Assembly (NCBI RefSeq): GCF_000310145.2
Contig: NZ_AMXA01000001.1
Span: 124,001-188,000 of the forward strand
DNA: 64,000 nucleotides
Direction: 5' to 3'
Source: Thauera sp. 28
Lineage (GTDB): Bacteria; Pseudomonadota; Gammaproteobacteria; Burkholderiales; Rhodocyclaceae
Below, in pieces: positions 1 through 64,000 of the stretch. The notes beneath the pieces were generated by a model. That model saw nothing but the letters and a program-made list of their open reading frames with translations. It did no database searches and was not told where the DNA came from. How positions within the stretch are numbered: position 1 is the stretch's first letter; every line of letters starts with the position of its first letter. A program made the position numbers and the translations under genes.

Positions 1-525
1 GCTGACCATGGAAACGCCCGCGAAGATGGTGAGACCGCAGGCGTACCACTGCAGTTCGGGGCCGGCGAAGCCGTTGTCCAGGCCGACCCAGACCATACCT
101 GCGATCAGCGCAGCGGCAGCCGGGCTGGGCAGACCCTGGAAGAAGCGCTTGTCGACGACGTCGATGTTGGTGTTGAAGCGCGCCAGGCGCAGCGCGGCGC
201 CGGCGCAATAGATGAAGGCGGCGATCCAGCCCAGCTTGCCCAGGTCCTGCAGGGCCCATTCGTACATGACCAGGGCCGGTGCGGCACCGAAGGACACCAT
301 GTCCGACAGCGAGTCGTACTCGGCGCCGAACTCGCTCTGGGTGTTGGTGAGGCGGGCGATGCGGCCGTCCAGTCCGTCGAGCACCATGGCGACGAAGATC
401 GCCACCGCGGCATACTCGAAGCGGTCGTTCATGGCCTGCACGATCGCATAGAAGCCGGCGAACAGCGCTGCGGTTGTAAACAGGTTGGGCAGGATGTAGA
501 TGCCGCGGCGGCGCTTGTCTAGCAT
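1..525 (-). CDS. pssA: CDP-diacylglycerol--serine O-phosphatidyltransferase (3' end outside window)
   Basis: Makes phosphatidylserine from CDP-diacylglycerol and serine at the inner membrane, the first step towards phosphatidylethanolamine. The 175 codons visible start MLDKRRRGIYILPNLFTT and run off the left edge with no stop. The CDP-alcohol phosphatidyltransferase signature is intact (DG-x2-AR-x8-G-x3-D-x3-D; read DGRIAR, then G, D and D at the right spacings), followed by hydrophobic membrane segments. The chosen ATG is at 525; an in-frame GTG lies a few codons upstream. pssA beside ilvC is a common betaproteobacterial arrangement. A terminator after ilvC suggests pssA has its own transcript or depends on read-through. 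Confidence 0.9.
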   Translation of the reverse strand, partial: MLDKRRRGIYILPNLFTTAALFAGFYAIVQAMNDRFEYAAVAIFVAMVLDGLDGRIARLTNTQSEFGAEYDSLSDMVSFGAAPALVMYEWALQDLGKLGWIAAFIYCAGAALRLARFNTNIDVVDKRFFQGLPSPAAAALIAGMVWVGLDNGFAGPELQWYACGLTIFAGVSMVS

Positions 526-660
526 CGGCAGCGGCTCTTGATCTGGGTAGGACACGTTCGGCGTCGCTTCGTGGAGTTCCGAAGCCTGGATTCTAGCGCA
601 TGCGGACAAGGGGCCGGGCGCGTCCGCTGCTTCTGTGTGGGGCCACGGTCCGATGCAATG

Positions 661-694
661 AAAAAGGCCGGTGCCGCTTGCGCGGCACCGGCCT
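661..694 (-). terminator. Rho-independent terminator after ilvC
   Basis: A 13-bp perfect stem (665-677 with 682-694) closes a TTGC tetraloop. On the minus strand it is followed by five T residues (complement of 661-665). It lies about 20 bases past the ilvC stop and ends the ilvI-ilvH-ilvC transcript before pssA. Confidence 0.85.
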
Positions 695-714
695 CTGTCA
701 GCCGAAGGCGAAGA

Positions 715-2316
<1,602 letters not shown>

Positions 2317-2331
2317 TCAGCGGGAGGGCGT

Positions 2332-4044
2332 TCAGAGGTCTTCGGCCGACAGGATCATCTCGGTGAGACCCTTGCCGCCTTGCACCATCGGGTACACGTT
2401 CTCGGTCTGGTCGACCTGGAAGTCGAGGAAGACGAGTTCGTCCTTGTGCGTGGTGAAGGCCTCGCGCAGCGCGCCTTCGACGTCGGCCGGGCGGTCCACG
2501 CGGATGCCGACGTGGCCGTAGGACTCGGCCAGCTTGGCGAAGTCGGGCAGCGAATCCATGTAGGACTCGGAGTAGCGCCCGCCGTGGAACAGTTCCTGCC
2601 ACTGGCGCACCATGCCCAGGTAGCGGTTGTTGAGGTTGCAGATCTTGATCGGCAGGCGGAACTGCTTGCAGGTCGACAGTTCCTGGATGTTCATCTGGAT
2701 CGAGGCCTCGCCGGTCACGCAGGCCACCTGGCGGTCCGGGTTGGCGAGCTTGGCGCCCATGGCGTAGGGCATGCCCACGCCCATGGTGCCGAGGCCGCCA
2801 GAGTTGAGCCAGCGCCGCGGCTTGTCGAAGGCGTAGTACTGCGCGGCCCACATCTGGTGCTGGCCGACGTCGGAGGTGACGATGGCCTCGCCGCCGGTTA
2901 CTTCCCAGAGCTTCTGGATGACGAACTGCGGCTTGATGATCTCGTCCGAGTTCTTGTACACCATGCACTTGCGGCTGCGCCACTCGTCGACCTGCTTCCA
3001 CCATGCGGCGAGCGCATCGGGGTTGGGGCGGGCCTCGCCTGCCTCGAGCTGGCGGATCATCTCCTCGAGCACTTCCTTGACGTCGCCGACGATGGGGACG
3101 TCAACCTTGACGCGCTTGGAGATGGAGGAGGGGTCGATGTCGACGTGGATGATCTTGCGCGGCTCTTCGGCAAAGTGCGCCGGGTTGCCAATGACGCGGT
3201 CGTCGAAGCGGGCGCCGACGGCGAGCAGCACGTCGGAGTAGTGCATCGCCATGTTGGCTTCGAAAGTGCCGTGCATGCCCGGCATGCCCAGGTACTGACG
3301 ATCGCTGGCGGGGTAGCCGCCCAGGCCCATCAGGGTGTTGGTGATCGGGTAGCCGAGCAGGCGGGTGAGGCGGGTGATCTGTTCGGCGGCGTTGGACAGC
3401 ACCACGCCGCCGCCGGTGTAGATCATCGGGCGCTTGGCTTCGAGCAGCAGCTGCACGGCCTTCTTGATCTGGCCGGAGTGGCCCTTGACCACCGGGTTGT
3501 ACGAGCGCATCGAGATCTCGCGCGGATACTCGAACTCGCACTTGTGCATCGACACGTCCTTGGGAATGTCGACCAGCACGGGCCCGGGGCGCCCGGTGCG
3601 CGCCAGGTAGAAGGCCTTCTTCATCGTCGCCGCGATGTCGCGCACGTCCTTGACGAGGAAGTTGTGTTTCACGCAGGGACGGGTGATGCCGACGGTGTCG
3701 ACTTCCTGGAAGGCGTCCTGGCCGATCGCCGCCGTGGGCACCTGGCCGGAGATGATCACCATCGGGATCGAATCACAGTAGGCAGTGGCGATGCCGGTGA
3801 CTGCGTTGGTGGCGCCAGGGCCGGAGGTCACCAGTGCGACGCCGACCTTTTCGGTGCTGCGCGCGAAGCCGTCGGCAGCGTGCACCGCGGCCTGCTCGTG
3901 GCGCACCAGCACGTGGCGCACCTGATCCTGCTGGAACAGCGCGTCGTAAAGGAACAGCACCGCACCGCCCGGATAGCCGAAGACATACTCGACCTTTTCT
4001 TCCTGCAGGCACCTGATTACAATTTCGGCTCCGGACAGCACCAT
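2332..4044 (-). CDS. ilvI: Acetolactate synthase, large (catalytic) subunit
   Basis: ThDP-dependent enzyme that condenses two pyruvates to acetolactate (or pyruvate with 2-ketobutyrate). From the ATG at 4044 (MVLSGAEIVIRCLQEE) it has 570 residues, close to E. coli IlvI. An open frame continues to a TTG at 4113, but that TTG forms the -35 of a good promoter (4085-4113), so the longer form is unlikely. The N-terminal ThDP domain has VFGYPGG; the central FAD/DHS domain and C-terminal ThDP domain follow. One oddity: the metal/ThDP motif usually written GDGS reads GEAS here, with NNRYLGMVRQWQ downstream intact. The gene is often annotated ilvB in betaproteobacteria. Confidence 0.95.
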   Translation of the reverse strand: MVLSGAEIVIRCLQEEKVEYVFGYPGGAVLFLYDALFQQDQVRHVLVRHEQAAVHAADGFARSTEKVGVALVTSGPGATNAVTGIATAYCDSIPMVIISGQVPTAAIGQDAFQEVDTVGITRPCVKHNFLVKDVRDIAATMKKAFYLARTGRPGPVLVDIPKDVSMHKCEFEYPREISMRSYNPVVKGHSGQIKKAVQLLLEAKRPMIYTGGGVVLSNAAEQITRLTRLLGYPITNTLMGLGGYPASDRQYLGMPGMHGTFEANMAMHYSDVLLAVGARFDDRVIGNPAHFAEEPRKIIHVDIDPSSISKRVKVDVPIVGDVKEVLEEMIRQLEAGEARPNPDALAAWWKQVDEWRSRKCMVYKNSDEIIKPQFVIQKLWEVTGGEAIVTSDVGQHQMWAAQYYAFDKPRRWLNSGGLGTMGVGMPYAMGAKLANPDRQVACVTGEASIQMNIQELSTCKQFRLPIKICNLNNRYLGMVRQWQELFHGGRYSESYMDSLPDFAKLAESYGHVGIRVDRPADVEGALREAFTTHKDELVFLDFQVDQTENVYPMVQGGKGLTEMILSAEDL

Positions 4045-4084
4045 CGAAAGCTCGCTTGTTTGTTGGGGTTTGAATAAACGCAGA

Positions 4085-4113
4085 ACGTTACCGGCCGTCC
4101 GCGGTTTGGTCAA
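4085..4113 (-). promoter_or_regulatory. Sigma-70 promoter for ilvI-ilvH-ilvC
   Basis: On the minus strand TTGACC (4108-4113) is followed by 17 bases and then TAACGT (4085-4090). Transcription would start near 4078, leaving a leader of about 33 bases before the ATG at 4044. No leader peptide or attenuator hairpin was recognised. Confidence 0.55.
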
Positions 4114-4292
4114 GGCTGCGTCCCTGGTGCGTGTGCCTGTAAATCCGGGTTTTCCGATGGGCGGGGCGCGTCCGACCCCGTCTCAGGGCGGCCGGCACGC
4201 TGTCGCCGGGCCGCCTCGGGTCCGTCCTGAGCTCCACCTTTCTGTTTCAGCCTTGCCGTGCCATCGGCCAGGCGCGCTTTGCGGATGACCTC

Positions 4293-4814
4293 ATGACACG
4301 TAGGAAGAGCAAGGCTGCCGTTGTCCGCCCTGAACCAGTCCAGGGTGGGGTGGCAGAGGGCTCGGCACGGGCCGGAAGGCCGGTGGTCGAGCTTGCCGGG
4401 TTGCGCCGACGGCTGGCGGCAATGCTTTATGAGTCCTTGCTGCTGCTCGGCGTGCTTGCGCTGACTTTCCTGATCCCCTATCTGGTTCTTGGCGTGGTGT
4501 TCGAGTTCGCGCCACCGGGCTGGTTTGCCTGGGTACACATCTTCGCCGTACTCGGCGCCTATTTCGTCTGGTACTGGCGCCGTAACGGCCAGACCCTGTC
4601 GATGCAGACGTGGCGGCTCAAGCTCGTGCGCGCCGACGATGGCCGTGCGGTGGGCCGTGGGCAGGCCTGGCTGCGCTATGCGCTTGCGTGGCCGTCGCTG
4701 ATGCTGTTCGGTGGTGGCCTGGTGTGGGCGCTGATCGATCGTGACCGTCAGTTCCTGCATGACCGCCTGGCCGGGACTTGTATCGTGCTCCTGCCGTCTT
4801 CGCCCAAAACCTGA
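4293..4814 (+). CDS. RDD family membrane protein
   Basis: A 173-residue inner-membrane protein of unknown function. After a charged N-terminal tail (about 30 residues) come LRRRLAAMLYESLLLLGVLAL and two further hydrophobic segments, then the GQTLSMQTWRLKLV and DRDRQFLHDRLAGTCIV blocks typical of the RDD family (R-D-D positions near the first helix and before the last). It is divergent from ilvI, with about 250 bases between them, and lies 135 bases ahead of pepN in the same direction. The family assignment is good; the biological role is unknown. Confidence 0.8.
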   Translation: MTRRKSKAAVVRPEPVQGGVAEGSARAGRPVVELAGLRRRLAAMLYESLLLLGVLALTFLIPYLVLGVVFEFAPPGWFAWVHIFAVLGAYFVWYWRRNGQTLSMQTWRLKLVRADDGRAVGRGQAWLRYALAWPSLMLFGGGLVWALIDRDRQFLHDRLAGTCIVLLPSSPKT

Positions 4815-4949
4815 TGCAGTGATCTTCGGGGCCTCCCCTGGCGCAACCAGTCGGTCCGCTCGACGCTGGTGTCCGGCGCCAGGCAAGCGCCCCGGAACCG
4901 ACCCCAACGCCAGCCTGCGGACCGCAGTCCTGGTTGCACGGAAAACAAT

Positions 4950-7625
4950 ATGCAGAACGAGCAGCCCCAGACCATCCAGCGCGCGGACTACCAGCCGCTT
5001 TCGTGGACGGTAGACACCGTTGACCTCCATTTCGCCCTCGATGCCGGTGCGACAGTGGTGACCAACCGCATGCGCTGCGTGCGCAATCCTGATGCCGCGC
5101 CGGGGCCGATCCGCCTCTGGGGCGAGGCCATGGAGCGCCTCGAGCTGACCGTCGATGGCGCGCAGCCGGTGGCGTTGCGCGAGACGGGGGCGCTGCTCGA
5201 GATCGATGCCGCCGGCGAGTCCGTCATGGTCGAAGTGCGCACGCGAGTCGATCCGCGCGCCAATACAACGCTGTCCGGCCTGTATCTGTCGTCAGGCGGC
5301 TTCTTCACCCAGTGCGAGGCCGAGGGCTTTCGCCGCATCACCTGGTTCCCGGACCGGCCGGATGTGATGGCGCGCTACACGGTGACGCTGGAGGCCGACC
5401 GCGAGGCCTGCCCGGTGCTGCTGTCGAACGGCAACCTGGTGGGGCAGGGCGAGCTGCCCAACGGGCGTCACTACGCAAAGTGGGAAGACCCCTTTCCAAA
5501 GCCGTCCTACCTGTTTGCGCTGGTGGCGGCCAGACTGGTCGCGCTCGAGCGCAAGGTGCGCACGCTGTCCGGCCGTGAGGTGCTGCTGCAGGTGTGGGTG
5601 GAGGAGGGCAACCTCGACCGTTGCGAGCATGCGATGGAGGCGCTGGTGAACTCGATGCGCTGGGACGAGGAGACCTTCGGCCTGGAACTCGATCTCGACC
5701 GCTTCATGATCGTGGCCGTGGCCGACTTCAACATGGGGGCGATGGAGAACAAGGGGCTGAACATCTTCAATACCAAGTTCGTCCTCGCCAAACCGGACAC
5801 CGCCACCGACGTCGATTACGAGAACGTCGAGAGCGTCGTTGCGCACGAGTACTTCCACAACTGGACGGGCAACCGCGTCACCTGCCGCGACTGGTTCCAG
5901 CTCACCCTCAAGGAAGGTCTCACCGTCTTCCGCGACCAGCAGTTTTCGGCCGACATGCTGGCGCGCGCTGCCGGGCCGGAGGGCGCGGCCTCGGCGCGCG
6001 CGGTCAAGCGCATCGACGACGTGCGTGTGCTGCGCGCGGCGCAGTTCCCCGAGGATGGAGGCCCAATGGCGCATCCGATCCGCCCCGACAGCTACCAGGA
6101 GATCAACAACTTCTACACCGCCACCGTGTACGAAAAGGGTGCCGAGGTCATCCGCATGCTGCACACCCTGCTCGGGCAGGAAGGTTTTCGCAATGGCATG
6201 GATCTCTACTTCAGCTATTTCGACGGCCAGGCGGTGACCTGCGACGACTTCGTGGAGGTGATGTCCGAGGCCAACAACGGCTTCGATCTCGATCAGTTCA
6301 TGCGCTGGTACAGTCAGGCCGGCACACCGCGGGTGAAGGCAAGCGGGACATGGAATGCGGCCGATGGCTGCTACGCCCTGACTCTGTCGCAGCACACCCC
6401 GGCGACGCCTGGCCAGCCTGACAAGCTGCCGCTGGTGATCCCGGTCGCGGTCGGGTTGATCGGTCCGGACGGCCGTGACCTGCCGCTGCGACTCGAAGGC
6501 GAGACCCAGGCGGGCGTCACGACGCGGGTGCTCAAGCTGACCGAGGAAGTGCAAGTGTTCCGCTTCATCGGCCTCGCCGCCGAGCCGGTACCCTCGCTGT
6601 TGCGCGGCTTCTCGGCGCCGGTCATCCTCGAGCTCGATGAGGATGACGCCCGCCTGGCCTTCCGCATGGCGAACGATGCCGACCCCTTCAACCGCTGGGA
6701 TGCCGCCCAGCGTTATGCCGAGCGCGTCGTCCTGGCGATGGCAGGCGGCGCCCGTGCCGGCCTGCCGCAGGCCTTCGTCAATGCCTTCCGGGCGCTGCTT
6801 GCCGATACGCGCCTCGATCCGGCCTTCCGCGCCCAGGCGCTCGCCCTGCCGGCCGAGCCCTATCTGCTCGAGCGCATGTCCCCGGCTGATCCGGGGGCGC
6901 TGCGCACGGCGCTGATCGCCGTGATGGGAGCACTTGGCCGCGAGCTCGCAGGCGACTGGCTGAGAGTGGTCGATGGCATGCAGGTGAGCGGCCCTTATCG
7001 TTACCACCCCGGTGACGCTGGCAAGCGTGCGCTGGTCAACCTGGCCTTGCGCTACCTGTGCGCGGGTGGGCAGGCGAGTGGCCTGGCGCTCGCCGAGGCG
7101 CGCTTTGCGGCGGCGACCAACATGACCGAGCGCTTTGGCGCGCTCGCGGCGCTGGTGCAGAGCAGCAGCCCGGCACGCGGCGCGGCGCTGCTTGCCTTCC
7201 ATGCGCGCTATCGCAATGACGCGCTGGTGCTCGACAAGTGGTTCGCACTGCAGGCCGGCGCATGGCGTTGGGAAGAGGGCGGGGAGCCGGCGCTGGACCG
7301 GGTCAGGGTACTGCTGAGCGATCCTGCGTTCAGTCTCGCCAATCCGAACAAGGTCTATGCCCTGCTCGGCACCTATTTCCGTGCAAACCCGGGTGAATTC
7401 CACCTTGCCGACGGTAGCGGTTATGCCTTCTGGGCCGACCAGGTGATCGCGCTCGATGCGCGCAATCCGCAGGTCGCCGCGCGAATGGCGCGTGCGCTCG
7501 AGAACTGGCGCCATTATGCGCCTGCGCTGCAGGCGCGTATCCGGCCTCAGCTCGAGCGTGTGCTTGCAAGCCCGGGGCTGTCGCCTGACGTGGCGGAGAT
7601 CGTCGGCAAGGCGCTGCAGCAGTAG
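4950..7625 (+). CDS. pepN: Aminopeptidase N (M1 family metallopeptidase)
   Basis: Cytoplasmic zinc aminopeptidase that removes N-terminal residues from peptides. The 891-residue length matches E. coli PepN. The exopeptidase motif GAMEN is at residues 263-267. The zinc site HEYFH is at 299-303 with the third ligand E322 (LKEGLTVF). The C-terminal half is the helical DUF3458-type domain. The ATG at 4950 (MQNEQPQTIQRADYQ) is chosen; an open frame extends upstream to 4869 but reads as non-conserved proline/arginine-rich sequence. A strong hairpin follows the stop. Confidence 0.96.
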   Translation: MQNEQPQTIQRADYQPLSWTVDTVDLHFALDAGATVVTNRMRCVRNPDAAPGPIRLWGEAMERLELTVDGAQPVALRETGALLEIDAAGESVMVEVRTRVDPRANTTLSGLYLSSGGFFTQCEAEGFRRITWFPDRPDVMARYTVTLEADREACPVLLSNGNLVGQGELPNGRHYAKWEDPFPKPSYLFALVAARLVALERKVRTLSGREVLLQVWVEEGNLDRCEHAMEALVNSMRWDEETFGLELDLDRFMIVAVADFNMGAMENKGLNIFNTKFVLAKPDTATDVDYENVESVVAHEYFHNWTGNRVTCRDWFQLTLKEGLTVFRDQQFSADMLARAAGPEGAASARAVKRIDDVRVLRAAQFPEDGGPMAHPIRPDSYQEINNFYTATVYEKGAEVIRMLHTLLGQEGFRNGMDLYFSYFDGQAVTCDDFVEVMSEANNGFDLDQFMRWYSQAGTPRVKASGTWNAADGCYALTLSQHTPATPGQPDKLPLVIPVAVGLIGPDGRDLPLRLEGETQAGVTTRVLKLTEEVQVFRFIGLAAEPVPSLLRGFSAPVILELDEDDARLAFRMANDADPFNRWDAAQRYAERVVLAMAGGARAGLPQAFVNAFRALLADTRLDPAFRAQALALPAEPYLLERMSPADPGALRTALIAVMGALGRELAGDWLRVVDGMQVSGPYRYHPGDAGKRALVNLALRYLCAGGQASGLALAEARFAAATNMTERFGALAALVQSSSPARGAALLAFHARYRNDALVLDKWFALQAGAWRWEEGGEPALDRVRVLLSDPAFSLANPNKVYALLGTYFRANPGEFHLADGSGYAFWADQVIALDARNPQVAARMARALENWRHYAPALQARIRPQLERVLASPGLSPDVAEIVGKALQQ

Positions 7626-7650
7626 GCCTGCTTGCAACACCAGGGTGCAA

Positions 7651-7683
7651 AGCAAGACGCCGGACGGTGTCCGGCGTCTTGCT
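7651..7683. terminator. Hairpin terminator between convergent pepN and CBS gene
   Basis: A perfect 15-bp stem (7651-7665 with 7669-7683) around a GGT loop lies between two convergent genes. There is no strong T-run on either side, so it may act with other factors, but its position suggests it serves both strands. Confidence 0.65.
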
Positions 7684-7722
7684 GGTTGCGTTCAGCGGGG
7701 TATCAAACCCGCTCGAGCGCTC

Positions 7723-8169
7723 TCACTCGGCGGCGAGGTCGCCGGCGATGTAGCTCTCGAGATGCTTGATCGTCTCTTTCTGGTGACTGACGATGGACTT
7801 GACCATGTCGCCGATCGTCACGATGCCGAGCACCTTGCCTTCCTCGACCACGGGGAGGTGACGGAAGCGGCGTTCGGTCATGATCGACATCACCTCGTCC
7901 ACCTGGTGACTGAGCGAGACGGTGTGCGGGTTTGCCGTCATCAGGTCGCCCACCTTCACGTCGCGCGACATCAGGCCCTTGAGCACGACCTTGCGGGCGT
8001 AGTCACGCTCGGTGAAGATTCCGACCAGGCGATCGTTGTCGATGACCAGCACCGAGCCAACGTCGAATTGCGCCATCAGGGAGAGGGCATCGAAGACCGA
8101 ATCGGTGGGCCGCACCGCATGAAAGGTTGCGCCCTTTTGTTCCAGGATCTGTCTTACGCTCGTCGCCAT
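7723..8169 (-). CDS. CBS-domain-pair protein
   Basis: A 148-residue protein made of two tandem CBS domains (about residues 8-65 and 73-130) and nothing else. The second repeat reads HLPVVEEGKVLGIVTIGDMVKSI, the usual CBS ending. Such stand-alone pairs bind adenosyl ligands and act as energy or redox sensors on other proteins; no partner is evident here. The start ATG is at 8169. It is a single gene, convergent with pepN and upstream of panC in the same direction, with its stop facing the shared hairpin. Confidence 0.85.
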   Translation of the reverse strand: MATSVRQILEQKGATFHAVRPTDSVFDALSLMAQFDVGSVLVIDNDRLVGIFTERDYARKVVLKGLMSRDVKVGDLMTANPHTVSLSHQVDEVMSIMTERRFRHLPVVEEGKVLGIVTIGDMVKSIVSHQKETIKHLESYIAGDLAAE

Positions 8170-8231
8170 CTTTTCAATCCCCCATCCTTGTTTATGTGCA
8201 GGCCGCAGGTGCGCGGTGTTCTTGTACCCCG

Positions 8232-8260
8232 TTTTTAACCATAACTGGGCATGGACGCAA
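8232..8260 (-). promoter_or_regulatory. Possible promoter of the CBS gene
   Basis: On the minus strand TTGCGT (8255-8260), a 17-base spacer and TAAAAA (8232-8237) lie about 60 bases before the ATG. The spacer contains CCAT...ATGG, a short dyad. The match to sigma-70 is moderate. Confidence 0.35.
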
Positions 8261-8283
8261 GGCCGGAGGAACCCTGACGGGCG

Positions 8284-9111
8284 TCAGATCTCCAGGTTGT
8301 CGATCAGCCGTGTCTTGCCCAGGCGCGCGGCTGCGAGGACGACGAGTGCATCGTCCAGGTGAACCGGCGGTTGCAGGTCGGCACGCCGGCGCACCGCGAT
8401 GTAGTCCGGTTGCCAGCCAGCGGCCTCGAGTTCTGCCATGGCCTCGGTCTCGAGCTTGAGCAGGTCATGGTCGCCGCTGCGCACCGCGTCGCGGATGCGG
8501 CACAGCAGGCGGTGGAGCAGGGGCGCGCGGCGGCGTTCTTCGGCGCTCAGGTAGCCATTGCGCGAGGACAGCGCAAGGCCGTCGTCGGCGCGCACCGTGT
8601 CTCCCGGCAACACCTCGACCGGCATCGCCATCTCGCGCACCATGTTGCTCAACACCATCAGTTGCTGGTAGTCCTTCTTGCCGAACAGGGCGACGTCGGG
8701 CTGCACGATGTTGAGCAGCTTCATCACCACGGTCGCCACGCCACGGAAATGGCCCGGGCGGAATTCGCCCTCCAGGATGGAGACCTGTGCCGGCGCGGGT
8801 TCCACATGGTAGCGCTGCGGCTGCGGGTACATGACCTGCTCGTCGGGCGCAAACAGGTGCGCCACGCCGGCCGCTTCGAGCTTCTCGCAGTCGGCGGCAA
8901 AGGTGCGCGGGTAGTGGTCGAAGTCTTCGCCGGCGCCGAACTGCAGGCGGTTGACGAAGATGCTCGCAATCACACAGTCAGCGTGCGCGCGGGCCTGTCG
9001 CATCAGCGCAATATGGCCCTCGTGCAGGTTGCCCATGGTCGGCACGAAGGCCACTCGGCCTGCCTGCGCGCGCGCGCTGCGCAGGCTCTCGATGGTGTGG
9101 TGGATCTGCAT
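8284..9111 (-). CDS. panC: Pantothenate synthetase (pantoate--beta-alanine ligase)
   Basis: Joins pantoate and beta-alanine with ATP to make pantothenate, the precursor of coenzyme A. The 275-residue product begins [16 protein letters not shown]. It has the nucleotidyl-transferase signature [10 protein letters not shown], the KDYQQL segment and the SSRNGYLS segment of the active site. The ATG at 9111 is chosen because the upstream open frame overlaps panB and is not conserved. It follows panB (gap 61 bases), the next-to-last enzyme of the same pathway. Confidence 0.96.
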
Positions 9112-9172
9112 TGCGTCCTGGTCTTGCGTAGGGTGTGCTGGAAAGGGGGGGCGAGGTCGGCGAACGGGCCGT

Positions 9173-9988
9173 TCAGTAGCAGTGTTCGGCGGCCGGGAAG
9201 CTGCCGTCCTTGACGGCTGCGGCGTAGCGCGCCACGGCGTCCTCGATGCTGGTCGCGCCGTCCATGAAGTTGCGCACAAAGCGTGCGGTCTTGCCGTGGA
9301 ATACGCCGAGCATGTCGTGCAGCACCAGCACCTGGCCATCGCAGCCTGCCCCCGCGCCGATGCCGATGGTAGCCATACTGCTCAGACTGCGCGTGATCGT
9401 GCTGGCAAGCTCGGCGGGCACCATCTCCATCACCATCAGCGCCGCGCCGGCCTGCTCGAGGGCGAGGGCGTCGGCCTTGAGCCGCGCCGCGCCTTCCTCG
9501 CTGCGACCCTGTACGCGATAGCCGCCAAGCTGATGTACTGCCTGCGGGGTGAGGCCGATGTGGGCGCAGACGGGTACGCCGCGCTCGACCAGGAAGCGGA
9601 TCGTGTCGGCCATGAACTCGCCACCCTCGAGTTTCACCATCTGGGCACCGGCCGCCATCAGGCGTGCGGCGTTGCGCATGGCTTGCTCGCGGTTCTCGTG
9701 ATAGCTGCCGAAGGGCATGTCGGTGACGATGAACGGGCGGGCATTGGCACGCGCCACGCACTCGGTGTGGTAGGCCATCTGCTCGAGTGTGACCGGCAGC
9801 GTGGATTTCTGGCCTTGCAGCACGTTGCCGAGCGAGTCGCCGATGAGGATGCTGTCGACGCCGGCGCGGCCGAGCAGAGCGGCAAAGCTTGCGTCATAAC
9901 AGGTGAGCATGGCGATCTTGCGGCCTTCGGCGCGCATCTTGCCAAGTTCGAACAGACTGACGGGTTTCTGGTCCTGGAGGTAGCTCAT
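9173..9988 (-). CDS. panB: 3-methyl-2-oxobutanoate hydroxymethyltransferase
   Basis: Transfers a hydroxymethyl group from methylene-tetrahydrofolate to 2-oxoisovalerate, giving ketopantoate. The 271-residue product has the TIM-barrel landmarks [22 protein letters not shown] and VKLEGG, the last two near the Mg-binding acids. Its substrate comes from the valine pathway encoded at the left of this window. The ATG at 9988 has AGGAGTGA a few bases upstream. It is followed by panC. Confidence 0.96.
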
Positions 9989-10097
9989 GGGTCACTCCTG
10001 AAGGGAGCCCGGAGTTTTCACCAAAGTGGTGCATTGCACAAGTGTGACGCTGCGCCGGCTGGGTGTCCGGTGGCGAATCCGGGCCCGGGCAAGGGGC

Positions 10098-10736
10098 TCA
10101 GCCCGCGTAGCCGAAGAACTCGCGATAGCCCCGCATCTCGCGCAGGCGTTCGAGCAGGAGCTCGAAATCCTCGTCCTTGTCGACCGGGTTGAGGACGCCA
10201 GCGTCGACGATGAACAGCGGTGCTGCGTCGTACTGGTAGAAGTAGCGCGTGTAGCGGTTGGCGACCTGCTCGAGGTAGAGCTCGGTGATGCGACGCTCGG
10301 CGTCCAGTCCGCGCTTGCGGACGCGCTCCATCAGGGTGTCCGGGCGCGCCTGCAGATAGATCACGAGGTCGGGCCGGGGCGGTTCGACCCGCTGCACGCT
10401 GTCGTGCACGCGCTGGTAGAGCGCGAGTTCGTCCGCCCCCAGGTTCTGCTCTGCAAACAGGCGGTCCTTGTCGAGCAGGAAGTCCGACACCACGCGGCGG
10501 TCGCCGTCGACCGGGCCGAGTGCGGCGAGTTGGTCCAGGCGCTGGAACAGGAAGGACACCTGCGTCGCCAGCGCCCAGCGCTCCGCGTTCTGGTAGAAGC
10601 GCCCGAGGAAGGGGTTGTGTTCGGCCTGCTCGAGCAGGGTCTCGGCCTGAAGGCGTTCGGCCAGACGACGGGCGAGAGAGGTCTTGCCGGCGCCGATAGG
10701 GCCTTCGACGACGATGTAGCGGGCTTTGTCGAGCAT
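10098..10736 (-). CDS. Deoxynucleoside kinase (dNK/dGK family)
   Basis: Phosphorylates a deoxynucleoside, probably deoxyadenosine or deoxyguanosine, for nucleotide salvage. The 212-residue product starts MLDKARYIVVEGPIGAGKTS, with the P-loop GPIGAGKT at residues 13-20. The family's DRR/SDFLLDKDRLFA block and the arginine-rich lid (RVRKRGLDAERR) are visible. A kinase of this family between folK and panB is a recurrent betaproteobacterial arrangement. An open frame reaches back to 10802 but would overlap the DUF486 gene, so the ATG at 10736 is preferred. The substrate cannot be told from sequence alone. Confidence 0.88.
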   Translation of the reverse strand: MLDKARYIVVEGPIGAGKTSLARRLAERLQAETLLEQAEHNPFLGRFYQNAERWALATQVSFLFQRLDQLAALGPVDGDRRVVSDFLLDKDRLFAEQNLGADELALYQRVHDSVQRVEPPRPDLVIYLQARPDTLMERVRKRGLDAERRITELYLEQVANRYTRYFYQYDAAPLFIVDAGVLNPVDKDEDFELLLERLREMRGYREFFGYAG

Positions 10737-10750
10737 GCGGGGCGCCTTCG

Positions 10751-11134
10751 TCAGCTGCGAAAGATGAAATAGACGGCACCGAGCATACACAGCGCCGCCC
10801 ATAGATAGTCAAGCTTGAGCGGCTGTTTCATGTACAGCACGACGAAGGGGATGAACACGAGCAGCGTGATCACCTCCTGCATGATCTTGAGCTGCGCGAG
10901 GCTCAAGGTGGTTGCACCGATCCTGTTTGCCGGCACCTGCAGCAGGTACTCGAACAGTGCGATGCCCCAGCTCACGAGAGCGGCCACGTACCACGCCTTG
11001 CTCTGCATGTTCTTGAGGTGTCCGTACCAGGCGAAGGTCATGAACACGTTGGAGGCGGTGAGCAGCAGGGCGGTCTGCAACCATACCGGGCTAGCGGTTG
11101 CGGCCGATGTAGCGGACTGGAGCCAGACAGGCAT
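10751..11134 (-). CDS. DUF486 (DMT-superfamily-like) membrane protein
   Basis: A 127-residue protein with four hydrophobic helices. The conserved DUF486 landmarks are SNVFMTFAWYGHLK near residue 30, the helix around FEYLLQVPANR and the C-terminal AALCMLGAVYFIFRS. The family resembles one half of a drug/metabolite transporter; its substrate is unknown. The ATG at 11134 is preceded by GAGG. It sits between folK and the deoxynucleoside kinase, 14 bases before the latter, an insertion in an otherwise familiar gene order. Confidence 0.82.
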   Translation of the reverse strand: MPVWLQSATSAATASPVWLQTALLLTASNVFMTFAWYGHLKNMQSKAWYVAALVSWGIALFEYLLQVPANRIGATTLSLAQLKIMQEVITLLVFIPFVVLYMKQPLKLDYLWAALCMLGAVYFIFRS

Positions 11135-11214
11135 GGGAACCTCGGAAGGCGCAGTGGTGCGTCGGTATTTCTTGGGCGGGGTGGGGGGCGTGCTACTGCG
11201 GTGGCGGCGGCTGT

Positions 11215-11700
11215 TCAGTGGCGGCTGATGGCCTGGTCGGCAACGCCCGCGAGCAGGTCGCTGACGGCGCCGCGGCGCGGAATGTGCAAGCCCGGCGCAA
11301 TCTCGGCGAGCGGCACGAGCGTGAACGCGCGCAGATGCATGCGCGGATGCGGGACTTGCAGGTCGGGTTCGTCGATGATTGCCTCGCCATGCAGCAGCAG
11401 GTCGAGATCCATCGTTCGCGGTGCCATGTGAAAATCGCGCGTGCGTCCGCCCTCGCGCTCGATCATCAGCAAGGCCTCGAGCAGGACGCGTGCGTCGAGG
11501 CTGGTGGACAGTTCGATGACCGCGTTGATGTAGTCGGGCTGGCCTGCCACCCCGACCGGTGCGCTGCGGTACAGCGCGGAGCGGGCCAGGACCTGCGTTG
11601 ATGGCAACGCGTCCAGGCGCTGTAGGGCAAGTGCAAAAGCGGCGACAGGGTCACCGAGGTTTGCGCCGAAGGCGACGAACGCGCGTACCGGGGGGCTCAT
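11215..11700 (-). CDS. folK: 2-amino-4-hydroxy-6-hydroxymethyldihydropteridine pyrophosphokinase
   Basis: Transfers pyrophosphate from ATP to 6-hydroxymethyl-dihydropterin in folate synthesis. The 161-residue product has FGANLGDP near the N-terminus, the Y..AP..V..QP.Y.N segment and the signature RTRDFHMAPRTMDLDLLLHG with the Mg-binding aspartates, then VPHPRMHLRAFTLVPLAEI. The ATG at 11700 lies only 7 bases after the pcnB stop. The same frame is open far upstream inside pcnB, but that part is a shadow. Confidence 0.95.
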   Translation of the reverse strand: MSPPVRAFVAFGANLGDPVAAFALALQRLDALPSTQVLARSALYRSAPVGVAGQPDYINAVIELSTSLDARVLLEALLMIEREGGRTRDFHMAPRTMDLDLLLHGEAIIDEPDLQVPHPRMHLRAFTLVPLAEIAPGLHIPRRGAVSDLLAGVADQAISRH

Positions 11701-11707
11701 GAGGCGT

Positions 11708-13066
11708 TCAGGCGCCTTCCGGCGCCGTGCCGGCCTCGCCGCCCCCTGCGGGCTTGCGCCGACGGCGGCGCTTCTTCTTCGCCGGACTGGTTTCGGCAGG
11801 TGCCTGGCGCAGCAATGCCTCACGCTCGTCATGACCGGCATGGGCGAAGTCGTTCCACCACTCGACGATCTCCATCGGGATCTCACCCGCCTGCGCGCGC
11901 AGGCGCAGGAAGTCCCATCCGGCGCGGTAGCGCGGCTGCTCGATGAGGCGGTAGGGCGTCTTGCCGCTGCGCTTGTCGAAGCGCGGCTGCAGCGCCCAGA
12001 TGTCCTTGATGTCGCCCGCGATGCGGCGCGTGATCGCCAGCTTGCCGGCCTGAGCGTCGAGGACTTCGTCCATGGCCTCGAACAGTGCAGGTTGGCCGGC
12101 CTCGCCTGCCGCCTTCCTGCGCTCCCAGGCGGCGAGGACCTCATGCCAGAGCAGGGTGGCGAACAGGAAGCCGGGCGACACCGACTTGTCCTGGCGGACG
12201 CGCTCGTCGGTGTTCTGCAGCGACAGCCAAACGAAGCGTTCGCCCATAGGCTGCTCGAGGATGACGTCGAGCAGGGGCAGCAGGCCGTGGTGCAGGCCTT
12301 CTTCGCGCAACTGCTGCAGGCATTTGACGGCGTGGCCCGAGAACAGCAGCTTGAGCATTTCGTCGAAGAGCCGCGCCGCCGGGACGTTCTCGAGCAGCAC
12401 ACCCATCTCGCGGATGGGGTGGCGCGCGGCAGGGTCGATCGTCAGACCGAGCTTGGCGGCCAGGCGCACGGCGCGCAGCATGCGAACCGGGTCTTCGCGG
12501 TAGCGTGTGCGCGGGTCGCCGATCATGCGCAGGGTGCGCTGTTCGATGTCGGCAACGCCGTGGTGGTAGTCGATGATGGTCTCGGTGCCCGGGTCGTAGT
12601 ACAGGGCGTTGACCGTGAAGTCGCGGCGGGTGGCGTCTTCTTCCTGGTTGCCGAAGACGTTGTCGCGCAGCACGCGGCCGTGTTCGTCGGTTTCGGCCGA
12701 TTCGGCGTCCTGGCTGGCGCGAAAGGTGGAGACCTCGATGGTCTCCGGCCCACTCATCACATGCACGATCTTGAAGCGGCGGCCGATGATGCGCGAACGC
12801 CGGAAAGCCGCGCGCACCTGTTCGGGGGTGGCGCTGGTGGCGACATCGAAATCCTTCGGCGGTTGGCCGATGAGCAGGTCGCGTACCGCGCCGCCGACGA
12901 CGAAGGCCGTGTAGCCTTGCTCCTGCAGCGTCATGCACACCTTGCGCGCGGCAGGCGACAGCTGCTCGCGCCGGATGCCGTGGCGTTCGAGCGGGATGCG
13001 GGCGGGTTGGTGGCGGACGGTGGGCGCCGGGCGCTTGAAGACCTTGCGCAGCAGCTTGCGGATCAT
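11708..13066 (-). CDS. pcnB: Poly(A) polymerase I
   Basis: Adds 3' poly(A) tails that promote RNA decay. From the ATG at 13066 the product has 452 residues. The class II nucleotidyltransferase head is clear: VVGGAVRDLLIGQPPKDFDV with the catalytic DxD, then RRDFTVNALYYD and the RCA-like EDPVRMLRAVRLAAKLG. The C-terminus is strongly basic (KKKRRRRRKPAGG), the RNA-binding tail typical of PcnB rather than CCA-adding enzymes. A TTG at 13099 could add 11 residues. It is in tandem with folK, 7 bases apart. Confidence 0.93.
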   Translation of the reverse strand: MIRKLLRKVFKRPAPTVRHQPARIPLERHGIRREQLSPAARKVCMTLQEQGYTAFVVGGAVRDLLIGQPPKDFDVATSATPEQVRAAFRRSRIIGRRFKIVHVMSGPETIEVSTFRASQDAESAETDEHGRVLRDNVFGNQEEDATRRDFTVNALYYDPGTETIIDYHHGVADIEQRTLRMIGDPRTRYREDPVRMLRAVRLAAKLGLTIDPAARHPIREMGVLLENVPAARLFDEMLKLLFSGHAVKCLQQLREEGLHHGLLPLLDVILEQPMGERFVWLSLQNTDERVRQDKSVSPGFLFATLLWHEVLAAWERRKAAGEAGQPALFEAMDEVLDAQAGKLAITRRIAGDIKDIWALQPRFDKRSGKTPYRLIEQPRYRAGWDFLRLRAQAGEIPMEIVEWWNDFAHAGHDEREALLRQAPAETSPAKKKRRRRRKPAGGGEAGTAPEGA

Positions 13067-13149
13067 TGGGGAAGGCGTCGTACTTGCATAAGCCGGCAAT
13101 GATAACCGATCGCCCCGTTGCGGCGGTGCGCCTTCCCCCGCCCGCGCAT

Positions 13150-13812
13150 TCAGCGCAGCGAGATCACTGGCCAGCCCTGCGCGGTGGCATGGGCGCGCAA
13201 GGTGTCATCCGGATCGACCGCGACCGGGTTGGACACGCGGCCCATCAGCGGCAGGTCGTTGTGCGAGTCGCTGTAGAACCAGCTGTGCTCGAAGCTGCCC
13301 ATGTGCAGGCCGAGCGATTCCAGCCAGGCTTCGACACGTTCGATCTTGCCGGCCTTGAAGGCCGGCGTGCCGCGGGGCTTGCCGGTGAAGGCGCCGCCTT
13401 CCTGGGCGGGGATCGTCGCTACCAGGTGCGGGATGCCGAACTCGCGCACGATCGGTCCGGTGACGAAGGCATTGGTTGCGGTCACTACCGCAACCATAGC
13501 GCCATCGTCCATGTGCTGGCGGGCCAGCGTTCGTGCCTTGGCCGTGATCATCGGGCGTATCACGACGTCCATGAACTCGCGATGCCAGGTGTCGAGCTGG
13601 GCGCGCGGGTGGCGCGCCAGCGGTGCGAGCTGGAAGTCGAGGAAGGCAAAGATGTCCAGCGTGCCGGCCTTGTAGTGCTCGTAGAACTCGATGTTCTTCG
13701 CTTCCTGGACTTCGCGGTCGAGGACGCCCTTGCCGATCAGGAACTGGGCCCAGGCAAAATCCGAGTCGCCGGCAAGCAGGGTGTTGTCGAGGTCGAAGAG
13801 GGCGAGGTTCAA
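13150..13812 (-). CDS. HAD-IB family phosphatase (SerB-like)
   Basis: A 220-residue haloacid-dehalogenase-fold phosphatase. Motif I is FDLDNTLLAGD (nucleophile D7, acid/base D9), motif II is the VVTATN segment, and motif IV is WFYSDSHNDLPLM. The helical cap lies between motifs I and II. This subfamily (HAD-IB, related to phosphoserine phosphatase) acts on small phospho-metabolites; the natural substrate is not known. It lies between hda and pcnB on the same strand with gaps of 58 and 83 bases, consistent with one long transcript. Confidence 0.85.
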   Translation of the reverse strand: MNLALFDLDNTLLAGDSDFAWAQFLIGKGVLDREVQEAKNIEFYEHYKAGTLDIFAFLDFQLAPLARHPRAQLDTWHREFMDVVIRPMITAKARTLARQHMDDGAMVAVVTATNAFVTGPIVREFGIPHLVATIPAQEGGAFTGKPRGTPAFKAGKIERVEAWLESLGLHMGSFEHSWFYSDSHNDLPLMGRVSNPVAVDPDDTLRAHATAQGWPVISLR

Positions 13813-13870
13813 GGCGGTGCTCCGTTGGCTGGTAGGTCGTATTGGTGAGGGGCTGAGTGCGTGAGAGGGC

Positions 13871-14563
13871 TCAGATCTCGAGCCCGTGCTGCATCATCTC
13901 GCGCAGCAGGGGCAGGGTGATCGGACGCTTGCGTTCGAGCGAGGCGGCGTCGAGCGCATCGAGCACGGTGCGCAGGCTGGCGAGGTCGCGGCGACCATGG
14001 CGCAGCAGGAAGTCGATCACTTCGTCCGACAGACGCAGGCCGCGCCGCTCGGCGAGCGTGCCGAGGATGCCCGCGCGCGAATCGTCGTCGAGCGGCTGTA
14101 CCTCGTAGATCAGGCACTGGCCGATGCGGGTGCGCAGGTCCTCGCGCAAGTTCAGGCCGAGCGGGGCTGACGGACCGGCGAGCAGCAGCGACTGGCCGTT
14201 GCCGCGGGCACGGTTGAAGGCGTTGAAGAGCGCGATCTGGGCCTCGGCGCCCAATTGGTCTACATCGTCCACCGCCACCATGGCGTCGGGCGTTTCGGGC
14301 AGGTTGTCGTCGATGTCGGCAGCGGTGAACAGGTGAGCGGGGCGGCCGCTTTCGCGCGCGAGGGCCGCCGCTGCGCGCAGCAGGTGACTGCGTCCGCTGC
14401 CGGGCGCGCCCCAGAGGTAGACATGGCGCACCGGCAGCTGCCGCGCCGTACCCAGGCTGGCGAGCAGCGATACGGTTGCGACCAGCTCGGCATTGGTGCC
14501 GGCGACGAAATTCTCCAGGGTCGGTGGCGTGTCGGGGCGGATGTCGAGGACGAGCTGTTTCAT
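13871..14563 (-). CDS. hda: DnaA regulatory inactivator Hda
   Basis: DnaA-like AAA protein that, with the DNA clamp, stimulates ATP hydrolysis on DnaA and so prevents re-initiation. The 230-residue product begins MKQLVLDIRPDTPPTLENF, containing a QL-x-L-D-type clamp-binding motif (QLVLDI). It has the sensor landmarks LWGAPGSGRSHLL (Walker A) and VDDVDQLG (Walker B) and a C-terminal helical lid, and lacks DnaA's DNA-binding domain. Its start overlaps the stop of the upstream permease gene by 4 bases (ATGA), so the two are translationally coupled. Confidence 0.93.
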   Translation of the reverse strand: MKQLVLDIRPDTPPTLENFVAGTNAELVATVSLLASLGTARQLPVRHVYLWGAPGSGRSHLLRAAAALARESGRPAHLFTAADIDDNLPETPDAMVAVDDVDQLGAEAQIALFNAFNRARGNGQSLLLAGPSAPLGLNLREDLRTRIGQCLIYEVQPLDDDSRAGILGTLAERRGLRLSDEVIDFLLRHGRRDLASLRTVLDALDAASLERKRPITLPLLREMMQHGLEI

Positions 14564-15666
14564 TTTTCGCCCTCGTCAGCGGTAGGTGGCGTAGCACCGT
14601 CGCGGCCCAGGTAAACCGGGCTGGCGTACCAGGCACCTCGTATCTCGCGCAGACCCACCAGCAATGCTGCACTCACTGGCAGCGCCACCAGCACGCCGAC
14701 AAAGCCGAACAGCTGGCCGAACGCCATGAGCGCAAAGATGACCGCCAGCGGGTGCAGGCCGATGCGCTCGCCGACCAGGTAGGGGGTGAGCAGGAAGCTC
14801 TCGAGCAGCTGGCCGAGGCTGTACACCACGGCAACCCCGAGCAGCGGTGTGATGCCCTCGCCCTGCAGTAGCGCGGCCATGATCGCCAGCAACAGGCCGC
14901 CACCGAAACCGACGAAGGGGATGAACACCAGCAGGCCGGTAAGCACGCCCACCGGCAGGGCGAACTTGAGTCCGGCCAGCCACAGCCCGACGCTGTAGAA
15001 GACCGCGAGCAGCAGCATCACCGAGAGCTGGCCGCGCAGGAACTCGGACATCACCGAATCGATGTCGCCGATGATGCGCAGCGTGCGCTCGAGCATCGGC
15101 CGCGGCACGATGCGCTGCAGTTCGGCAAGGATGCGCGGCCACTCCTGCAGCAGATAGAACATTACCAGCGGAATCAGGAACAGGTTGGCGACGAAGGCGA
15201 TCACCGCCATGCCCCCGGTCTTGAGGTGCCCGAGCATGATCGGCAGCAGGTCCTGCGCACTGTCCCAGTGGTCGGTCAGGAGCTTGCGGAACTGCTCGGC
15301 ATCGAGCTTGATCTCTGCGCCCAGCCGGGCCTGCAGCAGGGGGGCGACCTCGGCATTGAAGAGCTCGATCAGCTCGGGCAGGCGGCGCACCAGCAGTACG
15401 CCTTCGCGATACACCATTGGCAGCAGGATCAAGGCCAGGGCCACCAGTACCAGGCCGAGGCCGATGATCACCAGCAGTACGGCGAGCGCGCGTGGCACCC
15501 GGCGCGCGACCATCCAATTGACGGCCGGGTCGCAGATGTAGGCGAACACCGCGGCAATCACGAAGGGCGTCAGGATCGGGCCGAGCAGCCAGAACAGGCC
15601 GACCAGTGCGATACCGGTCGCCATCCAGACGCGGGTTTGCAGGCGATCGGCGCGGGCAGTGTTCAT
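14560..15666 (-). CDS. AI-2E family transporter / permease (PerM-like)
   Basis: A 368-residue inner-membrane protein of the AI-2E/PerM/YtrF exporter family. It has about eight hydrophobic segments, a soluble loop around residues 70-150, and the conserved block TGLLVFIPFVGFGGGLLLAI followed by LLESFLLTPYLVGERIGLHPLAVI. Members have been linked to autoinducer-2 export or sodium/proton exchange; which applies here cannot be told. It overlaps hda by 4 bases and is the first gene of the leftward block. It is divergent from purM, the usual neighbour in this order of bacteria. Confidence 0.87.
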   Translation of the reverse strand: MNTARADRLQTRVWMATGIALVGLFWLLGPILTPFVIAAVFAYICDPAVNWMVARRVPRALAVLLVIIGLGLVLVALALILLPMVYREGVLLVRRLPELIELFNAEVAPLLQARLGAEIKLDAEQFRKLLTDHWDSAQDLLPIMLGHLKTGGMAVIAFVANLFLIPLVMFYLLQEWPRILAELQRIVPRPMLERTLRIIGDIDSVMSEFLRGQLSVMLLLAVFYSVGLWLAGLKFALPVGVLTGLLVFIPFVGFGGGLLLAIMAALLQGEGITPLLGVAVVYSLGQLLESFLLTPYLVGERIGLHPLAVIFALMAFGQLFGFVGVLVALPVSAALLVGLREIRGAWYASPVYLGRDGATPPTADEGEK

Positions 15667-15807
15667 TTCAAGTAAAATCGCGGACTTGGCGCGGGCGTCA
15701 GCCGCCCGCGGAACCCGTAAATGTAGCCACTTGGCGTGGCGGCCTCAAGTTGAGTGCGCCGCCGGGTGGCCCCGCCCTGCATTTCTTGCGAGCCCAGAGG
15801 ACCGACC

Positions 15808-16866
15808 TTGAGCGCACCCACCTCTCCCAATCAAGCCTCCCTTTCCTACCGTGACGCCGGTGTGGACATCGAAGCCGGCGACGCCCTGGTCGACCGCATC
15901 AAGCCTTTCGCCAAGCGCACCATGCGTCCCGAGGTGCTGGGCGGCATCGGCGGTTTCGGCGCACTGTTCGAACTGTCGAAGAAGTACAAGGAGCCGGTGC
16001 TGGTGTCGGGCACCGACGGCGTCGGCACCAAGCTCAAGCTCGCCTTCCAGCTCGACAAGCATGACACCGTTGGCCAGGATCTGGTGGCAATGAGCGTCAA
16101 CGACATCCTGGTGCAGGGTGCCGAGCCGCTGTTCTTCCTCGACTACTTCGCCTGCGGCAAGCTCGACGTAGACACGGCCGCCGACGTGGTCAAGGGCATC
16201 GCCCAGGGCTGCGAGCTGGCCGGTTGCGCGCTGATTGGCGGCGAGACCGCCGAGATGCCGGGCATGTACCCGGCCGGCGAGTACGACCTCGCCGGCTTTG
16301 CCGTTGGCGCGGTGGAGAAGGCCGACATCATCGACGGCAGCAGGATCGTACCGGGCGACGTGGTACTCGGCCTGGCCTCGAGCGGCGCGCACTCCAATGG
16401 CTACTCGCTGATCCGCAAGATCATCGACGTCGCCCAGCCCGACCTCGACGCCGATTTCCACGGCCGCAAGCTGCGCGACGTGGTGATGGAGCCGACCCGC
16501 ATCTACGTCAAGCCGCTACTGGCGCTGATGCAGGCGCAACCCGGCGTGGTGAAGGGCATGGCCCACATCACCGGCGGTGGCATTACCGAGAACGTGCCGC
16601 GCATCCTGCGCGACGAGCTCACCGCCCGCATCGACGCCGCGAGCTGGACGCTGCCGCCGCTGTTCCAGTGGCTGCAGAAGGAAGGCAACGTCGACATGCA
16701 GGAGATGTACCGCGTGTTCAACTGCGGCATCGGCATGGCGGTCGTCGTTGCAGCGGCGGATGCGGATGCGGCCGAGGCTGCGCTCAAGGCGGCGGGCGAG
16801 GCGGTGTACCGGATCGGCCGCATCGATGCGCGCAAGGCTGGAGAGGCGCAGACCATAGTCGGCTGA
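15808..16866 (+). CDS. purM: Phosphoribosylformylglycinamidine cyclo-ligase (AIR synthetase)
   Basis: Closes the imidazole ring in purine synthesis (FGAM plus ATP to AIR). From the TTG at 15808 the product has 352 residues and begins [30 protein letters not shown] lies upstream at the correct distance, and the longer frame back to 15754 is not conserved. Landmarks are [38 protein letters not shown] and the glycine-rich [15 protein letters not shown]. It is divergent from the permease gene. Confidence 0.95.
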
Positions 16867-16890
16867 GGTCGACAGCGGCGGCGGTGGGGG

Positions 16891-16911
16891 GCCGGGGCAT
16901 GGCACCCCGGC
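16891..16911 (+). terminator. Hairpin after purM
   Basis: A 7-bp GC stem (16891-16897 with 16905-16911) with a 7-base loop lies 24 bases past the purM stop. There is no T-run, so it is only a possible terminator. Confidence 0.35.
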
Positions 16912-16952
16912 GGGCGCCGTGTGCCGGGCAGGATGCCTGAGGAGGCTCGACC

Positions 16953-17312
16953 GTGATCTACCGCGTGGCGGCCGACGGCGTGCTGGTACTGCACCTCTGC
17001 TTCATCCTGTTCGTGGTGTTGGGCGGGCTGTTTGCGCTGCGCTGGAGGTGGGCGCCGCTTCTGCACCTGCCGGCCGTGGCCTGGGGCGTGTTCATCGAGC
17101 TGAGCGGGGGTATCTGCCCGCTCACGCCGCTGGAAAATCTCTTGCGCGCGAAGGCCGGTCAAGCGGGCTACACGGCCGGCTTCATCGAGCACTACCTGCT
17201 GGCGCTGATCTACCCGCCCGGGTTGACGCCGCAGATCCAGGTTGTGCTCGCAGGCGTCGTGATCGTTGCCAATGTGCTCATCTATGCCGTCGTGCTGCGG
17301 CGGCGGCATTGA
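16953..17312 (+). CDS. DUF2784 membrane protein
   Basis: A 119-residue protein with three to four hydrophobic segments. It begins MIYRVAADGVLVLHLCFILFVVLGG and contains WGVFIELSGGICPLTPLENLLR, the cysteine-containing block that defines DUF2784. Another conserved feature is the GFIEHYLLALIYPPGL segment. The ATG at 16953 follows GAGGAGGCTCGACC-type sequence with a good ribosome site. Function unknown. It stands alone between purM and a REP-like repeat region. Confidence 0.82.
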   Translation: MIYRVAADGVLVLHLCFILFVVLGGLFALRWRWAPLLHLPAVAWGVFIELSGGICPLTPLENLLRAKAGQAGYTAGFIEHYLLALIYPPGLTPQIQVVLAGVVIVANVLIYAVVLRRRH

Positions 17313-17366
17313 TCCGGTCGGCCAGGTGCAGCGTCGGCCGCCCGCAGCAGATAGATGCATATCCGC

Positions 17367-17518
17367 CTTCAACCCCTCGCGGCTTGCGCCGCTCCTACGG
17401 CGGGAACAAACGCTGCGGCGCTCTCCTGTAGGAGCGGCGCCAGCCGCGAGCTTTTTTGAGCGGTCATCCGGCGTGGTCGCCTTCAACCCCTCGCGGCTTG
17501 CGCCGCTCCTACCGGGGG
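17367..17518. repeat. Cluster of three REP-like palindromic units
   Basis: Three copies of a roughly 28-base palindromic unit lie in alternating orientation. Reverse copies are at 17370-17398 and 17484-17512 (AACCCCTCGCGGC-TTG-CGCCGCTCCTAC). A forward copy is at 17428-17455 (GTAGGAGCGGCGCCAGCCGCGAGC followed by a T-run). The same family occurs at 25921-26003. They sit between the 3' ends of two convergent genes, the usual place for repetitive extragenic palindromes. The rest of 17313-17527 holds no gene. Confidence 0.8.
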
Positions 17519-17527
17519 GCGGGGCGT

Positions 17528-19612
17528 TCAGATGCTTACTCTCCGGTTCGAATCGCTGACATCGATCACCGTTTGCGCGCCCGCCCCCAGGGCGAGGTCG
17601 TCGCCACGCTCGTCACGCGGTATGGCTGGATAGACGAGCAGGATGTTCGTCTCCGGAAAGATGCCGGCCAGACGCCCGGGCAGCAAGCGCATCGCCGGGC
17701 GCCAGGCGAGACCGCCGACGCGCGCGCCATAAAGGACGAGGGCGTCTCCCGGGCCCTTTTTGTCGCTGATGACGCGGATCAGATTCGACCACTTCGCCAG
17801 CCCCAGCGTGCGTACCTCGCACTGTGGTGCAATGCCCTTGACGCGTTTGCTGACCTCGGCCTCCTGTTTGGTTTCGGTGAGGATCACGAGCGTGCCGTCG
17901 AGCTGTCTGGCAAGGCGCTTGACCAGACGCACGGCGAGCGGAAAGCCGGGTTCGTGGCGGGCGTCGGGTGGAATGGCGAAAAGCAGCCGGCTGCAGGTGT
18001 TTAGGGGTGTCCTGGGGCGGCTTACGATCAGGTTGTATTCGCGCTCGGTCAACATGTTCTCGACCAGCGAGCCGAAGAACAGCTCGGGTGCCGTGGTGCG
18101 TTCGCTCCAGCCGACGATGACGTCGGTTCCACTTAGCTCGCGCCGCGCCTTGAGGATGCCCGATGCAAGGTTCAGGTCGATGCGGGTGGTCGGCTGCGAG
18201 CCCACGTCGGCAGCGGAAAGGTAGCTCGTTGCGCGTGACAGGACACGTTCTGCCGCTACGACCTTTTCGTTCGCGTCCTCCCTGTCCTCGATGACCGTCA
18301 ACGGGAATATGGGCTGCTGCTGGTCCGGTTCGCGCAGCATCATCGCCAGGTCGAGCAAGGCCTTGTGTGGCGCACGACTGGACAGGCTGACGAGGATGCG
18401 TTGCTTCGAGCCGATCACCGCGTTGTCGTTGCTTGCACTCTGGCGGGCGATCTTGCGGCCGTGGTGATCGACCTGCAGGGGGGCGACGATGCAGGTCACC
18501 AGCATCATCATGATCGCGCCGTTGACCACCGCATCGTCGAAAAGGCCCAGATCGTAGCCGACGATGGTTGCCGCCAGCGTAGCCGCGGCCTGAGCGACGC
18601 TCAGACCGAATACAAGGCCGGCCTGCTCGCGGCTGTAGCCGAGCAACACGCGAGTGGCGGCGGCGGCAAGCCACTTGGTCACCAGCACGGAGGTGAGCAT
18701 GGCGAGCATGATCGACAGTGAGCGCACGTCTGCGACAAGCACGCTGACATCGAGCAGCATGCCGACCGAAAGCAGGAAGAAGGGGATGAAGATCGCTTCT
18801 CCGGTGAATTGGATCCGGTTCATGAGTGCGCTGTTGTGCGGGATCAGCCGGTTCAGCGCAAGGCCGGCGAGAAAGGCGCCGACAATCGGTTCCGAACCGG
18901 CAAGGTGCGCCATGCCGGCGCAGCCGAACACCGTCGACAGCACGAAGACGAACTCCGACACCCCGTTGCGTCCGACATTGCGGAAGAACCAGCGTGCGAG
19001 CTTGGGCAGGCCGAACAGCACGATCACGCCATAGAGCACGAGGCTGCCGACCAGCGTGTGCCAGAAGTAGTCCCCAGTGTCGCCACGTGTCGACGCGGCG
19101 ATCACGGCGAGTACGAGCAGGGCGAGGGTGTCGGTGATGATCGTGCCGCCGATGGCAGTGGTGACGGCTTGATTGTGTGCGATGCCGAGCTGTCGGGTGA
19201 CCGGGTACGCCAGCAGTGTGTGCGATGCGAACAGGCTTGCGAGCAGAATCGCTGCAGGCAGGCTGAAGCCGAGGACGTAGTACCCCACCAGCGTGCCCAC
19301 ACCTTGCGGAATGGCGAAGGTGAGCAGGCCGAAGACGAGGCTGTGCATGCGGTAGCGCTTGAGCACGACGAGGTCGATCTCGAGCGCGGCGGAAAACATG
19401 ATGTACAGCAAGCCGACGGTGCCGAACAGCACGAACGACTGGTCGCGGGCGAGTACGCCGAGGGCATTGGGGCCGAGTATGGCACCCGCCAGCAGCAGAC
19501 CGATCGTGCCAGGCAGGCGCCAGCGCCCCATCACGATGGGGGCAAGCAGGATCAGCAACGCGACGAGTGCGAACACCAGGACGGGGTCCGTAATCGGGAG
19601 ATAGTCGTTCAT
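17528..19612 (-). CDS. Cation:proton antiporter, CPA2 family, with C-terminal UspA-like region
   Basis: A 694-residue protein. The first 380 or so residues are a Na+/H+ exchanger domain with about 12 membrane helices (landmarks LPGTIGLLLAGAILGPNALG, FSAALEIDLVVLKR and the DD-like AFLAGLALNRLIP). The remaining 300 residues are soluble and read as two universal-stress-protein-like folds (ILVSLSSRAPHKALLDLAMML and LLFAIPPDARHEPGF). No TrkA-N (KTN) domain is evident, unlike KefB/KefC. The ATG at 19612 is preferred over one five codons upstream. It probably works in pH or salt homeostasis. Confidence 0.85.
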   Translation of the reverse strand: MNDYLPITDPVLVFALVALLILLAPIVMGRWRLPGTIGLLLAGAILGPNALGVLARDQSFVLFGTVGLLYIMFSAALEIDLVVLKRYRMHSLVFGLLTFAIPQGVGTLVGYYVLGFSLPAAILLASLFASHTLLAYPVTRQLGIAHNQAVTTAIGGTIITDTLALLVLAVIAASTRGDTGDYFWHTLVGSLVLYGVIVLFGLPKLARWFFRNVGRNGVSEFVFVLSTVFGCAGMAHLAGSEPIVGAFLAGLALNRLIPHNSALMNRIQFTGEAIFIPFFLLSVGMLLDVSVLVADVRSLSIMLAMLTSVLVTKWLAAAATRVLLGYSREQAGLVFGLSVAQAAATLAATIVGYDLGLFDDAVVNGAIMMMLVTCIVAPLQVDHHGRKIARQSASNDNAVIGSKQRILVSLSSRAPHKALLDLAMMLREPDQQQPIFPLTVIEDREDANEKVVAAERVLSRATSYLSAADVGSQPTTRIDLNLASGILKARRELSGTDVIVGWSERTTAPELFFGSLVENMLTEREYNLIVSRPRTPLNTCSRLLFAIPPDARHEPGFPLAVRLVKRLARQLDGTLVILTETKQEAEVSKRVKGIAPQCEVRTLGLAKWSNLIRVISDKKGPGDALVLYGARVGGLAWRPAMRLLPGRLAGIFPETNILLVYPAIPRDERGDDLALGAGAQTVIDVSDSNRRVSI

Positions 19613-19879
19613 TTTGCGCCGCACCATCCGGGAGCGAAGGCTGCATCATAGCGCCGCTCCGGCGCTCGCACGCAAGCCTGGTGTCGCGTGGGAGGGCGGC
19701 GCGCAAAGAAGGCAATCGCCCTGCACGTTGCGGTGTCGTCGGTTAGACTCGGCAGCGGATCTGCAGCGAGAGGGCGGGATGCTGAGCGTATCGGGCGATG
19801 TCATCGAAGTGGTGCGGGGTGCGTGCGACCTGCCGAGCGCGGAGGATGCCGCATCACGCCCCGGGGAGGCGCTACCTCG

Positions 19880-20356
19880 ATGAGATGGGTCTGGATGAGC
19901 GGTCTGCTTGCGCTGGTCCTGTCTGCCGCCATCACGGTTTACCTCTGGCCGCTCAGCCCGGGTGTCCTGGCACTGCAGTTCGCCTGGTCGCCGCGCACGT
20001 TCGGCGAGATCGTTCACCTTTGGCCGCCCGAGGATCTTGAACGTTACCGCCGCCATCTCGTCGTCGATCATGTCTTGCTGCTGTCCTACGCGGCGTTCGG
20101 TTGGCTGCTCGCCACGCGTACCCATGTGTTCGAGCCCTTGGGGCGGGCTGGGAGGGCGTTTGCGCGCATGTGCCTGCCGCTGGCGGCTGCCTTCGATGCG
20201 GCGGAGAATGCCTTTCATGCCTGGCTCACGGAGGTGCCGCGATTCGATACGCCGCTGACCTACCTGTTGTCGACCGCATGTTCGTCCCTGAAGTGGGCGC
20301 TGCTGTTCGTGTTTGCGGCGCTGCTCCTGTGGGCGTGCGCCCGCGGCGAGGACTGA
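19880..20356 (+). CDS. Hypothetical membrane protein
   Basis: A 158-residue protein with a clear N-terminal membrane segment (MRWVWMSGLLALVLSAAITVYL), a central segment around VLLLSYAAFGWLLAT, and a C-terminal one (WALLFVFAALLLWACARG). No known family was recognised. The ATG at 19880 follows GGGGAGGCGCTACCTCG, a good ribosome-binding site; the open frame upstream is not membrane-like. It is followed after about 60 bases by a small secreted protein gene on the same strand. Confidence 0.7.
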   Translation: MRWVWMSGLLALVLSAAITVYLWPLSPGVLALQFAWSPRTFGEIVHLWPPEDLERYRRHLVVDHVLLLSYAAFGWLLATRTHVFEPLGRAGRAFARMCLPLAAAFDAAENAFHAWLTEVPRFDTPLTYLLSTACSSLKWALLFVFAALLLWACARGED

Positions 20357-20417
20357 GGCGGGGATTGCTGATACGCTGTCCGCCAGTCCAGCCCTCAACA
20401 TCAGGGAGTATCAGACC

Positions 20418-20675
20418 ATGAACATCCGGACCTTGCTCATGAGTGGTGCCGCAGTGCTTGCGACCGCGGTGTCGGTCGTCGTGCTCAGCGCTGCGCCGTC
20501 GGCCGCCGAAAGCCGGGCGCAGGGCCTGCCCAGCCTGGAGCCGCTCGACTGCGTGTGCTCGCGCGGTGTCGATCTCGGCGCCGCGGGCGCTGCCGTGTCC
20601 ACCTTGCGTAACTGCCAGTGCGGTGCGATGCAGTGCGTTGTACATGTACAGTCGGGCCACCTGCAATGTCGATGA
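20418..20675 (+). CDS. Small secreted cysteine-rich protein
   Basis: An 85-residue product with a typical signal peptide: MNIRTLLMSG, a hydrophobic core to about residue 24, and likely cleavage after SAA near residue 30. The mature part (about 55 residues) contains six cysteines at 45, 47, 66, 68, 73 and 84, as CxC, CxC and two single residues. That suggests disulfides or a metal centre in the periplasm. No family was recognised. AGGGAG lies ahead of the ATG. The stop is 10 bases before the next gene, so the two are probably co-transcribed. Confidence 0.7.
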   Translation: MNIRTLLMSGAAVLATAVSVVVLSAAPSAAESRAQGLPSLEPLDCVCSRGVDLGAAGAAVSTLRNCQCGAMQCVVHVQSGHLQCR

Positions 20676-20685
20676 GGTTTGCCTC

Positions 20686-21111
20686 ATGAAGCCGCGCGTC
20701 ACGGTGATCACCCTCGGGGTGGATGAGCTCGAGCGTGCGCTGCGCTTTTACCGCGATGGCCTGGGCTGGCCGACCAAGGGGATCGTCGGCACCGAGTTCG
20801 AGCATGGCGCCGTAGTCTTTTTCGACCTCCAGCCGGGCTTGAAGCTGGCGCTCTTTGAGCGCGCGAGCCTGGCCCACGATGCGGGCGTGACAGTCGGCGC
20901 GAGGAGCTCCACCGAGTGCCTGCTCAGCCACAACGTGGCCAGTCGCGATGCGGTCGATGCCGTGGTGGCGCAGGCGAAGGCGGCCGGTGCGCCCATTCCG
21001 CAACCCGCGCGCGACACATTCTGGGGGGGCTACGCCGCTTACTTCCAGGACCCCGATGGTCACCTCTGGGAAGTGGCGTGGAACCCGAAGTGGCCGCTTC
21101 CCGAGGATTGA
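20686..21111 (+). CDS. VOC-superfamily (glyoxalase-fold) protein
   Basis: A 141-residue protein of the vicinal-oxygen-chelate fold. It begins MKPRVTVITLGVDELERALRFYRDGLGWP, the first beta-alpha-beta module, and ends WGGYAAYFQDPDGHLWEVAWNP, the second module with the usual metal-ligand glutamate (E in LWEV). Members include glyoxalases, dioxygenases and antibiotic-binding proteins; no specific substrate is indicated. The ATG at 20686 is preceded by GAGG, which overlaps the end of the upstream small secreted protein gene. The frame open further upstream lies inside that gene and is a shadow. Confidence 0.85.
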   Translation: MKPRVTVITLGVDELERALRFYRDGLGWPTKGIVGTEFEHGAVVFFDLQPGLKLALFERASLAHDAGVTVGARSSTECLLSHNVASRDAVDAVVAQAKAAGAPIPQPARDTFWGGYAAYFQDPDGHLWEVAWNPKWPLPED

Positions 21112-21271
21112 ATACTTTGCGTTGCGGCACCGCGAGGCCCTTGCGTGCCGGGAAACCAATGGCGCACAGGCCGGTCCGTCTTCTGGGCTGGTGCCATGAT
21201 GGCGCCGGGCGCCGTTGGCGGCGTAGCATCCCCGCCCGCCTGCGCTTTGCAATGGAAACCATAGAGGCATC

Positions 21272-22396
21272 ATGTCTTCACGTCGTACTCCCGTCCTGGC
21301 GCTGAGCCTCGCTGGCCTTGCCGTCGTGGCTGCGCTCGCCTGGTATGTCAACCGCGAGCAGTCGGGGGGGCTGAAGGCCGATCGTCCGGGCCTCGCGGCG
21401 ACCGTGACTGCAACGGGCGCCGCCGCGCCTGTGCGGGTCGAGGCGCAGACGGTACGGGCGCTGGCCCTCGCAGACGATGTAGCGGCGGTGGGCTCGCTGG
21501 TGTCGAACGAGTCGGTCGTGCTGCGCCCCGAAGTGTCGGGAAGGATCGCAGCGATCCGCTTTCGCGACGGCCAGGCAGTGGAGCGTGGCGAGGTGCTGGT
21601 CGAGCTCGATGCCGCGGTGCAGCGCGCCGAACTACAACAGGCGCGCGCCAACCTGACCCTTGCTGAGTCCAATTTCGGTCGGACCCAGGATCTGTTTGCA
21701 CGTAAGTTCGTCAGTCAGAGCAGCCTCGACACCGCGCGTGCTCAACTTGAGGTGGCACGCGCGGGTGTGGCGCTGGCGCAGGCGCGGCTCGAGCGCATGC
21801 AGATCCGTGCGCCCTTCGACGCCGTAGTGGGCATTCGCAGCGTGAGCCCGGGCGATTTCGTGAAGGACGGCGATGCGCTGATCAACCTCGAGGATATCGC
21901 GACGCTCAAGGTGGATTTCCGCCTTCCCGAGCAGTATCTGGACCGTGTGCGTCGTGGCCAGGTGGTCGAGGTATCGAGCGACGTGCTGCCGGGCGAGCGT
22001 TTCAATGCTGTCGTGGATGCAGTCGATCCGCTCGTGGACGCCCAGGGGCGGGCAGTGCGGCTACGTGCGAACCTGGACAACCCGGACGGCCGTCTGCGCC
22101 CCGGGGTTTTCGCGCGTGTGCGCGTGATCCTCGCCGAGCGTAGTGGCGTGCTGGTGGTGCCGGAGGCGGCGTTGGTGCCGGCGCCGGGCAATGTGCAGTA
22201 CGTCTATCAGGTCGTCGATGACACAGTGCGCAGGGTGGATGTCCGTACCGGGGTGCGCCGCAATGCTGTCGTCGAGATCACCGAGGGCTTGTCCGCAGGT
22301 GCGGTCGTGGTGACGGCCGGCCAACTGAAGCTGCGCGATGGTGCGCAGGTGACGCTCGCGGATGCGCCCAGCGGCGTGGCGCTGGCGGCGGACTGA
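21272..22396 (+). CDS. RND efflux pump periplasmic adaptor (membrane fusion protein)
   Basis: A 374-residue HlyD/AcrA-type adaptor that bridges the inner-membrane pump and an outer-membrane channel. There is an N-terminal membrane anchor (LALSLAGLAVVAALAWYV), a lipoyl half-motif GRIAAIRFRDGQAVERGEVLVELD, an alpha-hairpin around residues 110-165, a second lipoyl half, and beta-barrel and membrane-proximal domains (VLVVPEAALVP). It is 10 bases upstream of the pump gene. No outer-membrane factor gene follows, so a distant one must be used. Confidence 0.92.
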   Translation: MSSRRTPVLALSLAGLAVVAALAWYVNREQSGGLKADRPGLAATVTATGAAAPVRVEAQTVRALALADDVAAVGSLVSNESVVLRPEVSGRIAAIRFRDGQAVERGEVLVELDAAVQRAELQQARANLTLAESNFGRTQDLFARKFVSQSSLDTARAQLEVARAGVALAQARLERMQIRAPFDAVVGIRSVSPGDFVKDGDALINLEDIATLKVDFRLPEQYLDRVRRGQVVEVSSDVLPGERFNAVVDAVDPLVDAQGRAVRLRANLDNPDGRLRPGVFARVRVILAERSGVLVVPEAALVPAPGNVQYVYQVVDDTVRRVDVRTGVRRNAVVEITEGLSAGAVVVTAGQLKLRDGAQVTLADAPSGVALAAD

Positions 22397-22406
22397 GGCA
22401 GGCAGC

Positions 22407-25400
22407 GTGCGCATCTCAGACATCTGCATTCGCCGTCCGGTGTTCGCCACCGTGCTTTCCTTGCTCGTGCTGCTGGTCGGGATGATGTCGTACTCGCGGC
22501 TTACCGTGCGCGAGTACCCCAATATCGATGAGCCGGTGGTGACGGTCGATACCCGTTACCGCGGTGCGAGCGCAGAGATCGTCGAGTCCCAGGTCACCAA
22601 GCCGCTTGAAGATTCGCTCGCCGGTATCGAGGGCGTGGATGTGCTGTCCTCGATCAGCCGTCAGGAGCGCAGCCAGATCACGGTACGCTTCCGCGTCGAG
22701 CGCGATGCCGACAGCGCAGCGGCCGACGTGCGCGACCGCGTTTCGCGCGTACGCCAGCGCCTGCCCGACGATATCGATGAGCCGGTGATCGCCAAGGTCG
22801 AGGCTGACGCCAGCCCGATCATATGGGTTGCGTTCTCGTCAGACCGCCATTCGCCGCTGGAGATGAGCGACTTTGCCAGCCGCATCATCAAGCCGCGCCT
22901 GCAGACCCTGCCTGGCGCAGCGGATGCGCGCGTGTTCGGAGAGCGTCGCTATGCGATGAGGATCTGGCTCGACCGCGACCGCATGGCGGCTTTCGGGCTC
23001 ACCGTGCAGGATGTGGAAGACGCCATCCGGCGCCAGAATGTGGAGCTGCCCGCCGGACGCATCGAGAGTCGCGAGCGCGAGTTCGCGGTGGTGGCGCAGA
23101 CCGACCTGGTCGAGCCGGCGCAGTTCGAGGCGGTAGTGCTGCGCCAGGCCGGCACCCCCGACGCCTACCCGGTGCGTATCCGCGACGTCGGCCGTGTCGA
23201 GGTGGCGCCCGAGAACGAACGCACTTCGGTACGCTTCATGGGCCGGCCGGCGATCTCTATCGGCCTCATCAAGCAGGCCACTGCGAATCCGCTCGACCTC
23301 AAGCGCGGCCTTGACGAGATGCTGCCACGCCTGCAGGCGGAGCTGCCGGAAGGCATGTCGATGACGATTGCCAACGACACCACGGTGTTCATCGAGCGCT
23401 CGATCGATGCGGTGTTCGCCACGATCTGGGAGGCGGTGCTGCTGGTGGCCGGCGTGTGCCTGTTCTTCCTGCGCAGCTGGCGTGCGATGCTGGTGCCGCT
23501 GGTAACGATCCCGGTGTCGCTGGTCGGCGCCTTCACGCTGATGTATGCCCTGGGCTTCTCGATCAACACCTTGACCCTGCTGGCGCTGGTTCTGGCGATC
23601 GGGCTGGTGGTGGACGATGCGATCGTGGTGCTGGAGAACATCTATCGCCATATCGAAGAAGGCATGGCGCCGCTGGCGGCAGCCTTCCAGGGTGCCAGGG
23701 AGATCGGTTTCGCGATCGTGGCGATGACGATCACCCTGGCCGCGGTTTATGCGCCGGTGGCCTTCATGACCGGGCGCACGGGGAAGTTGTTTACCGAGTT
23801 CGCACTCACTCTGGCGGGGGCGGTGCTGGTGTCGGGCTTTGTCGCGCTCACCCTGTCGCCGATGATGTGCGCGAAGCTGCTGCGCCACGAGCGCACGCAT
23901 GGACCGGTGTACAACGCCATCGAACGTTTCCTGAGCGGGCTGACTCATGGCTATCGTGGCGTGTTGTCGGCCTCGCTGGAGCTGCGCTGGCTGGTGATGC
24001 TGGTGTTTGCCGTGGTTGCCGGGAGCTCGGTGTGGCTGATGGGGCAGCTCAAGACCGAGCTCGCTCCGCTCGAGGATCGAGGGCGCGTGGTCGGCTTGTT
24101 CAACGGTCCGGAAGGCGCGACGCTGGACTACATGGCGCGCTACGCACGCGAGCTCGAGGAGATCTACGCCAGCATCCCGGAAGTAGACCGCTACCTCGTG
24201 ATCACCGGCAACCCGACGGTGTCGCAGGGTATCTCCTTTGTCGGGTTCGCCGACTGGAGCGAGCGCGCGCGCAGATCATCCGAGATCGCCTCCGAGTTGC
24301 AGCCGCGCATGCGTGCCGTGACCGGGGTCAATGCCTTTCCCAGCCTGCCGGCGTCATTCGGTCAGGGGGCACGTTCGCGGCCGGTGAGCTTCGTGGTGTC
24401 GACCTCGGACAGCTACGAGGAGCTTGCCGCCGTCGCCGAGGCTTTTCTCGATGCGATGCGCGACAACCCTGGCCTGGTGTCGCCCGACACCGACCTCAAG
24501 CTCACCATGCCCGAGCTGGCGGTGGAGGTCGATCGCGACCGCGCTGCAGACCTCGGGGTGGCTGTCGATGTCATCGGCCGTACGCTGGAGACCATGCTCG
24601 GCGGCCGCCAGGTCACGCGCTACAAGCAGGACGCCGAGCAGTACGAAGTGATCGTCCAGGTGGCGGCGGACGATCGCCGTGACCCGCGTGACATCCGCGA
24701 CATCTATGTGCGGGCGCGCAACGGCGACATGGTGCCGCTGGCGAGCGTCGTTAAGGTGAGCGAGCGCGTCGCGCCGCGCGAACTCAACCACTTCGGCCAG
24801 CGCCGCTCGGTGACGATTTCGGCCAACCTGGCGTCCGATTACACGCTGGGCGAGGCCTTGAAGTGGATGGAGGCGACCGCAGAGCGCCTCCTGCCGCCGG
24901 GCTACGGTACCGACTACGACGGCCAGTCGCGCGAGTTCAAGTCGAGCTCGGCTAGCCTGGCGCTGGTGTTCGTGCTCGCGCTGGCTTTCATCTACCTGGT
25001 GCTGGCGGCGCAGTTCGAGAGCTTTCGCGATCCCTTCATCATCATGCTCACCGTGCCGCTGTCGATGACCGGGGCGCTTGGTGCGCTGTGGCTGACTGGC
25101 GGCACCCTCAATGTATATAGCCAGATCGGCCTGGTCACCCTGGTCGGCCTCATCACCAAGCATGGCATCCTGATCGTGGAGTTCTCCAACCAGCTGCGCG
25201 AGCAGGGTCAAGCCCTGCGCGAGGCCGTGGTCGAAGCCGCGGTGCTGCGACTGCGCCCGATCCTGATGACGACTGGGGCGATGGTGCTGGGGGCGGTGCC
25301 CCTGGCGCTGGCGACCGGTGCCGGTGCCGAGAGCCGCCAGCAGATCGGCTGGGTGATTGTCGGCGGGCTGCTGATCGGTACCTTCTTCACGCTGTTCGTG

Positions 25401-25481
25401 GTGCCGACCGTCTACACGCTGCTGGCGCGTCGTGAGCGTGAGGCGCTGCCAGACGGGGCATCGGCACAGATCCAGACCTGA
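22407..25481 (+). CDS. RND-family multidrug efflux permease (HAE1 type)
   Basis: A 1024-residue AcrB-like inner-membrane pump, running from the GTG at 22407 (VRISDICIRRPVFATVLS). Two repeats of six helices flank large periplasmic domains. The proton-relay pair is in GLVVDDAIVVLENIYRHIEEG, and the C-terminal half has SQIGLVTLVGLITKHGILIVEF and LRPILMTTGAMVLGAVPLAL. It resembles MexW/MdtB-type drug exporters rather than metal (HME) pumps. Ten bases separate it from the adaptor gene, and a hairpin follows the stop. Confidence 0.94.
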   Translation: MRISDICIRRPVFATVLSLLVLLVGMMSYSRLTVREYPNIDEPVVTVDTRYRGASAEIVESQVTKPLEDSLAGIEGVDVLSSISRQERSQITVRFRVERDADSAAADVRDRVSRVRQRLPDDIDEPVIAKVEADASPIIWVAFSSDRHSPLEMSDFASRIIKPRLQTLPGAADARVFGERRYAMRIWLDRDRMAAFGLTVQDVEDAIRRQNVELPAGRIESREREFAVVAQTDLVEPAQFEAVVLRQAGTPDAYPVRIRDVGRVEVAPENERTSVRFMGRPAISIGLIKQATANPLDLKRGLDEMLPRLQAELPEGMSMTIANDTTVFIERSIDAVFATIWEAVLLVAGVCLFFLRSWRAMLVPLVTIPVSLVGAFTLMYALGFSINTLTLLALVLAIGLVVDDAIVVLENIYRHIEEGMAPLAAAFQGAREIGFAIVAMTITLAAVYAPVAFMTGRTGKLFTEFALTLAGAVLVSGFVALTLSPMMCAKLLRHERTHGPVYNAIERFLSGLTHGYRGVLSASLELRWLVMLVFAVVAGSSVWLMGQLKTELAPLEDRGRVVGLFNGPEGATLDYMARYARELEEIYASIPEVDRYLVITGNPTVSQGISFVGFADWSERARRSSEIASELQPRMRAVTGVNAFPSLPASFGQGARSRPVSFVVSTSDSYEELAAVAEAFLDAMRDNPGLVSPDTDLKLTMPELAVEVDRDRAADLGVAVDVIGRTLETMLGGRQVTRYKQDAEQYEVIVQVAADDRRDPRDIRDIYVRARNGDMVPLASVVKVSERVAPRELNHFGQRRSVTISANLASDYTLGEALKWMEATAERLLPPGYGTDYDGQSREFKSSSASLALVFVLALAFIYLVLAAQFESFRDPFIIMLTVPLSMTGALGALWLTGGTLNVYSQIGLVTLVGLITKHGILIVEFSNQLREQGQALREAVVEAAVLRLRPILMTTGAMVLGAVPLALATGAGAESRQQIGWVIVGGLLIGTFFTLFVVPTVYTLLARREREALPDGASAQIQT

Positions 25482-25491
25482 ACAAGCGATC

Positions 25492-25527
25492 GGGCCCGCA
25501 CCCCGCCCGTGGCGTGAGTGCGGGCCC
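25492..25527 (+). terminator. Hairpin after the RND operon
   Basis: A 10-bp stem (25492-25501 with 25518-25527, GGGCCCGCAC/GTGCGGGCCC) with a 16-base loop starts ten bases past the stop and lies before a convergent gene. No clear T-run follows. Confidence 0.5.
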
Positions 25528-25548
25528 CGTTGACCGTGTGTGCCGTTG

Positions 25549-25770
25549 TCAGCCTGCGGTCTCGACCTTCTTCAGGTGCGCATAGATCTGATCCTTGATC
25601 AGCAGCTTTTCCTTCTTCATCACTTCGACTTCTTCGTGAGTGCCGAGCTCGATGTTCGCCTCGACGTTCTTGATCTTGTGATCCAGTTCGTTGTGGCGCT
25701 CGAAGAGCTGAGTGAAGTGACGGTCGGTGTTCTTGAGACGGGTGATCAGTTCGCGGTATTCGGGAAACAT
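25549..25770 (-). CDS. DUF465 (YdcH-like) small protein
   Basis: A 73-residue, highly charged helical protein beginning MFPEYRELITRLKNTDRHFTQLFERHNELDHKI, the DUF465 signature, and ending in KLLIKDQIYAHLKKVE. It should form an antiparallel coiled-coil hairpin in the cytoplasm. Function unknown despite wide distribution in proteobacteria. The ATG at 25770 has AGGAGAG upstream. It is convergent with the RND operon. Confidence 0.9.
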   Translation of the reverse strand: MFPEYRELITRLKNTDRHFTQLFERHNELDHKIKNVEANIELGTHEEVEVMKKEKLLIKDQIYAHLKKVETAG

Positions 25771-25920
25771 AGGCTCTCCTGCATTTCAGGCTTGGGAAAA
25801 GTCGCGATCTGTTAGCTGCAGTCTACTCCTCTCCCTGTGCCTCCGCGAGTGTCTGCCCGTGACCTGCAAGCCCCCGCGGCTGGCGCCCAAGCGGAAAATC
25901 GCACGGCATGCGGCCCTGCT

Positions 25921-26003
25921 GTAGGAGCGACGCAAGTCGCGAGCTTTTTCTGGGGCAATGTCCCCGCGGCGTCGTCTTCAACCCCTCGCGGCTGGCGCCG
26001 CGC
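25921..26003. repeat. REP-like inverted pair
   Basis: A forward unit (25921-25944, GTAGGAGCGACGCAAGTCGC then GAGC and a T-run) and a reverse unit (about 25975-26003, CTTCAACCCCTCGCGGC then TGGCGCCGC) are separated by about 30 bases. The pair has the same order and spacing as the last two units at 17428-17512. The flanking 25771-25920 and 26004-26059 hold no gene. Confidence 0.75.
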
Positions 26004-26059
26004 CCACTGCAGCCGACCTGTACCCGGCCCCGCTGAGTTGTGGGGCGCGGCGCGGGCGT

Positions 26060-26605
26060 TCAACCGAACAGGTAGGGGAAGAGTCTGTGGCGCTCCTCGG
26101 CGCTGAGCGCCTTCATGCGCTTGACGTTGCGCTCAGGGATGGCATCCACGTCGGGGTAGTGGGCGATGATCTTCTCCAGGCTCTCTTCGCGGATGATGTG
26201 GAGCAGCGGCCACGGCGAGCGGTTGGTGAGGTTGCCCGGGTCATCGCTGTCGGTGTCGGCGAATTGGTACTGGGGATGGAAGCTTGCGACCTGCAGTTCG
26301 CCTTCCCAGCCGAAGTGCTCGACCCAGAGGTCTACGGCATCGAGGAAATCATTGTAGTCGGCGAAGTCCTCGAGCATGTCGGGGATGGCGAGCAGCGTGG
26401 TCTCGAGCTGTTCCGCCGGGGTGTCCGACAGGCGCTCGAGTTCGGCCTGCAGGTCGTTGAGCAGCGCTTCCTCGTCGCGCGCATGGCTGACGGCGATGCG
26501 CACGCGCCCCTCGCGCCGTGGTTTGGCGGCGAAGGGACAGAGCTCGAGACCGATGACGACTTCGTCGAGCCACTGCTCGACGTCGCTGATGATCTGTTCG
26601 TCCAT
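26060..26605 (-). CDS. DUF1415 family protein
   Basis: A 181-residue cytoplasmic protein matching the DUF1415 pattern: WLDEVVIGLELCPFAAKPRREGRVRI near the N-terminus, a central acidic region, and VASFHPQYQFADTDSDDPGNLTNRSPWPLLHIIREESL near the C-terminus. Function unknown. The ATG at 26605 is preferred to the open frame upstream, which is proline/histidine-rich and not conserved. It lies 62 bases downstream of miaA on the same strand and may share its transcript. Confidence 0.88.
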   Translation of the reverse strand: MDEQIISDVEQWLDEVVIGLELCPFAAKPRREGRVRIAVSHARDEEALLNDLQAELERLSDTPAEQLETTLLAIPDMLEDFADYNDFLDAVDLWVEHFGWEGELQVASFHPQYQFADTDSDDPGNLTNRSPWPLLHIIREESLEKIIAHYPDVDAIPERNVKRMKALSAEERHRLFPYLFG

Positions 26606-26667
26606 GGGTTTCCGTTGCTTGGGGTAAGAAATGGGCTGGTGGGAGTGGGGCGGCGGGGTACTTGCGC

Positions 26668-27693
26668 TCAGCTGTCGAGCAGGCGGAATGCCGCCGCGCG
26701 CACGGCCTCGGTGAGGTCCGGGCGCAGGCAGTCGAGCTCGATCAGGTCCGGCCATGTTTCGCGGAACTGTCTTTGCCAGGTGAGCTGGCGCTTGGCGAGC
26801 TGGCGGGTGGCAGCGATGCCCTTGAAGCGCAGTTCATCGTAGCCGAGGTCACCGTCAAGATACTCCCAGACCTGGCGATAGCCGACGCAGCGCATCGACG
26901 GCATGGCCGGGTCGAGCCGATAGTCGTGGCGCAGCTGGCGGACCTCGTCGATGAAACCGGCATGCAGCATGGCGTCGAAGCGCTGCTCGATGCGAGTGTG
27001 GAGCACCTCGCGAGCCGAGGGTGCAAGTGCGATGGGCAGCAGTCTGCAGGGCAGGGTGCTGTCTTCCTTGCGCTCATAACTCTCGGCCAGGGGCCGGCCA
27101 GTCAGGCGCACGATCTCCAGGGCACGCTGGATGCGTTGGGCGTCACCGGGCTCCAGGCGGGCCGCGGCCTCGGGGTCAAGGCGGGCGAGTTCGGCGTGCA
27201 TGGCTGGCCAGCCACGCGCAGCCGCTTCGTCGTCAATGGCGCGGCGCAGGGTCGCGTCTGCCGCCGGCAAATCCGACAGGCCGTCGCGCAGGGCCTTGAA
27301 GTACAGCATGGTGCCTCCTGCGAGCAATGGAACATGCCCGCGCGCCGTGATCTCTGACATCAGGCGCAGCGTGTCGGCGCGAAAGCGGGCCGCGGAATAG
27401 CTTTCTTCCGGGGAGATGATGTCGATCAGGTGATGCGGGCAGGAGGCCTGCTCTTCGGCACTGGGTTTGGCCGTGCCGATGTCCATGTCGCGATACACCA
27501 GGGCCGAGTCGACACTGATGATCTCGACCGGGAGCCGTTGCGCAAGCGCGAGCGCACAGGCCGTCTTGCCGCTGGCCGTCGGCCCGAGGAGGAGGAGGGC
27601 GGGTGGGCGCGGCAATCCCTCAGCTGCACATGCGGTGAGGGAGGAGGGGGCGGTGTCCGCGGCTTCTGCGCGACAGGGGTTCGAGTTGCTCAA
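26668..27693 (-). CDS. miaA: tRNA dimethylallyltransferase
   Basis: Adds a dimethylallyl group to A37 of tRNAs that read codons starting with U. The product has up to 341 residues. Its landmarks are [18 protein letters not shown] (P-loop), [40 protein letters not shown] and [17 protein letters not shown]. The start given is a TTG at 27693; the N-terminal 30 residues before the P-loop are not conserved, so the true start could be slightly downstream. In many relatives miaA follows mutL directly; here a GGDEF gene and a YqaA gene lie between them. Confidence 0.93.
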
Positions 27694-27841
27694 GTGGATC
27701 CGGTAGCAGCAGTCGGCGTGCGGGTCATGGAGGCCGGGGCACGCATGCTGCGCTGGAGATGAGTGCGTTGGCGCGGATTATCCTCCACCCGGGCCAGGAA
27801 GGGGTGTTGAACGCTGCAGTTGCGGACACACATGCCTGGAA

Positions 27842-27911
27842 TGCCGCTGCCTAAAATAGAGGCAGCGGCACCGACTCTCGATGCGTCAAGGGCTTGCCAC
27901 ATTTATCCACA
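27842..27911. other. Hairpin plus perfect DnaA box in an intergenic gap
   Basis: The 236 bases between miaA and the GGDEF gene hold no gene. They contain an 11-bp perfect stem (27842-27852 with 27860-27870) around AAAATAG. At 27903-27911 is an exact TTATCCACA, the DnaA-binding consensus. Only one box was seen, so this is not an origin. The hairpin could end the leftward GGDEF transcript. Confidence 0.45.
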
Positions 27912-27929
27912 GCTTGTCCCGAGGGCTGC

Positions 27930-29699
27930 TCACGGTCGCTGGGGAAAACGGACCACGCCCGAGGGCTCTGATCTGCGCCGGTCGAGCTTGTCCGCATACA
28001 TCGCGTGATCGGCATGGCGGAGCAGGCTCTCCGGGCTGTCGCCATCGTCGGGATAGAGTGCGCCACCGATCGCGCCGCCGACGCTCAGTCCGAGGCCTGC
28101 GATCTGGGGTGTGGTGAGGGGCGCGCGCAGTACGGCTTCGACGTGGAGACGAACCTGATCGAGTGCGGGGCGGTCGGTGACGTTGTCGGTGACGATCACG
28201 AACTCGTCCCCGGCGTAGCGGGCGACGAGGTCTTCCGCGCGAACGCTGTGCGCGAGACGGTTGGCAATCTCCTGCAGTACCTGGTCGCCGATTTCGTGAC
28301 CGTGGTTGTCGTTGATGCTCTTGAAGCGGTTGAGGTCGATGAACAGCACGCCGACGTGTGGGTTGCGCCGGTCGTTGCGTGCGTGCTCGATGCGGCGCTG
28401 CAACTGCTGGAGCAGGGCCTCGCGGTTGGCGAGCCCGGTCAGGCGGTCGGTGCGCAGGCGGTCCTGCATGCGCTCGAAGCTGCGTGCAAGCTCGCCAATC
28501 TCGTCACGGCGCACGATGCCGACCGGCGTCTCGAGGTCGCCGTCACCGATGCGGCTGGCGACCGCCGCCAAGCTGCGCAGATCGCGCGACACCCAACTCA
28601 GGATGCCGAGGCCGATCGCGACCGCGACCATCACGGCGATGGTCGCCAGCACGACCGTGCGGCGTACGTTCTCGATGACGTCGCCGAGGAAGTCGCTGGC
28701 TGGCATTGCGACCACGGTAACCCAGTCGAGGCCTGCTGCATCGCGCACGCGGTCGATGGCGGCATGGATCTGGTTGCCCTCGGGGTCGACAAACTCGAAT
28801 ACCCGCGGCAGCTTCTCGTCGCTGACGACCGCAATGCGGTCGCGTACCGTCAGGTAGCTCGCCTTGAGCAAGGGGTGGTCGCTCTCCGCCGCTTGCAGCC
28901 GCCCGTAGCTGCCATCGGGCAGCACGACCACGTTGGCGCTCGCTGACGAGGCGATCAGATTGCCGTCCGGCTCCACGATGAAGGCGATGCCGTTGGGCGA
29001 TACCTTGAGGCGGCCGACGAAGTCATTGAGCGCCTTGAGCGCGACGTCGGTGGCGACCACGCCGGCGAATTCATTGTCGGGTCCCAGCACGCGGCGCGCA
29101 CGCGTCGCGACCAGCTGCAGGGTGCCGAAATCGATGTAAACCGACGTCCAGGTGTGGCCGTCGGTCGTCTTGCCGTTTGCATACCACGGGCGTGTGCGCG
29201 GATCGAACAGCGTGGTTTCCCGGCGGACGAACTCGAGGTGGCCGTCGACACCCTGGTAGCGGTAGATGGCGCGATGTTCATCCGCGCGCAGTTTCATGCG
29301 CAGCTCGACCTCCTCGCTCGAGCGGCGATACAGCCCGAGCCCCTGGCCAGCTTCGTTGCCATAGTAAACGTAGTCGTTCGGGTCGGTATGGATGGAGGTT
29401 GCCACCCAGAAGCGGTTGCGGATGTCGTGGAAGTCCTGCTCGATGGTCGGTGGTGCGGGCATGCCCTCGGGGAAGGCCGACTCGAGCACTGCGCTCGAAC
29501 CGACGACGTGCCGGTCGACTGCCTGAGTGATCCGACCGACGGTTTCGAGCAGCAATTGACCCGAGACTGTAGACAGGGCGCGGCTTCCCGCCGAATAGGA
29601 GAGCACCCCGAGGGCCACGGCGAGGCCAACGAGGAGCAGCACATAGGGCACGATCAGCACGAGCCGCAGGGAGATGGATTGCAGGAGGCGGGTCGGCAT
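27930..29699 (-). CDS. Membrane GGDEF protein (probable diguanylate cyclase) with CACHE sensor
   Basis: A 589-residue protein that would make cyclic di-GMP in response to an outside signal. Order of parts: membrane helix at about 11-36, a periplasmic dCACHE-type sensor to about 330 (RPWYANGKTTDGHTWTSVYID is a typical CACHE segment), a second helix, HAMP at about 360-410, and GGDEF from about 415. The active-site loop reads AGDEF (A496-F500) instead of GGDEF; alanine in the first position is found in several active enzymes, so activity is likely but not certain. The RxxD inhibitory site is not obvious. It is a single gene. Confidence 0.9.
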   Translation of the reverse strand: MPTRLLQSISLRLVLIVPYVLLLVGLAVALGVLSYSAGSRALSTVSGQLLLETVGRITQAVDRHVVGSSAVLESAFPEGMPAPPTIEQDFHDIRNRFWVATSIHTDPNDYVYYGNEAGQGLGLYRRSSEEVELRMKLRADEHRAIYRYQGVDGHLEFVRRETTLFDPRTRPWYANGKTTDGHTWTSVYIDFGTLQLVATRARRVLGPDNEFAGVVATDVALKALNDFVGRLKVSPNGIAFIVEPDGNLIASSASANVVVLPDGSYGRLQAAESDHPLLKASYLTVRDRIAVVSDEKLPRVFEFVDPEGNQIHAAIDRVRDAAGLDWVTVVAMPASDFLGDVIENVRRTVVLATIAVMVAVAIGLGILSWVSRDLRSLAAVASRIGDGDLETPVGIVRRDEIGELARSFERMQDRLRTDRLTGLANREALLQQLQRRIEHARNDRRNPHVGVLFIDLNRFKSINDNHGHEIGDQVLQEIANRLAHSVRAEDLVARYAGDEFVIVTDNVTDRPALDQVRLHVEAVLRAPLTTPQIAGLGLSVGGAIGGALYPDDGDSPESLLRHADHAMYADKLDRRRSEPSGVVRFPQRP

Positions 29700-29900
29700 G
29701 GCGTTGGTTCGCGTTACGGACTGGCAGTCGCTAAGGCCCTGATTCTCGGACCTTGTGGGGAAGTGCGCAAGCCAGGGTCATCCGCAAGGCGGTGCCGACG
29801 AAGCCGACAAGCGCAGGTCATGGACTTGCGGTTATCATCGCGCCTCGCCCGGTCGCTGCTGGAACCGGGTTCGTCTTCGAAATCCCCCCGGAGTGTTGTC

Positions 29901-30479
29901 TTGAAGATCTTCTCGCCGTTGTACGCGCGGACGATGGCATGGTCGCGGCATCGACGCGCCCCCTGGTTTCTAGGTGGGCTCAGCTTTGCGGAGTCGTCAT
30001 TCTTCCCGATTCCCCCTGATGTGATGCTGGCGCCGATGTGCCTGGCAAACCCGCGGCGGGCAATGTGGTTCGCCTTGCTCACGACGCTGGCTTCGGTTGC
30101 GGGCGGCTTGCTTGGCTATCTCATCGGGTACTTCGCATTCGACGCGATTGAGCCGTGGCTGCGGGAGACACGCTACTGGGCGGCCTACGAGCAGGCGGTA
30201 GCCTGGTTCGATACCTGGGGTTTCTGGGCAATCTTCGTCGCGGGCTTCTCGCCGATTCCGTACAAGGTGTTCACGATCGCAGGGGGCGTGGCGTCGATGG
30301 CGCTGGCGCCCTTCGTGCTGGCCTCGCTGGTGGGCCGTGGGGCGCGCTTCTTCCTTGTAGCCGGGCTGATGGCCTGGGGCGGCGAGCGCATGGAGGCCGT
30401 GCTGCATCGCTACGTAGACCGCCTGGGGTGGGCGACGGTCGCCGTGGTCGTGATGGGGGCGCTGATCTACAGCTTATAG
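29901..30479 (+). CDS. YqaA family (SNARE-associated/VTT, DedA-related) membrane protein
   Basis: A 192-residue inner-membrane protein starting at a TTG (LKIFSPLYARTMAWSRHRRAPWF), with GGAG seven bases upstream. The family's signature GGLSFAESSFFPIPPDVMLAPM is present, followed by hydrophobic helices and GFSPIPYKVFTIAGGVASM. DedA-family proteins help membrane lipid (C55-P or PE) translocation and envelope homeostasis; YqaA itself is uncharacterised. It is divergent from the GGDEF gene and convergent with mutL. Confidence 0.85.
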   Translation: MKIFSPLYARTMAWSRHRRAPWFLGGLSFAESSFFPIPPDVMLAPMCLANPRRAMWFALLTTLASVAGGLLGYLIGYFAFDAIEPWLRETRYWAAYEQAVAWFDTWGFWAIFVAGFSPIPYKVFTIAGGVASMALAPFVLASLVGRGARFFLVAGLMAWGGERMEAVLHRYVDRLGWATVAVVVMGALIYSL

Positions 30480-30531
30480 GTACGCGCAGGGGCTTGCGTC
30501 TTGGCGCGCCGGCGCTACTGGGGTGCCGGCA

Positions 30532-32400
30532 CTACTGGCCGCGCATGAAGAAGCGATCGAGTTCTGCCATGCTGAACTGCGTCCAGGTCGGACGTCCGTG
30601 GTTGCACTGGTCTGCGCGCTCCGTGGCCTCCATGTCGCGCAGCAGCGCATTCATCTCGGGCAGGGTGAGCTGGCGATTGGCACGTACTGCGCCATGGCAG
30701 GCCATCGTCGCGAGCAGTTCGTTGCGGCGCGCCGTCACCACCTCGGTGGCTGGGTATTCGCGCAGTTCCTGGAGGAGCTGGCGCATCAGTTCGGCCACGG
30801 GGGCGCCGGCGAGGAGGGCAGGCACGCTGCGTACGGCGAGTTCCTGCGGCCCGGCGGTGCTCACGTCGAACCCCATGCCGGCGAGGACTTCGCGGCATTC
30901 CTCTGCGGCGGCCATGTCCTTGGCGCTGACCGAGAACACGGCTGGAATGAGCAGGCGCTGGACGGCGGGCCGGCCATCGAGCACCGTCTTCAGGCGCTCG
31001 TAAAGGATGCGTTCGTGCGCTGCATGCATGTCCACCAGCACCAGGCCATGCGTGTTCTGCGCCAGGATATAGACCCCATGCAGTTGGGCGAGCGCGAAGC
31101 CGAGCGGTGGCGCCGCGCCCTCGTCTGCAGACAGGGTCCTGGTTGGCCATGCGGTTGTGGTTGCCGCGGCCTGGACTGGCGCAGCGCCGCCGACAGGGCG
31201 GGCGCCAGCGGCGAAGTCCAGGTAGCTGCGGCTTGCGGCTTCCATGGCGAGCTGGCCCTGGCGCGCTGGGGCGGCAGACCAGGCGTGCCAGGTCTGAGTC
31301 CCGGCGTTGCCCGTGCTGCTGCCGGTGAGCGCAGACGTGGCGGCCATGCCAAGCATGCCGTCGGCGGACGCTGCCCGATGCTGCGGCGCAGTCGAGCTCG
31401 CGTCCGATTCGATGCGGTTTGCACCGCTTTCGGCGAGCGTGCGCTTCAGCGCGTGGTAGATGAACTGGTGGACCGCACGCGCCTCGCGAAAGCGCACCTC
31501 GATCTTGGCTGGGTGCACATTCACATCGACGCCCGCCGGGTCGAGCTCAAGAAAAAGGACATACGCCGGATGGCGGCTGCCGTGCAGGATGTCGGCATAG
31601 GCTTCGCGCACTGCATGGGTGAGCAGCTTGTCACGCACGAAACGGCCATTGACGAAGAAGAACTGCGCGTCGCGGCTCGACCGCGAGTAGGCGGGCAGTG
31701 AGGCGAAGCCGGCCAGCCTCAGCGGCCCGGCATCTGCTTCCACCTGGCGCGCCTGGGCAACGAAGTCGTCCCCCATCAAGGCTGCAACCCGTTGCGCGGA
31801 AGGTGAGGGCGGCAGGCGGTGGGTCACGCGCCCGTTGTGCGCGAGCTGCAGGCTGATGTCCGGACGGGCGAGTGCGACGCGGCGGAACACGTCGTCGCAG
31901 TGCGCGTACTCGGTGGCCTCGGTCTTTAGGAACTTGCGTCGTGCCGGGGTGTTGAAATAGAGGTCGGCGACTTCGACCACGGTGCCCTGGTTGAGCGCGG
32001 CAGGCGCGATGCTGCGATCGCTGCCGTCGATGCGCCAGGCGTGAGTCGCAGCTTCGGCGCGGCTGGTGATCGTGGTGCGGGCGACGGCGGCAATTGCAGC
32101 GAGCGCTTCGCCCCGAAAGCCCATGGTGCCGACGCGCTCGAGGTCGTCGAGCGACGCGATCTTGCTGGTGGCGTGACGTTCGAGGGCGAGGGCAAGCTCC
32201 TCGCGATCGATGCCGCAGCCGTCGTCGGTGACCCTGATGCGGCGCACGCCGCCCTGTTCGAGCTGGACCTCGATCGCACGCGCGCCGGCATCCACTGCGT
32301 TCTCGAGTACCTCCTTGAGGACCGAGGCCGGGCGTTCGACAACCTCGCCTGCGGCGATCTGGTTGACCAGCAGGTCGGGAAGGCGGTGTATGTGGGGCAT
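30532..32400 (-). CDS. mutL: DNA mismatch repair protein MutL
   Basis: Couples MutS mismatch recognition to downstream repair. The 622-residue product starts MPHIHRLPDLLVNQIAAGEVV. The GHKL ATPase motifs are present (LENAVDAGA, DDGCGI, TMGFRGEALAAI). The C-terminal domain carries D457-MHA-x2-E-x4-E (DMHAAHERILYE) and a CNHGRP motif near the end. That is the metal-dependent endonuclease signature, absent from E. coli MutL, so this is probably a nicking MutL and the organism need not have MutH. An open frame back to 32520 is not conserved. Confidence 0.96.
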   Translation of the reverse strand: MPHIHRLPDLLVNQIAAGEVVERPASVLKEVLENAVDAGARAIEVQLEQGGVRRIRVTDDGCGIDREELALALERHATSKIASLDDLERVGTMGFRGEALAAIAAVARTTITSRAEAATHAWRIDGSDRSIAPAALNQGTVVEVADLYFNTPARRKFLKTEATEYAHCDDVFRRVALARPDISLQLAHNGRVTHRLPPSPSAQRVAALMGDDFVAQARQVEADAGPLRLAGFASLPAYSRSSRDAQFFFVNGRFVRDKLLTHAVREAYADILHGSRHPAYVLFLELDPAGVDVNVHPAKIEVRFREARAVHQFIYHALKRTLAESGANRIESDASSTAPQHRAASADGMLGMAATSALTGSSTGNAGTQTWHAWSAAPARQGQLAMEAASRSYLDFAAGARPVGGAAPVQAAATTTAWPTRTLSADEGAAPPLGFALAQLHGVYILAQNTHGLVLVDMHAAHERILYERLKTVLDGRPAVQRLLIPAVFSVSAKDMAAAEECREVLAGMGFDVSTAGPQELAVRSVPALLAGAPVAELMRQLLQELREYPATEVVTARRNELLATMACHGAVRANRQLTLPEMNALLRDMEATERADQCNHGRPTWTQFSMAELDRFFMRGQ

Positions 32401-32440
32401 GGCGTGCTTGGATGATGAGCCGACGGCTGGGCGGCCTCGC

Positions 32441-32446
32441 ATTATA
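32441..32446 (-). promoter_or_regulatory. -10 hexamer upstream of mutL
   Basis: A perfect TATAAT on the minus strand lies 41 bases before the mutL ATG. No -35 match is seen at 16-18 bases, so it may depend on other factors or be chance. Confidence 0.35.
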
Positions 32447-32570
32447 GGCGCTGAGCTGCAGGCCGGGCCGCGGCGCCGGCCGTGCGCGCCTTGGCTCGAG
32501 GGGTAGGGCATGATCGGCAAGCGCTCGGTTATGATCCAGGGTCAGGGGCAATAGCGGGGGCACAGGGCAG

Positions 32571-33323
32571 ATGCATCAAGCTGAGCGGGGGTTGCCGGCA
32601 CGGGCCGCAGGCGCCCACCTCGGTGTGGCCTGCCTGATGTTGGCGCTAGCGGTGGCGCTCGGTGGTTGCTCGTCGCCGGGGACGGCGCCTTCTGAGCAGC
32701 GCGCGCGTGGTTTCGACCTGCGCCAGCTGCTCAAGACCGATATCAACCGCGTCGCCGAGCGCCATCAGCAACATGTGTTCGCCAGCTTGCGCCGCCTTGC
32801 CGACAAGCTGTACAAGCGCAATCCCGGTGAGTGGCGCAAGGGCGGTGCGGGCAGTGCCGAGGCAGCGATCTCGAGGATCTTCGACGAGAAGCATCGCTGG
32901 CGTTTTGCATCGCTAGGTAACCGTCGCGACCTCGACGCCATGCAGATTGCGCTGCATCCGGAGTATCGCGGCGACCGGGTCCAGGCCCTCGTCGTCGGGC
33001 TCGCCAGCATGGTGCAGACCGCCCTCGGCGATCGCGAAGTTTTTTACATGCTGGATGATCTGGAGCCCCAGCACATCTACAATGCCGCCCGTAACGTAGA
33101 GATTGCAGCGTGGAAGCTCGCGACGGCGCGCGACCCTTCGGGGCGCCCGCTGTTGTTGTCCAACGAGATGGGCGAGGTTGCCAACCTGAGCTTCGAGCGC
33201 GAGTTCGGTCGCATCATCGGGCTGCTCGATGCGCTCGCCGATATCGTCGAGGACGAAACCGACCGCACCGTCACACGCGTGGTCCAGAACCTCGGCACCG
33301 CGGTCTTCCTGCCTGTGTATTGA
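32571..33323 (+). CDS. Putative lipoprotein
   Basis: A 250-residue protein with an N-terminal lipoprotein signal (hydrophobic stretch LMLALAVAL then lipobox LGGC, with C33 to be lipidated) and a mature region rich in charged helices. The segment HPEYRGDRVQALVVGLASMV and the C-terminal REFGRIIGLLDALADIVEDETDRTVTRVVQ look conserved in character, but no named family was recognised. It is divergent from mutL and 60 bases upstream of purN. It probably sits at the outer membrane. Confidence 0.78.
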   Translation: MHQAERGLPARAAGAHLGVACLMLALAVALGGCSSPGTAPSEQRARGFDLRQLLKTDINRVAERHQQHVFASLRRLADKLYKRNPGEWRKGGAGSAEAAISRIFDEKHRWRFASLGNRRDLDAMQIALHPEYRGDRVQALVVGLASMVQTALGDREVFYMLDDLEPQHIYNAARNVEIAAWKLATARDPSGRPLLLSNEMGEVANLSFEREFGRIIGLLDALADIVEDETDRTVTRVVQNLGTAVFLPVY

Positions 33324-33383
33324 GCCAGCCAGCTACTTTGAAAGTGCCCGTGCTGGACCCTGTTTCCCGACTCCCTCATTGCC

Positions 33384-34049
33384 ATGAAGTCCATCGTCAT
33401 CCTTATCTCCGGCCGCGGCAGCAACATGGAAGCCATTGTGCGTTCACGCATACCCGGCGCCCGCATCGCCGCGGTGATCAGCAACCGGCCGCAGGCGCCG
33501 GGCATTGTCTTTGCGCGTGAGCACGGCATCGACACCGCGGTGGTCGACCACACCGCCTATCCGGATCGCGAGGGTTTCGACGCGGCGCTGATCGAGGCCA
33601 TTGACGCCCACCGTCCGGATCTCGTGGTGCTTGCCGGTTTCATGCGCTTGCTCACTGCTGGCTTCGTGCGCCATTACGAGGGCCGTTTGCTCAATATCCA
33701 CCCTTCGCTGCTGCCTGCTTTCACCGGGCTCAACACGCATCGCCGCGCCCTCGAGGCCGGGGTGAGGGTGCACGGCACGACGGTGCATTTCGTAACTGCC
33801 GAACTCGATTGCGGCCCGATCGTCGTCCAGGCGGCGGTCGAGGTGCGCTGCGGTGACGACGAGGCGGCACTGGCCGCGCGCGTTCTCGAGCAGGAGCACC
33901 GCATCTATCCGCAGGCCGTGCGCTGGTTCGTTGACGGGCGGCTGTCCATTGATGCGCACGGACGGGTGAGCCTGCGCGACGCGCCTGATGAGCCGCTGCC
34001 TGCACTTGTTTCGCCGCGCCTCGAGCCCTCGGGTGGGGGCGTGTCGTGA
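33384..34049 (+). CDS. purN: Phosphoribosylglycinamide formyltransferase
   Basis: Third step of purine synthesis: formyl transfer from 10-formyl-THF to GAR. The 221-residue product has LISGRGSNMEAIV at the N-terminus (phosphate loop), VLAGFMRLLTAGFV, and the catalytic block LNIHPSLLPAFTGLNTHRRAL with N and H, then HFVTAELDCGPIVVQAAV with D. It is followed by the DUF3108 gene with a 4-base overlap (GTGA). Confidence 0.95.
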   Translation: MKSIVILISGRGSNMEAIVRSRIPGARIAAVISNRPQAPGIVFAREHGIDTAVVDHTAYPDREGFDAALIEAIDAHRPDLVVLAGFMRLLTAGFVRHYEGRLLNIHPSLLPAFTGLNTHRRALEAGVRVHGTTVHFVTAELDCGPIVVQAAVEVRCGDDEAALAARVLEQEHRIYPQAVRWFVDGRLSIDAHGRVSLRDAPDEPLPALVSPRLEPSGGGVS

Positions 34050-34795
34050 GCGGCAGCCTGCGCTTTGTCGTGCTGCTCTGCCTGGCCTGCCTGGTGCCCG
34101 CGGCCGCAGCAGCGGGTTTTGCCGATCCGCCGGCGACTGGCAGCATGCGTTTCGACGTTCATTACGGTTCTCAAGGCTTCAAGGTTGGCAGTGCCCAGCA
34201 CAGCTGGTCCCTTGCGGATGGACGCTATGAGCTCGAACTCGAGCTTGAGGCGCGCGGGCTCGCGGGTCTGTTCGGCTTGCAGTACCGTCAGCACAGCCGT
34301 GGGCTGCTGAGCGGGGCGGGCTTGCGGCCCGAGCTGTTCAGTGTCGAGCAGCGCGGACGCAAGAGCGAGGCAGCGCATTTCGACTGGCCGGCAGGGCGTG
34401 TCAGCATCCGCCGCGATGGTGCGGAGCGGCGCAGCGGTACGCTCGAGGCGGGGGCGCAGGATCTGCTCAGCCTGTGGCACCAGGCCAGCCACGTCGCCCG
34501 TAATGGCAGGCCTGTCAGTCTTCAGGTCATCACCAACAAGAGCGTCAAGGACGCAGTGCTGGAGCCGGACGGCAAGGAGTCTCTGAGCCTGCCCATCGGC
34601 AAGGTGGAGACCTTGCGCCTGCGCGCGCACGCCGAGGATGGCGGGCTGAACATCCGGATCTGGCTGTCGGTGGACCATGGGCTGCTGCCGGTGCGCATCC
34701 GCATCGAGGACGAAAAGGGCGGAGTGCTGGATCAGCGCGCCGCCGCGATTGAAACGGGACGCCCGGCGGCGACCGCAACAGGAACCAAGAACTGA
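34046..34795 (+). CDS. DUF3108 periplasmic protein
   Basis: A 249-residue protein with a signal peptide (GSLRFVVLLCLACLVPAAAAA) and the DUF3108 pattern: MRFDVHYGSQGFKVGSAQHSW at the start of the mature part, DLLSLWHQASHVA in the middle, and IWLSVDHGLLPVRIRIEDEKGG near the end. Function unknown; such proteins are predicted to be beta-rich periplasmic proteins. The GTG start overlaps the purN stop. The next gene begins one base after the stop codon, so purN, this gene and rsmB form one unit. Confidence 0.85.
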   Translation: MSGSLRFVVLLCLACLVPAAAAAGFADPPATGSMRFDVHYGSQGFKVGSAQHSWSLADGRYELELELEARGLAGLFGLQYRQHSRGLLSGAGLRPELFSVEQRGRKSEAAHFDWPAGRVSIRRDGAERRSGTLEAGAQDLLSLWHQASHVARNGRPVSLQVITNKSVKDAVLEPDGKESLSLPIGKVETLRLRAHAEDGGLNIRIWLSVDHGLLPVRIRIEDEKGGVLDQRAAAIETGRPAATATGTKN

Positions 34796-34796
34796 C

Positions 34797-36170
34797 ATGA
34801 CCAAGACGAGCAAACCCGGCCGCCCGCGCACGGCAGGCAGAACTGCCACGACCGGCCGAACCGACAGGGCGGCGCGCCCGCAAGAGGCAGGCGCTGTCAC
34901 CGGGGCGGGGATTTCGCGGCAGCTATTCATTCAGGCAACCCAGGCCCTGGGGGCAGTGCTCGCCTTCGAGTACCCGGCCGATGCGGTGTTGTCGCGCCAT
35001 TTCCGTGACAACCGCGAGCTCGGACATCGCGACCGCGGCTTCATTGCCGAGGCGGTGTATGGGGTGCTACGCCGTTTGCGCTGGCTGCGCCGGCTGGCCG
35101 GTGCGGAGGCCACGCCGCGCATGCTGCTGCTGGCCTGGTTCGCGCGTGGTGAAGGCTGGCCGATGCGTAATTTCGAGGGCCTGGTGAGCGCTACCGAGAG
35201 CGATTGGCTTGCTTCCGTCAAGGCTGCCGACGCTGGCGAGATGAGTCTCGCCGAGCGCGTCGACCTGCCCGACTGGCTGGCTGAGCGGCTGCTGCAGCAG
35301 ATGGACGAAGCCGAGCTGGTGGCGCTTGCACATGGGCTGAACCGGCCGGCGCCGCTCGACCTGCGGGTGAACCTGCTCAAGGCCGACCGCGACGGGGTGC
35401 TGGCGCAGCTGCAGGCCGGTGGTGTTGCCGCCGAGCCCGGCAGGCTGTCGCCGCAGGCCATCCGGCTCGCGGCCAAACCGGCGCTGCAAAAGCACACGCT
35501 GTTCCTGGACGGCAGCTTCGAGGTCCAGGACGAGGGCAGCCAGCTGCTTGGCCTGCTGGTGCAGCCGCGGCGCGGGGAGTTGGTGGTCGATTTTTGCGCT
35601 GGCGCGGGTGGCAAGACGCTGCAGCTGGGGGCGCTGATGCGCTCGACTGGCCGACTGTATGCCTTTGATGTGTCGGACAAGCGGCTGGCCAAGCTCAAGC
35701 CGCGCATGGCCCGCGCCGGTCTGTCGAACGTGCACCCGGTGCTGATTGCCCATGAGGCCGATGCCAAGGTCAAGCGCCTTGCCGGCAAGGCCGACCGCGT
35801 GCTGGTCGATGCGCCATGCACCGGCCTGGGTACCTTGCGCCGCAATCCGGACCTGAAATGGCGCCAGTCGCCTGCAGCAGTCGAGGAGATGGTCGCCAAG
35901 CAGGGGGCGATCCTGGCTGCGGCGGCGCGTCTGGTGCGCCCGGGAGGCCGCCTGGTGTATGCCACCTGCAGTCTGCTCGCGGAAGAGAACGATGCCATCG
36001 TCGACGCCTTCCTGGCTGCGCACCCTGGCTTCGCGCAGCTGTCGGCCCAGGACATCCTCGACAAGCAGGGGGTGGTCGTCGCCACTGGCGAGCGCCTGCG
36101 CCTGATGCCCCATGTGCACGACACCGACGGGTTCTTTGCTGCCGTGATGGAGCGCCGTGCCGAGGCTTGA
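34797..36170 (+). CDS. rsmB: 16S rRNA m5C967 methyltransferase RsmB / RsmB-NOP family
   Basis: Methylates a cytosine of 16S rRNA using S-adenosylmethionine. From the ATG at 34797 the product has 457 residues: a basic N-terminal tail of about 40 residues, a helical NusB-like RNA-binding domain to about 200, and a Rossmann methyltransferase domain (VVDFCAGAGGKTLQLGALM). The two catalytic-cysteine motifs are present: VDAPCTGLGTLRRNPDLKW and VYATCSLLAEEN. The precise target could differ within the family. It starts one base after the DUF3108 stop. Confidence 0.88.
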   Translation: MTKTSKPGRPRTAGRTATTGRTDRAARPQEAGAVTGAGISRQLFIQATQALGAVLAFEYPADAVLSRHFRDNRELGHRDRGFIAEAVYGVLRRLRWLRRLAGAEATPRMLLLAWFARGEGWPMRNFEGLVSATESDWLASVKAADAGEMSLAERVDLPDWLAERLLQQMDEAELVALAHGLNRPAPLDLRVNLLKADRDGVLAQLQAGGVAAEPGRLSPQAIRLAAKPALQKHTLFLDGSFEVQDEGSQLLGLLVQPRRGELVVDFCAGAGGKTLQLGALMRSTGRLYAFDVSDKRLAKLKPRMARAGLSNVHPVLIAHEADAKVKRLAGKADRVLVDAPCTGLGTLRRNPDLKWRQSPAAVEEMVAKQGAILAAAARLVRPGGRLVYATCSLLAEENDAIVDAFLAAHPGFAQLSAQDILDKQGVVVATGERLRLMPHVHDTDGFFAAVMERRAEA

Positions 36171-36750
36171 GCACGCGCGCTGCGGCCTTGGTATCTGCGC
36201 CGGAGTGCTGCTCGCGGCCGGTGTGGTATTCGTTACGCCGGCGCTGGCCAGCCAGCGCTTTGCCGCCAAGGGCGAGGTAGAGCTGGCCTTCTCGCCCAGG
36301 GACAACACCGAGCAGGTCGTGATCGATCTCATTGCGGCTGCGCGCAAAAGCCTGCAAGTGCAGGCCTACGTGTTCACCAGCCGCAGCATCGCCGATGCCA
36401 TGGTGGCGGCGCGCCAGCGTGGCGTGAAGGTGGAGGTGCTGGCCGACGCGCAGATGAACCGCCGCGAGAAGGGCAATGCCATCCCGCGCTTGCTGGCGGG
36501 CGGGGTGCCGGTCGCTTTCGAGACCAAGTACAACGCCGCCCACAACAAGCTCATCATTGCCGATGCCGAGGGGCCGGCCTGTGCGGTGCTCACCGGCTCC
36601 TACAACTTCACCTGGTCGGCACACAATCGCAACGCGGAAAATCTGCTCATCGTGCGCGGACATTGCGAGCTGGCACGCGCCTACCGCGACAATTGGCTGC
36701 GCCACCGTGCCGAAGCTACGCCTGTCAAGTCGCTGCCATGGCGGCCTTGA
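36157..36750 (+). CDS. Secreted phospholipase-D-type nuclease (single HKD motif)
   Basis: A 197-residue protein with a signal peptide (cleavage likely after ALA near residue 31) and one PLD active site: H129-x-K131-x4-D136 (HNKLIIAD) followed by GSYNFTWSAHNRNAEN. Single-motif members dimerise and are often endonucleases (Nuc-like), acting in the periplasm or outside. The start is a GTG at 36157 that overlaps the end of rsmB by 14 bases, so it is probably coupled to that operon. Confidence 0.85.
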   Translation: MPRLEHARCGLGICAGVLLAAGVVFVTPALASQRFAAKGEVELAFSPRDNTEQVVIDLIAAARKSLQVQAYVFTSRSIADAMVAARQRGVKVEVLADAQMNRREKGNAIPRLLAGGVPVAFETKYNAAHNKLIIADAEGPACAVLTGSYNFTWSAHNRNAENLLIVRGHCELARAYRDNWLRHRAEATPVKSLPWRP

Positions 36751-36912
36751 CCCGATTGTGGACGGCGTGAAAGCGTATTGAACGCTTGGTCGTGCGCGCC
36801 GGTCTCAAGCTGGCGTATGCGCGCGGCGGCGCGTTCCGGGTAGTGGTTTCTGGTTTGCTGCGCGCGCTGGCGTAGAATCAAAGCGCTGTGTTCCTCAGAG
36901 GTGTTGTCACGC

Positions 36913-38082
36913 ATGTATAACGGGCTGTTCGATCTTCCCTGGTGGGGCTATGTCGTCGTCGCACTCGCGCTCACCCACGTCACCATCGCTGCGGTGACGA
37001 TCTTTCTGCATCGCCACCAGGCGCACCGTGCGCTGGACCTGCACCCTGTGCCCAGTCACTTCTTCCGCTTCTGGCTATGGCTCACGACGGGCATGGTCAC
37101 GCGCGAATGGGCGGCGATCCACCGCAAGCACCACGCCAAATGCGAGACGGTCGAAGATCCTCATAGCCCGCAGACGCGTGGCCTGGCGAAGGTGCTATGG
37201 CAGGGGGCGGAGCTCTATCGTGCCGAGGCCAAGAATGCCGAAACGCTCGCACGCTACGGCCACGGTACGCCGGATGACTGGCTCGAACGCAACGTGTATC
37301 GCCATTCCGTGCTCGGCGTCTCGATCATGCTGGTCATCGATCTCATTGCGTTCGGTCCGATCGGCCTGACGATCTGGGCGGTGCAGATGGTGTGGATCCC
37401 TTTCTGGGCGGCAGGCGTGGTCAACGGGCTCGCGCACTATTGGGGCTATCGCAACTACGATTGCAGCGATGCATCGCGCAACATCCTGCCCTGGGGCATC
37501 CTGATCGGCGGTGAGGAGCTGCACAACAACCACCACAGCTTCGCGACGTCGGCCAAGCTGTCGGCGCGCTGGTATGAGTTCGACATTGGCTGGATGTACA
37601 TCCGCATGCTGGAGATGCTTGGTCTGGCGAAGGTCAAGAAGACGATCCCCAAGCCGCGCCTGGTCGAGGCCAAGGCGGTGCCGGACCTGGATACCTTGCA
37701 GGCGGTCGTCACCCACCGCTACGACGTGATGACGAACTACATGCATTCGCTGCGCAAGCTTTGCGCTGCCGAGTTGAAGCGTGTCAAGCGCGATGCGGTG
37801 AGCGGTCTGGACGTCAGGGCAGTGCGGCGCTGGGTGCTGTCCGGCGAGGAGCGCCACCTTGGCGACGCGCAGAAGGAGCAGGTGCGCGTCGCCGTCGGCA
37901 TGAGCCCGGCGCTGGCAACCGTGGTTGCGATGCGCGAGGAGCTGGCGGCGATCTGGGCACGCTCCAATGCATCGCGTGAGCAACTGCTGGCGCAACTGCA
38001 GGACTGGGTTACGCGCGCCGAGCAAAGCGGGATTGCCCAGCTGCAGGAGTTCGCCCTGCGCCTGCGCCGCTACGCTGTCTGA
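36913..38082 (+). CDS. Acyl (fatty acid) desaturase with C-terminal extension
   Basis: A membrane di-iron desaturase that introduces a double bond into acyl chains. The 389-residue product has the three histidine boxes: HRHQAH (33-38), HRKHH (70-74) and HNNHH (204-208), with hydrophobic pairs around them. The last 120 residues form a charged helical extension ending WVTRAEQSGIAQLQEFALRL, which is not part of the catalytic core. The ATG at 36913 has AGAGGTG upstream; a GTG four codons earlier is less well placed. It is a single gene convergent with queD. Confidence 0.88.
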   Translation: MYNGLFDLPWWGYVVVALALTHVTIAAVTIFLHRHQAHRALDLHPVPSHFFRFWLWLTTGMVTREWAAIHRKHHAKCETVEDPHSPQTRGLAKVLWQGAELYRAEAKNAETLARYGHGTPDDWLERNVYRHSVLGVSIMLVIDLIAFGPIGLTIWAVQMVWIPFWAAGVVNGLAHYWGYRNYDCSDASRNILPWGILIGGEELHNNHHSFATSAKLSARWYEFDIGWMYIRMLEMLGLAKVKKTIPKPRLVEAKAVPDLDTLQAVVTHRYDVMTNYMHSLRKLCAAELKRVKRDAVSGLDVRAVRRWVLSGEERHLGDAQKEQVRVAVGMSPALATVVAMREELAAIWARSNASREQLLAQLQDWVTRAEQSGIAQLQEFALRLRRYAV

Positions 38083-38090
38083 ACAGCGGC

Positions 38091-38106
38091 GCCCGGCAGG
38101 CCGGGC
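38091..38106. terminator. Short hairpin between desaturase and queD
   Basis: A 6-bp GC stem (GCCCGG/CCGGGC) with loop CAGG, followed by TTCTTC on the plus strand, lies 8 bases after the desaturase stop and just past the queD stop. A weak candidate terminator. Confidence 0.4.
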
Positions 38107-38110
38107 TTCT

Positions 38111-38554
38111 TCAGGTGCGTACGGCGTCTGCCCAGCAGTTGGGCGTTTCGTATAGTCGTACGCGCTCGAGCCGCAGATGGTTGCCGTAGGTGTCGCGGTA
38201 GGCGGGATCGAGCAGGCGGAATGCCTCCGCGGCGAGATTCTCGGCGGTGGGAACGAGGTCCAGCACGACGGTCTTGTGTTCGGGCATCGAGGTGAGGAAG
38301 TCGAGCACCCGGGTGTCGCCACGATAGACCAGGAAAGCGTGGTCCCAGCGGTCCACGACGAGTTCCTTGGCGATGCGCTTGACGTCGGCGAAGTCCATGA
38401 TCATGCCATTGACCGGAAGGCCGTCGGCCTTGATCACCTCGCCCGAAAGGGTGATCTCGAGCGCATAGCGATGCCCATGAAGGTGGCGGCATTGGCTGGC
38501 ATGGTCGGGGATCCGGTGACCGGCATCGAACTCGAGGCGGCGGGTGATGCGCAT
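38111..38554 (-). CDS. queD: 6-carboxytetrahydropterin synthase (QueD/PTPS family)
   Basis: Converts dihydroneopterin triphosphate to a pterin intermediate of queuosine (7-deazaguanine) synthesis. The 147-residue product has FDAGHRIPDHASQCRHLHGH: zinc ligands H13, H26 and H28 and catalytic C22. The conserved DF (MDFADVK), the DHAFLV segment and the C-terminal VRLYETPNCWA are also present. It is divergent from a radical SAM gene; the other que genes are not in the window. Confidence 0.9.
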   Translation of the reverse strand: MRITRRLEFDAGHRIPDHASQCRHLHGHRYALEITLSGEVIKADGLPVNGMIMDFADVKRIAKELVVDRWDHAFLVYRGDTRVLDFLTSMPEHKTVVLDLVPTAENLAAEAFRLLDPAYRDTYGNHLRLERVRLYETPNCWADAVRT

Positions 38555-38641
38555 GGCGACTCTCTCTTGTGGGGGCGCGGATTATAGCACCGGGGGCGCT
38601 GCTGCCGGTGTCCACGGAAATTGCAAGTCTCTGAGCTGACG

Positions 38642-39526
38642 ATGAATTCTTCCATTTCTTCGGGTGCACCGGCAAACCGTGCCAGCACCCTGGACATCCG
38701 AAACCACGACCGCGATCTCGCCGGGCTCACCTATGTGTATCCGGTGCTGTCAAGGCGAGCAGGTGGGGTGTCGATCGGCATCAACCTCAACCCGAACAAT
38801 GCCTGCAACTGGCATTGCGTGTATTGCCAGGTGCCTGGCCTGGTGCGGGGCAAGGCACCGGAGATCGATCTTGCCCGACTGCAGGACGAATTGCGCGGCT
38901 TCCTCGCCGACCTCATCCACGGCAGCTGGATGGCGCGCCACGTTCCCGATGGTGCGCGTGTCATTCGCGACATTGCCTTCTCTGGAAACGGCGAGCCGAC
39001 GAGTGCGGCGGTCTTCGGCGAGGCGGTCGAGCTGGTTGCCGGGCTCAAGGCGGAGTTCGGCCTTGCGGCGGATGCCGTGCCGCTCAGGTTGATCACCAAT
39101 GGCAGCCTGTTGGGCCAGGCACGCGTCCTCTCCGCAGTGCGCCGGCTGGCGGATGCGGGGGGAGAAGTGTGGTTCAAGGTCGATGCAGGCACGGTGGACG
39201 GTATCGAGCGCATCAATGGCGTACACCTGGAGCCGGAGGCCGTCGCACGCAACTTGCAGCGCTGCGCGCTGGCCTGTCCGACCTGGGTTCAGACCTGCAT
39301 GTTCCGTTGGGATGGTCAGGTACCCGCGGACGCGGACATCGAGGCTTATCTCGGGGTGCTCGAGGCGGCCGGACTGGAGCACTTGCGCGGGGTGCTGCTG
39401 TACGGAGTTGCACGTCCGTCCATGCAGGCGGAGGCGTCACGACTCAGCGCCTTGACCAGCGACGAACTCGAAGCGATTGCCGAGCGCATCAGAAAAAAAG
39501 GGCTGACGGTATCCGTCAGCCCTTGA
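38642..39526 (+). CDS. Radical SAM protein, unassigned function
   Basis: A 294-residue enzyme with the radical SAM iron-sulfur motif C55-x3-C59-x2-C62 (CNWHCVYC) in a compact barrel. It also has the SAM-binding IAFSGNGEPTS stretch and a LITNGSLL strand. The overall style resembles the COG0731/wyosine-type radical SAM group, but neither substrate nor pathway is evident. Divergent queD could mean a link to modified nucleosides, yet it is not QueE in length or motif layout. The last 10 codons contain the terminator of the convergent regulator gene. The ATG at 38642 is preferred over a position seven codons upstream. Confidence 0.85.
   Translation: MNSSISSGAPANRASTLDIRNHDRDLAGLTYVYPVLSRRAGGVSIGINLNPNNACNWHCVYCQVPGLVRGKAPEIDLARLQDELRGFLADLIHGSWMARHVPDGARVIRDIAFSGNGEPTSAAVFGEAVELVAGLKAEFGLAADAVPLRLITNGSLLGQARVLSAVRRLADAGGEVWFKVDAGTVDGIERINGVHLEPEAVARNLQRCALACPTWVQTCMFRWDGQVPADADIEAYLGVLEAAGLEHLRGVLLYGVARPSMQAEASRLSALTSDELEAIAERIRKKGLTVSVSP
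39493..39522 (-). terminator. Terminator of the XRE regulator gene, inside a coding region
   Basis: On the minus strand a 10-bp stem (39500-39509 with 39513-39522) and a 3-base loop are followed by seven T residues (complement of 39493-39499), a textbook intrinsic terminator. It lies inside the final codons of the convergent radical SAM gene. Confidence 0.85.
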
Positions 39527-39543
39527 GTTCGATTGCCCGGTGA

Positions 39544-39837
39544 TCAGCGCTCCTTGCGCTTGGCACGAGCTTCCTTCTTGAGCGTCTTGTAAAGCTCGGG
39601 GTTGGTCGCCTTGAGGTACTCGGCGACATCCACGTCGTCGCGCTTGACCTTGTTGATGTCGATTTGCTCGACATGCACCAGGCGCAGCAGCGCCTGCACG
39701 GGGCGAGGGATGTTGCGCCCGCTTTCGTAACGCGACCCGCCACTCTGGGTCACGCCGATCTTGGACCAGAACTGCGACTGGTTCAGGCCGAGCTTTCGGC
39801 GAATTTCGCGAACATCGATTTTTTCGGTGACTTTCAT
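39544..39837 (-). CDS. Small XRE-type helix-turn-helix regulator
   Basis: A 97-residue DNA-binding protein. It has an HTH of the lambda-repressor type: VREIRRKLGLNQSQFWSKIGVTQSGGSRYESGRNIPRPVQALLRL (about residues 8-52, quoted for the fold only as NQSQFWSKIGVTQSG). It is followed by a charged helical C-terminal part ending in KKEARAKRKER. The ATG at 39837 has AAAGGAA eight bases upstream. A dyad overlapping the predicted start of transcription suggests autoregulation. Stand-alone, with its own terminator. Confidence 0.85.
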   Translation of the reverse strand: MKVTEKIDVREIRRKLGLNQSQFWSKIGVTQSGGSRYESGRNIPRPVQALLRLVHVEQIDINKVKRDDVDVAEYLKATNPELYKTLKKEARAKRKER

Positions 39838-39911
39838 TACGGTATTCCTTTTTCTCTTGACCAAGGTGGACACGGCAACGGGGTCGACTCTGGCATGGGG
39901 TGAATGGGTTT

Positions 39912-39931
39912 CCTATGACCTAAGTCATAGG
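39912..39931. promoter_or_regulatory. Dyad operator candidate for the XRE regulator
   Basis: Perfect 8-base arms CCTATGAC and GTCATAGG are separated by CTAA. The dyad lies 75-94 bases before the ATG at 39837 and just downstream of the predicted -10, so a bound protein would block transcription. Confidence 0.5.
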
Positions 39932-39939
39932 GTGTATGA

Positions 39940-39969
39940 AGTATAGATCACTATCCTTTCCTCATACAA
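39940..39969 (-). promoter_or_regulatory. Promoter candidate of the XRE regulator
   Basis: On the minus strand TTGTAT (39964-39969), an 18-base spacer and TATACT (39940-39945, 5 of 6 matches) stand in an AT-rich stretch unlike the GC-rich surroundings. Transcription would begin near 39933, next to the dyad. Confidence 0.45.
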
Positions 39970-40215
39970 TGTGGTTTTTGTTGTTTTAGTTGAAATCTGT
40001 GATTTTTTGCCTGATGTCCTCTGTCTGCCGGCGTCCTCCGGCAAATTCCTGTCCTGACGCCTTCGACGGTAGTGACGAGGCACTTTCACGTCAAATTGGA
40101 TACGACAATGGCACTAATAGTTCAGCTTGACGCCGTCGTGTGCTGACCTTCCTTCGGGGGGTGCCGGCTCGATTCGGCCAATGGTGCGATGCATGAAAAA
40201 GGCGCGTGAACGTGT
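39970..40215. other. AT-richer intergenic gap, no gene seen
   Basis: This part of the 421-base gap between the XRE gene and the tRNA gene is less GC-rich than its surroundings. No convincing coding frame on either strand, and no promoter match, was recognised. A short stem (TGCCGG/CCGGCA at 40026-40043) may be a remnant terminator. Confidence 0.5.
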
Positions 40216-40244
40216 TTGACCGATAGCCCCGAACTCGCTATGAT
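40216..40244 (+). promoter_or_regulatory. Sigma-70 promoter of the tRNA-Ser gene
   Basis: TTGACC (40216-40221), a 17-base spacer and TATGAT (40239-40244) stand 14 bases before the mature tRNA end, an almost consensus promoter typical of stable RNA genes. Confidence 0.8.
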
Positions 40245-40258
40245 CGCGCCTTCCTGAT

Positions 40259-40352
40259 GGAGACGTGGCCGAGAGGTCGAAGGCACTCCCCTGCTAAGGG
40301 AGCATGCGGGCTAAAACTCGCATCGAGGGTTCGAATCCCTCCGTCTCCGCCA
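40259..40352 (+). tRNA. tRNA-Ser (anticodon GCU)
   Basis: The 94-base gene has a 7-bp acceptor stem (GGAGACG/CGTCTCC), discriminator G and an encoded CCA. The anticodon arm CTCCC-CTGCTAA-GGGAG gives anticodon GCU. There is a long class II variable arm and a T arm GAGGG-TTCGAAT-CCCTC. Its own promoter lies upstream and a terminator downstream. Confidence 0.95.
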
Positions 40353-40360
40353 GAGCACTG

Positions 40361-40388
40361 AAGCCCCTTGTTTCGAGGGGCTTTTTTG
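40361..40388 (+). terminator. Intrinsic terminator of the tRNA-Ser gene
   Basis: An 8-bp stem (40361-40368 with 40376-40383) with a 7-base loop, followed by a T-run, begins 8 bases after the tRNA 3' end. Confidence 0.85.
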
Positions 40389-40498
40389 CGTTCACGCGGC
40401 GCACCTCAGGGAGGTCGGAGTGCCCTGGTCTTTCTCTTCGGGACCGAAGTTCTTGTTTGTCGTGCCCTTCGTGTCCCCTGGCAGACTCCGCAAGGCAG

Positions 40499-40519
40499 AG
40501 CCCGGTGCAGGGCCGGGCT
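40499..40519. terminator. GC hairpin downstream of the rhodanese remnant
   Basis: A 7-bp stem (AGCCCGG/CCGGGCT) with a 7-base loop lies 24 bases past the stop of the truncated rhodanese frame on the minus strand. It is probably the original terminator of that gene. The stretch 40389-40498 shows nothing else. Confidence 0.4.
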
Positions 40520-40542
40520 TGCAGGGGCGGGTGCCTTAGCGC

Positions 40543-40740
40543 TCAGCGCAGGTCGAGGCGATGGTCCTTGTCAGCGTTCATCTTGGGCGACCACGGTAGG
40601 CCGCTGTTCTGCCAGCCGTTCTTGAGGCGGAATCCGGCCTGTGTTCCTTCCTTGATCGCTTCGCCCTGGAAACCGTTGATGACGTAGCGTGCGTTGGCAA
40701 AGCCGCTCTCGCGCAGAAAGGCGGTGTGATCAGCGCTATG
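40543..40740 (-). pseudogene. 5'-truncated rhodanese-domain remnant
   Basis: The minus strand encodes 65 residues ending at a TGA (40543-40545). They include SADHTAFLRESGFANARYVI, then NGFQGEAIKEGTQ and NSGLPWSPKMNADKDHR. This reads as the last part of a sulfurtransferase (rhodanese) domain, after its active-site loop. The frame is closed by a stop at 40741-40743, with no start codon and no CxxGxR catalytic loop, so the 5' two thirds are missing. It abuts the end of ybgE. Not listed in most gene models because no start exists. Confidence 0.6.
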
Positions 40741-40749
40741 TCACCGAGG

Positions 40750-41061
40750 TTACACAGGACTGCCGTGCAAGGACGCCAGGCGTACGACGGCCAGGGCGAT
40801 GCCGAGCAGACAGGCGGTACCCGAGAACATCAGGCGCCAGGCCAGGTGTCGTGGTACGAAGCCGACGCCACGCACGAAGCCCGCGCTCATGGCCCAGAAC
40901 AGTGCCATAGCGGCCCAGTGGTCCGCGCCGCCCTGCGGACCGGAGAGGGCGGCGGGCCAGGCGGTGATGCCGAGCATGATCGCGATGGCTGTCAGCAGCG
41001 GCAGCAGGCTGATCCCGCCGGTCGGCGCGGCGGGCGGGTGGGGGGCGACCTTCGTGTTCAT
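40750..41061 (-). CDS. ybgE: Cyd operon protein YbgE
   Basis: A 103-residue membrane protein that closes cytochrome bd operons. The family segment ALFWAMSAGFVRGVGFVPRHLAWRLMFS is present between two or three hydrophobic helices (LLPLLTAIAIMLGITAW; LLGIALAVVRLASL). The ATG at 41061 follows AAGGAGGCAACG. It lies 19 bases downstream of cydX. Its role in oxidase assembly is suspected, not proven. Confidence 0.85.
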   Translation of the reverse strand: MNTKVAPHPPAAPTGGISLLPLLTAIAIMLGITAWPAALSGPQGGADHWAAMALFWAMSAGFVRGVGFVPRHLAWRLMFSGTACLLGIALAVVRLASLHGSPV

Positions 41062-41080
41062 CGTTGCCTCCTTGCCGCCT

Positions 41081-41251
41081 TCAGTGTGCGCCGCTGCCGT
41101 TCGGGTGAACCGGATCGGCGTCGAGACGGGGCTGTCGCAGCGCGTCGGCGCGTGCCTCTTCGCGCGCCTGTTCATTTTCGCCCCACAGGGCGTTGAGGAT
41201 GGCCAGCAGCACGGCGAAGCCGATGCCCAGGACCCAGGCGAAATACCACAT
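41081..41251 (-). CDS. cydX: Cytochrome bd oxidase small subunit CydX
   Basis: A 56-residue single-helix subunit that stabilises the haem b/d site. It starts MWYFAWVLGIGFAVLLAILN and continues ALWGENEQAREEARAD, matching the CydX/YbgT pattern (WYFAW...G...A.LNA.W). It is longer at the C-terminus than the 37-residue E. coli protein. It is 27 bases downstream of cydB and was found by reading between cydB and ybgE. Confidence 0.92.
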   Translation of the reverse strand: MWYFAWVLGIGFAVLLAILNALWGENEQAREEARADALRQPRLDADPVHPNGSGAH

Positions 41252-41278
41252 GTCGTTCTCCTTGTTTCGTGTGCGCGC

Positions 41279-42421
41279 TCAGTATGCGGAGTGCTCGTTC
41301 TCGCGGATGTAGGCCGCGGTGACTTTGCCTGCCATCACGCTGTAGGCCCAACTGGTGTAGGCAACGATGATCGGCATGAAGATCAGCGTGGCCCAGAACA
41401 TGATGCCCAGCGTGCGCTGGCTTGAGACCGCATCCCACACGGTGAGGCTGGCGCCCGGCACGGTCGAGGAGGGCATCACGAAGGGGAACATGGATACGCC
41501 AGCGGTGCCGATCACGCCCACGATGGCGAACGACGAAGCAACGAAAGCGGCCAGGGTGCGCCCCTTCCAGACCAGCAACAGCGCGGCAATGCCGCCGGCG
41601 TAGCCCAGCGCCGGCACCAGCATCGTCAGCGGCGCCTTGGCGTAATTGGCCAGCCAGGCGCCGGGCTGCAGTTCGACTGTCTTGGCGAGTGGGTTGGGCA
41701 GCGCCGCGGTGTCCACCGCCGAGGTGATGGCGTAGCCGAAGCTGCCGTTGGCGATCCATAGCCCGGCGGCGGTGAAGCCCACCAGCATCAGCACGCCGAA
41801 AACCAGCGCGGCGGTTATCGAACGGCGCTGGATGCCGCCCTCGGTACGGTGCGCAAGATAGATCGCGCCGTGGAAGGTGATCATCGCCGTGCTCACCACG
41901 CCGGCGAGCAGCGCAAAGGGGTTGAGCAGGCCCCAGAAACTGCCGGTGTAGTGGGACACCAGGGTGTCGTCGAAGTGGAAGGGCACGCCTTGCAGCAGGT
42001 TGCCGAAGGCCACGCCGAAGATCAGCGGCGGCACTGCACCGCCGATGAAGAGCCCCCAGTCCCAGGTGCTGCGCCAGGCGGCGTTGTGGATCTTGCTGCG
42101 GTAGTCGAAGCCCACCGGGCGGAAGAAGAGCGCCCACAGCACCGCCAGCATCGCCCAGTAGAAGCCCGAGAAGGCTGTGGCATAGACGATCGGCCAGGCG
42201 GCGAAGATGGCACCGCCGCCGGTGATGAACCACACCTGGTTGCCGTCCCAGTGCGGGCCGACGGTGTTGATGACGACGCGGCGCTCCTCGTCGTTCTGGC
42301 CGACGAAGGGCAGCAGGGTGCCCACGCCCATGTCGTGGCCGTCCATGATGGCGAAGCCGACGAGCAACACGCCCACCAGCAGCCACCAGATGAGTTTCAG
42401 GGTCGGGTAGTCGAGGATCAT
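41279..42421 (-). CDS. cydB: Cytochrome bd ubiquinol oxidase subunit II
   Basis: Membrane subunit of the oxygen-reducing quinol oxidase. The 380-residue product has about nine helices. It starts MILDYPTLKLIWWLLVGVLL and contains GFAIMDGHDMGVGTLLPFV and INTVGPHWDGNQVWFITGGGAIFAAWP, the typical CydB N-terminal signature. It ends in the operon's usual basic tail (YIRENEHSAY). The ATG at 42421 is 16 bases after the cydA stop. With CydA it transfers quinol electrons to oxygen without pumping protons. Confidence 0.96.
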   Translation of the reverse strand: MILDYPTLKLIWWLLVGVLLVGFAIMDGHDMGVGTLLPFVGQNDEERRVVINTVGPHWDGNQVWFITGGGAIFAAWPIVYATAFSGFYWAMLAVLWALFFRPVGFDYRSKIHNAAWRSTWDWGLFIGGAVPPLIFGVAFGNLLQGVPFHFDDTLVSHYTGSFWGLLNPFALLAGVVSTAMITFHGAIYLAHRTEGGIQRRSITAALVFGVLMLVGFTAAGLWIANGSFGYAITSAVDTAALPNPLAKTVELQPGAWLANYAKAPLTMLVPALGYAGGIAALLLVWKGRTLAAFVASSFAIVGVIGTAGVSMFPFVMPSSTVPGASLTVWDAVSSQRTLGIMFWATLIFMPIIVAYTSWAYSVMAGKVTAAYIRENEHSAY

Positions 42422-42437
42422 GATGTGCGCTCCGGGA

Positions 42438-44000
42438 TCAGGCGTGGGCGTGCTGGGTTTCGTTCATGTAGCGGCCAGTACCCAGGCTGCCGGGGCCCTG
42501 GCGGGCGAACTTGATCATCAGAACCATCTCGACGATCAGCAGCAGGGTGTAGAAGCCGACAAAGCCAGCCAGCGAGCCATACAGGCTTTCCACCGTCAGC
42601 GTGGACACCGACAGGTGGGTGGGCAGCACGCCGTAGATCGTCCACGGCTGGCGGCCGTACTCGGCGACGAACCAGCCCATCTCGCAGGCCAGCCACGGCA
42701 TCGGCAGGAACCACAGCGCCCACTTGAGCAGCCACGGCCGCTGTGCGAAGTCGCCCTTGATCGAGTACCACAGCGCCAGGCCGAACAGCGCCAGCATCGC
42801 GAAGCCCAACGCCACCATGATGCGGAAGGTCCAGAACAGCGGCGCCACCTTGGGCAGCGTGTCGCGCGCGGCGCGGTCGATCAGCGCGGGGGTGACGTCG
42901 TCCATCGAGGCGACGTATTTCTTGAGCAGCAGGCCGAAGCCGAGGTCGCTCTTGACCTTGTCGAAGGCTTCACGCAGTGCTGCGTCCTGCGGGTTCTTGC
43001 GCAGCGCCTCGAGCAGCTTCACCGCCTCTACGCCTACGGTTACGCGCTCGCGGTTCAGGGCGTAGATCTGGTTCAGGCCGGGCAGCTCCTTGTCGAGGGA
43101 GCGCGTGCCGATGAGGCCCATCACCCAGGGAATATGGATGGCGAAGTCGTTCTTCATCTCGGCTTCGTTGGGCACGGCGATGACGTTGAAGCTGGCCGGG
43201 GCTGGTTCGGTCTCCCACATCGCCTCCATTGCCGCGAGCTTGGTCTGTTGTGCTTCGCCGAGCGCGTAGCCGGATTCGTCGCCAAGCACGATCACCGAGC
43301 AGATCGAGGCGAAGCCGAAGGCCGCAGCGATGCGGAACGACCGCTTGGCGAACTCCACATCGCGCCCGCGCAGCAGGTACCAGGCCGAGATCGACAGCAC
43401 GAACATGGCGCCGGTCACGTAGCCCGCCGACACCGTATGCACGAACTTGCCCTGTGCCACCGGGTTGAACACCACCGCCCAGAAGTCGGTGAGCTCCATG
43501 CGCATGGTTTCAAAACTGAACTCGGAACCCACCGGGTTCTGCATCCAGCCGTTGGCGATCAGGATCCACAGCGCCGACAGGTTGGTGCCCACCGCCATCA
43601 GGATCGTCACCAGCAGGTGCTGCTGGCGCGACAGGCGGTCCCAGCCGAAGAAGAACAGACCGATGAAGGTCGATTCGAGGAAGAAGGCCATCAGACCCTC
43701 GATCGCCAGCGGCGCACCGAAGATGTCGCCCACGTAGTGCGAGTAGTAGGCCCAGTTGGTGCCGAACTGGAACTCCAGCGTGATGCCGGTGGTGACGCCC
43801 AGTGCGAAGTTGATGCCGAAGAGCTTGCCCCAGAAGCGGGTCATGTCCTTGTAGATCGTCTTGCCGGTCATGACATAGACGCTTTCCATGATGACCAGCA
43901 TCCACACCATGCCGAGCGTGAGCGGCACGAAGAGGAAGTGGTACATCGCCGTGGCTGCGAACTGCAGCCGCGACAGGTCGACGAGTTGCTCACTGACCAT
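42438..44000 (-). CDS. cydA: Cytochrome bd ubiquinol oxidase subunit I
   Basis: Subunit that carries haems b558, b595 and d and the quinol site. The 520-residue product starts [21 protein letters not shown]; the conserved H19-type axial ligand segment and [13 protein letters not shown] near the C-terminus are present. The periplasmic Q-loop (about residues 255-390) is the long E. coli type. AGGAG precedes the ATG. Its start overlaps the end of cydP by 11 bases. High-affinity oxygen use at low oxygen fits an FNR-like box upstream of the operon. Confidence 0.97.
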
Positions 44001-44187
44001 GGGTTTCTCCTGGAGGTGGTCGATGCGATGGCGGAGTTGAACGGGAAACCTGTGCGGCCATGGTCGAGCTGTCGACCGATACGCGTGCGTCGCGGATGAA
44101 AGCCCACCACAGCGCCGTGATCAGCGCGAGCTTGATCAGTACGACGACGACGAGATGGCGCAGCAGGCCTTGATCTGGCAGGTTCAT
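43990..44187 (-). CDS. cydP: Cytochrome oxidase small subunit CydP
   Basis: A 65-residue protein with one N-terminal membrane helix ([24 protein letters not shown]) followed by a hydrophilic tail. It matches the small CydP protein found ahead of cydA in betaproteobacteria; its exact role is uncertain. The ATG has AAAGGAG seven bases upstream. It is the first gene of the cyd operon and overlaps cydA. Confidence 0.8.
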
Positions 44188-44199
44188 ACGGAACTCCTT

Positions 44200-44221
44200 T
44201 TGATAAGGGGTTGCTTATCAA
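44200..44221. promoter_or_regulatory. Inverted repeat in the cydP leader
   Basis: Perfect 8-base arms TTGATAAG and CTTATCAA are separated by 6 bases. The near end abuts the Shine-Dalgarno of cydP. It may be an operator or an mRNA stem that limits ribosome access. Confidence 0.45.
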
Positions 44222-44253
44222 GTCCCGTGCCAGCGTCGCCGAATGGGCTGGAT

Positions 44254-44267
44254 TTGAGTTGAATCAA
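44254..44267. promoter_or_regulatory. FNR/ANR-like box upstream of the cyd operon
   Basis: TTGAG-TTGA-ATCAA matches TTGAT-N4-ATCAA with one mismatch. It lies about 70 bases before the cydP start, suiting oxygen-dependent control. Confidence 0.55.
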
Positions 44268-44531
44268 GGCACTTGCGGGTAGATCCCCTGCTCAGGGAAG
44301 ATGGCTGTCACTGCTGCTGTCTGCAGATGTGGCAGTTTGTGTACCCTTGAAGTGTCAAAGTGGCAGCGATGGAAGGTTGTGCGCCAGAGCGCGGCGTCAC
44401 GGAACGCTGTGAGCACTTGTGCCGGCTCGCGGGGCGTGGAGAAGCCCGCAGTGGCGCACGATCACGCGCGCGACGCCAGCTAGTCGGACGCAGGCCGCAG
44501 TGGCTGCGTCAAGGCGTGCATTGCGCCCGCG
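44268..44531. other. Intergenic gap between cyd operon and sulP gene, no gene seen
   Basis: Two short overlapping plus-strand frames exist here, but neither has a ribosome site nor a recognisable family, and codon use is unlike the neighbours. A GC stem (44487-44493 with 44504-44510) could end the leftward sulP transcript. Confidence 0.5.
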
Positions 44532-46274
44532 TCAGTGGGCGCTGCAGCAGTTTCTGGCGAGGGTATTGAAGGCTTCGGCCTGGGTCATGAAGATGCGGCC
44601 CGACAGCCACACTGTCACCCCGGTCCGGTCCAGGCGGTCCCGCACCGGACCTTTCAGTTCCGAGAAATGCAGCTGCAGGCCCTTGGCGCGCAGTTCGCGA
44701 TCTAGCTGCATCAGGACCTCTAGGCCGGTGAGGTCGATGCCATTGACCCCGCTCATCATCAGCACCACGTGGCGCAGGTTCGGGCGGCGCGCCAGGGCAG
44801 ACGACAGCGTCTCGGAGATCCAGCGTGAGTTGGTGAACACCAGACTCTCATCGACCCGGATCGACAGGACCTCGGGCAGCGTCTCTACCTCGAAGCGATT
44901 GACGTTGCGGAATACGTCGGTGCCGGCCAGGCGCCCGACCTCGGTCCAGTGGGGGCGGACGGTGCGCTGCAGCAGCAGGCCGACGGCACCGACCACACCG
45001 GCGAGCAAGGCCTCCTTCACCCCCACCGTCAGCGTCAGCACCGCCACCATCAGCATCAGGGCGAACTCGGTGCGCGAGTAGCGCCACGCCAGCACGAAGG
45101 GCGCGAAATCCACCAGCGACAGTACGGCCACGACGATGGTCGCGGCAAGTACGGCGCGCGGCAGGTAGTGCAGCACGTCGCCCAGCAGCGCGATCGCCAG
45201 CGCGAGGAAGAGCGCGGTCCACACGCCGGCCATGCGCGTGCGAGCGCCGGCGTCGAAGTTGACGATGCTGCGCGCGAAGCCGCCGGTGACCGGCATGCCG
45301 CCGGACACGCTGGCCGCGGCGTTGGCCGCTGCCAGGCCGAAGAGTTCGCGCCGGGGCGATACCTTCTCGCCGCGGCGTGCGCCGAGGGCCTCGGCGACGG
45401 CGAGGCTCTCGACATACGCCACCAGTCCCAGCAGTACCGCCGGGGCAAGCAGTTCACGCCACACCGGCAAGGGCGCCGTCCACGGCATTGGGAAGGCCAG
45501 GCCCTCGCCAAGGCTGATGCCGCCCGACAGGGCGACTCCCTCATTCAGGTGCGGGAAGCCGGCGACCCAGGCGATCGCAGCCGCGACCACGACGATGGGC
45601 GCGGTACGCGCCAGCAACTGCGCAGTCCGGGGCCTGAAGCCCAGGCCTTGCAGCACGGGGCTGCCGTGCCGGCGCAGGGCCCACATCAGCGCAAGCGCCA
45701 GCACGCCGATGAGTGCGGTGGTCGCATGGGGCAACGGGTGACTGGCGCCGGCGAGCGACTGCCACAGTGCGACTACCGTGCTGCCGCCAGCCTGCACCCC
45801 CAGCAGTGCGGGGAGCTGGCCGATCGCGATCACCAGCGCGGCACCGGTGATGAAGCCGTGCAGCACCGGCGTGCCGAGCAGCGCCGCCAGCGTCTCGAGG
45901 CGGAACAGCGCGGCGATGAGAAATACCGCCGCCATCTCCAGCGCCAGTACCAGTGCCGCCAGGTGCGGCGTGATCTGATGCGCGGCGGCGACGCCGCCGA
46001 CCGCCTGCGCCGTCATCATCGCCAGCACCGCCACCGGCCCCACGGCGAGGCTGCTGCTGGAGCCGAAGGCGGCGTAGGCGACGATGGGCAGCAGGCTCGC
46101 CATCACGCCCACCACCGGCGGCAGGCCGGCAAGCATGGCGTAGGCCAGGCTCTGCGGTACCAGCAGGATGGTGACGATGACTGCCGCGATCAGGTCGTCG
46201 CTGAGTGCACCGAGCCGGTAGTCGTGCCAGCGCGCGAGCAGGGTGCGGGGGGCGGCGGCCGTCGTCGTGGGCAT
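44532..46274 (-). CDS. SulP family anion transporter with STAS domain
   Basis: A 580-residue inner-membrane protein, last gene of a run of eight. Helices begin at DDLIAAVIVTILLVPQSLAYAMLAGLPPVVGVMASL, the SulP signature. The STAS domain starts at about residue 470 (ILSIRVDESLVFTNSRWIS) and ends in a cysteine-containing tail. Relatives transport sulfate, bicarbonate or other anions. Within this cluster sulfate is the natural guess, but the substrate cannot be read from sequence. The gap to the upstream gene is 12 bases. Confidence 0.9.
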   Translation of the reverse strand: MPTTTAAAPRTLLARWHDYRLGALSDDLIAAVIVTILLVPQSLAYAMLAGLPPVVGVMASLLPIVAYAAFGSSSSLAVGPVAVLAMMTAQAVGGVAAAHQITPHLAALVLALEMAAVFLIAALFRLETLAALLGTPVLHGFITGAALVIAIGQLPALLGVQAGGSTVVALWQSLAGASHPLPHATTALIGVLALALMWALRRHGSPVLQGLGFRPRTAQLLARTAPIVVVAAAIAWVAGFPHLNEGVALSGGISLGEGLAFPMPWTAPLPVWRELLAPAVLLGLVAYVESLAVAEALGARRGEKVSPRRELFGLAAANAAASVSGGMPVTGGFARSIVNFDAGARTRMAGVWTALFLALAIALLGDVLHYLPRAVLAATIVVAVLSLVDFAPFVLAWRYSRTEFALMLMVAVLTLTVGVKEALLAGVVGAVGLLLQRTVRPHWTEVGRLAGTDVFRNVNRFEVETLPEVLSIRVDESLVFTNSRWISETLSSALARRPNLRHVVLMMSGVNGIDLTGLEVLMQLDRELRAKGLQLHFSELKGPVRDRLDRTGVTVWLSGRIFMTQAEAFNTLARNCCSAH

Positions 46275-46286
46275 GGGATGGCGTGC

Positions 46287-47147
46287 CTAAAGCAGATCGA
46301 TCGGTATCTTCAGGTAATGCACGCCGTTGTCCTCGGCCGGTGGCAGCTCGCCCGCACGCACATTGACCTGGATCGCCGGCAGGAGCAGCGTCGGCATGGC
46401 CAGCGTACGGTCGCGCGCGGTGCGCATGGCGACGAAGTCGGCCTCGGTCACGCCGTCATGGATGTGAATGTTCTTCGCCCTCTGCTCTGCGACCGTTGTT
46501 TCCCACACCGGGGCGCGGTCGTCGGGCGGATAGTCGTGGCACAGGTGCAGCCGCGTCTCGGGTGGCAGCGAGAGCACCTTGCGGATCGAGCGGAACAGCA
46601 TGGCTGCATCTCCGCCGGGGAAGTCGCAGCGCGCGGTGCCGTAGTCGGGCATGAACAGGGTGTCGCCGACGAAGGCGTCCGGTCCGACGATGTAGGTGAG
46701 GCAGGCCGGCGTATGGCCGGGGGTGTGCATCACCTCGACGTCCAGCTCACCAATGCGGAAGCGCTCGCCGTCCTCGAACAGGTGGTCGAACTCGGCGCCG
46801 TAGGTGTTCATGTCCTTGGCGTTGAAGATGTCCTTGAACACGCCCTGCACCTGGCGGATATGCGCGCCGATGCCGATCTTGCCGCCGAGCTGCTGCTTGA
46901 GGTAAGGCGCGGCAGACAGGTGGTCGGCGTGGGCGTGGGTCTCGAGCAGCCAGTCGACCGTCAGACCGGTCTCGCGTACGTAAGCGATGGCCTTGTCGGC
47001 GGAGGTGCGCGATGTGCGCCCGGATTTGGGATCGTAGTCGAGCACGCTGTCGATGATTGCCGCGCGGCGGCTAGCCGGGTCAGAGGCGATATGCGTTACG
47101 GTGAAGGTGGCCGGATCGAAAAAGGATTGGATGTCAGCACGTTGCAT
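46287..47147 (-). CDS. Persulfide dioxygenase-like MBL-fold hydrolase (Blh/ETHE1 type)
   Basis: A 286-residue metallo-beta-lactamase-fold protein. The motif H71-A-H73-A-D75-H76 (THAHADH), H145 in HTPGHTPACL and D162 in FVGDTLFMPDYG make the family's metal site. The overall run, from FFDPATFTVTHIASDP through AIIDSVLDYDPKSGRTS to CHDYPP and QVNVRAGELPPAEDNG, matches Blh-type persulfide dioxygenases, which oxidise glutathione persulfide to sulfite. There is no attached rhodanese domain. The ATG at 47147 has GGAGG upstream. Confidence 0.88.
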   Translation of the reverse strand: MQRADIQSFFDPATFTVTHIASDPASRRAAIIDSVLDYDPKSGRTSRTSADKAIAYVRETGLTVDWLLETHAHADHLSAAPYLKQQLGGKIGIGAHIRQVQGVFKDIFNAKDMNTYGAEFDHLFEDGERFRIGELDVEVMHTPGHTPACLTYIVGPDAFVGDTLFMPDYGTARCDFPGGDAAMLFRSIRKVLSLPPETRLHLCHDYPPDDRAPVWETTVAEQRAKNIHIHDGVTEADFVAMRTARDRTLAMPTLLLPAIQVNVRAGELPPAEDNGVHYLKIPIDLL

Positions 47148-47213
47148 GGCCAAACCTCCATGTTGAAGTGTTGAGAATGCGCTCATCGCGCAGGATGCGC
47201 TCGTGTCGCACGT

Positions 47214-48212
47214 CTATTCCGGCAAGCAGATCTTGCCATGGTGAGCCGCAGCCAAGGTCTTCCATGCGAGCAGCGCTACGACCCCACTGAGCACCGCGAG
47301 CATCAGCCAGGAAAGCCCCGCGTAGAAAGGCAGTCCGCTGCGCGCACTCATCTCGAAGGTGGCGATCGTCATCGCCGCCAGCGGGAAGGAGTAGGCCCAC
47401 GCCGAGATAAAGAAGGGCAGGCGGAAGAAGCGCACGGCGTTACTGGCCAGCAGCAGGGTCAGGAACAGCGCGGTGAAGTAGAGCACGCGGGCAAAGGCGT
47501 CGACCTGGCCGGTAAGTGCGACATAGGCCAGGAAGCCGACCGAAGGCGGCGCGATCAGGATGAAGAGCGTGGGTGTAAGGCGCGCGGGCAGCGGTTCGTG
47601 GAAGAACAGCCGGTACAGCACGATCGTCATCAGTACCAGCCAGAACACCAACCCGATGCTGAAGAAGAACCAGCTGATGTCCGCCGGCGCGAAGCGCACG
47701 CCGGCGATCGGCACGATGATGTTGCCCACCACGGGGATGAACCAGGCCGGGTTGGCGTGCTTGATGTCGTAGTGGGTGTGGTGGATCCAGCTGCTCATGG
47801 CGAACAGTGTGAACATGAGATGCACTGCGGCGCCGATGCCCCACATCCACGGCGCGACGGTCGGGGCGTCCTGCGCCCAGGCGATCGACAGCAGCAGCAG
47901 GCCGATGGAGATGGCGGGGAAGAAGTTCAGACGCACCGGATGGGCGCGATCGGCCTTCACCGCTTCGGGGTGGCGCAGCAGCTTGGCTCCGTACATCACG
48001 AGGAGGAACAGGTACAGCGCGCTCGCCAGCCAGCGCAGCGCGATGCCGATCTCGATCGGCATGCCGCCGATGTGATGGGCCTTGAGCCAGGCAATGGTGA
48101 GGCCCGCCATGCCCATCACGGTGGAGAACAGGGCGACCGGGAAATGTGCGAGCCGTCCGCCATGCGCGTCGTGCGCAGCGGCGGGCGTGGCGGAGGAGGC
48201 GGGGGCGTTCAT
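47214..48212 (-). CDS. SLAC1/TDT family anion channel or exporter
   Basis: A 332-residue membrane protein with about ten helices. The start, HFPVALFSTVMGMAGLTIAWLKA, and later GNIIVPIAG and WFFFSIGLVFWLVL segments are typical of the TehA/SLAC1 group, to which the sulfite exporter Ssu1 also belongs. Between a persulfide dioxygenase and a DUF2141 gene, an anion such as sulfite is an attractive substrate, but this is inference. The ATG at 48212 follows GGAAGAACG. Confidence 0.85.
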   Translation of the reverse strand: MNAPASSATPAAAHDAHGGRLAHFPVALFSTVMGMAGLTIAWLKAHHIGGMPIEIGIALRWLASALYLFLLVMYGAKLLRHPEAVKADRAHPVRLNFFPAISIGLLLLSIAWAQDAPTVAPWMWGIGAAVHLMFTLFAMSSWIHHTHYDIKHANPAWFIPVVGNIIVPIAGVRFAPADISWFFFSIGLVFWLVLMTIVLYRLFFHEPLPARLTPTLFILIAPPSVGFLAYVALTGQVDAFARVLYFTALFLTLLLASNAVRFFRLPFFISAWAYSFPLAAMTIATFEMSARSGLPFYAGLSWLMLAVLSGVVALLAWKTLAAAHHGKICLPE

Positions 48213-48232
48213 CGTTCTTCCTTGCAGGGCTG

Positions 48233-48676
48233 TCAGTAACGGAGGTCGATGCTGATCCGGGTGGTGCCCGCACCGGCAGCTACTTCGAAGGCACTGTCCG
48301 CGAACGCGGGCGGGCCGGACACGGTGGGATTGTTCGAGAGGCCGTAGCCTTCGGTCGGGAACATGCCGAAGCGGCGATTGAGTTCGCCGTTACCGTCCTC
48401 GTCGTGATAAGCCATGATCGCGTAGCGACCGGGCGGCAGCGCACCGAAGCTCACCGTCACCGTACCGGCGCTGGCCGGCACCTGCTGTATGGCGACGGCC
48501 TGCGCTTCCTTGCGGAAGGTTTTCGGCTCGGAATACAGCCCCACGCGCAGGCTTCCGCGATCATGCTGGATTCCGGTCAGACTGACTTCAAGTGCGGACG
48601 CTTGCGCCAGCACCATGGTGGCGGTTGTGGCAGAGAGAAGGAATACGAGCAGATGAGCGCTCATTGCGTGTGGCAT
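48233..48676 (-). CDS. DUF2141 secreted protein
   Basis: A 147-residue protein with a signal peptide (LLVFLLSATTATMVLAQA). It has the DUF2141 pattern: LEVSLTGIQHDRGSLRVGLYSEP, then FGALPPGRYAIMAYHDEDGNGELNRRFGMFPTEGYGLSNNP. Probably a periplasmic beta-sandwich; function unknown. Either the ATG at 48676 or the one at 48664 may be used. It lies 27 bases after the DsrE stop. Confidence 0.85.
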   Translation of the reverse strand: MPHAMSAHLLVFLLSATTATMVLAQASALEVSLTGIQHDRGSLRVGLYSEPKTFRKEAQAVAIQQVPASAGTVTVSFGALPPGRYAIMAYHDEDGNGELNRRFGMFPTEGYGLSNNPTVSGPPAFADSAFEVAAGAGTTRISIDLRY

Positions 48677-48703
48677 CCGTTGATGATCAAGTGCGATGAA
48701 TCG

Positions 48704-49120
48704 TCAGAAACCAATGACCTTGCGGTTCGGCTCCAGCAGTGCGGCGCCCATGTCGGCCGGCTTGGCCGGCTTGATGCCTTCCTTCAGGTCTTCGGCTTGC
48801 TTGCCGCTGTTGGGCAGGTAGAGCGCGCACACCGAGGCGGTTGCGCCCTTCTTCAGCGCGCCGTCGAGTAGTTGCGCCGGTGTCACGTTGTTGGGTTTGA
48901 GCGCTTCGCCGCCGGCGCCCTTGAGCGCGAGGTCGCCGGCTTGATCGCATAACAGGATGTCGACCTGCGCGCCCTGTTCCTGCATCTGGTTGGCCAGCAC
49001 CATGGCCATGCCCTGGGTCATCGGGCTCTGAGCGTTGAGGACAACGGTGACTGCGGGCTTGTCGGCGAGCACGGCGGTGGAGCCGAGGGCGATGGCGAGG
49101 GCGACGAGGGCTTTCTTCAT
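48704..49120 (-). CDS. Periplasmic DsrE-family protein
   Basis: A 138-residue protein with an N-terminal signal peptide (MKKALVALAIALGSTAVLA), so it probably acts in the periplasm, unlike the cytoplasmic sulfur carriers TusD or DsrE. The fold pattern AVTVVLNAQSPMTQGMAMVLANQMQEQGAQVDILLCDQAG matches DsrE/DsrF-like proteins. Two cysteines, C58 and C98, are suitable for persulfide carriage, one in the LLCDQ loop. The ATG at 49120 has AGGAG upstream. Confidence 0.85.
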   Translation of the reverse strand: MKKALVALAIALGSTAVLADKPAVTVVLNAQSPMTQGMAMVLANQMQEQGAQVDILLCDQAGDLALKGAGGEALKPNNVTPAQLLDGALKKGATASVCALYLPNSGKQAEDLKEGIKPAKPADMGAALLEPNRKVIGF

Positions 49121-49157
49121 GGTAGTGCTCCTATATAAAGGGTGATGCATCGATGAA

Positions 49158-49457
49158 TCAGGTCTGCAATTCCGGATAGGCTTGGCGCAGCTTGTGATCG
49201 GCAATAAATGCGCCCAGGGGCAGGAGCGCGCCGATGAGCAGCAGTAGCGCCAGGCCTGGCCGGAGAATTCCGCGTGCGAGCGCACTCAGCGTCGCAGTCG
49301 CAAGGGACAGGAACAGCGCCCCGTGCAAGGGGCCCAGCAGCTTCACCCCAAGCGGCTGGTCGAGCATGTACTTGACCGGCACGGCGACGAACACCAGGGC
49401 GAGCAGTGCGATGCCGTCCGAAAAGGCGAGCCAGTTGAGGATCTTGCGGTGGGACAT
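49158..49457 (-). CDS. DUF3817 membrane protein
   Basis: A 99-residue protein with three hydrophobic helices. It has SDGIALLALVFVAVPVKYMLDQPLGVKLLGPLHGALFL, the DUF3817 signature, and a cytoplasmic C-terminal tail. Function unknown. The ATG at 49457 follows a GGAG. The gap to the flavoprotein stop is 16 bases, and the gap to dsrE is 37. Confidence 0.85.
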   Translation of the reverse strand: MSHRKILNWLAFSDGIALLALVFVAVPVKYMLDQPLGVKLLGPLHGALFLSLATATLSALARGILRPGLALLLLIGALLPLGAFIADHKLRQAYPELQT

Positions 49458-49473
49458 GCTGGACGACTCCAGG

Positions 49474-50898
49474 TCAGAGGTGTTCGACGGGCGCGAGCCC
49501 GATCGGGTAGGGGTTTGGCAGCGGCAACTGCGCGGCGATGTCCTGTAGCGCTGTCTGCAACATCTCCTCGACCACGGGGTGGTAGAAGGGCAAGGCCAGC
49601 AGGTCGTGCGCGGTCTCGCCGCGCTGTATCGCCCAGGCAAGCAGATGGGCGAGATGTTCGCCGCCCGTCGCGACCATCGCGGCGCCGAGCAGTCGGCCAT
49701 CGGTCGCGTTGGCATAGACGCGCAGCAGGCTGTCGGTGGCGCCGAGGATGCGGGCGCGTCCGTTCTTGTCGCCGCTGGCGGTGCCGACTACGATCCCCTC
49801 GGTGGGCAGGGCGTCGAAGCGCATGCCGACCGCGGCGATGTCTGGGTCGGAGAAGGCGATGCCGAGTGGCACCTTGCGCCAGAAGCGGGTGGGGGTTTTG
49901 CGGGCAGCGTTGTAGCCGGCAATCGCGCCTTCGTCGGCTGCCTCATGCATAAGCGGCCGGTCCGCATTGGCGTCGCCGGCGATGAAGACCGGCAACTCGC
50001 CGACCTGCATGGTCGTGGGGTCGAAGCGTGGGGTGCCGCGTTCGTCGAGTCGGAAGCCGGCAGCTTCCAGACCCAGGCTGTCGACGTTGGGGCGCCGGCC
50101 GAGGGCAGCGAGCAGCAGTTCGACTTCGGCCTTCCGTCCGTCCGCGTGCATGACAATGCCGGATGCGCTGCGCTCGAGTCGGGTCTGCGTGCCCAGCCAG
50201 AGTTCGATCTCCTGCCCAAAACGTTCGCGTGCGCGCTCGCCGAGTGCAGGATCGGCGAGGCCGCCGACATTCGGTGCGAGGTCTGCCCCGACCACGCGGA
50301 TGCCGAGTCGGGACAGCGCAAGCCCCATTTCCAGCCCGATGGCGCCGAGTCCGAGGATGCCGATACTGCGCGGCAGCGCTTCGAGTTCGAACAGTGCGTC
50401 GGTCGTGATCACGCGATCGCGCAGGTCTTCCAGCCAGCCGGGCATGACTGGGCGTGAACCGGTGGCGATGACGACGGCACGGGCGCGTACGCGCTGCGAT
50501 CCTGCAGGCGACGAGACCTCGATGAGCGTGGGTTCGAGAAAGCGCGCCGTGCCTTCGATGAGTTTGTCGCCGGCGGCGGCGCGAGCCTTGCCGGCGCCGT
50601 TGCTGGCGAAGAAGTCGCGTTGTTCGCGCAGCCTCGCCCAGGTCGCGGCAAGGTCGATGGAAAGGGCCTCGACCCCGCGTGCACCGATCCCGGCCAGGGC
50701 TTTGCGTGTCGCCCACTCCGCACCGGCATGCAGTGCGACCTTCGAGGGCATGCAGCCCACCCGGGCGCAGGTAGTGCCGAGCGGGCCGCGGTCGATCATC
50801 AGGACGTCGCGCCCGGCACGACGCACCTCGCGCAGCGCATAAAGTCCGGCGCTGCCCGCGCCGATGATGGCGACATCGGTGTGGATTTCGTTGGTCAT
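49474..50898 (-). CDS. Dihydrolipoamide dehydrogenase-like FAD disulfide reductase
   Basis: A 474-residue class I pyridine-nucleotide disulfide oxidoreductase. The FAD site is GAGSAG (13-18), the redox-active pair is C44 and C49 (TTCARVGCMPSK), the NAD(P)-binding motif is GLGAIGLEMGLAL, and the catalytic-base region near the C-terminus is FYHPVVEEM. It is not near pyruvate or oxoglutarate dehydrogenase genes. Its place next to a peroxiredoxin gene suggests it recycles thiols or persulfides for this operon. The ATG at 50898 is 68 bases after the peroxiredoxin stop. Confidence 0.9.
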   Translation of the reverse strand: MTNEIHTDVAIIGAGSAGLYALREVRRAGRDVLMIDRGPLGTTCARVGCMPSKVALHAGAEWATRKALAGIGARGVEALSIDLAATWARLREQRDFFASNGAGKARAAAGDKLIEGTARFLEPTLIEVSSPAGSQRVRARAVVIATGSRPVMPGWLEDLRDRVITTDALFELEALPRSIGILGLGAIGLEMGLALSRLGIRVVGADLAPNVGGLADPALGERARERFGQEIELWLGTQTRLERSASGIVMHADGRKAEVELLLAALGRRPNVDSLGLEAAGFRLDERGTPRFDPTTMQVGELPVFIAGDANADRPLMHEAADEGAIAGYNAARKTPTRFWRKVPLGIAFSDPDIAAVGMRFDALPTEGIVVGTASGDKNGRARILGATDSLLRVYANATDGRLLGAAMVATGGEHLAHLLAWAIQRGETAHDLLALPFYHPVVEEMLQTALQDIAAQLPLPNPYPIGLAPVEHL

Positions 50899-50966
50899 GC
50901 GATCTCCTGTTCGCGCGTGGCGTGATGCCCTGCGGCGTGCGAGGCGCGCTGCAGGGCGGGGGCGGC

Positions 50967-51611
50967 TTACAGCGACTTGGTGGAGAAGTACCAATCGACC
51001 GTGTTGTAACCTTCGGTGGCGCGCTTGTCGGCCGCCTCGGCGGTCTTGGGCGGGGAGACGATCACTTCCTTGCCCGGGCACCAGTTCTCGGGTGTGGCGA
51101 CACCGTGCGTGTCCGAGGTCTGCAGTGCCTGCAGCAGGCGGACGAACTCGTCGATGCTGCGGCCGTTGCTCATCGGGTAATACACCATGGCGCGCATTAC
51201 GCCATTGGGGTCGATGAAGAAGGTCGCGCGCACGGCCTGGGTGTCGGCAGCACCCGGATGGACCATGCCGTAGGCGCGGGCGACATCCATCTTGATGTCT
51301 TCGATGATCGGGAAGGGGATATCGACGCCGAATTTTTCCTTGATGTTGCGCGTCCAGGCCAGGTGCGAGAACAGGCTGTCGATCGACAGGCCGAGCAGTT
51401 CGCAATTCATCTCAGCGAACTTGGGCGCGGCATTGGCGAAACCGATGAACTCGGTGGTGCATACCGGCGTGAAGTCGGCGGGATGCGAGAACAGGATCAG
51501 CCACTTGCCGCGGTAGTCCTCGAGCGAACGCTCACCATGCGTGGTACGGACGCTGAATGCAGGGGCCGGTTCGTTCAGGCGGGGAAAGCTGAATTGCTGT
51601 GCGTTTTCCAT
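50967..51611 (-). CDS. 1-Cys (Prx6-type) peroxiredoxin
   Basis: A 214-residue peroxidase reducing H2O2, organic peroxides or peroxynitrite. The peroxidatic cysteine is C51 (FTPVCTTEF, following HPAD). The long C-terminal domain (DPNGVMRAMVYYPMSNGRSIDEFVRLLQAL) belongs to the Prx6 subfamily. A further cysteine, C178 in ENWCPG, might resolve or glutathionylate; C70 is also present. AGGAG precedes the ATG. It heads an eight-gene leftward cluster and has a promoter covered by tandem dyads. Confidence 0.92.
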   Translation of the reverse strand: MENAQQFSFPRLNEPAPAFSVRTTHGERSLEDYRGKWLILFSHPADFTPVCTTEFIGFANAAPKFAEMNCELLGLSIDSLFSHLAWTRNIKEKFGVDIPFPIIEDIKMDVARAYGMVHPGAADTQAVRATFFIDPNGVMRAMVYYPMSNGRSIDEFVRLLQALQTSDTHGVATPENWCPGKEVIVSPPKTAEAADKRATEGYNTVDWYFSTKSL

Positions 51612-51654
51612 GATGGTGCTCCTAGGGTGAGGGAGATGTCTTTCGACGAGGCAT

Positions 51655-51688
51655 ACATTAGAGTGTTCTAATATTTAGAGCAATCTTA
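51655..51688 (-). promoter_or_regulatory. Promoter with two tandem dyads before the peroxiredoxin operon
   Basis: Two imperfect copies of TTAGA-N4-TCTAA lie 17 bases apart: 51658-51671 (exact, with GTGT) and 51675-51688 (TCTTA in the right arm, with GCAA). On the minus strand the best promoter pair is TTGCTC (51678-51683) and TAATGT (51655-51660) with a 17-base spacer. The dyads therefore cover both hexamers. The stretch is AT-rich in a GC-rich region. Confidence 0.5.
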
Positions 51689-52259
51689 TTTTTTGAATTA
51701 TTTTGATAGCTAAACATAATGGCTTCCCGTGCTGGCTAGGCCTCGCTCTGTCAAGGCATGCGCAATCGGCGTGCCAACTCTGCGGAAGCAGGATTGCGCT
51801 TGAAATGTCTGCGCCAAAGCTGGAGCCTCGGGACAAGACGCCGGCTTTGGAGTGACTTCTGCTGCCTAAGATGGCGGTGATTGCTGCCATTTCTGGCGCA
51901 TTTTGCCTGCTGAGTCGGATGTGGAGGTGTCGTGGCGGCGTATCACACGTTCCGACGTCTCCGCTGGAGTCCATGAGGACCTGTGTATTGATGCTGCGCA
52001 AGCCAGTCGGCCGGACGATGTGACGGCCCACAGGCGTCGGGAGACGGGAGCGCTCATTGCCGAAGGTCCGCATGCAGCCCCAATTCGCACTTGTAGACGC
52101 GCACTGGAAACGTCTGTCGAACTTGGCGACAATGCTTGGGTGGCCTCGCTGAAAGGCCCGTCCTTGCGCAGCCCGATGGCAACCGGCGATCAGTCGCACG
52201 CCCCTTGGCCAGGTCTTGCGCCCCCTGTTTCGCGGCATGCTCCAGTGGGGTCACAGTCG
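51689..52259. other. 571-base gap between peroxiredoxin and histidine kinase, no gene accepted
   Basis: The kinase frame stays open back to 51903, and a minus-strand frame spans 51675-52238, but neither has a ribosome site, a signal peptide or a recognised family. Base composition is lower in GC than its surroundings. The long minus frame may be a degenerate fragment of something acquired. A promoter for the kinase was not recognised. Confidence 0.4.
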
Positions 52260-54770
52260 ATGCAAATGCCATCATTGCCACGCGCATGGTTCGCGGCGGG
52301 GTTATCGGTGTTGCTGTTGATCGCTGCCGTTCCGCTTGGCGTGCATGCTGCCGTGCCGCAGGCCGCTGTTCAGCAGGTGCCGGCAGGTGTCGACTTCTCC
52401 CCGACTGGGTTGTCGGCGCGGGGAGAGGGGCAGGGCGCGGCTCCGGTCGGTACGGTCGCGAGCGAGGATAGGGGCGCGTCCCGACTCGCGCAGCGTGCGC
52501 AGCACCTGACGATCGCACTGTCCGTATTTGCTGCCTTGCTTCTTGCAGTGGTCGGGCTGCTGAGCTTCATCTTGCGGCAGCGCCGCAAGGTCGTCGAGGC
52601 ACTGCGTCGTGAGATTGCCGAGCGGCGCGCGGCGGAGCGCGCACTGCAGGACAGTGAAACCAAGCTACGTACACTGATCGAGCACTTCCCGGGCACGGTC
52701 TTTCGTTGCCTTGACGACGAGAACTGGACAGCACATTTCATGAGCGGCAGGGATCAGCATATCGTCGGCTATCCGACGGCGGATTTCCTCGTTGCCGGGG
52801 GGCGGACCCTGGGCGGCTGCGTGCATCCGGAGGATATCGCCTGGGTATCCGAGCTGGTCAAGCATGCCGTCGAGGAGGCTGGGCGCTGGGAGATGGAGTA
52901 CCGCATGCTGGGCGCCGATGGGCAGGTGCACTGGATGGCGGAGTACGGTGCGGTTGTTCCGCCACGCGATGGCGGGCCGCGCTATCTCGACGGTTTCGTG
53001 CTCGATATCACTCATCAGAAGCAGGCTGCGCTCGAGGTCGAACGCCAGGTGAGGGCGTTTGCGGTGCTCAACGACATCGCGTCGCGCAGTGCGCTCACGC
53101 TCGCGGAGCAACTGTCCACTGCGCTGAGTCTGGGGGCCGAGTTCTTGGGTATCGAGATCGCGGTGATCTGCGAGATCCATGACGAGCGCTGTCGAGTGAC
53201 GGCGATCCATGCCTCGAGTGAGTCCGGTTTGGTCCAGGGCAGCGAGTTCGAGCTCGCGTCGAGCTACTGCGACCTGCCGGTGCGTGCGGGCTGCATCCAG
53301 GCCTTCGAGTCCGTTGGGGCCTCGGCCGCGCGCGATCACCCGAGCTACCGCATGCTTGGCTTCGAGACCTACATCGGTATCCGCCTTGAGGTGGGCGGAC
53401 GGCTATATGGTTGCCTCGGTTTCGCTGCGGCTGAGGCGAGACAGACGCCTTTCAGCGCCGGTGAGAAGTACTTCGTGGAGTTGCTCGCGCGCTGGATCGG
53501 CGCCGCCATCGAGCGGGATCAGGCCGCCCAGCACATGCGCCGGCTGGCGCACATGGTGCGGCATTCCAATGACGCCATGTTCCTCGTTCGCGACGGCATC
53601 GTCATCGACTGCAACGACGCCGCGCTGGTGATGTACGAGCGGGCACGCGAGGACATCATCGGGCACTCGCCCCTGACGTTGTCGCCGCCCATGCAGCGTG
53701 GGGGCACCTCCGCCGAGTTGGCTGCGCGCTACCTGGCCGCGGCGCGTGCTGGGCAGCCGCAACGCTTCGAATGGGTTCACTCTCGCGGCGGCGGTGGCAC
53801 CTTCGATGCAGAGGTGGCGCTGAGTGGGTTCGACGAAAACGGCGAGCGGCTGGTAATCGGTGTCGCGCGCGACATCAGTGTCCGCAAGCAGCGTGAACGT
53901 GAAGTGCTCGAGTTGAACGCTACGCTAGAGGGGCGAGTCGCCGATCGGACGCACGAACTCGAGGCTGCGCTCGAGCATCTGCGCCGTACCCAGGACGAGC
54001 TGCTGCAGAGCGAGAAACTGGCTTCGCTTGGCGCCCTGGTCGCAGGCGTGGCCCACGAGCTCAACACGCCAATCGGCAACGCGGTCACTGCGTCGAGTAC
54101 GCTGAACGATGTCTACCGCCAGTTCAACGCACGTGTGGCGACGGGTTTCACGCGATCGGTCTTCAACGACTTCCTTGCCTGTGTGGACGAGGCGGGGCGC
54201 ATCATCGAACGCAACCTCAGTCGGGCGGCCGAGCTGATCGGCAGTTTCAAGCAGCTCGCCGTGGACCAGACCAGCGATCAGCGTCGCCCATTCGATCTGC
54301 GCGAGGTCGTGCAGGAGGTGGGGCTGGCGATGAAGCCGAGTATCCGCCGTACCCCTTTCCGGCTGGTGGACGAGGTGCCCGCTGGGCTGAAGCTGGACAG
54401 TTATCCCGGGCCGCTCGGGCAGGTGCTGATCAACCTCATCAACAATGCCCTTGTCCACGCTTTCGAGGGACGTGATCGGGGTGCGATCACCCTCACGGCA
54501 GCTCCCGCTGGGGAGGATTGGCTGAGGCTGGTCGTCAGCGACGACGGCTGCGGTATTTCTGCCGCTAATCTCAAGCGCGTGTTCGATCCATTTTTCACCA
54601 CTCGGATGGGGCAGGGGGGATCTGGGTTGGGCTTGCACATAACCCACCAGTTGGTGACCGGTATCTTGGGTGGGCGAGTCAGGATCGAGAGCGAGGAAGG
54701 CAAGGGCACATCAGTCACGATCGAACTCCCTTGCGGTCCAGGACGCTCGGGGCAGATCGTGGTGGAGTAG
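52260..54770 (+). CDS. Sensor histidine kinase (PAS-GAF-PAS), membrane bound
   Basis: An 836-residue kinase. There is an N-terminal hydrophobic segment (residues about 10-31) and a second at about 82-105, then PAS (136-252), GAF (268-414), PAS (431-543), a coiled coil, and a HisKA with H599 in GVAHELNTPIGN. The ATPase has N box LINLINNALVHAF, G1 DDGCGIS (about 761) and G2 GSGLGL (about 787). The start is uncertain: ATG 52260 is used because codon use upstream is unlike the rest. No response regulator gene adjoins it. It is divergent from the peroxiredoxin operon, a possible control link. Confidence 0.88.
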   Translation: MQMPSLPRAWFAAGLSVLLLIAAVPLGVHAAVPQAAVQQVPAGVDFSPTGLSARGEGQGAAPVGTVASEDRGASRLAQRAQHLTIALSVFAALLLAVVGLLSFILRQRRKVVEALRREIAERRAAERALQDSETKLRTLIEHFPGTVFRCLDDENWTAHFMSGRDQHIVGYPTADFLVAGGRTLGGCVHPEDIAWVSELVKHAVEEAGRWEMEYRMLGADGQVHWMAEYGAVVPPRDGGPRYLDGFVLDITHQKQAALEVERQVRAFAVLNDIASRSALTLAEQLSTALSLGAEFLGIEIAVICEIHDERCRVTAIHASSESGLVQGSEFELASSYCDLPVRAGCIQAFESVGASAARDHPSYRMLGFETYIGIRLEVGGRLYGCLGFAAAEARQTPFSAGEKYFVELLARWIGAAIERDQAAQHMRRLAHMVRHSNDAMFLVRDGIVIDCNDAALVMYERAREDIIGHSPLTLSPPMQRGGTSAELAARYLAAARAGQPQRFEWVHSRGGGGTFDAEVALSGFDENGERLVIGVARDISVRKQREREVLELNATLEGRVADRTHELEAALEHLRRTQDELLQSEKLASLGALVAGVAHELNTPIGNAVTASSTLNDVYRQFNARVATGFTRSVFNDFLACVDEAGRIIERNLSRAAELIGSFKQLAVDQTSDQRRPFDLREVVQEVGLAMKPSIRRTPFRLVDEVPAGLKLDSYPGPLGQVLINLINNALVHAFEGRDRGAITLTAAPAGEDWLRLVVSDDGCGISAANLKRVFDPFFTTRMGQGGSGLGLHITHQLVTGILGGRVRIESEEGKGTSVTIELPCGPGRSGQIVVE

Positions 54771-54800
54771 GCTGGGCGGTAGCGTAAAACGGGCGCTTCG

Positions 54801-55997
54801 CTATGTCGCAGTGCGTGAATCTGGTCGCCGCTGTCCGATAACGAGCAGGTTGCGTGGTGTCAGGCTGCGTTCGCAGAACCTTCCCAGGACAACGTCGAAA
54901 CCACGCTCGCCCAGGCCCAGCGCGAGATCGAGTACCAGCCACAATTCCAGACCGCGCCGGAAGGCGTGGCGCACGAGTTCTAGGCGAAGTACTTCGTCAC
55001 GTCGCTTCCAGCCGACATGCTCCCAGTCCGCCCATGCCGGATTCGCGGGCAGCCTTACATGCTCGCGGATCGCCAGTCTGCGGCAGAAGTCATCGAAGCT
55101 GCCGTCAAACCAGGCCGCAGGTACGGGACGGAAAGGGCGTCGCGTTTCACCCTCGACTTCAGTGCGTAGCGCGATGAAACCAAGCTTCCAGGCTTGGTCG
55201 CGCGCGAGACGAGTGCGATCGCGCTCTGGTGCGGTAACCAACTCGGTTACAGCGAGCCGTAGTGCTGAGGCGTCGAGCATCAGCGAGGCGTCGCTGCTCA
55301 GGGGTTGGTAGGGGTCTTCGCTTCCCAGGTGATAGCAACACGGAGAAATCCGGTAAGCCTCGGCACCGTCAGTATGTGCGTTGCGTACCAGGCTGCGGTG
55401 GAGTTCGCCGCATGCGTGGAGCGCGAAGACTGTGCGACCGCGCACGTGTTCGTGCCCGCTCGCGGTGAGCGCGTCGGCGCACAAGATCTCCTGGTCGACA
55501 CCCTTGCGGGTGGCAAGGCTCTTGGCGTCGGCGCACAGCGCGGGGTTGAGCTCGAGCGAGACCACCGGTACCTGGTCGGTGAGTGCAACCTTGCGGCCGA
55601 GGTGGCCCTTGCCTGCGCACCACTCAAGCGCAGGGGTCACGGTGGCCGGGATGTGACGGACAAATGCTTCGACTTGCGCGCGCTTGCGTCCTGGCATGCC
55701 GTCATCCTCGCGCGCACGGGAAGCAGGTAGTGAGCGAGCGGGCAGCGCAGGGACTTCGGAGAGCTTGTTCACCATGCCTAGCGCGGGCAGGTAAGCCGCG
55801 AGCCAGTCTGCGCAGGCTTCGGGGTCGAGCCCGAAGCGTTTGACCGCCTCGTCGTCCAGCGCCTCCAGAGCGGTCGCAAGCGCGGGCCTGTGGTCCCTCC
55901 ACCGGGGACTGACTGAATGAAACGGAGCTGGGCGCCAGATCTCTTCGTGTTCAGCTAGCAAGGTCTGCAGTTCAAGGAACCGGGCACGAAGGTTCAT
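54801..55997 (-). CDS. SAM-dependent methyltransferase (Methyltransf_32 type)
   Basis: A 398-residue protein with the class I SAM-binding motif LEWCAGKGHLG at about residues 124-134 in the middle of a larger fold. It also has LELNPALCADA for the ribose acid and ISPCCYHLGS, the CCYH signature of the GSTCD-like methyltransferase group. The N-terminal 110 residues are helical. Substrate unknown; related proteins modify RNA or small molecules. The ATG is at 55997. It is convergent with the histidine kinase, with 30 bases between stops. Confidence 0.8.
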   Translation of the reverse strand: MNLRARFLELQTLLAEHEEIWRPAPFHSVSPRWRDHRPALATALEALDDEAVKRFGLDPEACADWLAAYLPALGMVNKLSEVPALPARSLPASRAREDDGMPGRKRAQVEAFVRHIPATVTPALEWCAGKGHLGRKVALTDQVPVVSLELNPALCADAKSLATRKGVDQEILCADALTASGHEHVRGRTVFALHACGELHRSLVRNAHTDGAEAYRISPCCYHLGSEDPYQPLSSDASLMLDASALRLAVTELVTAPERDRTRLARDQAWKLGFIALRTEVEGETRRPFRPVPAAWFDGSFDDFCRRLAIREHVRLPANPAWADWEHVGWKRRDEVLRLELVRHAFRRGLELWLVLDLALGLGERGFDVVLGRFCERSLTPRNLLVIGQRRPDSRTAT

Positions 55998-56163
55998 CGG
56001 TTGGCGCGCACTGTGTGTGTTCTCTGGGGGCGTTCATTCCATGGCAGGTAAACGCATGATACGTCCGGTGATCCGCGGCGACGAGGTCGTCGTGCAGAGA
56101 CCTCTCGAGCAGTCGGCTTGGGGCGGGCTGAGCGCTTGTGCGGAGAATCTCGATATATGTTGT

Positions 56164-56177
56164 GTCTTATAGAAGAC
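56164..56177. promoter_or_regulatory. GntR-type dyad before malate synthase
   Basis: GTCTTAT-AGAAGAC is a near-perfect 14-base palindrome (one mismatch). It is about 110 bases before the glcB ATG. Similar CTTATATAAG-like dyads are known from GntR-family control of carbon genes in betaproteobacteria; the link is inference. Confidence 0.4.
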
Positions 56178-56285
56178 TTTTGGCTTCAGAGTATTGACCC
56201 GCGCGCGATTCGATCGCATCCTTCGTTGGTTAAGCACCCTCGAAGGAGGGGCGTGGTGTCAACATCAAGTACAGAGAGCCCGAAC

Positions 56286-58469
56286 ATGACCGAACGAGTG
56301 ACCTGCGAGCGTCTTCAGGTGGCCACCAGCCTGAAGCGATTCATTGAGGAAGAGGCCCTGCCGGGCAGCGGTGTGGTCCCTGCCGCGTTCTGGAGCGGGT
56401 TCGATGCGCTCGTGCATGATCTGGCCCCCCGAAACGCAGCCCTGCTCGCTGAGCGCGATCGCATCCAGGCCGAGGTTGATGCCTGGCATCGTGCCAATCC
56501 AGGCCCCATCAAGGACATGGCTGCCTACAAGGCCTTCCTGGCCTCCATCGGCTACCTGCTCCCGGTCCCGGCTGATGCCAAGGTCAGCACCACCAATGTC
56601 GATGACGAGCTCGCCGTTCAGGCGGGGCCCCAGCTCGTTGTGCCGGTAATGAATGCGCGCTATGCGCTCAATGCTGCCAATGCGCGCTGGGGATCGCTCT
56701 ACGACGCGCTCTACGGCACCGATGCGATTCCCCAGAAGGACGGCGCCGAACTCACCAAGGGCTACAATCCTGTGCGTGGACAGAAGGTGATCGCCTTCGG
56801 TCGCCAGGTGCTGGACCAGGCCGCAGCGCTTGCCGGCGCCTCGCACGCCGATGTCACCGCTTACACCGTGTCCGCTGGCGAGCTGGTGGCTGCGCTGCGC
56901 AATGGCAGTACCGTCGGCCTGCAACAGCCCGAGAAGTTCATCGGCTTCCAGGGCGAGGCCGCAGCGCCGAGCGCGCTCCTGATTCGCAACAACGGCCTGC
57001 ACATCGAGATCCAGATCGATCGCGACGGCGCCATCGGCAAGACCGATGCGGCTGGCGTCAATGACTTGCTGATGGAGGCCGCACTGTCGACGATCATGGA
57101 CTGCGAGGACTCGGTCGCTGCAGTCGATGCCGACGACAAGATCGTTGCCTACCGCAACTGGCTTGGTCTGATGAGCGGCACGCTCGAGGACAGCTTCGAG
57201 AAGGGCGGCAAGCAGATGACCCGCCGCCTGAATGCCGACCGCGAGTACGCCGGCGCCGATGGCAAGGTGGTGAAACTGCATGGCCGTGCGCTGCTGTTCG
57301 TGCGCAACGTGGGGCACCTGATGACCAATCCTGCCATCCTGTGGGGTGAGGGCAAGGAGATTCCCGAGGGCATCATGGATGCGGTGGTGACCACGCTGAT
57401 CGCCAAGCGCGACCTCGGCCGCCGCGGCAATTCGCGTAAGGGCAGCATCTACATCGTCAAACCCAAGATGCACGGGCCTGCCGAAGTCGCTTTTGCCGAC
57501 GAACTCTTTACCCGTGTCGAGCAGCTGCTCGGCCTGCCGGCCCATACGGTCAAGCTCGGCATCATGGATGAGGAGCGTCGCACGAGCGTGAACCTGCGCG
57601 CCTGCATTGCCGCTGCGCCCGCGCGTGTTGCTTTCATCAACACCGGCTTCCTTGACCGCACCGGCGACGAGATGCACACCGCCATGGAAGCCGGTCCGAT
57701 GATGCGCAAGGGCGACATCAAGAACAGCAAGTGGATCGCGGCCTACGAGCGCCGCAACGTGCTGATCGGTCTTGCCGCCGGCCTGCGTGGCCGCGCCCAG
57801 ATTGGCAAGGGCATGTGGGCCATGCCGGACCTGATGGCGGCGATGCTGGAGCAGAAGATCGCCCACCCCAAGGCGGGCGCCAACACCGCTTGGGTGCCGT
57901 CGCCGACTGCCGCCACACTGCACGCCTTGCACTATCACCAGGTCAGCGTGGCCGCGGTGCAGCAGGAGATCGAGAAGCTCGATCTCAACGCGCAGGCCGA
58001 GGCCCTGCTCGACGATCTGCTCACCATCCCGGTGGTGGAGCAGGCGAACTGGAGCGAGGCCGAGCTGCAGCAGGAGCTCGACAACAACTGCCAGGGTATC
58101 CTGGGCTATGTGGTGCGTTGGGTGGAGCAAGGCGTCGGTTGTTCGAAAGTGCCCGACATCAACAACGTCGGGCTGATGGAGGACCGTGCCACGCTGCGCA
58201 TCTCCAGCCAGCACATCGCCAACTGGTTGCGCCACGGCGTGGTCGGCGCCGAGCAGGTGGAGGCCACGCTGCAGCGCATGGCTGCGGTAGTCGATGGCCA
58301 GAATGCCGGTGATCCGCTGTATCGCCCGATGGCGCCGGATTTTGGTGCTTCCGTGGCCTACGCGGCTGCACGTGCGCTGATCTTCGAAGGCTGCGCCCAG
58401 CCCAGTGGCTACACTGAGCCGCTGCTGCATCGTTATCGCCAGCAGTTCAAGGCCCGTTTCGGCGCCTGA
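56286..58469 (+). CDS. glcB: Malate synthase G
   Basis: Condenses glyoxylate and acetyl-CoA to malate in the glyoxylate bypass or glycolate use. The 727-residue product matches MSG length (E. coli 723). Landmarks are [52 protein letters not shown] and [20 protein letters not shown], and the catalytic acids lie in these blocks. The ATG at 56286 follows AGAGAGCCCGAAC; an open frame upstream is not conserved. It is a single gene ended by a bidirectional hairpin. Confidence 0.97.
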
Positions 58470-58530
58470 TCTGGATCGGCAGCGGGTCGAGGCCCGCTGC
58501 GCCACCGGCTGCGGCTCGGTCGGTGGGCCA

Positions 58531-58564
58531 ATGAAGAAAGGCGCCCGTGGGCGCCTTTCTTCAT
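58531..58564. terminator. Bidirectional terminator between glcB and bamD
   Basis: A perfect 15-bp stem (58531-58545 with 58550-58564) around CGTG, with T- and A-rich outer stem bases (CCTTTCTTCAT), is placed between convergent stops at 58469 and 58599. Confidence 0.75.
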
Positions 58565-58598
58565 GTCCTGCAGGGCATAGCCCCTGCCCGGGGCTATC

Positions 58599-59408
58599 TC
58601 ACCACAGCTGCCACCACGGTTTGGTGTTTGCCGGTCCGCCACGGAAATAGACGCTGTCAGGGAAGTTCGTGCGCATGACGCGCTCGGCGTCGTCGCGCAG
58701 TTGGGTCATGCCCAGCGCGTCGTAGCTCTTGACGAGCAGGAACAGGGCTTCCTCGATGGCCGGCGCCTGGGGAAAGTTCGTAACTGCCGTCTGAGCGCGG
58801 TTGATGCTGGCAACGTAGGCGCCACGGTTGTAGTAATAGCGCGCGACGTGAACTTCGTGCGAGGCGAGCGAGTTGACCAGGTACTGCATGCGCGCGCGCG
58901 AGTCGTCCGCGTAGCGGCTGTCCGGGAAGCGCTCGACGAGTTCGCGGAAGCTGTCGAACGCTTCGCGAGCGCCCTTGGGGTCGCGCTCGGAGAGATCCTG
59001 GCGCGACAGGTTGGCGAGCAGGCCAAGGTTTTCGTTGAAGTTGATCAGGCCTTTGAGGTAGTAGGCGTAATCGACGTTGGGATGGTTGGGGTGCAGCCGG
59101 ATGAAGCGGTCTGCTGCTGCCAGTGCCAGCGCCTGTTCCCCCTGCTTGAAGTACGCATAGGCGACCTCGATCTGGGCCTGCTGGGCAAATCTGCCGTAGG
59201 GATAGCGTGCCTCGAGCTTCTCGAACAGGGTGACAGCCCGGTCGTAGGCGCCTTCGGACATCGAAGTCTTTGCCTCGGAATACAGCCGCTGGGCGTTCCA
59301 GCCGGTTGTTTCGTCGACCTGATCGGGCAGTAGCCCGCAGCCACCGGCCAGCAGGGCGCCAATAAGAACAGCTTTTGCCGTTAAACTTCCGAGGGTGAAC
59401 CTGGCCAT
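58599..59408 (-). CDS. bamD: Outer membrane assembly lipoprotein BamD
   Basis: Lipoprotein of the BAM complex that inserts beta-barrel proteins into the outer membrane. The ATG at 59408 gives 269 residues; a GTG three codons upstream is possible. The signal ends in LLAGGC, so C24 or so is lipidated. TPR repeats follow (YSEAKTSMSEGAYDRAVTLFEKLEARYPYG, then VAYAYFKQGEQALALAAADRFIRLHP). The C-terminal DSVYFRGGPANTKPWWQLW is characteristic of the protein in this group. It is divergent from rluD. Confidence 0.93.
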   Translation of the reverse strand: MARFTLGSLTAKAVLIGALLAGGCGLLPDQVDETTGWNAQRLYSEAKTSMSEGAYDRAVTLFEKLEARYPYGRFAQQAQIEVAYAYFKQGEQALALAAADRFIRLHPNHPNVDYAYYLKGLINFNENLGLLANLSRQDLSERDPKGAREAFDSFRELVERFPDSRYADDSRARMQYLVNSLASHEVHVARYYYNRGAYVASINRAQTAVTNFPQAPAIEEALFLLVKSYDALGMTQLRDDAERVMRTNFPDSVYFRGGPANTKPWWQLW

Positions 59409-59421
59409 CGAAGACACTCGC

Positions 59422-60381
59422 GTGAATGAACGCGCCGATTATATCCCAGCCGACGAGCCCGACTCGCTCGAAGCGCTGACGATTCCTGATGAACTTGCAG
59501 GCCTGCGCCTGGACCAGGCGCTCGCCCGCTTGCGCCCTGAGCATTCGCGCAGTCGCTTGCAGTCATGGATGCGCGATGGCTACGTCCTGCTCGATGGCAA
59601 CGCGCCTGACCCGAAGCGCAAAGTGTGGGGCGGTGAATGCGTCGAGATCGCGCCGCCGCCCGCGCCCGAACTTGGCGCTGAGCAGCCCGAGGACATCCCG
59701 CTCGACATCGTCTTCGAGGATGCGCACCTGCTCGTGATCAACAAGCCGGTCGGGTTGGTCGTGCATCCTGGCAGCGGCAACTGGAGCGGTACGCTGCTCA
59801 ATGCACTGCTGCACCACGACCCGGCGCTGGCGGCAGTGCCGCGGGCGGGTATCGTGCACCGGCTCGACAAGGATACGAGCGGCTTGCTTGTCGTGGCCAG
59901 GACGCTCGCTGCGCAGACGGAGTTGGTGCGCCAGCTTCAGGCGCGAACCGTCAAGCGCCACTACTGGGCGCTGGTCAAGGGCGAGCTCACGGCGGGCGCA
60001 AGCGTCGATGCGCCGATCGGGCGCCACCCCAGTCTGCGCACGCGGATGGCGGTGGTCGGCAACGGCCGCCCGGCCGTCACCCATTACCTTGTGCGAGAGC
60101 GTTTTGCGCGCTGTACCTTGGTCGAGTGCAGGTTGGAGACAGGGCGCACGCACCAGATCCGGGTCCATATGGCGCATGTTGGCCACGCCTTGGTGGGCGA
60201 CGCCGTTTATGGTCAGCGTCGCACGGGCTCAGCCTTGCTCGACAGCTTTGCGCGCCAGGCGCTGCACGCCTTCAGGTTGGGTTTGCGCCATCCGCAGAGT
60301 GGTGATGACATGGCGTGGGAGTGTCCCATGCCCGCCGACTTCGCCATGCTGCTGCAGGCTTTGCGTGAGGAACTGGCGTGA
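59422..60381 (+). CDS. rluD: 23S rRNA pseudouridine(1911/1915/1917) synthase
   Basis: Isomerises uridines in helix 69 of 23S rRNA. The product has an S4 domain (LAGLRLDQALARLRPEHSRSRLQSWMRDGYVLLDG) and the RluA-type catalytic block GIVHRLDKDTSGLLVVART with the catalytic aspartate in HRLDKDTSG. It ends with HQIRVHMAHVGHALVGDAVYG. The start is uncertain: GTG 59422 (319 residues) avoids overlap with bamD, while GTG 59395 (328 residues) would overlap its start and has GAGG with no spacing. The next gene overlaps by 4 bases. Confidence 0.9.
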   Translation: MNERADYIPADEPDSLEALTIPDELAGLRLDQALARLRPEHSRSRLQSWMRDGYVLLDGNAPDPKRKVWGGECVEIAPPPAPELGAEQPEDIPLDIVFEDAHLLVINKPVGLVVHPGSGNWSGTLLNALLHHDPALAAVPRAGIVHRLDKDTSGLLVVARTLAAQTELVRQLQARTVKRHYWALVKGELTAGASVDAPIGRHPSLRTRMAVVGNGRPAVTHYLVRERFARCTLVECRLETGRTHQIRVHMAHVGHALVGDAVYGQRRTGSALLDSFARQALHAFRLGLRHPQSGDDMAWECPMPADFAMLLQALREELA

Positions 60382-61151
60382 GCGGGGGGCACTCGCCGAC
60401 GGTTGGTCGGCCGCTGGTTCCTGGCTTGTTGTGCCCGGACTGGGCTCTGCCCAAGGGTGTCGGTGCATTGCTGACGACATGCGAGGGCGGGGTTAGTGCG
60501 GGCGACTTTGCCAGCTTCAATCTGGGTGCTCATGTAGGTGACGACCCGGCGGCGGTGGCGTCGAATCGCGCACGGTTGCGCGCCCATCTGCCCTCGGAGC
60601 CGGCCTGGCTCGATCAGGTACATGGATGCACGGTGGTCGACGCCGAGTCGGTGACGGGCCATGTTCGTGCGGATGCCGCAGTTTCAAGGACGCCGGGCCG
60701 GGTGTGCGCCGTGATGACGGCGGACTGCCTGCCGGTGCTGCTGTGCGATGACGACGCCACGGTCGTGGCAGCGGTGCATGCCGGATGGCGCGGGTTGGCG
60801 GCGGGTATCGTCGAGGCGACGGTCGCGCATATGGCGGTTGCGCCATCCAGCCTGCGTGCGTGGTTGGGGCCGGCGATCGGCCCTGGTGCCTTCGAGGTCG
60901 GTGACGATGTCCGGTGCGCGCTCGCCGACAGTGATGAGGAGGCCGCGCAGGCTTTCGTGGCGGGCGCTGCGCCTGGCAAGTGGATGGCTGACCTCTTCAT
61001 GCTTGCCCGCCTGCGCCTGCGCAGGCTTGGCGTTGAGCGTGTCGATGGCGGCGGGGCGTGCACCTATTCGTCGCCACGGCAGTTCTATTCCTATCGCCGT
61101 GATGCAAGGACGGGCCGTTTTGCGTCTCTGGTCTGGCTCGATGCGCACTGA
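60378..61151 (+). CDS. pgeF: Peptidoglycan editing factor PgeF (YfiH/multicopper oxidoreductase fold)
   Basis: Cytoplasmic protein that removes wrongly placed L-serine from muropeptides. The 257-residue product has the conserved histidine/cysteine site: WLDQVHGCTVVDA, MTADCLPVLLCD and AAVHAGWRGLAAGIVE, plus GPAIGPGAFEVGDDV. It lies downstream of rluD with a GTGA overlap, an arrangement seen in many proteobacteria. It was formerly annotated laccase. Confidence 0.93.
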   Translation: MSGGHSPTVGRPLVPGLLCPDWALPKGVGALLTTCEGGVSAGDFASFNLGAHVGDDPAAVASNRARLRAHLPSEPAWLDQVHGCTVVDAESVTGHVRADAAVSRTPGRVCAVMTADCLPVLLCDDDATVVAAVHAGWRGLAAGIVEATVAHMAVAPSSLRAWLGPAIGPGAFEVGDDVRCALADSDEEAAQAFVAGAAPGKWMADLFMLARLRLRRLGVERVDGGGACTYSSPRQFYSYRRDARTGRFASLVWLDAH

Positions 61152-61207
61152 TTCCGGGCTCCGGCATGGCCGGCACCCGCTTCGCATCGACCTCCAAACG
61201 GCTTGGG

Positions 61208-61423
61208 CTATTGATCAGGGCCCGTTTCGGCTCTATCGTTGCGGTCAAGGGCTTCGCGTTCGCGCTGGCGCCGCCGGCGGGCCGGGGTACCGAAGATCCA
61301 CATGAAGAGGGCGAGTGGGGCGATGCCCCAAAAGACGAAGGTCAACACGCCAGCGACGACGGTGTCCTCGGACACGGCGACGAGGATGGCGACATAGAGC
61401 CAGGCAATCGGAATCAGGTACAT
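61208..61423 (-). CDS. Small membrane protein
   Basis: A 71-residue protein with two hydrophobic helices (MYLIPIAWLYVAILVAVSE; VVAGVLTFVFWGIAPLALFMWIFG) and an arginine-rich, charged tail. The pattern is common in betaproteobacteria (hypothetical membrane protein near PHA genes), function unknown. The ATG at 61423 is favoured over a start at 61474 whose extra 17 residues are not conserved. It is convergent with pgeF and divergent from phaC. Confidence 0.75.
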   Translation of the reverse strand: MYLIPIAWLYVAILVAVSEDTVVAGVLTFVFWGIAPLALFMWIFGTPARRRRQREREALDRNDRAETGPDQ

Positions 61424-61526
61424 GCGCCAATTGTAGCGCCGCTGCGACGCCGGATCGGGATTGCCATGCAGCACAAATCAGCACGCGATGGCCGCCGGCC
61501 GTCGCCACCAGCTTGGGGAGATGTGA

Positions 61527-63272
61527 ATGTCGGATTCAGCGGGTAAGGGGACGCCGCCTGGCGTGCAGGCCATGTTCGAGGCGGGACAGTCCATGGCGAA
61601 GACCTTCTTCGACGCGCTGGCGCGACAGCATGCGGCAATGCAGGATTCCTCGGGCGTAGCGGCTCCCAAGCTGCCGCTGCCCGAGACGGAGACCCTTGGC
61701 GCCATCCAGAAGGCCTACGCGGAGAAGCACGCCCAGCTGTGGTCGTCGATGCTTGCGCGTAAGGACGGCGAGCCTGCGCCGGCCGTTGTTCAGCCGCCGC
61801 CGGGCGACAGACGGTTTACCGCGCCGGAGTGGAGTGAGAGTCCGGTGTTCGACTACCTGCGCCAAGCCTACCTGCTCAACGCCGAGTTGCTCACCCAGGT
61901 TGCCGAGGCCATGCCGATCGCCGACGGCCGCGCGAAGTCGCGCATTCAGTTCCTGACCCGGCAGTACATCGATGCCTTGTCGCCGAGCAACTTTGCGGCG
62001 ACCAATCCCGAGTTCATCAAGACCGCGCTTGAGACGAAGGGCGAGAGCATCACGCGTGGCGTGCAGAACCTGCTCGGCGACCTCGAGAAGGGGCGCATCT
62101 CGATGACCGATGACTCGGCCTTCGAGATCGGCCGTAACCTGGCACTGACGCCGGGCTCGGTGATCTTCGAGAACGAGCTCATGCAGCTCATCCAGTACGC
62201 CCCGCTGACCGAGAAGGTGGCGCAGGCGCCGCTGCTGATCGTGCCGCCCTGCATCAACAAGTTCTACATCATGGATCTGCAGCCGGAGAACTCCCTGGTT
62301 CGATTCGCGGTAGAGCAGGGCTTCACCGTATTCCTGGTGTCTTGGCGGAACCCCCGTCCGGAGTCGGGCGGGCATTTCACTTGGGACGATTACCTGGAGA
62401 AGGGGCCGCTGGCTGCGCTGGATGTCGTGCGCGCGGTGACCCGCGTAAAGAAACCCAACGTGCTCGGTTTTTGCGTCGGCGGCACCATCCTGACCTCGGC
62501 GCTCGCGGTGGCGCGGGCGCGTGGTGAGGACCCGGTGGCGAGCCTCACTCTGATGACGACGCTGCTCGATTTTTCGGATGCGGGTGAGCTGGGCTGCCTG
62601 GTCGATGAGGCCGGCGTGGCCGCGCGCGAGGCAGCGATCGGCAAGGGCGGCGTGCTCAAGGGGCAGGAGTTGGCGAACGTGTTCTCCTTCCTGCGTGCCA
62701 ACGATCTGGTCTGGCAGTACGTCGTCGGCAACTACCTCAAGGGCAACAAGCCTGCGGCCTTCGACCTGCTGTACTGGAATTCTGATTCGACCAACTTGCC
62801 CGGGCCTTTCCTGACCTGGTACTTGCGCAACATGTACCTCGAGAACAACCTGCGAGTGCCGGGCAAGCTCCGGATGCTGGGGCAGAAGGTCGATCTTGCC
62901 AAGGTGGATATGCCCGCCTACCTGCTTGCGGCACGCGAAGATCACATCGTGCCATGGAAGAGCGCCTACCTGGCGCGCAACCTGCTGGGCGGCGACACCA
63001 CGTTCGTGCTCGGCGCGAGCGGGCATATCGCTGGTGCGATCAACCCGGCATCCAAGAACAAGCGCAGCTACTGGACCGCTGAAGGGCGGCCGACCGACCC
63101 TGATGAGTGGTTCGAAGGTGCGACAGAGCACAAGGGCAGTTGGTGGCTGAACTGGATCGAATGGTTGCGTCCGCATGGCGGCAAGCAGGTTGCGGCGCGA
63201 GGGCGTCTCGGCAGCACGCGCTATGAGCCGATCGAGCCGGCTCCGGGACGCTACGTGAAGGAGCGTGCCTGA
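61527..63272 (+). CDS. phaC: Class I poly(3-hydroxyalkanoate) synthase
   Basis: Polymerises hydroxyacyl-CoA, mostly 3-hydroxybutyryl-CoA, into storage granules. The 581-residue product has the PhaC N-terminal domain, the lipase-like box GFCVGG with catalytic C316 and the alpha/beta-hydrolase core. It has YLLAAREDHIVPWKSAY around the catalytic aspartate and FVLGASGHIAGAIN around the histidine. AGGGAGATGTGA-like sequence lies before the start. phaB follows after 108 bases. Length and single gene are those of class I, as in Cupriavidus. Confidence 0.95.
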   Translation: MSDSAGKGTPPGVQAMFEAGQSMAKTFFDALARQHAAMQDSSGVAAPKLPLPETETLGAIQKAYAEKHAQLWSSMLARKDGEPAPAVVQPPPGDRRFTAPEWSESPVFDYLRQAYLLNAELLTQVAEAMPIADGRAKSRIQFLTRQYIDALSPSNFAATNPEFIKTALETKGESITRGVQNLLGDLEKGRISMTDDSAFEIGRNLALTPGSVIFENELMQLIQYAPLTEKVAQAPLLIVPPCINKFYIMDLQPENSLVRFAVEQGFTVFLVSWRNPRPESGGHFTWDDYLEKGPLAALDVVRAVTRVKKPNVLGFCVGGTILTSALAVARARGEDPVASLTLMTTLLDFSDAGELGCLVDEAGVAAREAAIGKGGVLKGQELANVFSFLRANDLVWQYVVGNYLKGNKPAAFDLLYWNSDSTNLPGPFLTWYLRNMYLENNLRVPGKLRMLGQKVDLAKVDMPAYLLAAREDHIVPWKSAYLARNLLGGDTTFVLGASGHIAGAINPASKNKRSYWTAEGRPTDPDEWFEGATEHKGSWWLNWIEWLRPHGGKQVAARGRLGSTRYEPIEPAPGRYVKERA

Positions 63273-63380
63273 TCCGTCTGTCTCGACCAGATTTGCGGCG
63301 ACAGCGTTGGGGCGGGCGCTGTCGTCACGATTGAAGCCCGTCCGGCACACAAGAACCCCGTCTAGGGAGAGGAGAGAACA

Positions 63381-64000
63381 ATGTCTAGAGTTGCACTGGT
63401 AACCGGTGGTATGGGTGGTCTGGGCGAGGCGATCTGTATCAAGCTCGCGGCGCTGGGCTACAAGGTTGTGACGACGCATTCGCCGGGTAACAGCAAGGCG
63501 GCAGAGTGGCTGCAGACCATGAACAACATGGGCTACGGCTTCAAGGCCTATCCCTGCGACGTTGCCGATTTCGATTCGGCCAAGGCTTGCGTGGAGCAGG
63601 TGACTCGGGAAGTGGGACCGGTCGATGTGCTGGTGAACAATGCCGGTATCACCCGCGACATGACGTTCAAGAAGATGACCAAGGCGGACTGGGATGCGGT
63701 GATCAGCACCAACCTCGACTCGGTTTTCAACATGACCAAGCAGGTCATGGACGGCATGGTCGAGCGCAAGTGGGGGCGCGTCATCAACGTCTCCTCGGTC
63801 AACGGTCAGAAGGGGGCGTTCGGTCAAACCAACTATTCAGCTGCCAAGGCCGGCATGCACGGCTTCACGAAGGCGCTTGCGCTCGAGGTCGCACGTAACG
63901 GCGTGACCGTGAATACCATCTCGCCGGGCTACATCGGCACCAAGATGGTGATGGCCATCCCGCAGGAGATCCTCGACTCGAAGATCCTGCCGCAGATTCC
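63381..64000 (+). CDS. phaB: Acetoacetyl-CoA reductase (3' end outside window)
   Basis: NADPH-dependent reductase giving (R)-3-hydroxybutyryl-CoA for PHA synthesis. 206 codons are visible before the right edge. Short-chain dehydrogenase motifs are TGGMGGLG (cofactor), NNAG, the catalytic serine S139 in NVSSVNGQKG, and Y152-x3-K156 (YSAAK). The start MSRVALVTGG follows GGAGAGGAGAGAACA, a strong ribosome site. The gene order phaC-phaB is typical. Confidence 0.94.
   Translation, partial: MSRVALVTGGMGGLGEAICIKLAALGYKVVTTHSPGNSKAAEWLQTMNNMGYGFKAYPCDVADFDSAKACVEQVTREVGPVDVLVNNAGITRDMTFKKMTKADWDAVISTNLDSVFNMTKQVMDGMVERKWGRVINVSSVNGQKGAFGQTNYSAAKAGMHGFTKALALEVARNGVTVNTISPGYIGTKMVMAIPQEILDSKILPQI

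Follow-up and report, generated by a model that had tools for sequence, protein, structure and literature searches.

Here we report a block of eight genes in Thauera sp. 28 that is a genuine, conserved gene set and that quite probably serves as an operon for the detoxification of sulfide and sulfane sulfur, in which sulfite would be made and exported under the control of a FisR-type activator and a repressor. Gene identities, conservation, linkage and two control-site matches are established here. Heterotrophic denitrifiers of the Thauera group are exposed to sulfide in wastewater and sediments, and the block may contribute parts that are missing from the sulfide-detoxification operons compared below: a SLAC1 sulfite exit, a peroxiredoxin-reductase pair, a periplasmic DsrE protein, DUF2141 and DUF3817. 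Two concrete DNA sites are proposed for sulfane-sulfur control of these parts, and the roles of the two DUFs and of a DsrE family without a sequence model become testable.

The block occupies positions 44532-51611 on the minus strand of the window (the whole 64,000-nucleotide stretch of DNA that was analysed), where an ORF check found all eight reading frames. From the peroxiredoxin gene downwards, start and stop codons are spaced by 68, 16, 37, 27, 20, 66 and 12 bases, and the frames and codon positions agree with an earlier note on this DNA, which had described eight genes on one strand with gaps of 12-68 bases. The family names given there also hold, seven of the eight by Pfam/NCBIfam and the exception, DsrE, by comparison of an AlphaFold2 model with DsrE-family structures. 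None of the four terminator-like matches on the minus strand within the block falls in an intergenic gap, and an Rfam scan of the 64-kb window returned no leader RNA before the cluster, its sole match being a tRNA at 40259-40349. Downstream lie the cytochrome bd oxidase genes cydA and cydB (41279-44000, minus strand) with ybgE beside them (40750-41175); cydA/cydB are probably a separate transcription unit, and an FNR-like site at 44254-44267 lies on their side of the block.

The gene at 46287-47147 (minus strand) encodes what is, judging by family models, structures and alignment, a stand-alone type II persulfide dioxygenase (PDO), which would oxidise glutathione persulfide (GSSH) to sulfite in an O2-dependent manner. 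The protein carries a metallo-beta-lactamase domain (Pfam/NCBIfam) and in structure-database homology searches closely matches 9g8t, 4efz (E 1.2e-115) and 4ysk (E 9e-111), the last of which we take to be a PDO of known activity. Residues H71, H73, D75, H76, H145 and D162 are invariant across 10 aligned sequences, so that the HxHxDH motif and the second His and Asp metal-ligand positions are kept; these residues are presumably iron ligands. The earlier note had called the enzyme Blh-type, which is right as to the dioxygenase family but not as to the rhodanese half: the Blh model covers only positions 140-423 (402 bits against a cut-off of 625), and the fused sulfurtransferase (DUF442) half of bifunctional Blh is missing. 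In a neighbourhood survey, the PDO genes of relatives adjoin TauE or SulP, and also ArsR; labels of “FisR” and “SQR” (sulfide:quinone oxidoreductase) in that survey carry no identity threshold and their counts are left out, the “FisR” matches at loci L195 and L201 probably being other sigma-54 activators.

Two transporter genes flank the dioxygenase gene. One (47214-48212, minus strand) encodes a SLAC1/TDT (TehA-like) anion channel, identified by its Pfam SLAC1 domain and by homology to TehA/SLAC1 structures, which we propose to be a sulfite exporter from its position beside PDO. The other (44532-46274, minus strand) encodes a SulP sulfate/sulfite-type transporter with a STAS domain, as read by Pfam/NCBIfam (SulP and STAS) and from structures. 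Since the SLAC1 protein is TehA-like and SulP moves oxyanions, the locus might be thought to confer resistance to tellurite or selenite, and the SLAC1 protein does match the narrower TIGR00816 and TehA models, though with 156.7 bits (cut-off 237.25) and 146.6 bits (cut-off 342) it falls short of either threshold. The linkage of the block to PDO, SQR and FisR, together with the absence of any ter gene among the Pfam/NCBIfam families found in it, makes such an oxyanion locus highly improbable.

The first gene (50967-51611, minus strand) encodes a Prx6-type peroxiredoxin with AhpC-TSA and 1-cysPrx_C domains that scores above the PRK13189 cut-off, and the gene at 49474-50898 (minus strand) a flavoprotein disulfide reductase resembling dihydrolipoyl dehydrogenase (Pyr_redox_2, with a CARVGC redox motif). 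This pair could also act on peroxide alone.

At 48704-49120 (minus strand) lies the gene for a protein with a signal-like leader that matched no Pfam or NCBIfam family at E<=0.001, and at E<=1 in Pfam only the unrelated Lipoprotein_16 (E 0.18). Its AlphaFold2 model (pLDDT 89) nevertheless resembles DsrE-family structures (3pnx, E 4.8e-07; DsrEFH 2hy5_B, E 2.7e-05; TM 0.71/0.82 against YchN, 1jx7), and because the predicted fold is that of DsrE/YchN the name is kept despite the lack of a sequence-family match. Cys98, invariant among 18 sequences, is a candidate for the sulfur-carrying cysteine typical of the family; Cys58 is kept in near relatives. The two DUFs are a predicted beta-rich DUF2141 protein (48233-48676, minus strand; Pfam/NCBIfam and predicted fold) and a small DUF3817 membrane protein (49158-49457, minus strand; Pfam/NCBIfam). 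The model of the former (pLDDT 82) has no PDB match at E<=0.001, and no function was drawn from its best match, 2yjl_B, at only 6.2e-03; our literature search found nothing tying DUF2141 to sulfide.

Relatives of the block genes reappear together from Thauera to Marinobacter, often near SQR, cytochrome bd and FisR. Among 80 loci from a DsrE-only scan, partners include periplasmic rhodanese (30), Blh (23), SLAC1 (19), SQR at >=30% identity (19), cydA (17), FisR (13) and SulP (9), counts that are approximate because the ORF caller was crude (it called the DsrE ORF in 74 of the 80). At least one of Blh, SQR, SLAC1, SulP and FisR is present in 44/80 loci, and in 34/64 outside the Thauera-Azoarcus group; the co-occurrence exceeds chance, and the conservation in other genomes that had been set as a test by the earlier note was thus found. 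In Marinobacter, Blh, DsrE and SLAC1 are consecutive in 5/13 loci. A metal-uptake role was dropped because the TonB receptor gene found in relatives is not closely matched anywhere in the Thauera sp. 28 genome (best 35% over residues 10-216).

The gene set is at the same time modular. DsrE is present in 15/29 genomes of the genus, DsrE and PDO stand apart in six genomes that have both (G001, G009, G014, G018, G022 and, from another genus, G033), and a single genome (G008) holds two versions, with modules split among relatives. Such patchiness is what a loose island of unrelated genes, assembled by drift or transfer, would leave, yet the same families rejoin in other orders in distant genera, and DUF2141, where it is split from the upstream genes, often has its own copy of the repeat described below (6/18 places), so that we consider this origin extremely improbable.

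Cytochrome bd genes are a repeated partner of DsrE loci elsewhere, and Rieske, cytochrome b561 and multihaem cytochrome genes also lie repeatedly near DsrE genes. The latter would suit an energy-yielding sulfur oxidation, with sulfide as an extra electron donor, used by way of SQR, PDO and the respiratory chain, and with tolerance as a by-product. Sulfide is also reported to have enriched, in denitrifying cultures, a Thauera genome bin that encodes the complete pathway of sulfide oxidation (PMC11782648), which likewise favours it. Exporters and a peroxiredoxin better suit detoxification, and among the labels assigned to genes in these neighbourhoods no sox or soe gene was noticed. Sulfite formation by PDO, moreover, conserves no energy, and on balance energy gain appears rather unlikely to be what the block is for.

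Two sites ahead of the peroxiredoxin gene fit sulfur-sensing switches, as a putative promoter and a putative operator. The first, a sigma-54 promoter match (TGGCACGCCGATTGC, 51762-51776, minus strand), is found 165 bp ahead of the start of the peroxiredoxin gene; its pattern, TGGCACGN4TTGC, has 12 copies in the 4.3-Mb genome against 2 for the reversed control. With own-genome rows (the window, L036 and L077) and duplicate upstream sequences left out of the upstream-site counts for Prx6, Rieske, Blh, SQR, DUF2141 and control genes, it precedes Prx6 at 7/17 other places (164-171 bp away in five, 97 and 61 bp in two) and Rieske genes, often with FisR adjoining, at 19/27 places outside the own genome against 3/1112 control ORFs; it was found before Blh at 0/44 places and before SQR at 0/18. 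The second, closer to the peroxiredoxin gene, is an inverted repeat, TTAG-N6-CTAA (51671-51658), lying within 51654-51683 (minus strand) over a weak sigma-70-like sequence, TTGCTC-N17-TAATGT, which was read by eye with 3/6 matches per hexamer and is absent from the promoter scan output.

In the pattern TWAG-N6-CTWATRTW the repeat has four sites in the own genome, including those before Prx6, SQR (whose frame appears shifted in its leader) and a second DsrE gene; because the pattern was drawn from these three, they are not independent tests of it. Elsewhere it lies upstream of Prx6 at 9/17 places, DUF2141 at 6/18 and Blh at 7/44, against 14/1112 controls. Genomes of the same family (n=8, own included) yield 33 matches with the pattern and 9 with its reversed control. 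Across the order the repeat is matched in 157/250 genomes, often no more commonly than the control; this count, mostly at background level, was set aside as support.

Both matches precede the peroxiredoxin gene, and peroxiredoxins often have peroxide regulators upstream, so that the block could be a peroxide-stress operon headed by the peroxiredoxin and reductase, with the sulfur genes behind them by chance. The repeat, however, also stands before some SQR, PDO, DsrE and DUF2141 genes, the sigma-54 match also before Rieske genes, and in other genera Prx6 is again met together with DsrE and Blh (L155, L157, L162). The sulfur side is the weightier, and a peroxide operon is improbable.

The earlier note had seen no nearby regulator, which is correct for the block genes themselves but overlooks the matches upstream and a FisR-type gene elsewhere in the genome, divergent from the SQR gene. 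Control of the block by FisR and sigma-54, with FisR binding and activating at the first site, would be the best reading of these sequences. The domains of FisR (AAA+ activator, PAS-type sensor) were assigned with Pfam from a relative that shares 85% identity. By residue number, Cys53, Cys64 and Cys71 of the own protein presumably match those of Cupriavidus FisR. FisR is reported to sense through three cysteines (PMC9774590), but cysteines alone are no proof of sensing because the A. baumannii FisR, which is reported to lack the conserved cysteines, still controls an SQR-PDO-TauE-type operon (PMC7315123).

An ArsR-type repressor probably also controls the block. The ArsR homologue of the own genome (C16), which shares 35% identity with the query, has Cys36 and Cys102; an ArsR gene lies behind none of the four own-genome repeats, and the repeat precedes ArsR at only 4/14 loci with an ArsR match. 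Tentatively, one might go further and see in TWAG-N6-CTWA the operator of a sulfane-sulfur ArsR-type regulon spanning beta- and gammaproteobacteria (Prx6, SQR, PDO, DsrE, DUF2141 and more), combined with FisR in a two-tier response, DsrE as a dedicated sulfane-sulfur carrier or buffer and SLAC1 as the sulfite exit, a combination we regard as possible.

For the detoxification operon that we favour, we infer the joint function and each activity of the eight genes, the proteins that bind the control sites and a single transcript as follows. SQR, encoded elsewhere in the genome, would convert H2S to sulfane sulfur (per- or polysulfide); cytoplasmic PDO would turn glutathione persulfide and O2 into sulfite, which would leave through SLAC1, while SulP may move sulfite or sulfate. 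The periplasmic DsrE protein may carry or buffer sulfane sulfur on its conserved cysteine, and the peroxiredoxin, which the flavoprotein reductase would recharge, would reduce surplus per- or polysulfide (and peroxide), a route usable also at low O2. The neighbouring cytochrome bd could sustain respiration under sulfide. Transcription would start ahead of the peroxiredoxin gene, with sulfane sulfur inducing it by two routes, through the FisR-type activator on the sigma-54 promoter and through release of the inverted repeat by a repressor that is probably ArsR/BigR-like. The genes present in the block, the conservation of their neighbourhoods and the control sites they share all point to the reactive-sulfur handling suggested earlier.

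We found no published account of the eight-gene cluster among the titles and abstract openings examined, although coverage of subscription journals was slight and this is weak evidence of absence. With the FisR/sigma-54 SQR-PDO operons of Cupriavidus pinatubonensis and A. baumannii, Thauera sp. 28 shares a FisR-type activator, a sigma-54 match, PDO, SQR and a putative sulfite exporter. Its FisR has three cysteines as reported for Cupriavidus, unlike that of A. baumannii, where FisR governs an SQR-PDO-TauE operon (PMC7315123). In Thauera sp. 28, however, FisR and SQR sit at another locus, SLAC1 and SulP stand in the place of the usual TauE, and the block further holds genes for peroxiredoxin, flavoreductase, DsrE, DUF2141 and DUF3817. 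Xylella and Agrobacterium have the bigR operon (BigR, Blh, TauE), which shares a homologous dioxygenase, a proposed sulfite exporter and a probable thiol-switch repressor, the cysteines reported for BigR (Cys42/Cys108; PMC5823870) being comparable to Cys36/Cys102 of the own ArsR; the Thauera dioxygenase differs in lacking the rhodanese (DUF442) half, and neither BigR nor TauE is among the eight genes by Pfam/NCBIfam. Methylophaga thiooxydans, grown on dimethylsulfide, likewise clusters PDO, SQR and SulP genes (pdo-sqrB-sulP; PMC6548844), together with a methanethiol oxidase as a difference, and the available portion of that report describes a peroxiredoxin as up-regulated without placing it in the cluster and makes no mention of DsrE or SLAC1. 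In Synechococcus, the peroxiredoxin PrxI is described as reducing S8 to H2S (PMC9426444), an action on sulfane sulfur like that proposed for Thauera sp. 28, whose enzyme is instead of the Prx6 type with a flavoreductase partner in the gene block. Set against these systems, the block is an unusual form of an already known system type.

The eight leftward genes of the earlier note are present on the minus strand as described (44532-51611; gaps of 68, 16, 37, 27, 20, 66 and 12 bases, matching its range of 12-68), and seven of its eight family names (Prx6, flavoprotein reductase, DUF3817, DUF2141, SLAC1, Blh and SulP) are backed by family searches. The exception, DsrE, gave no match in family searches; its name is upheld by the predicted fold, since the structure that AlphaFold2 predicts from an alignment of 18 sequences (pLDDT 89.3) has as its top structural matches the DsrE-family proteins 3pnx, YchN 1jx7 (TM 0.71/0.82) and DsrEFH 2hy5. 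The DsrE leader looks signal-like by eye, and Cys98 is invariant. The supposed Blh-type dioxygenase matches only part of the Blh model: the gene covers model positions 140-423 of 423 residues, so that the dioxygenase half is present and the remainder is unmatched. The nearest structures of this persulfide dioxygenase (PDO) are 9g8t, 4efz and 4ysk, and all ten sequences compared carry its HxHxDH motif, H145 and D162 unchanged.

The co-occurrence search that the note had proposed was run, and DsrE does recur with sulfur genes. Scanning the DsrE alignment against the genomes of 84,980 species yielded 261 relatives, and the best 80 of the 261 loci were kept, neighbours being counted at set identity thresholds on crude ORF calls. 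At least one of Blh, SQR (sulfide:quinone oxidoreductase), SLAC1, SulP and FisR (a sigma-54 activator) accompanied DsrE in 44 of these best 80 loci, and in 34/64 outside the Thauera-Azoarcus group; 36/80 had none. Individual counts in the best 80 were periplasmic rhodanese 30, Blh 23, SLAC1 19, SQR 19, cydA 17, DUF2141 15, FisR 13, Prx6 12 and SulP 9; the chance of a PDO in a random 20-kb stretch is arithmetically about 1% (one or two PDO genes per ~4 Mb). Blh, DsrE and SLAC1 are consecutive, with SQR divergent, in five of 13 Marinobacter loci, and a Limnohabitans locus (L162) holds DsrE, SulP, DUF3817, Blh and Prx6 in one place. Multihaem cytochrome c (17/80) and cytochrome b561 (16/80) also lie close to DsrE and SLAC1 in the best loci (e.g. 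L102, L103, L104, L159, L160, L163).

Closer to home, DsrE was found in 19 of 101 genomes, 15 of them among the genus's 29. The complete eight-gene order recurs in one compared genome (G008, inspected locus L031), with partial sets in others, and a TonB receptor gene plus a small gene follow DsrE, ahead of DUF2141 in L027, L028 and L045 and ahead of SLAC1 in L029 and L030, two loci in which DUF2141 was not found. The patchy DsrE presence, partial sets and intervening genes indicate an accessory, modular cluster. In these five loci the TonB-dependent receptor has a His-rich loop and the small protein is of Cys/His type. PDO occurs in 21/61 genomes (23 places, E<=1e-40) and SLAC1 in 15/61 (E<=1e-30); DsrE and PDO stand together in G000 (the own genome), G002, G005, G008, G028 and, as a DsrE remnant, G004, and are both present but apart in G001, G009, G014, G018, G022 and G033. 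At its 23 places PDO has among its neighbours, no more than 5 kb away, SulP (12), ArsR (8), SLAC1 (6), DsrE (6) and Prx6 (5). Gene-by-gene inspection of 12 of the 23 (L191-L202; L194 and L195 from the same genus) revealed TauE in four (L196, L198, L201, L202; by eye, Pfam-confirmed) and SulP near PDO in four (L191, L192, L193, L200). SLAC1 therefore occupies their place here, and we infer that it may export sulfite. L038 (G028, contig C8) has at 5070-7306 two SulP matches in tandem, the first nearly full (81%) and the second partial (83%, residues 1-168), perhaps a partial duplication.

An inverted repeat, TTAGAACACTCTAATGTA (51671-51654, minus strand), precedes Prx6 and overlies a weak sigma-70-like sequence, which a promoter scan of the window did not report. 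In the own genome TWAGN6CTWATRTW gave five matches at four distinct sites (control 0). Three of these, upstream of Prx6 and of a second DsrE gene (C4) and in the space between FisR and SQR (C19), were used to draw up the pattern and are therefore no independent test of it; the fourth, on C7, stands ahead of an operon-like row containing a rhodanese gene. With the own genome excluded, which gives support independent of those three sites, TWAGN6CTWA lay within 150 bp before Prx6 in 9/17 places (shuffled expectation 0.17), DUF2141 in 6/18, Blh in 7/44, DsrE in 7/87, SQR in 3/18, SulP in 0/18, DUF3817 in 0/9 and control ORFs in 14/1112; these counts draw on related genomes, so the rows are not independent and the P values are guides only. 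Spacings of 5 or 7 were rare. In a count over 250 genomes of the order, the pattern often did not exceed its control. DUF2141 is preceded by the repeat in L027 and L098. The second DsrE gene (L036, G000:C4:165400-185300, at 9770-10183) is 86% identical, has the repeat 54 bp upstream and adjoins genes for a Rieske protein, NnrS and, by eye, a TonB-receptor-like protein; the C7 site (L230/L232, G000:C7:157281-157298) precedes protein-isoaspartate methyltransferase-like, rhodanese-like and TolC-like genes, likewise by eye.

Further upstream of the peroxiredoxin gene lies a sigma-54 match, TGGCACGCCGATTGC (51776-51762, minus strand). TGGCACGN4TTGC occurs 12 times in the own genome versus twice for the reversed control. 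Outside the own genome a looser pattern stands within 250 bp before Prx6 in 7/17 places, Rieske genes in 19/27, Blh in 0/44 and SQR in 0/18, against 3/1112 control ORFs. Matches also lie ahead of DUF2141 (L027, L045) and of SLAC1 (L029, L030). Since the Rieske gene, which encodes a TAT signal, so often carries the match and is frequently near FisR (L030, L079-L082, L084, L087-L089, L091, L092 and others), it is probably a FisR target.

Two regulators are candidates. A FisR gene sits directly beside the cluster, divergently, in G005 (L030), G010 (L045) and G008 (L029), and the own FisR-type protein, on C19, is divergent from SQR. Its first 81 residues hold cysteines 25, 42, 53, 64 and 71; the Cupriavidus FisR cysteines are numbered 53, 64 and 71. 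FisR senses sulfane sulfur via three conserved cysteines, according to PMC9774590, and A. baumannii FisR controls an SQR-PDO-TauE operon although it lacks them, according to PMC7315123. The own SQR appears out of frame between leader and flavoprotein part (L077, G000:C19:13000-32900, at 10790-10900); either a true disruption or a fault in the assembly could explain this. The repeat precedes an ArsR gene in four of 14 loci with an ArsR match (L132, L157, L194, L202), and in L157, L194 and L202 this ArsR gene and PDO are divergent, which makes an ArsR-type repressor a likely ligand of the repeat. The own ArsR homologue (C16, 35% identity) keeps Cys36 and Cys102, has no repeat in front of it and precedes, by eye, rhodanese, glutaredoxin and secB-like genes; BigR works through Cys42 and Cys108 (PMC5823870).

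In the pathway that we propose, SQR would convert sulfide to sulfane sulfur, which DsrE could carry in the periplasm, and PDO would oxidize glutathione persulfide to sulfite, which would leave through SLAC1, with SulP. Prx6 and the reductase would reduce surplus per- or polysulfide, on the model of Synechococcus PrxI, which reduces S8 (PMC9426444). DUF3817 and DUF2141 fall outside these steps. Cytochrome bd may act as a sulfide-tolerant oxidase, an idea based on the titles of works that PMC9774590 cites; its genes, cydAB (41279-44000, minus strand), lie downstream of the block, have their own upstream FNR-like site, TTGATTCAACTCAA (44254-44267), and are therefore taken as a partner outside the operon.

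Our literature searches found neither this gene combination nor the shared repeat in titles or abstract openings. Already known are the FisR-SQR-PDO-TauE operon (PMC7315123), bigR operons (PMC5823870) and pdo-sqrB-sulP clusters (PMC6548844).
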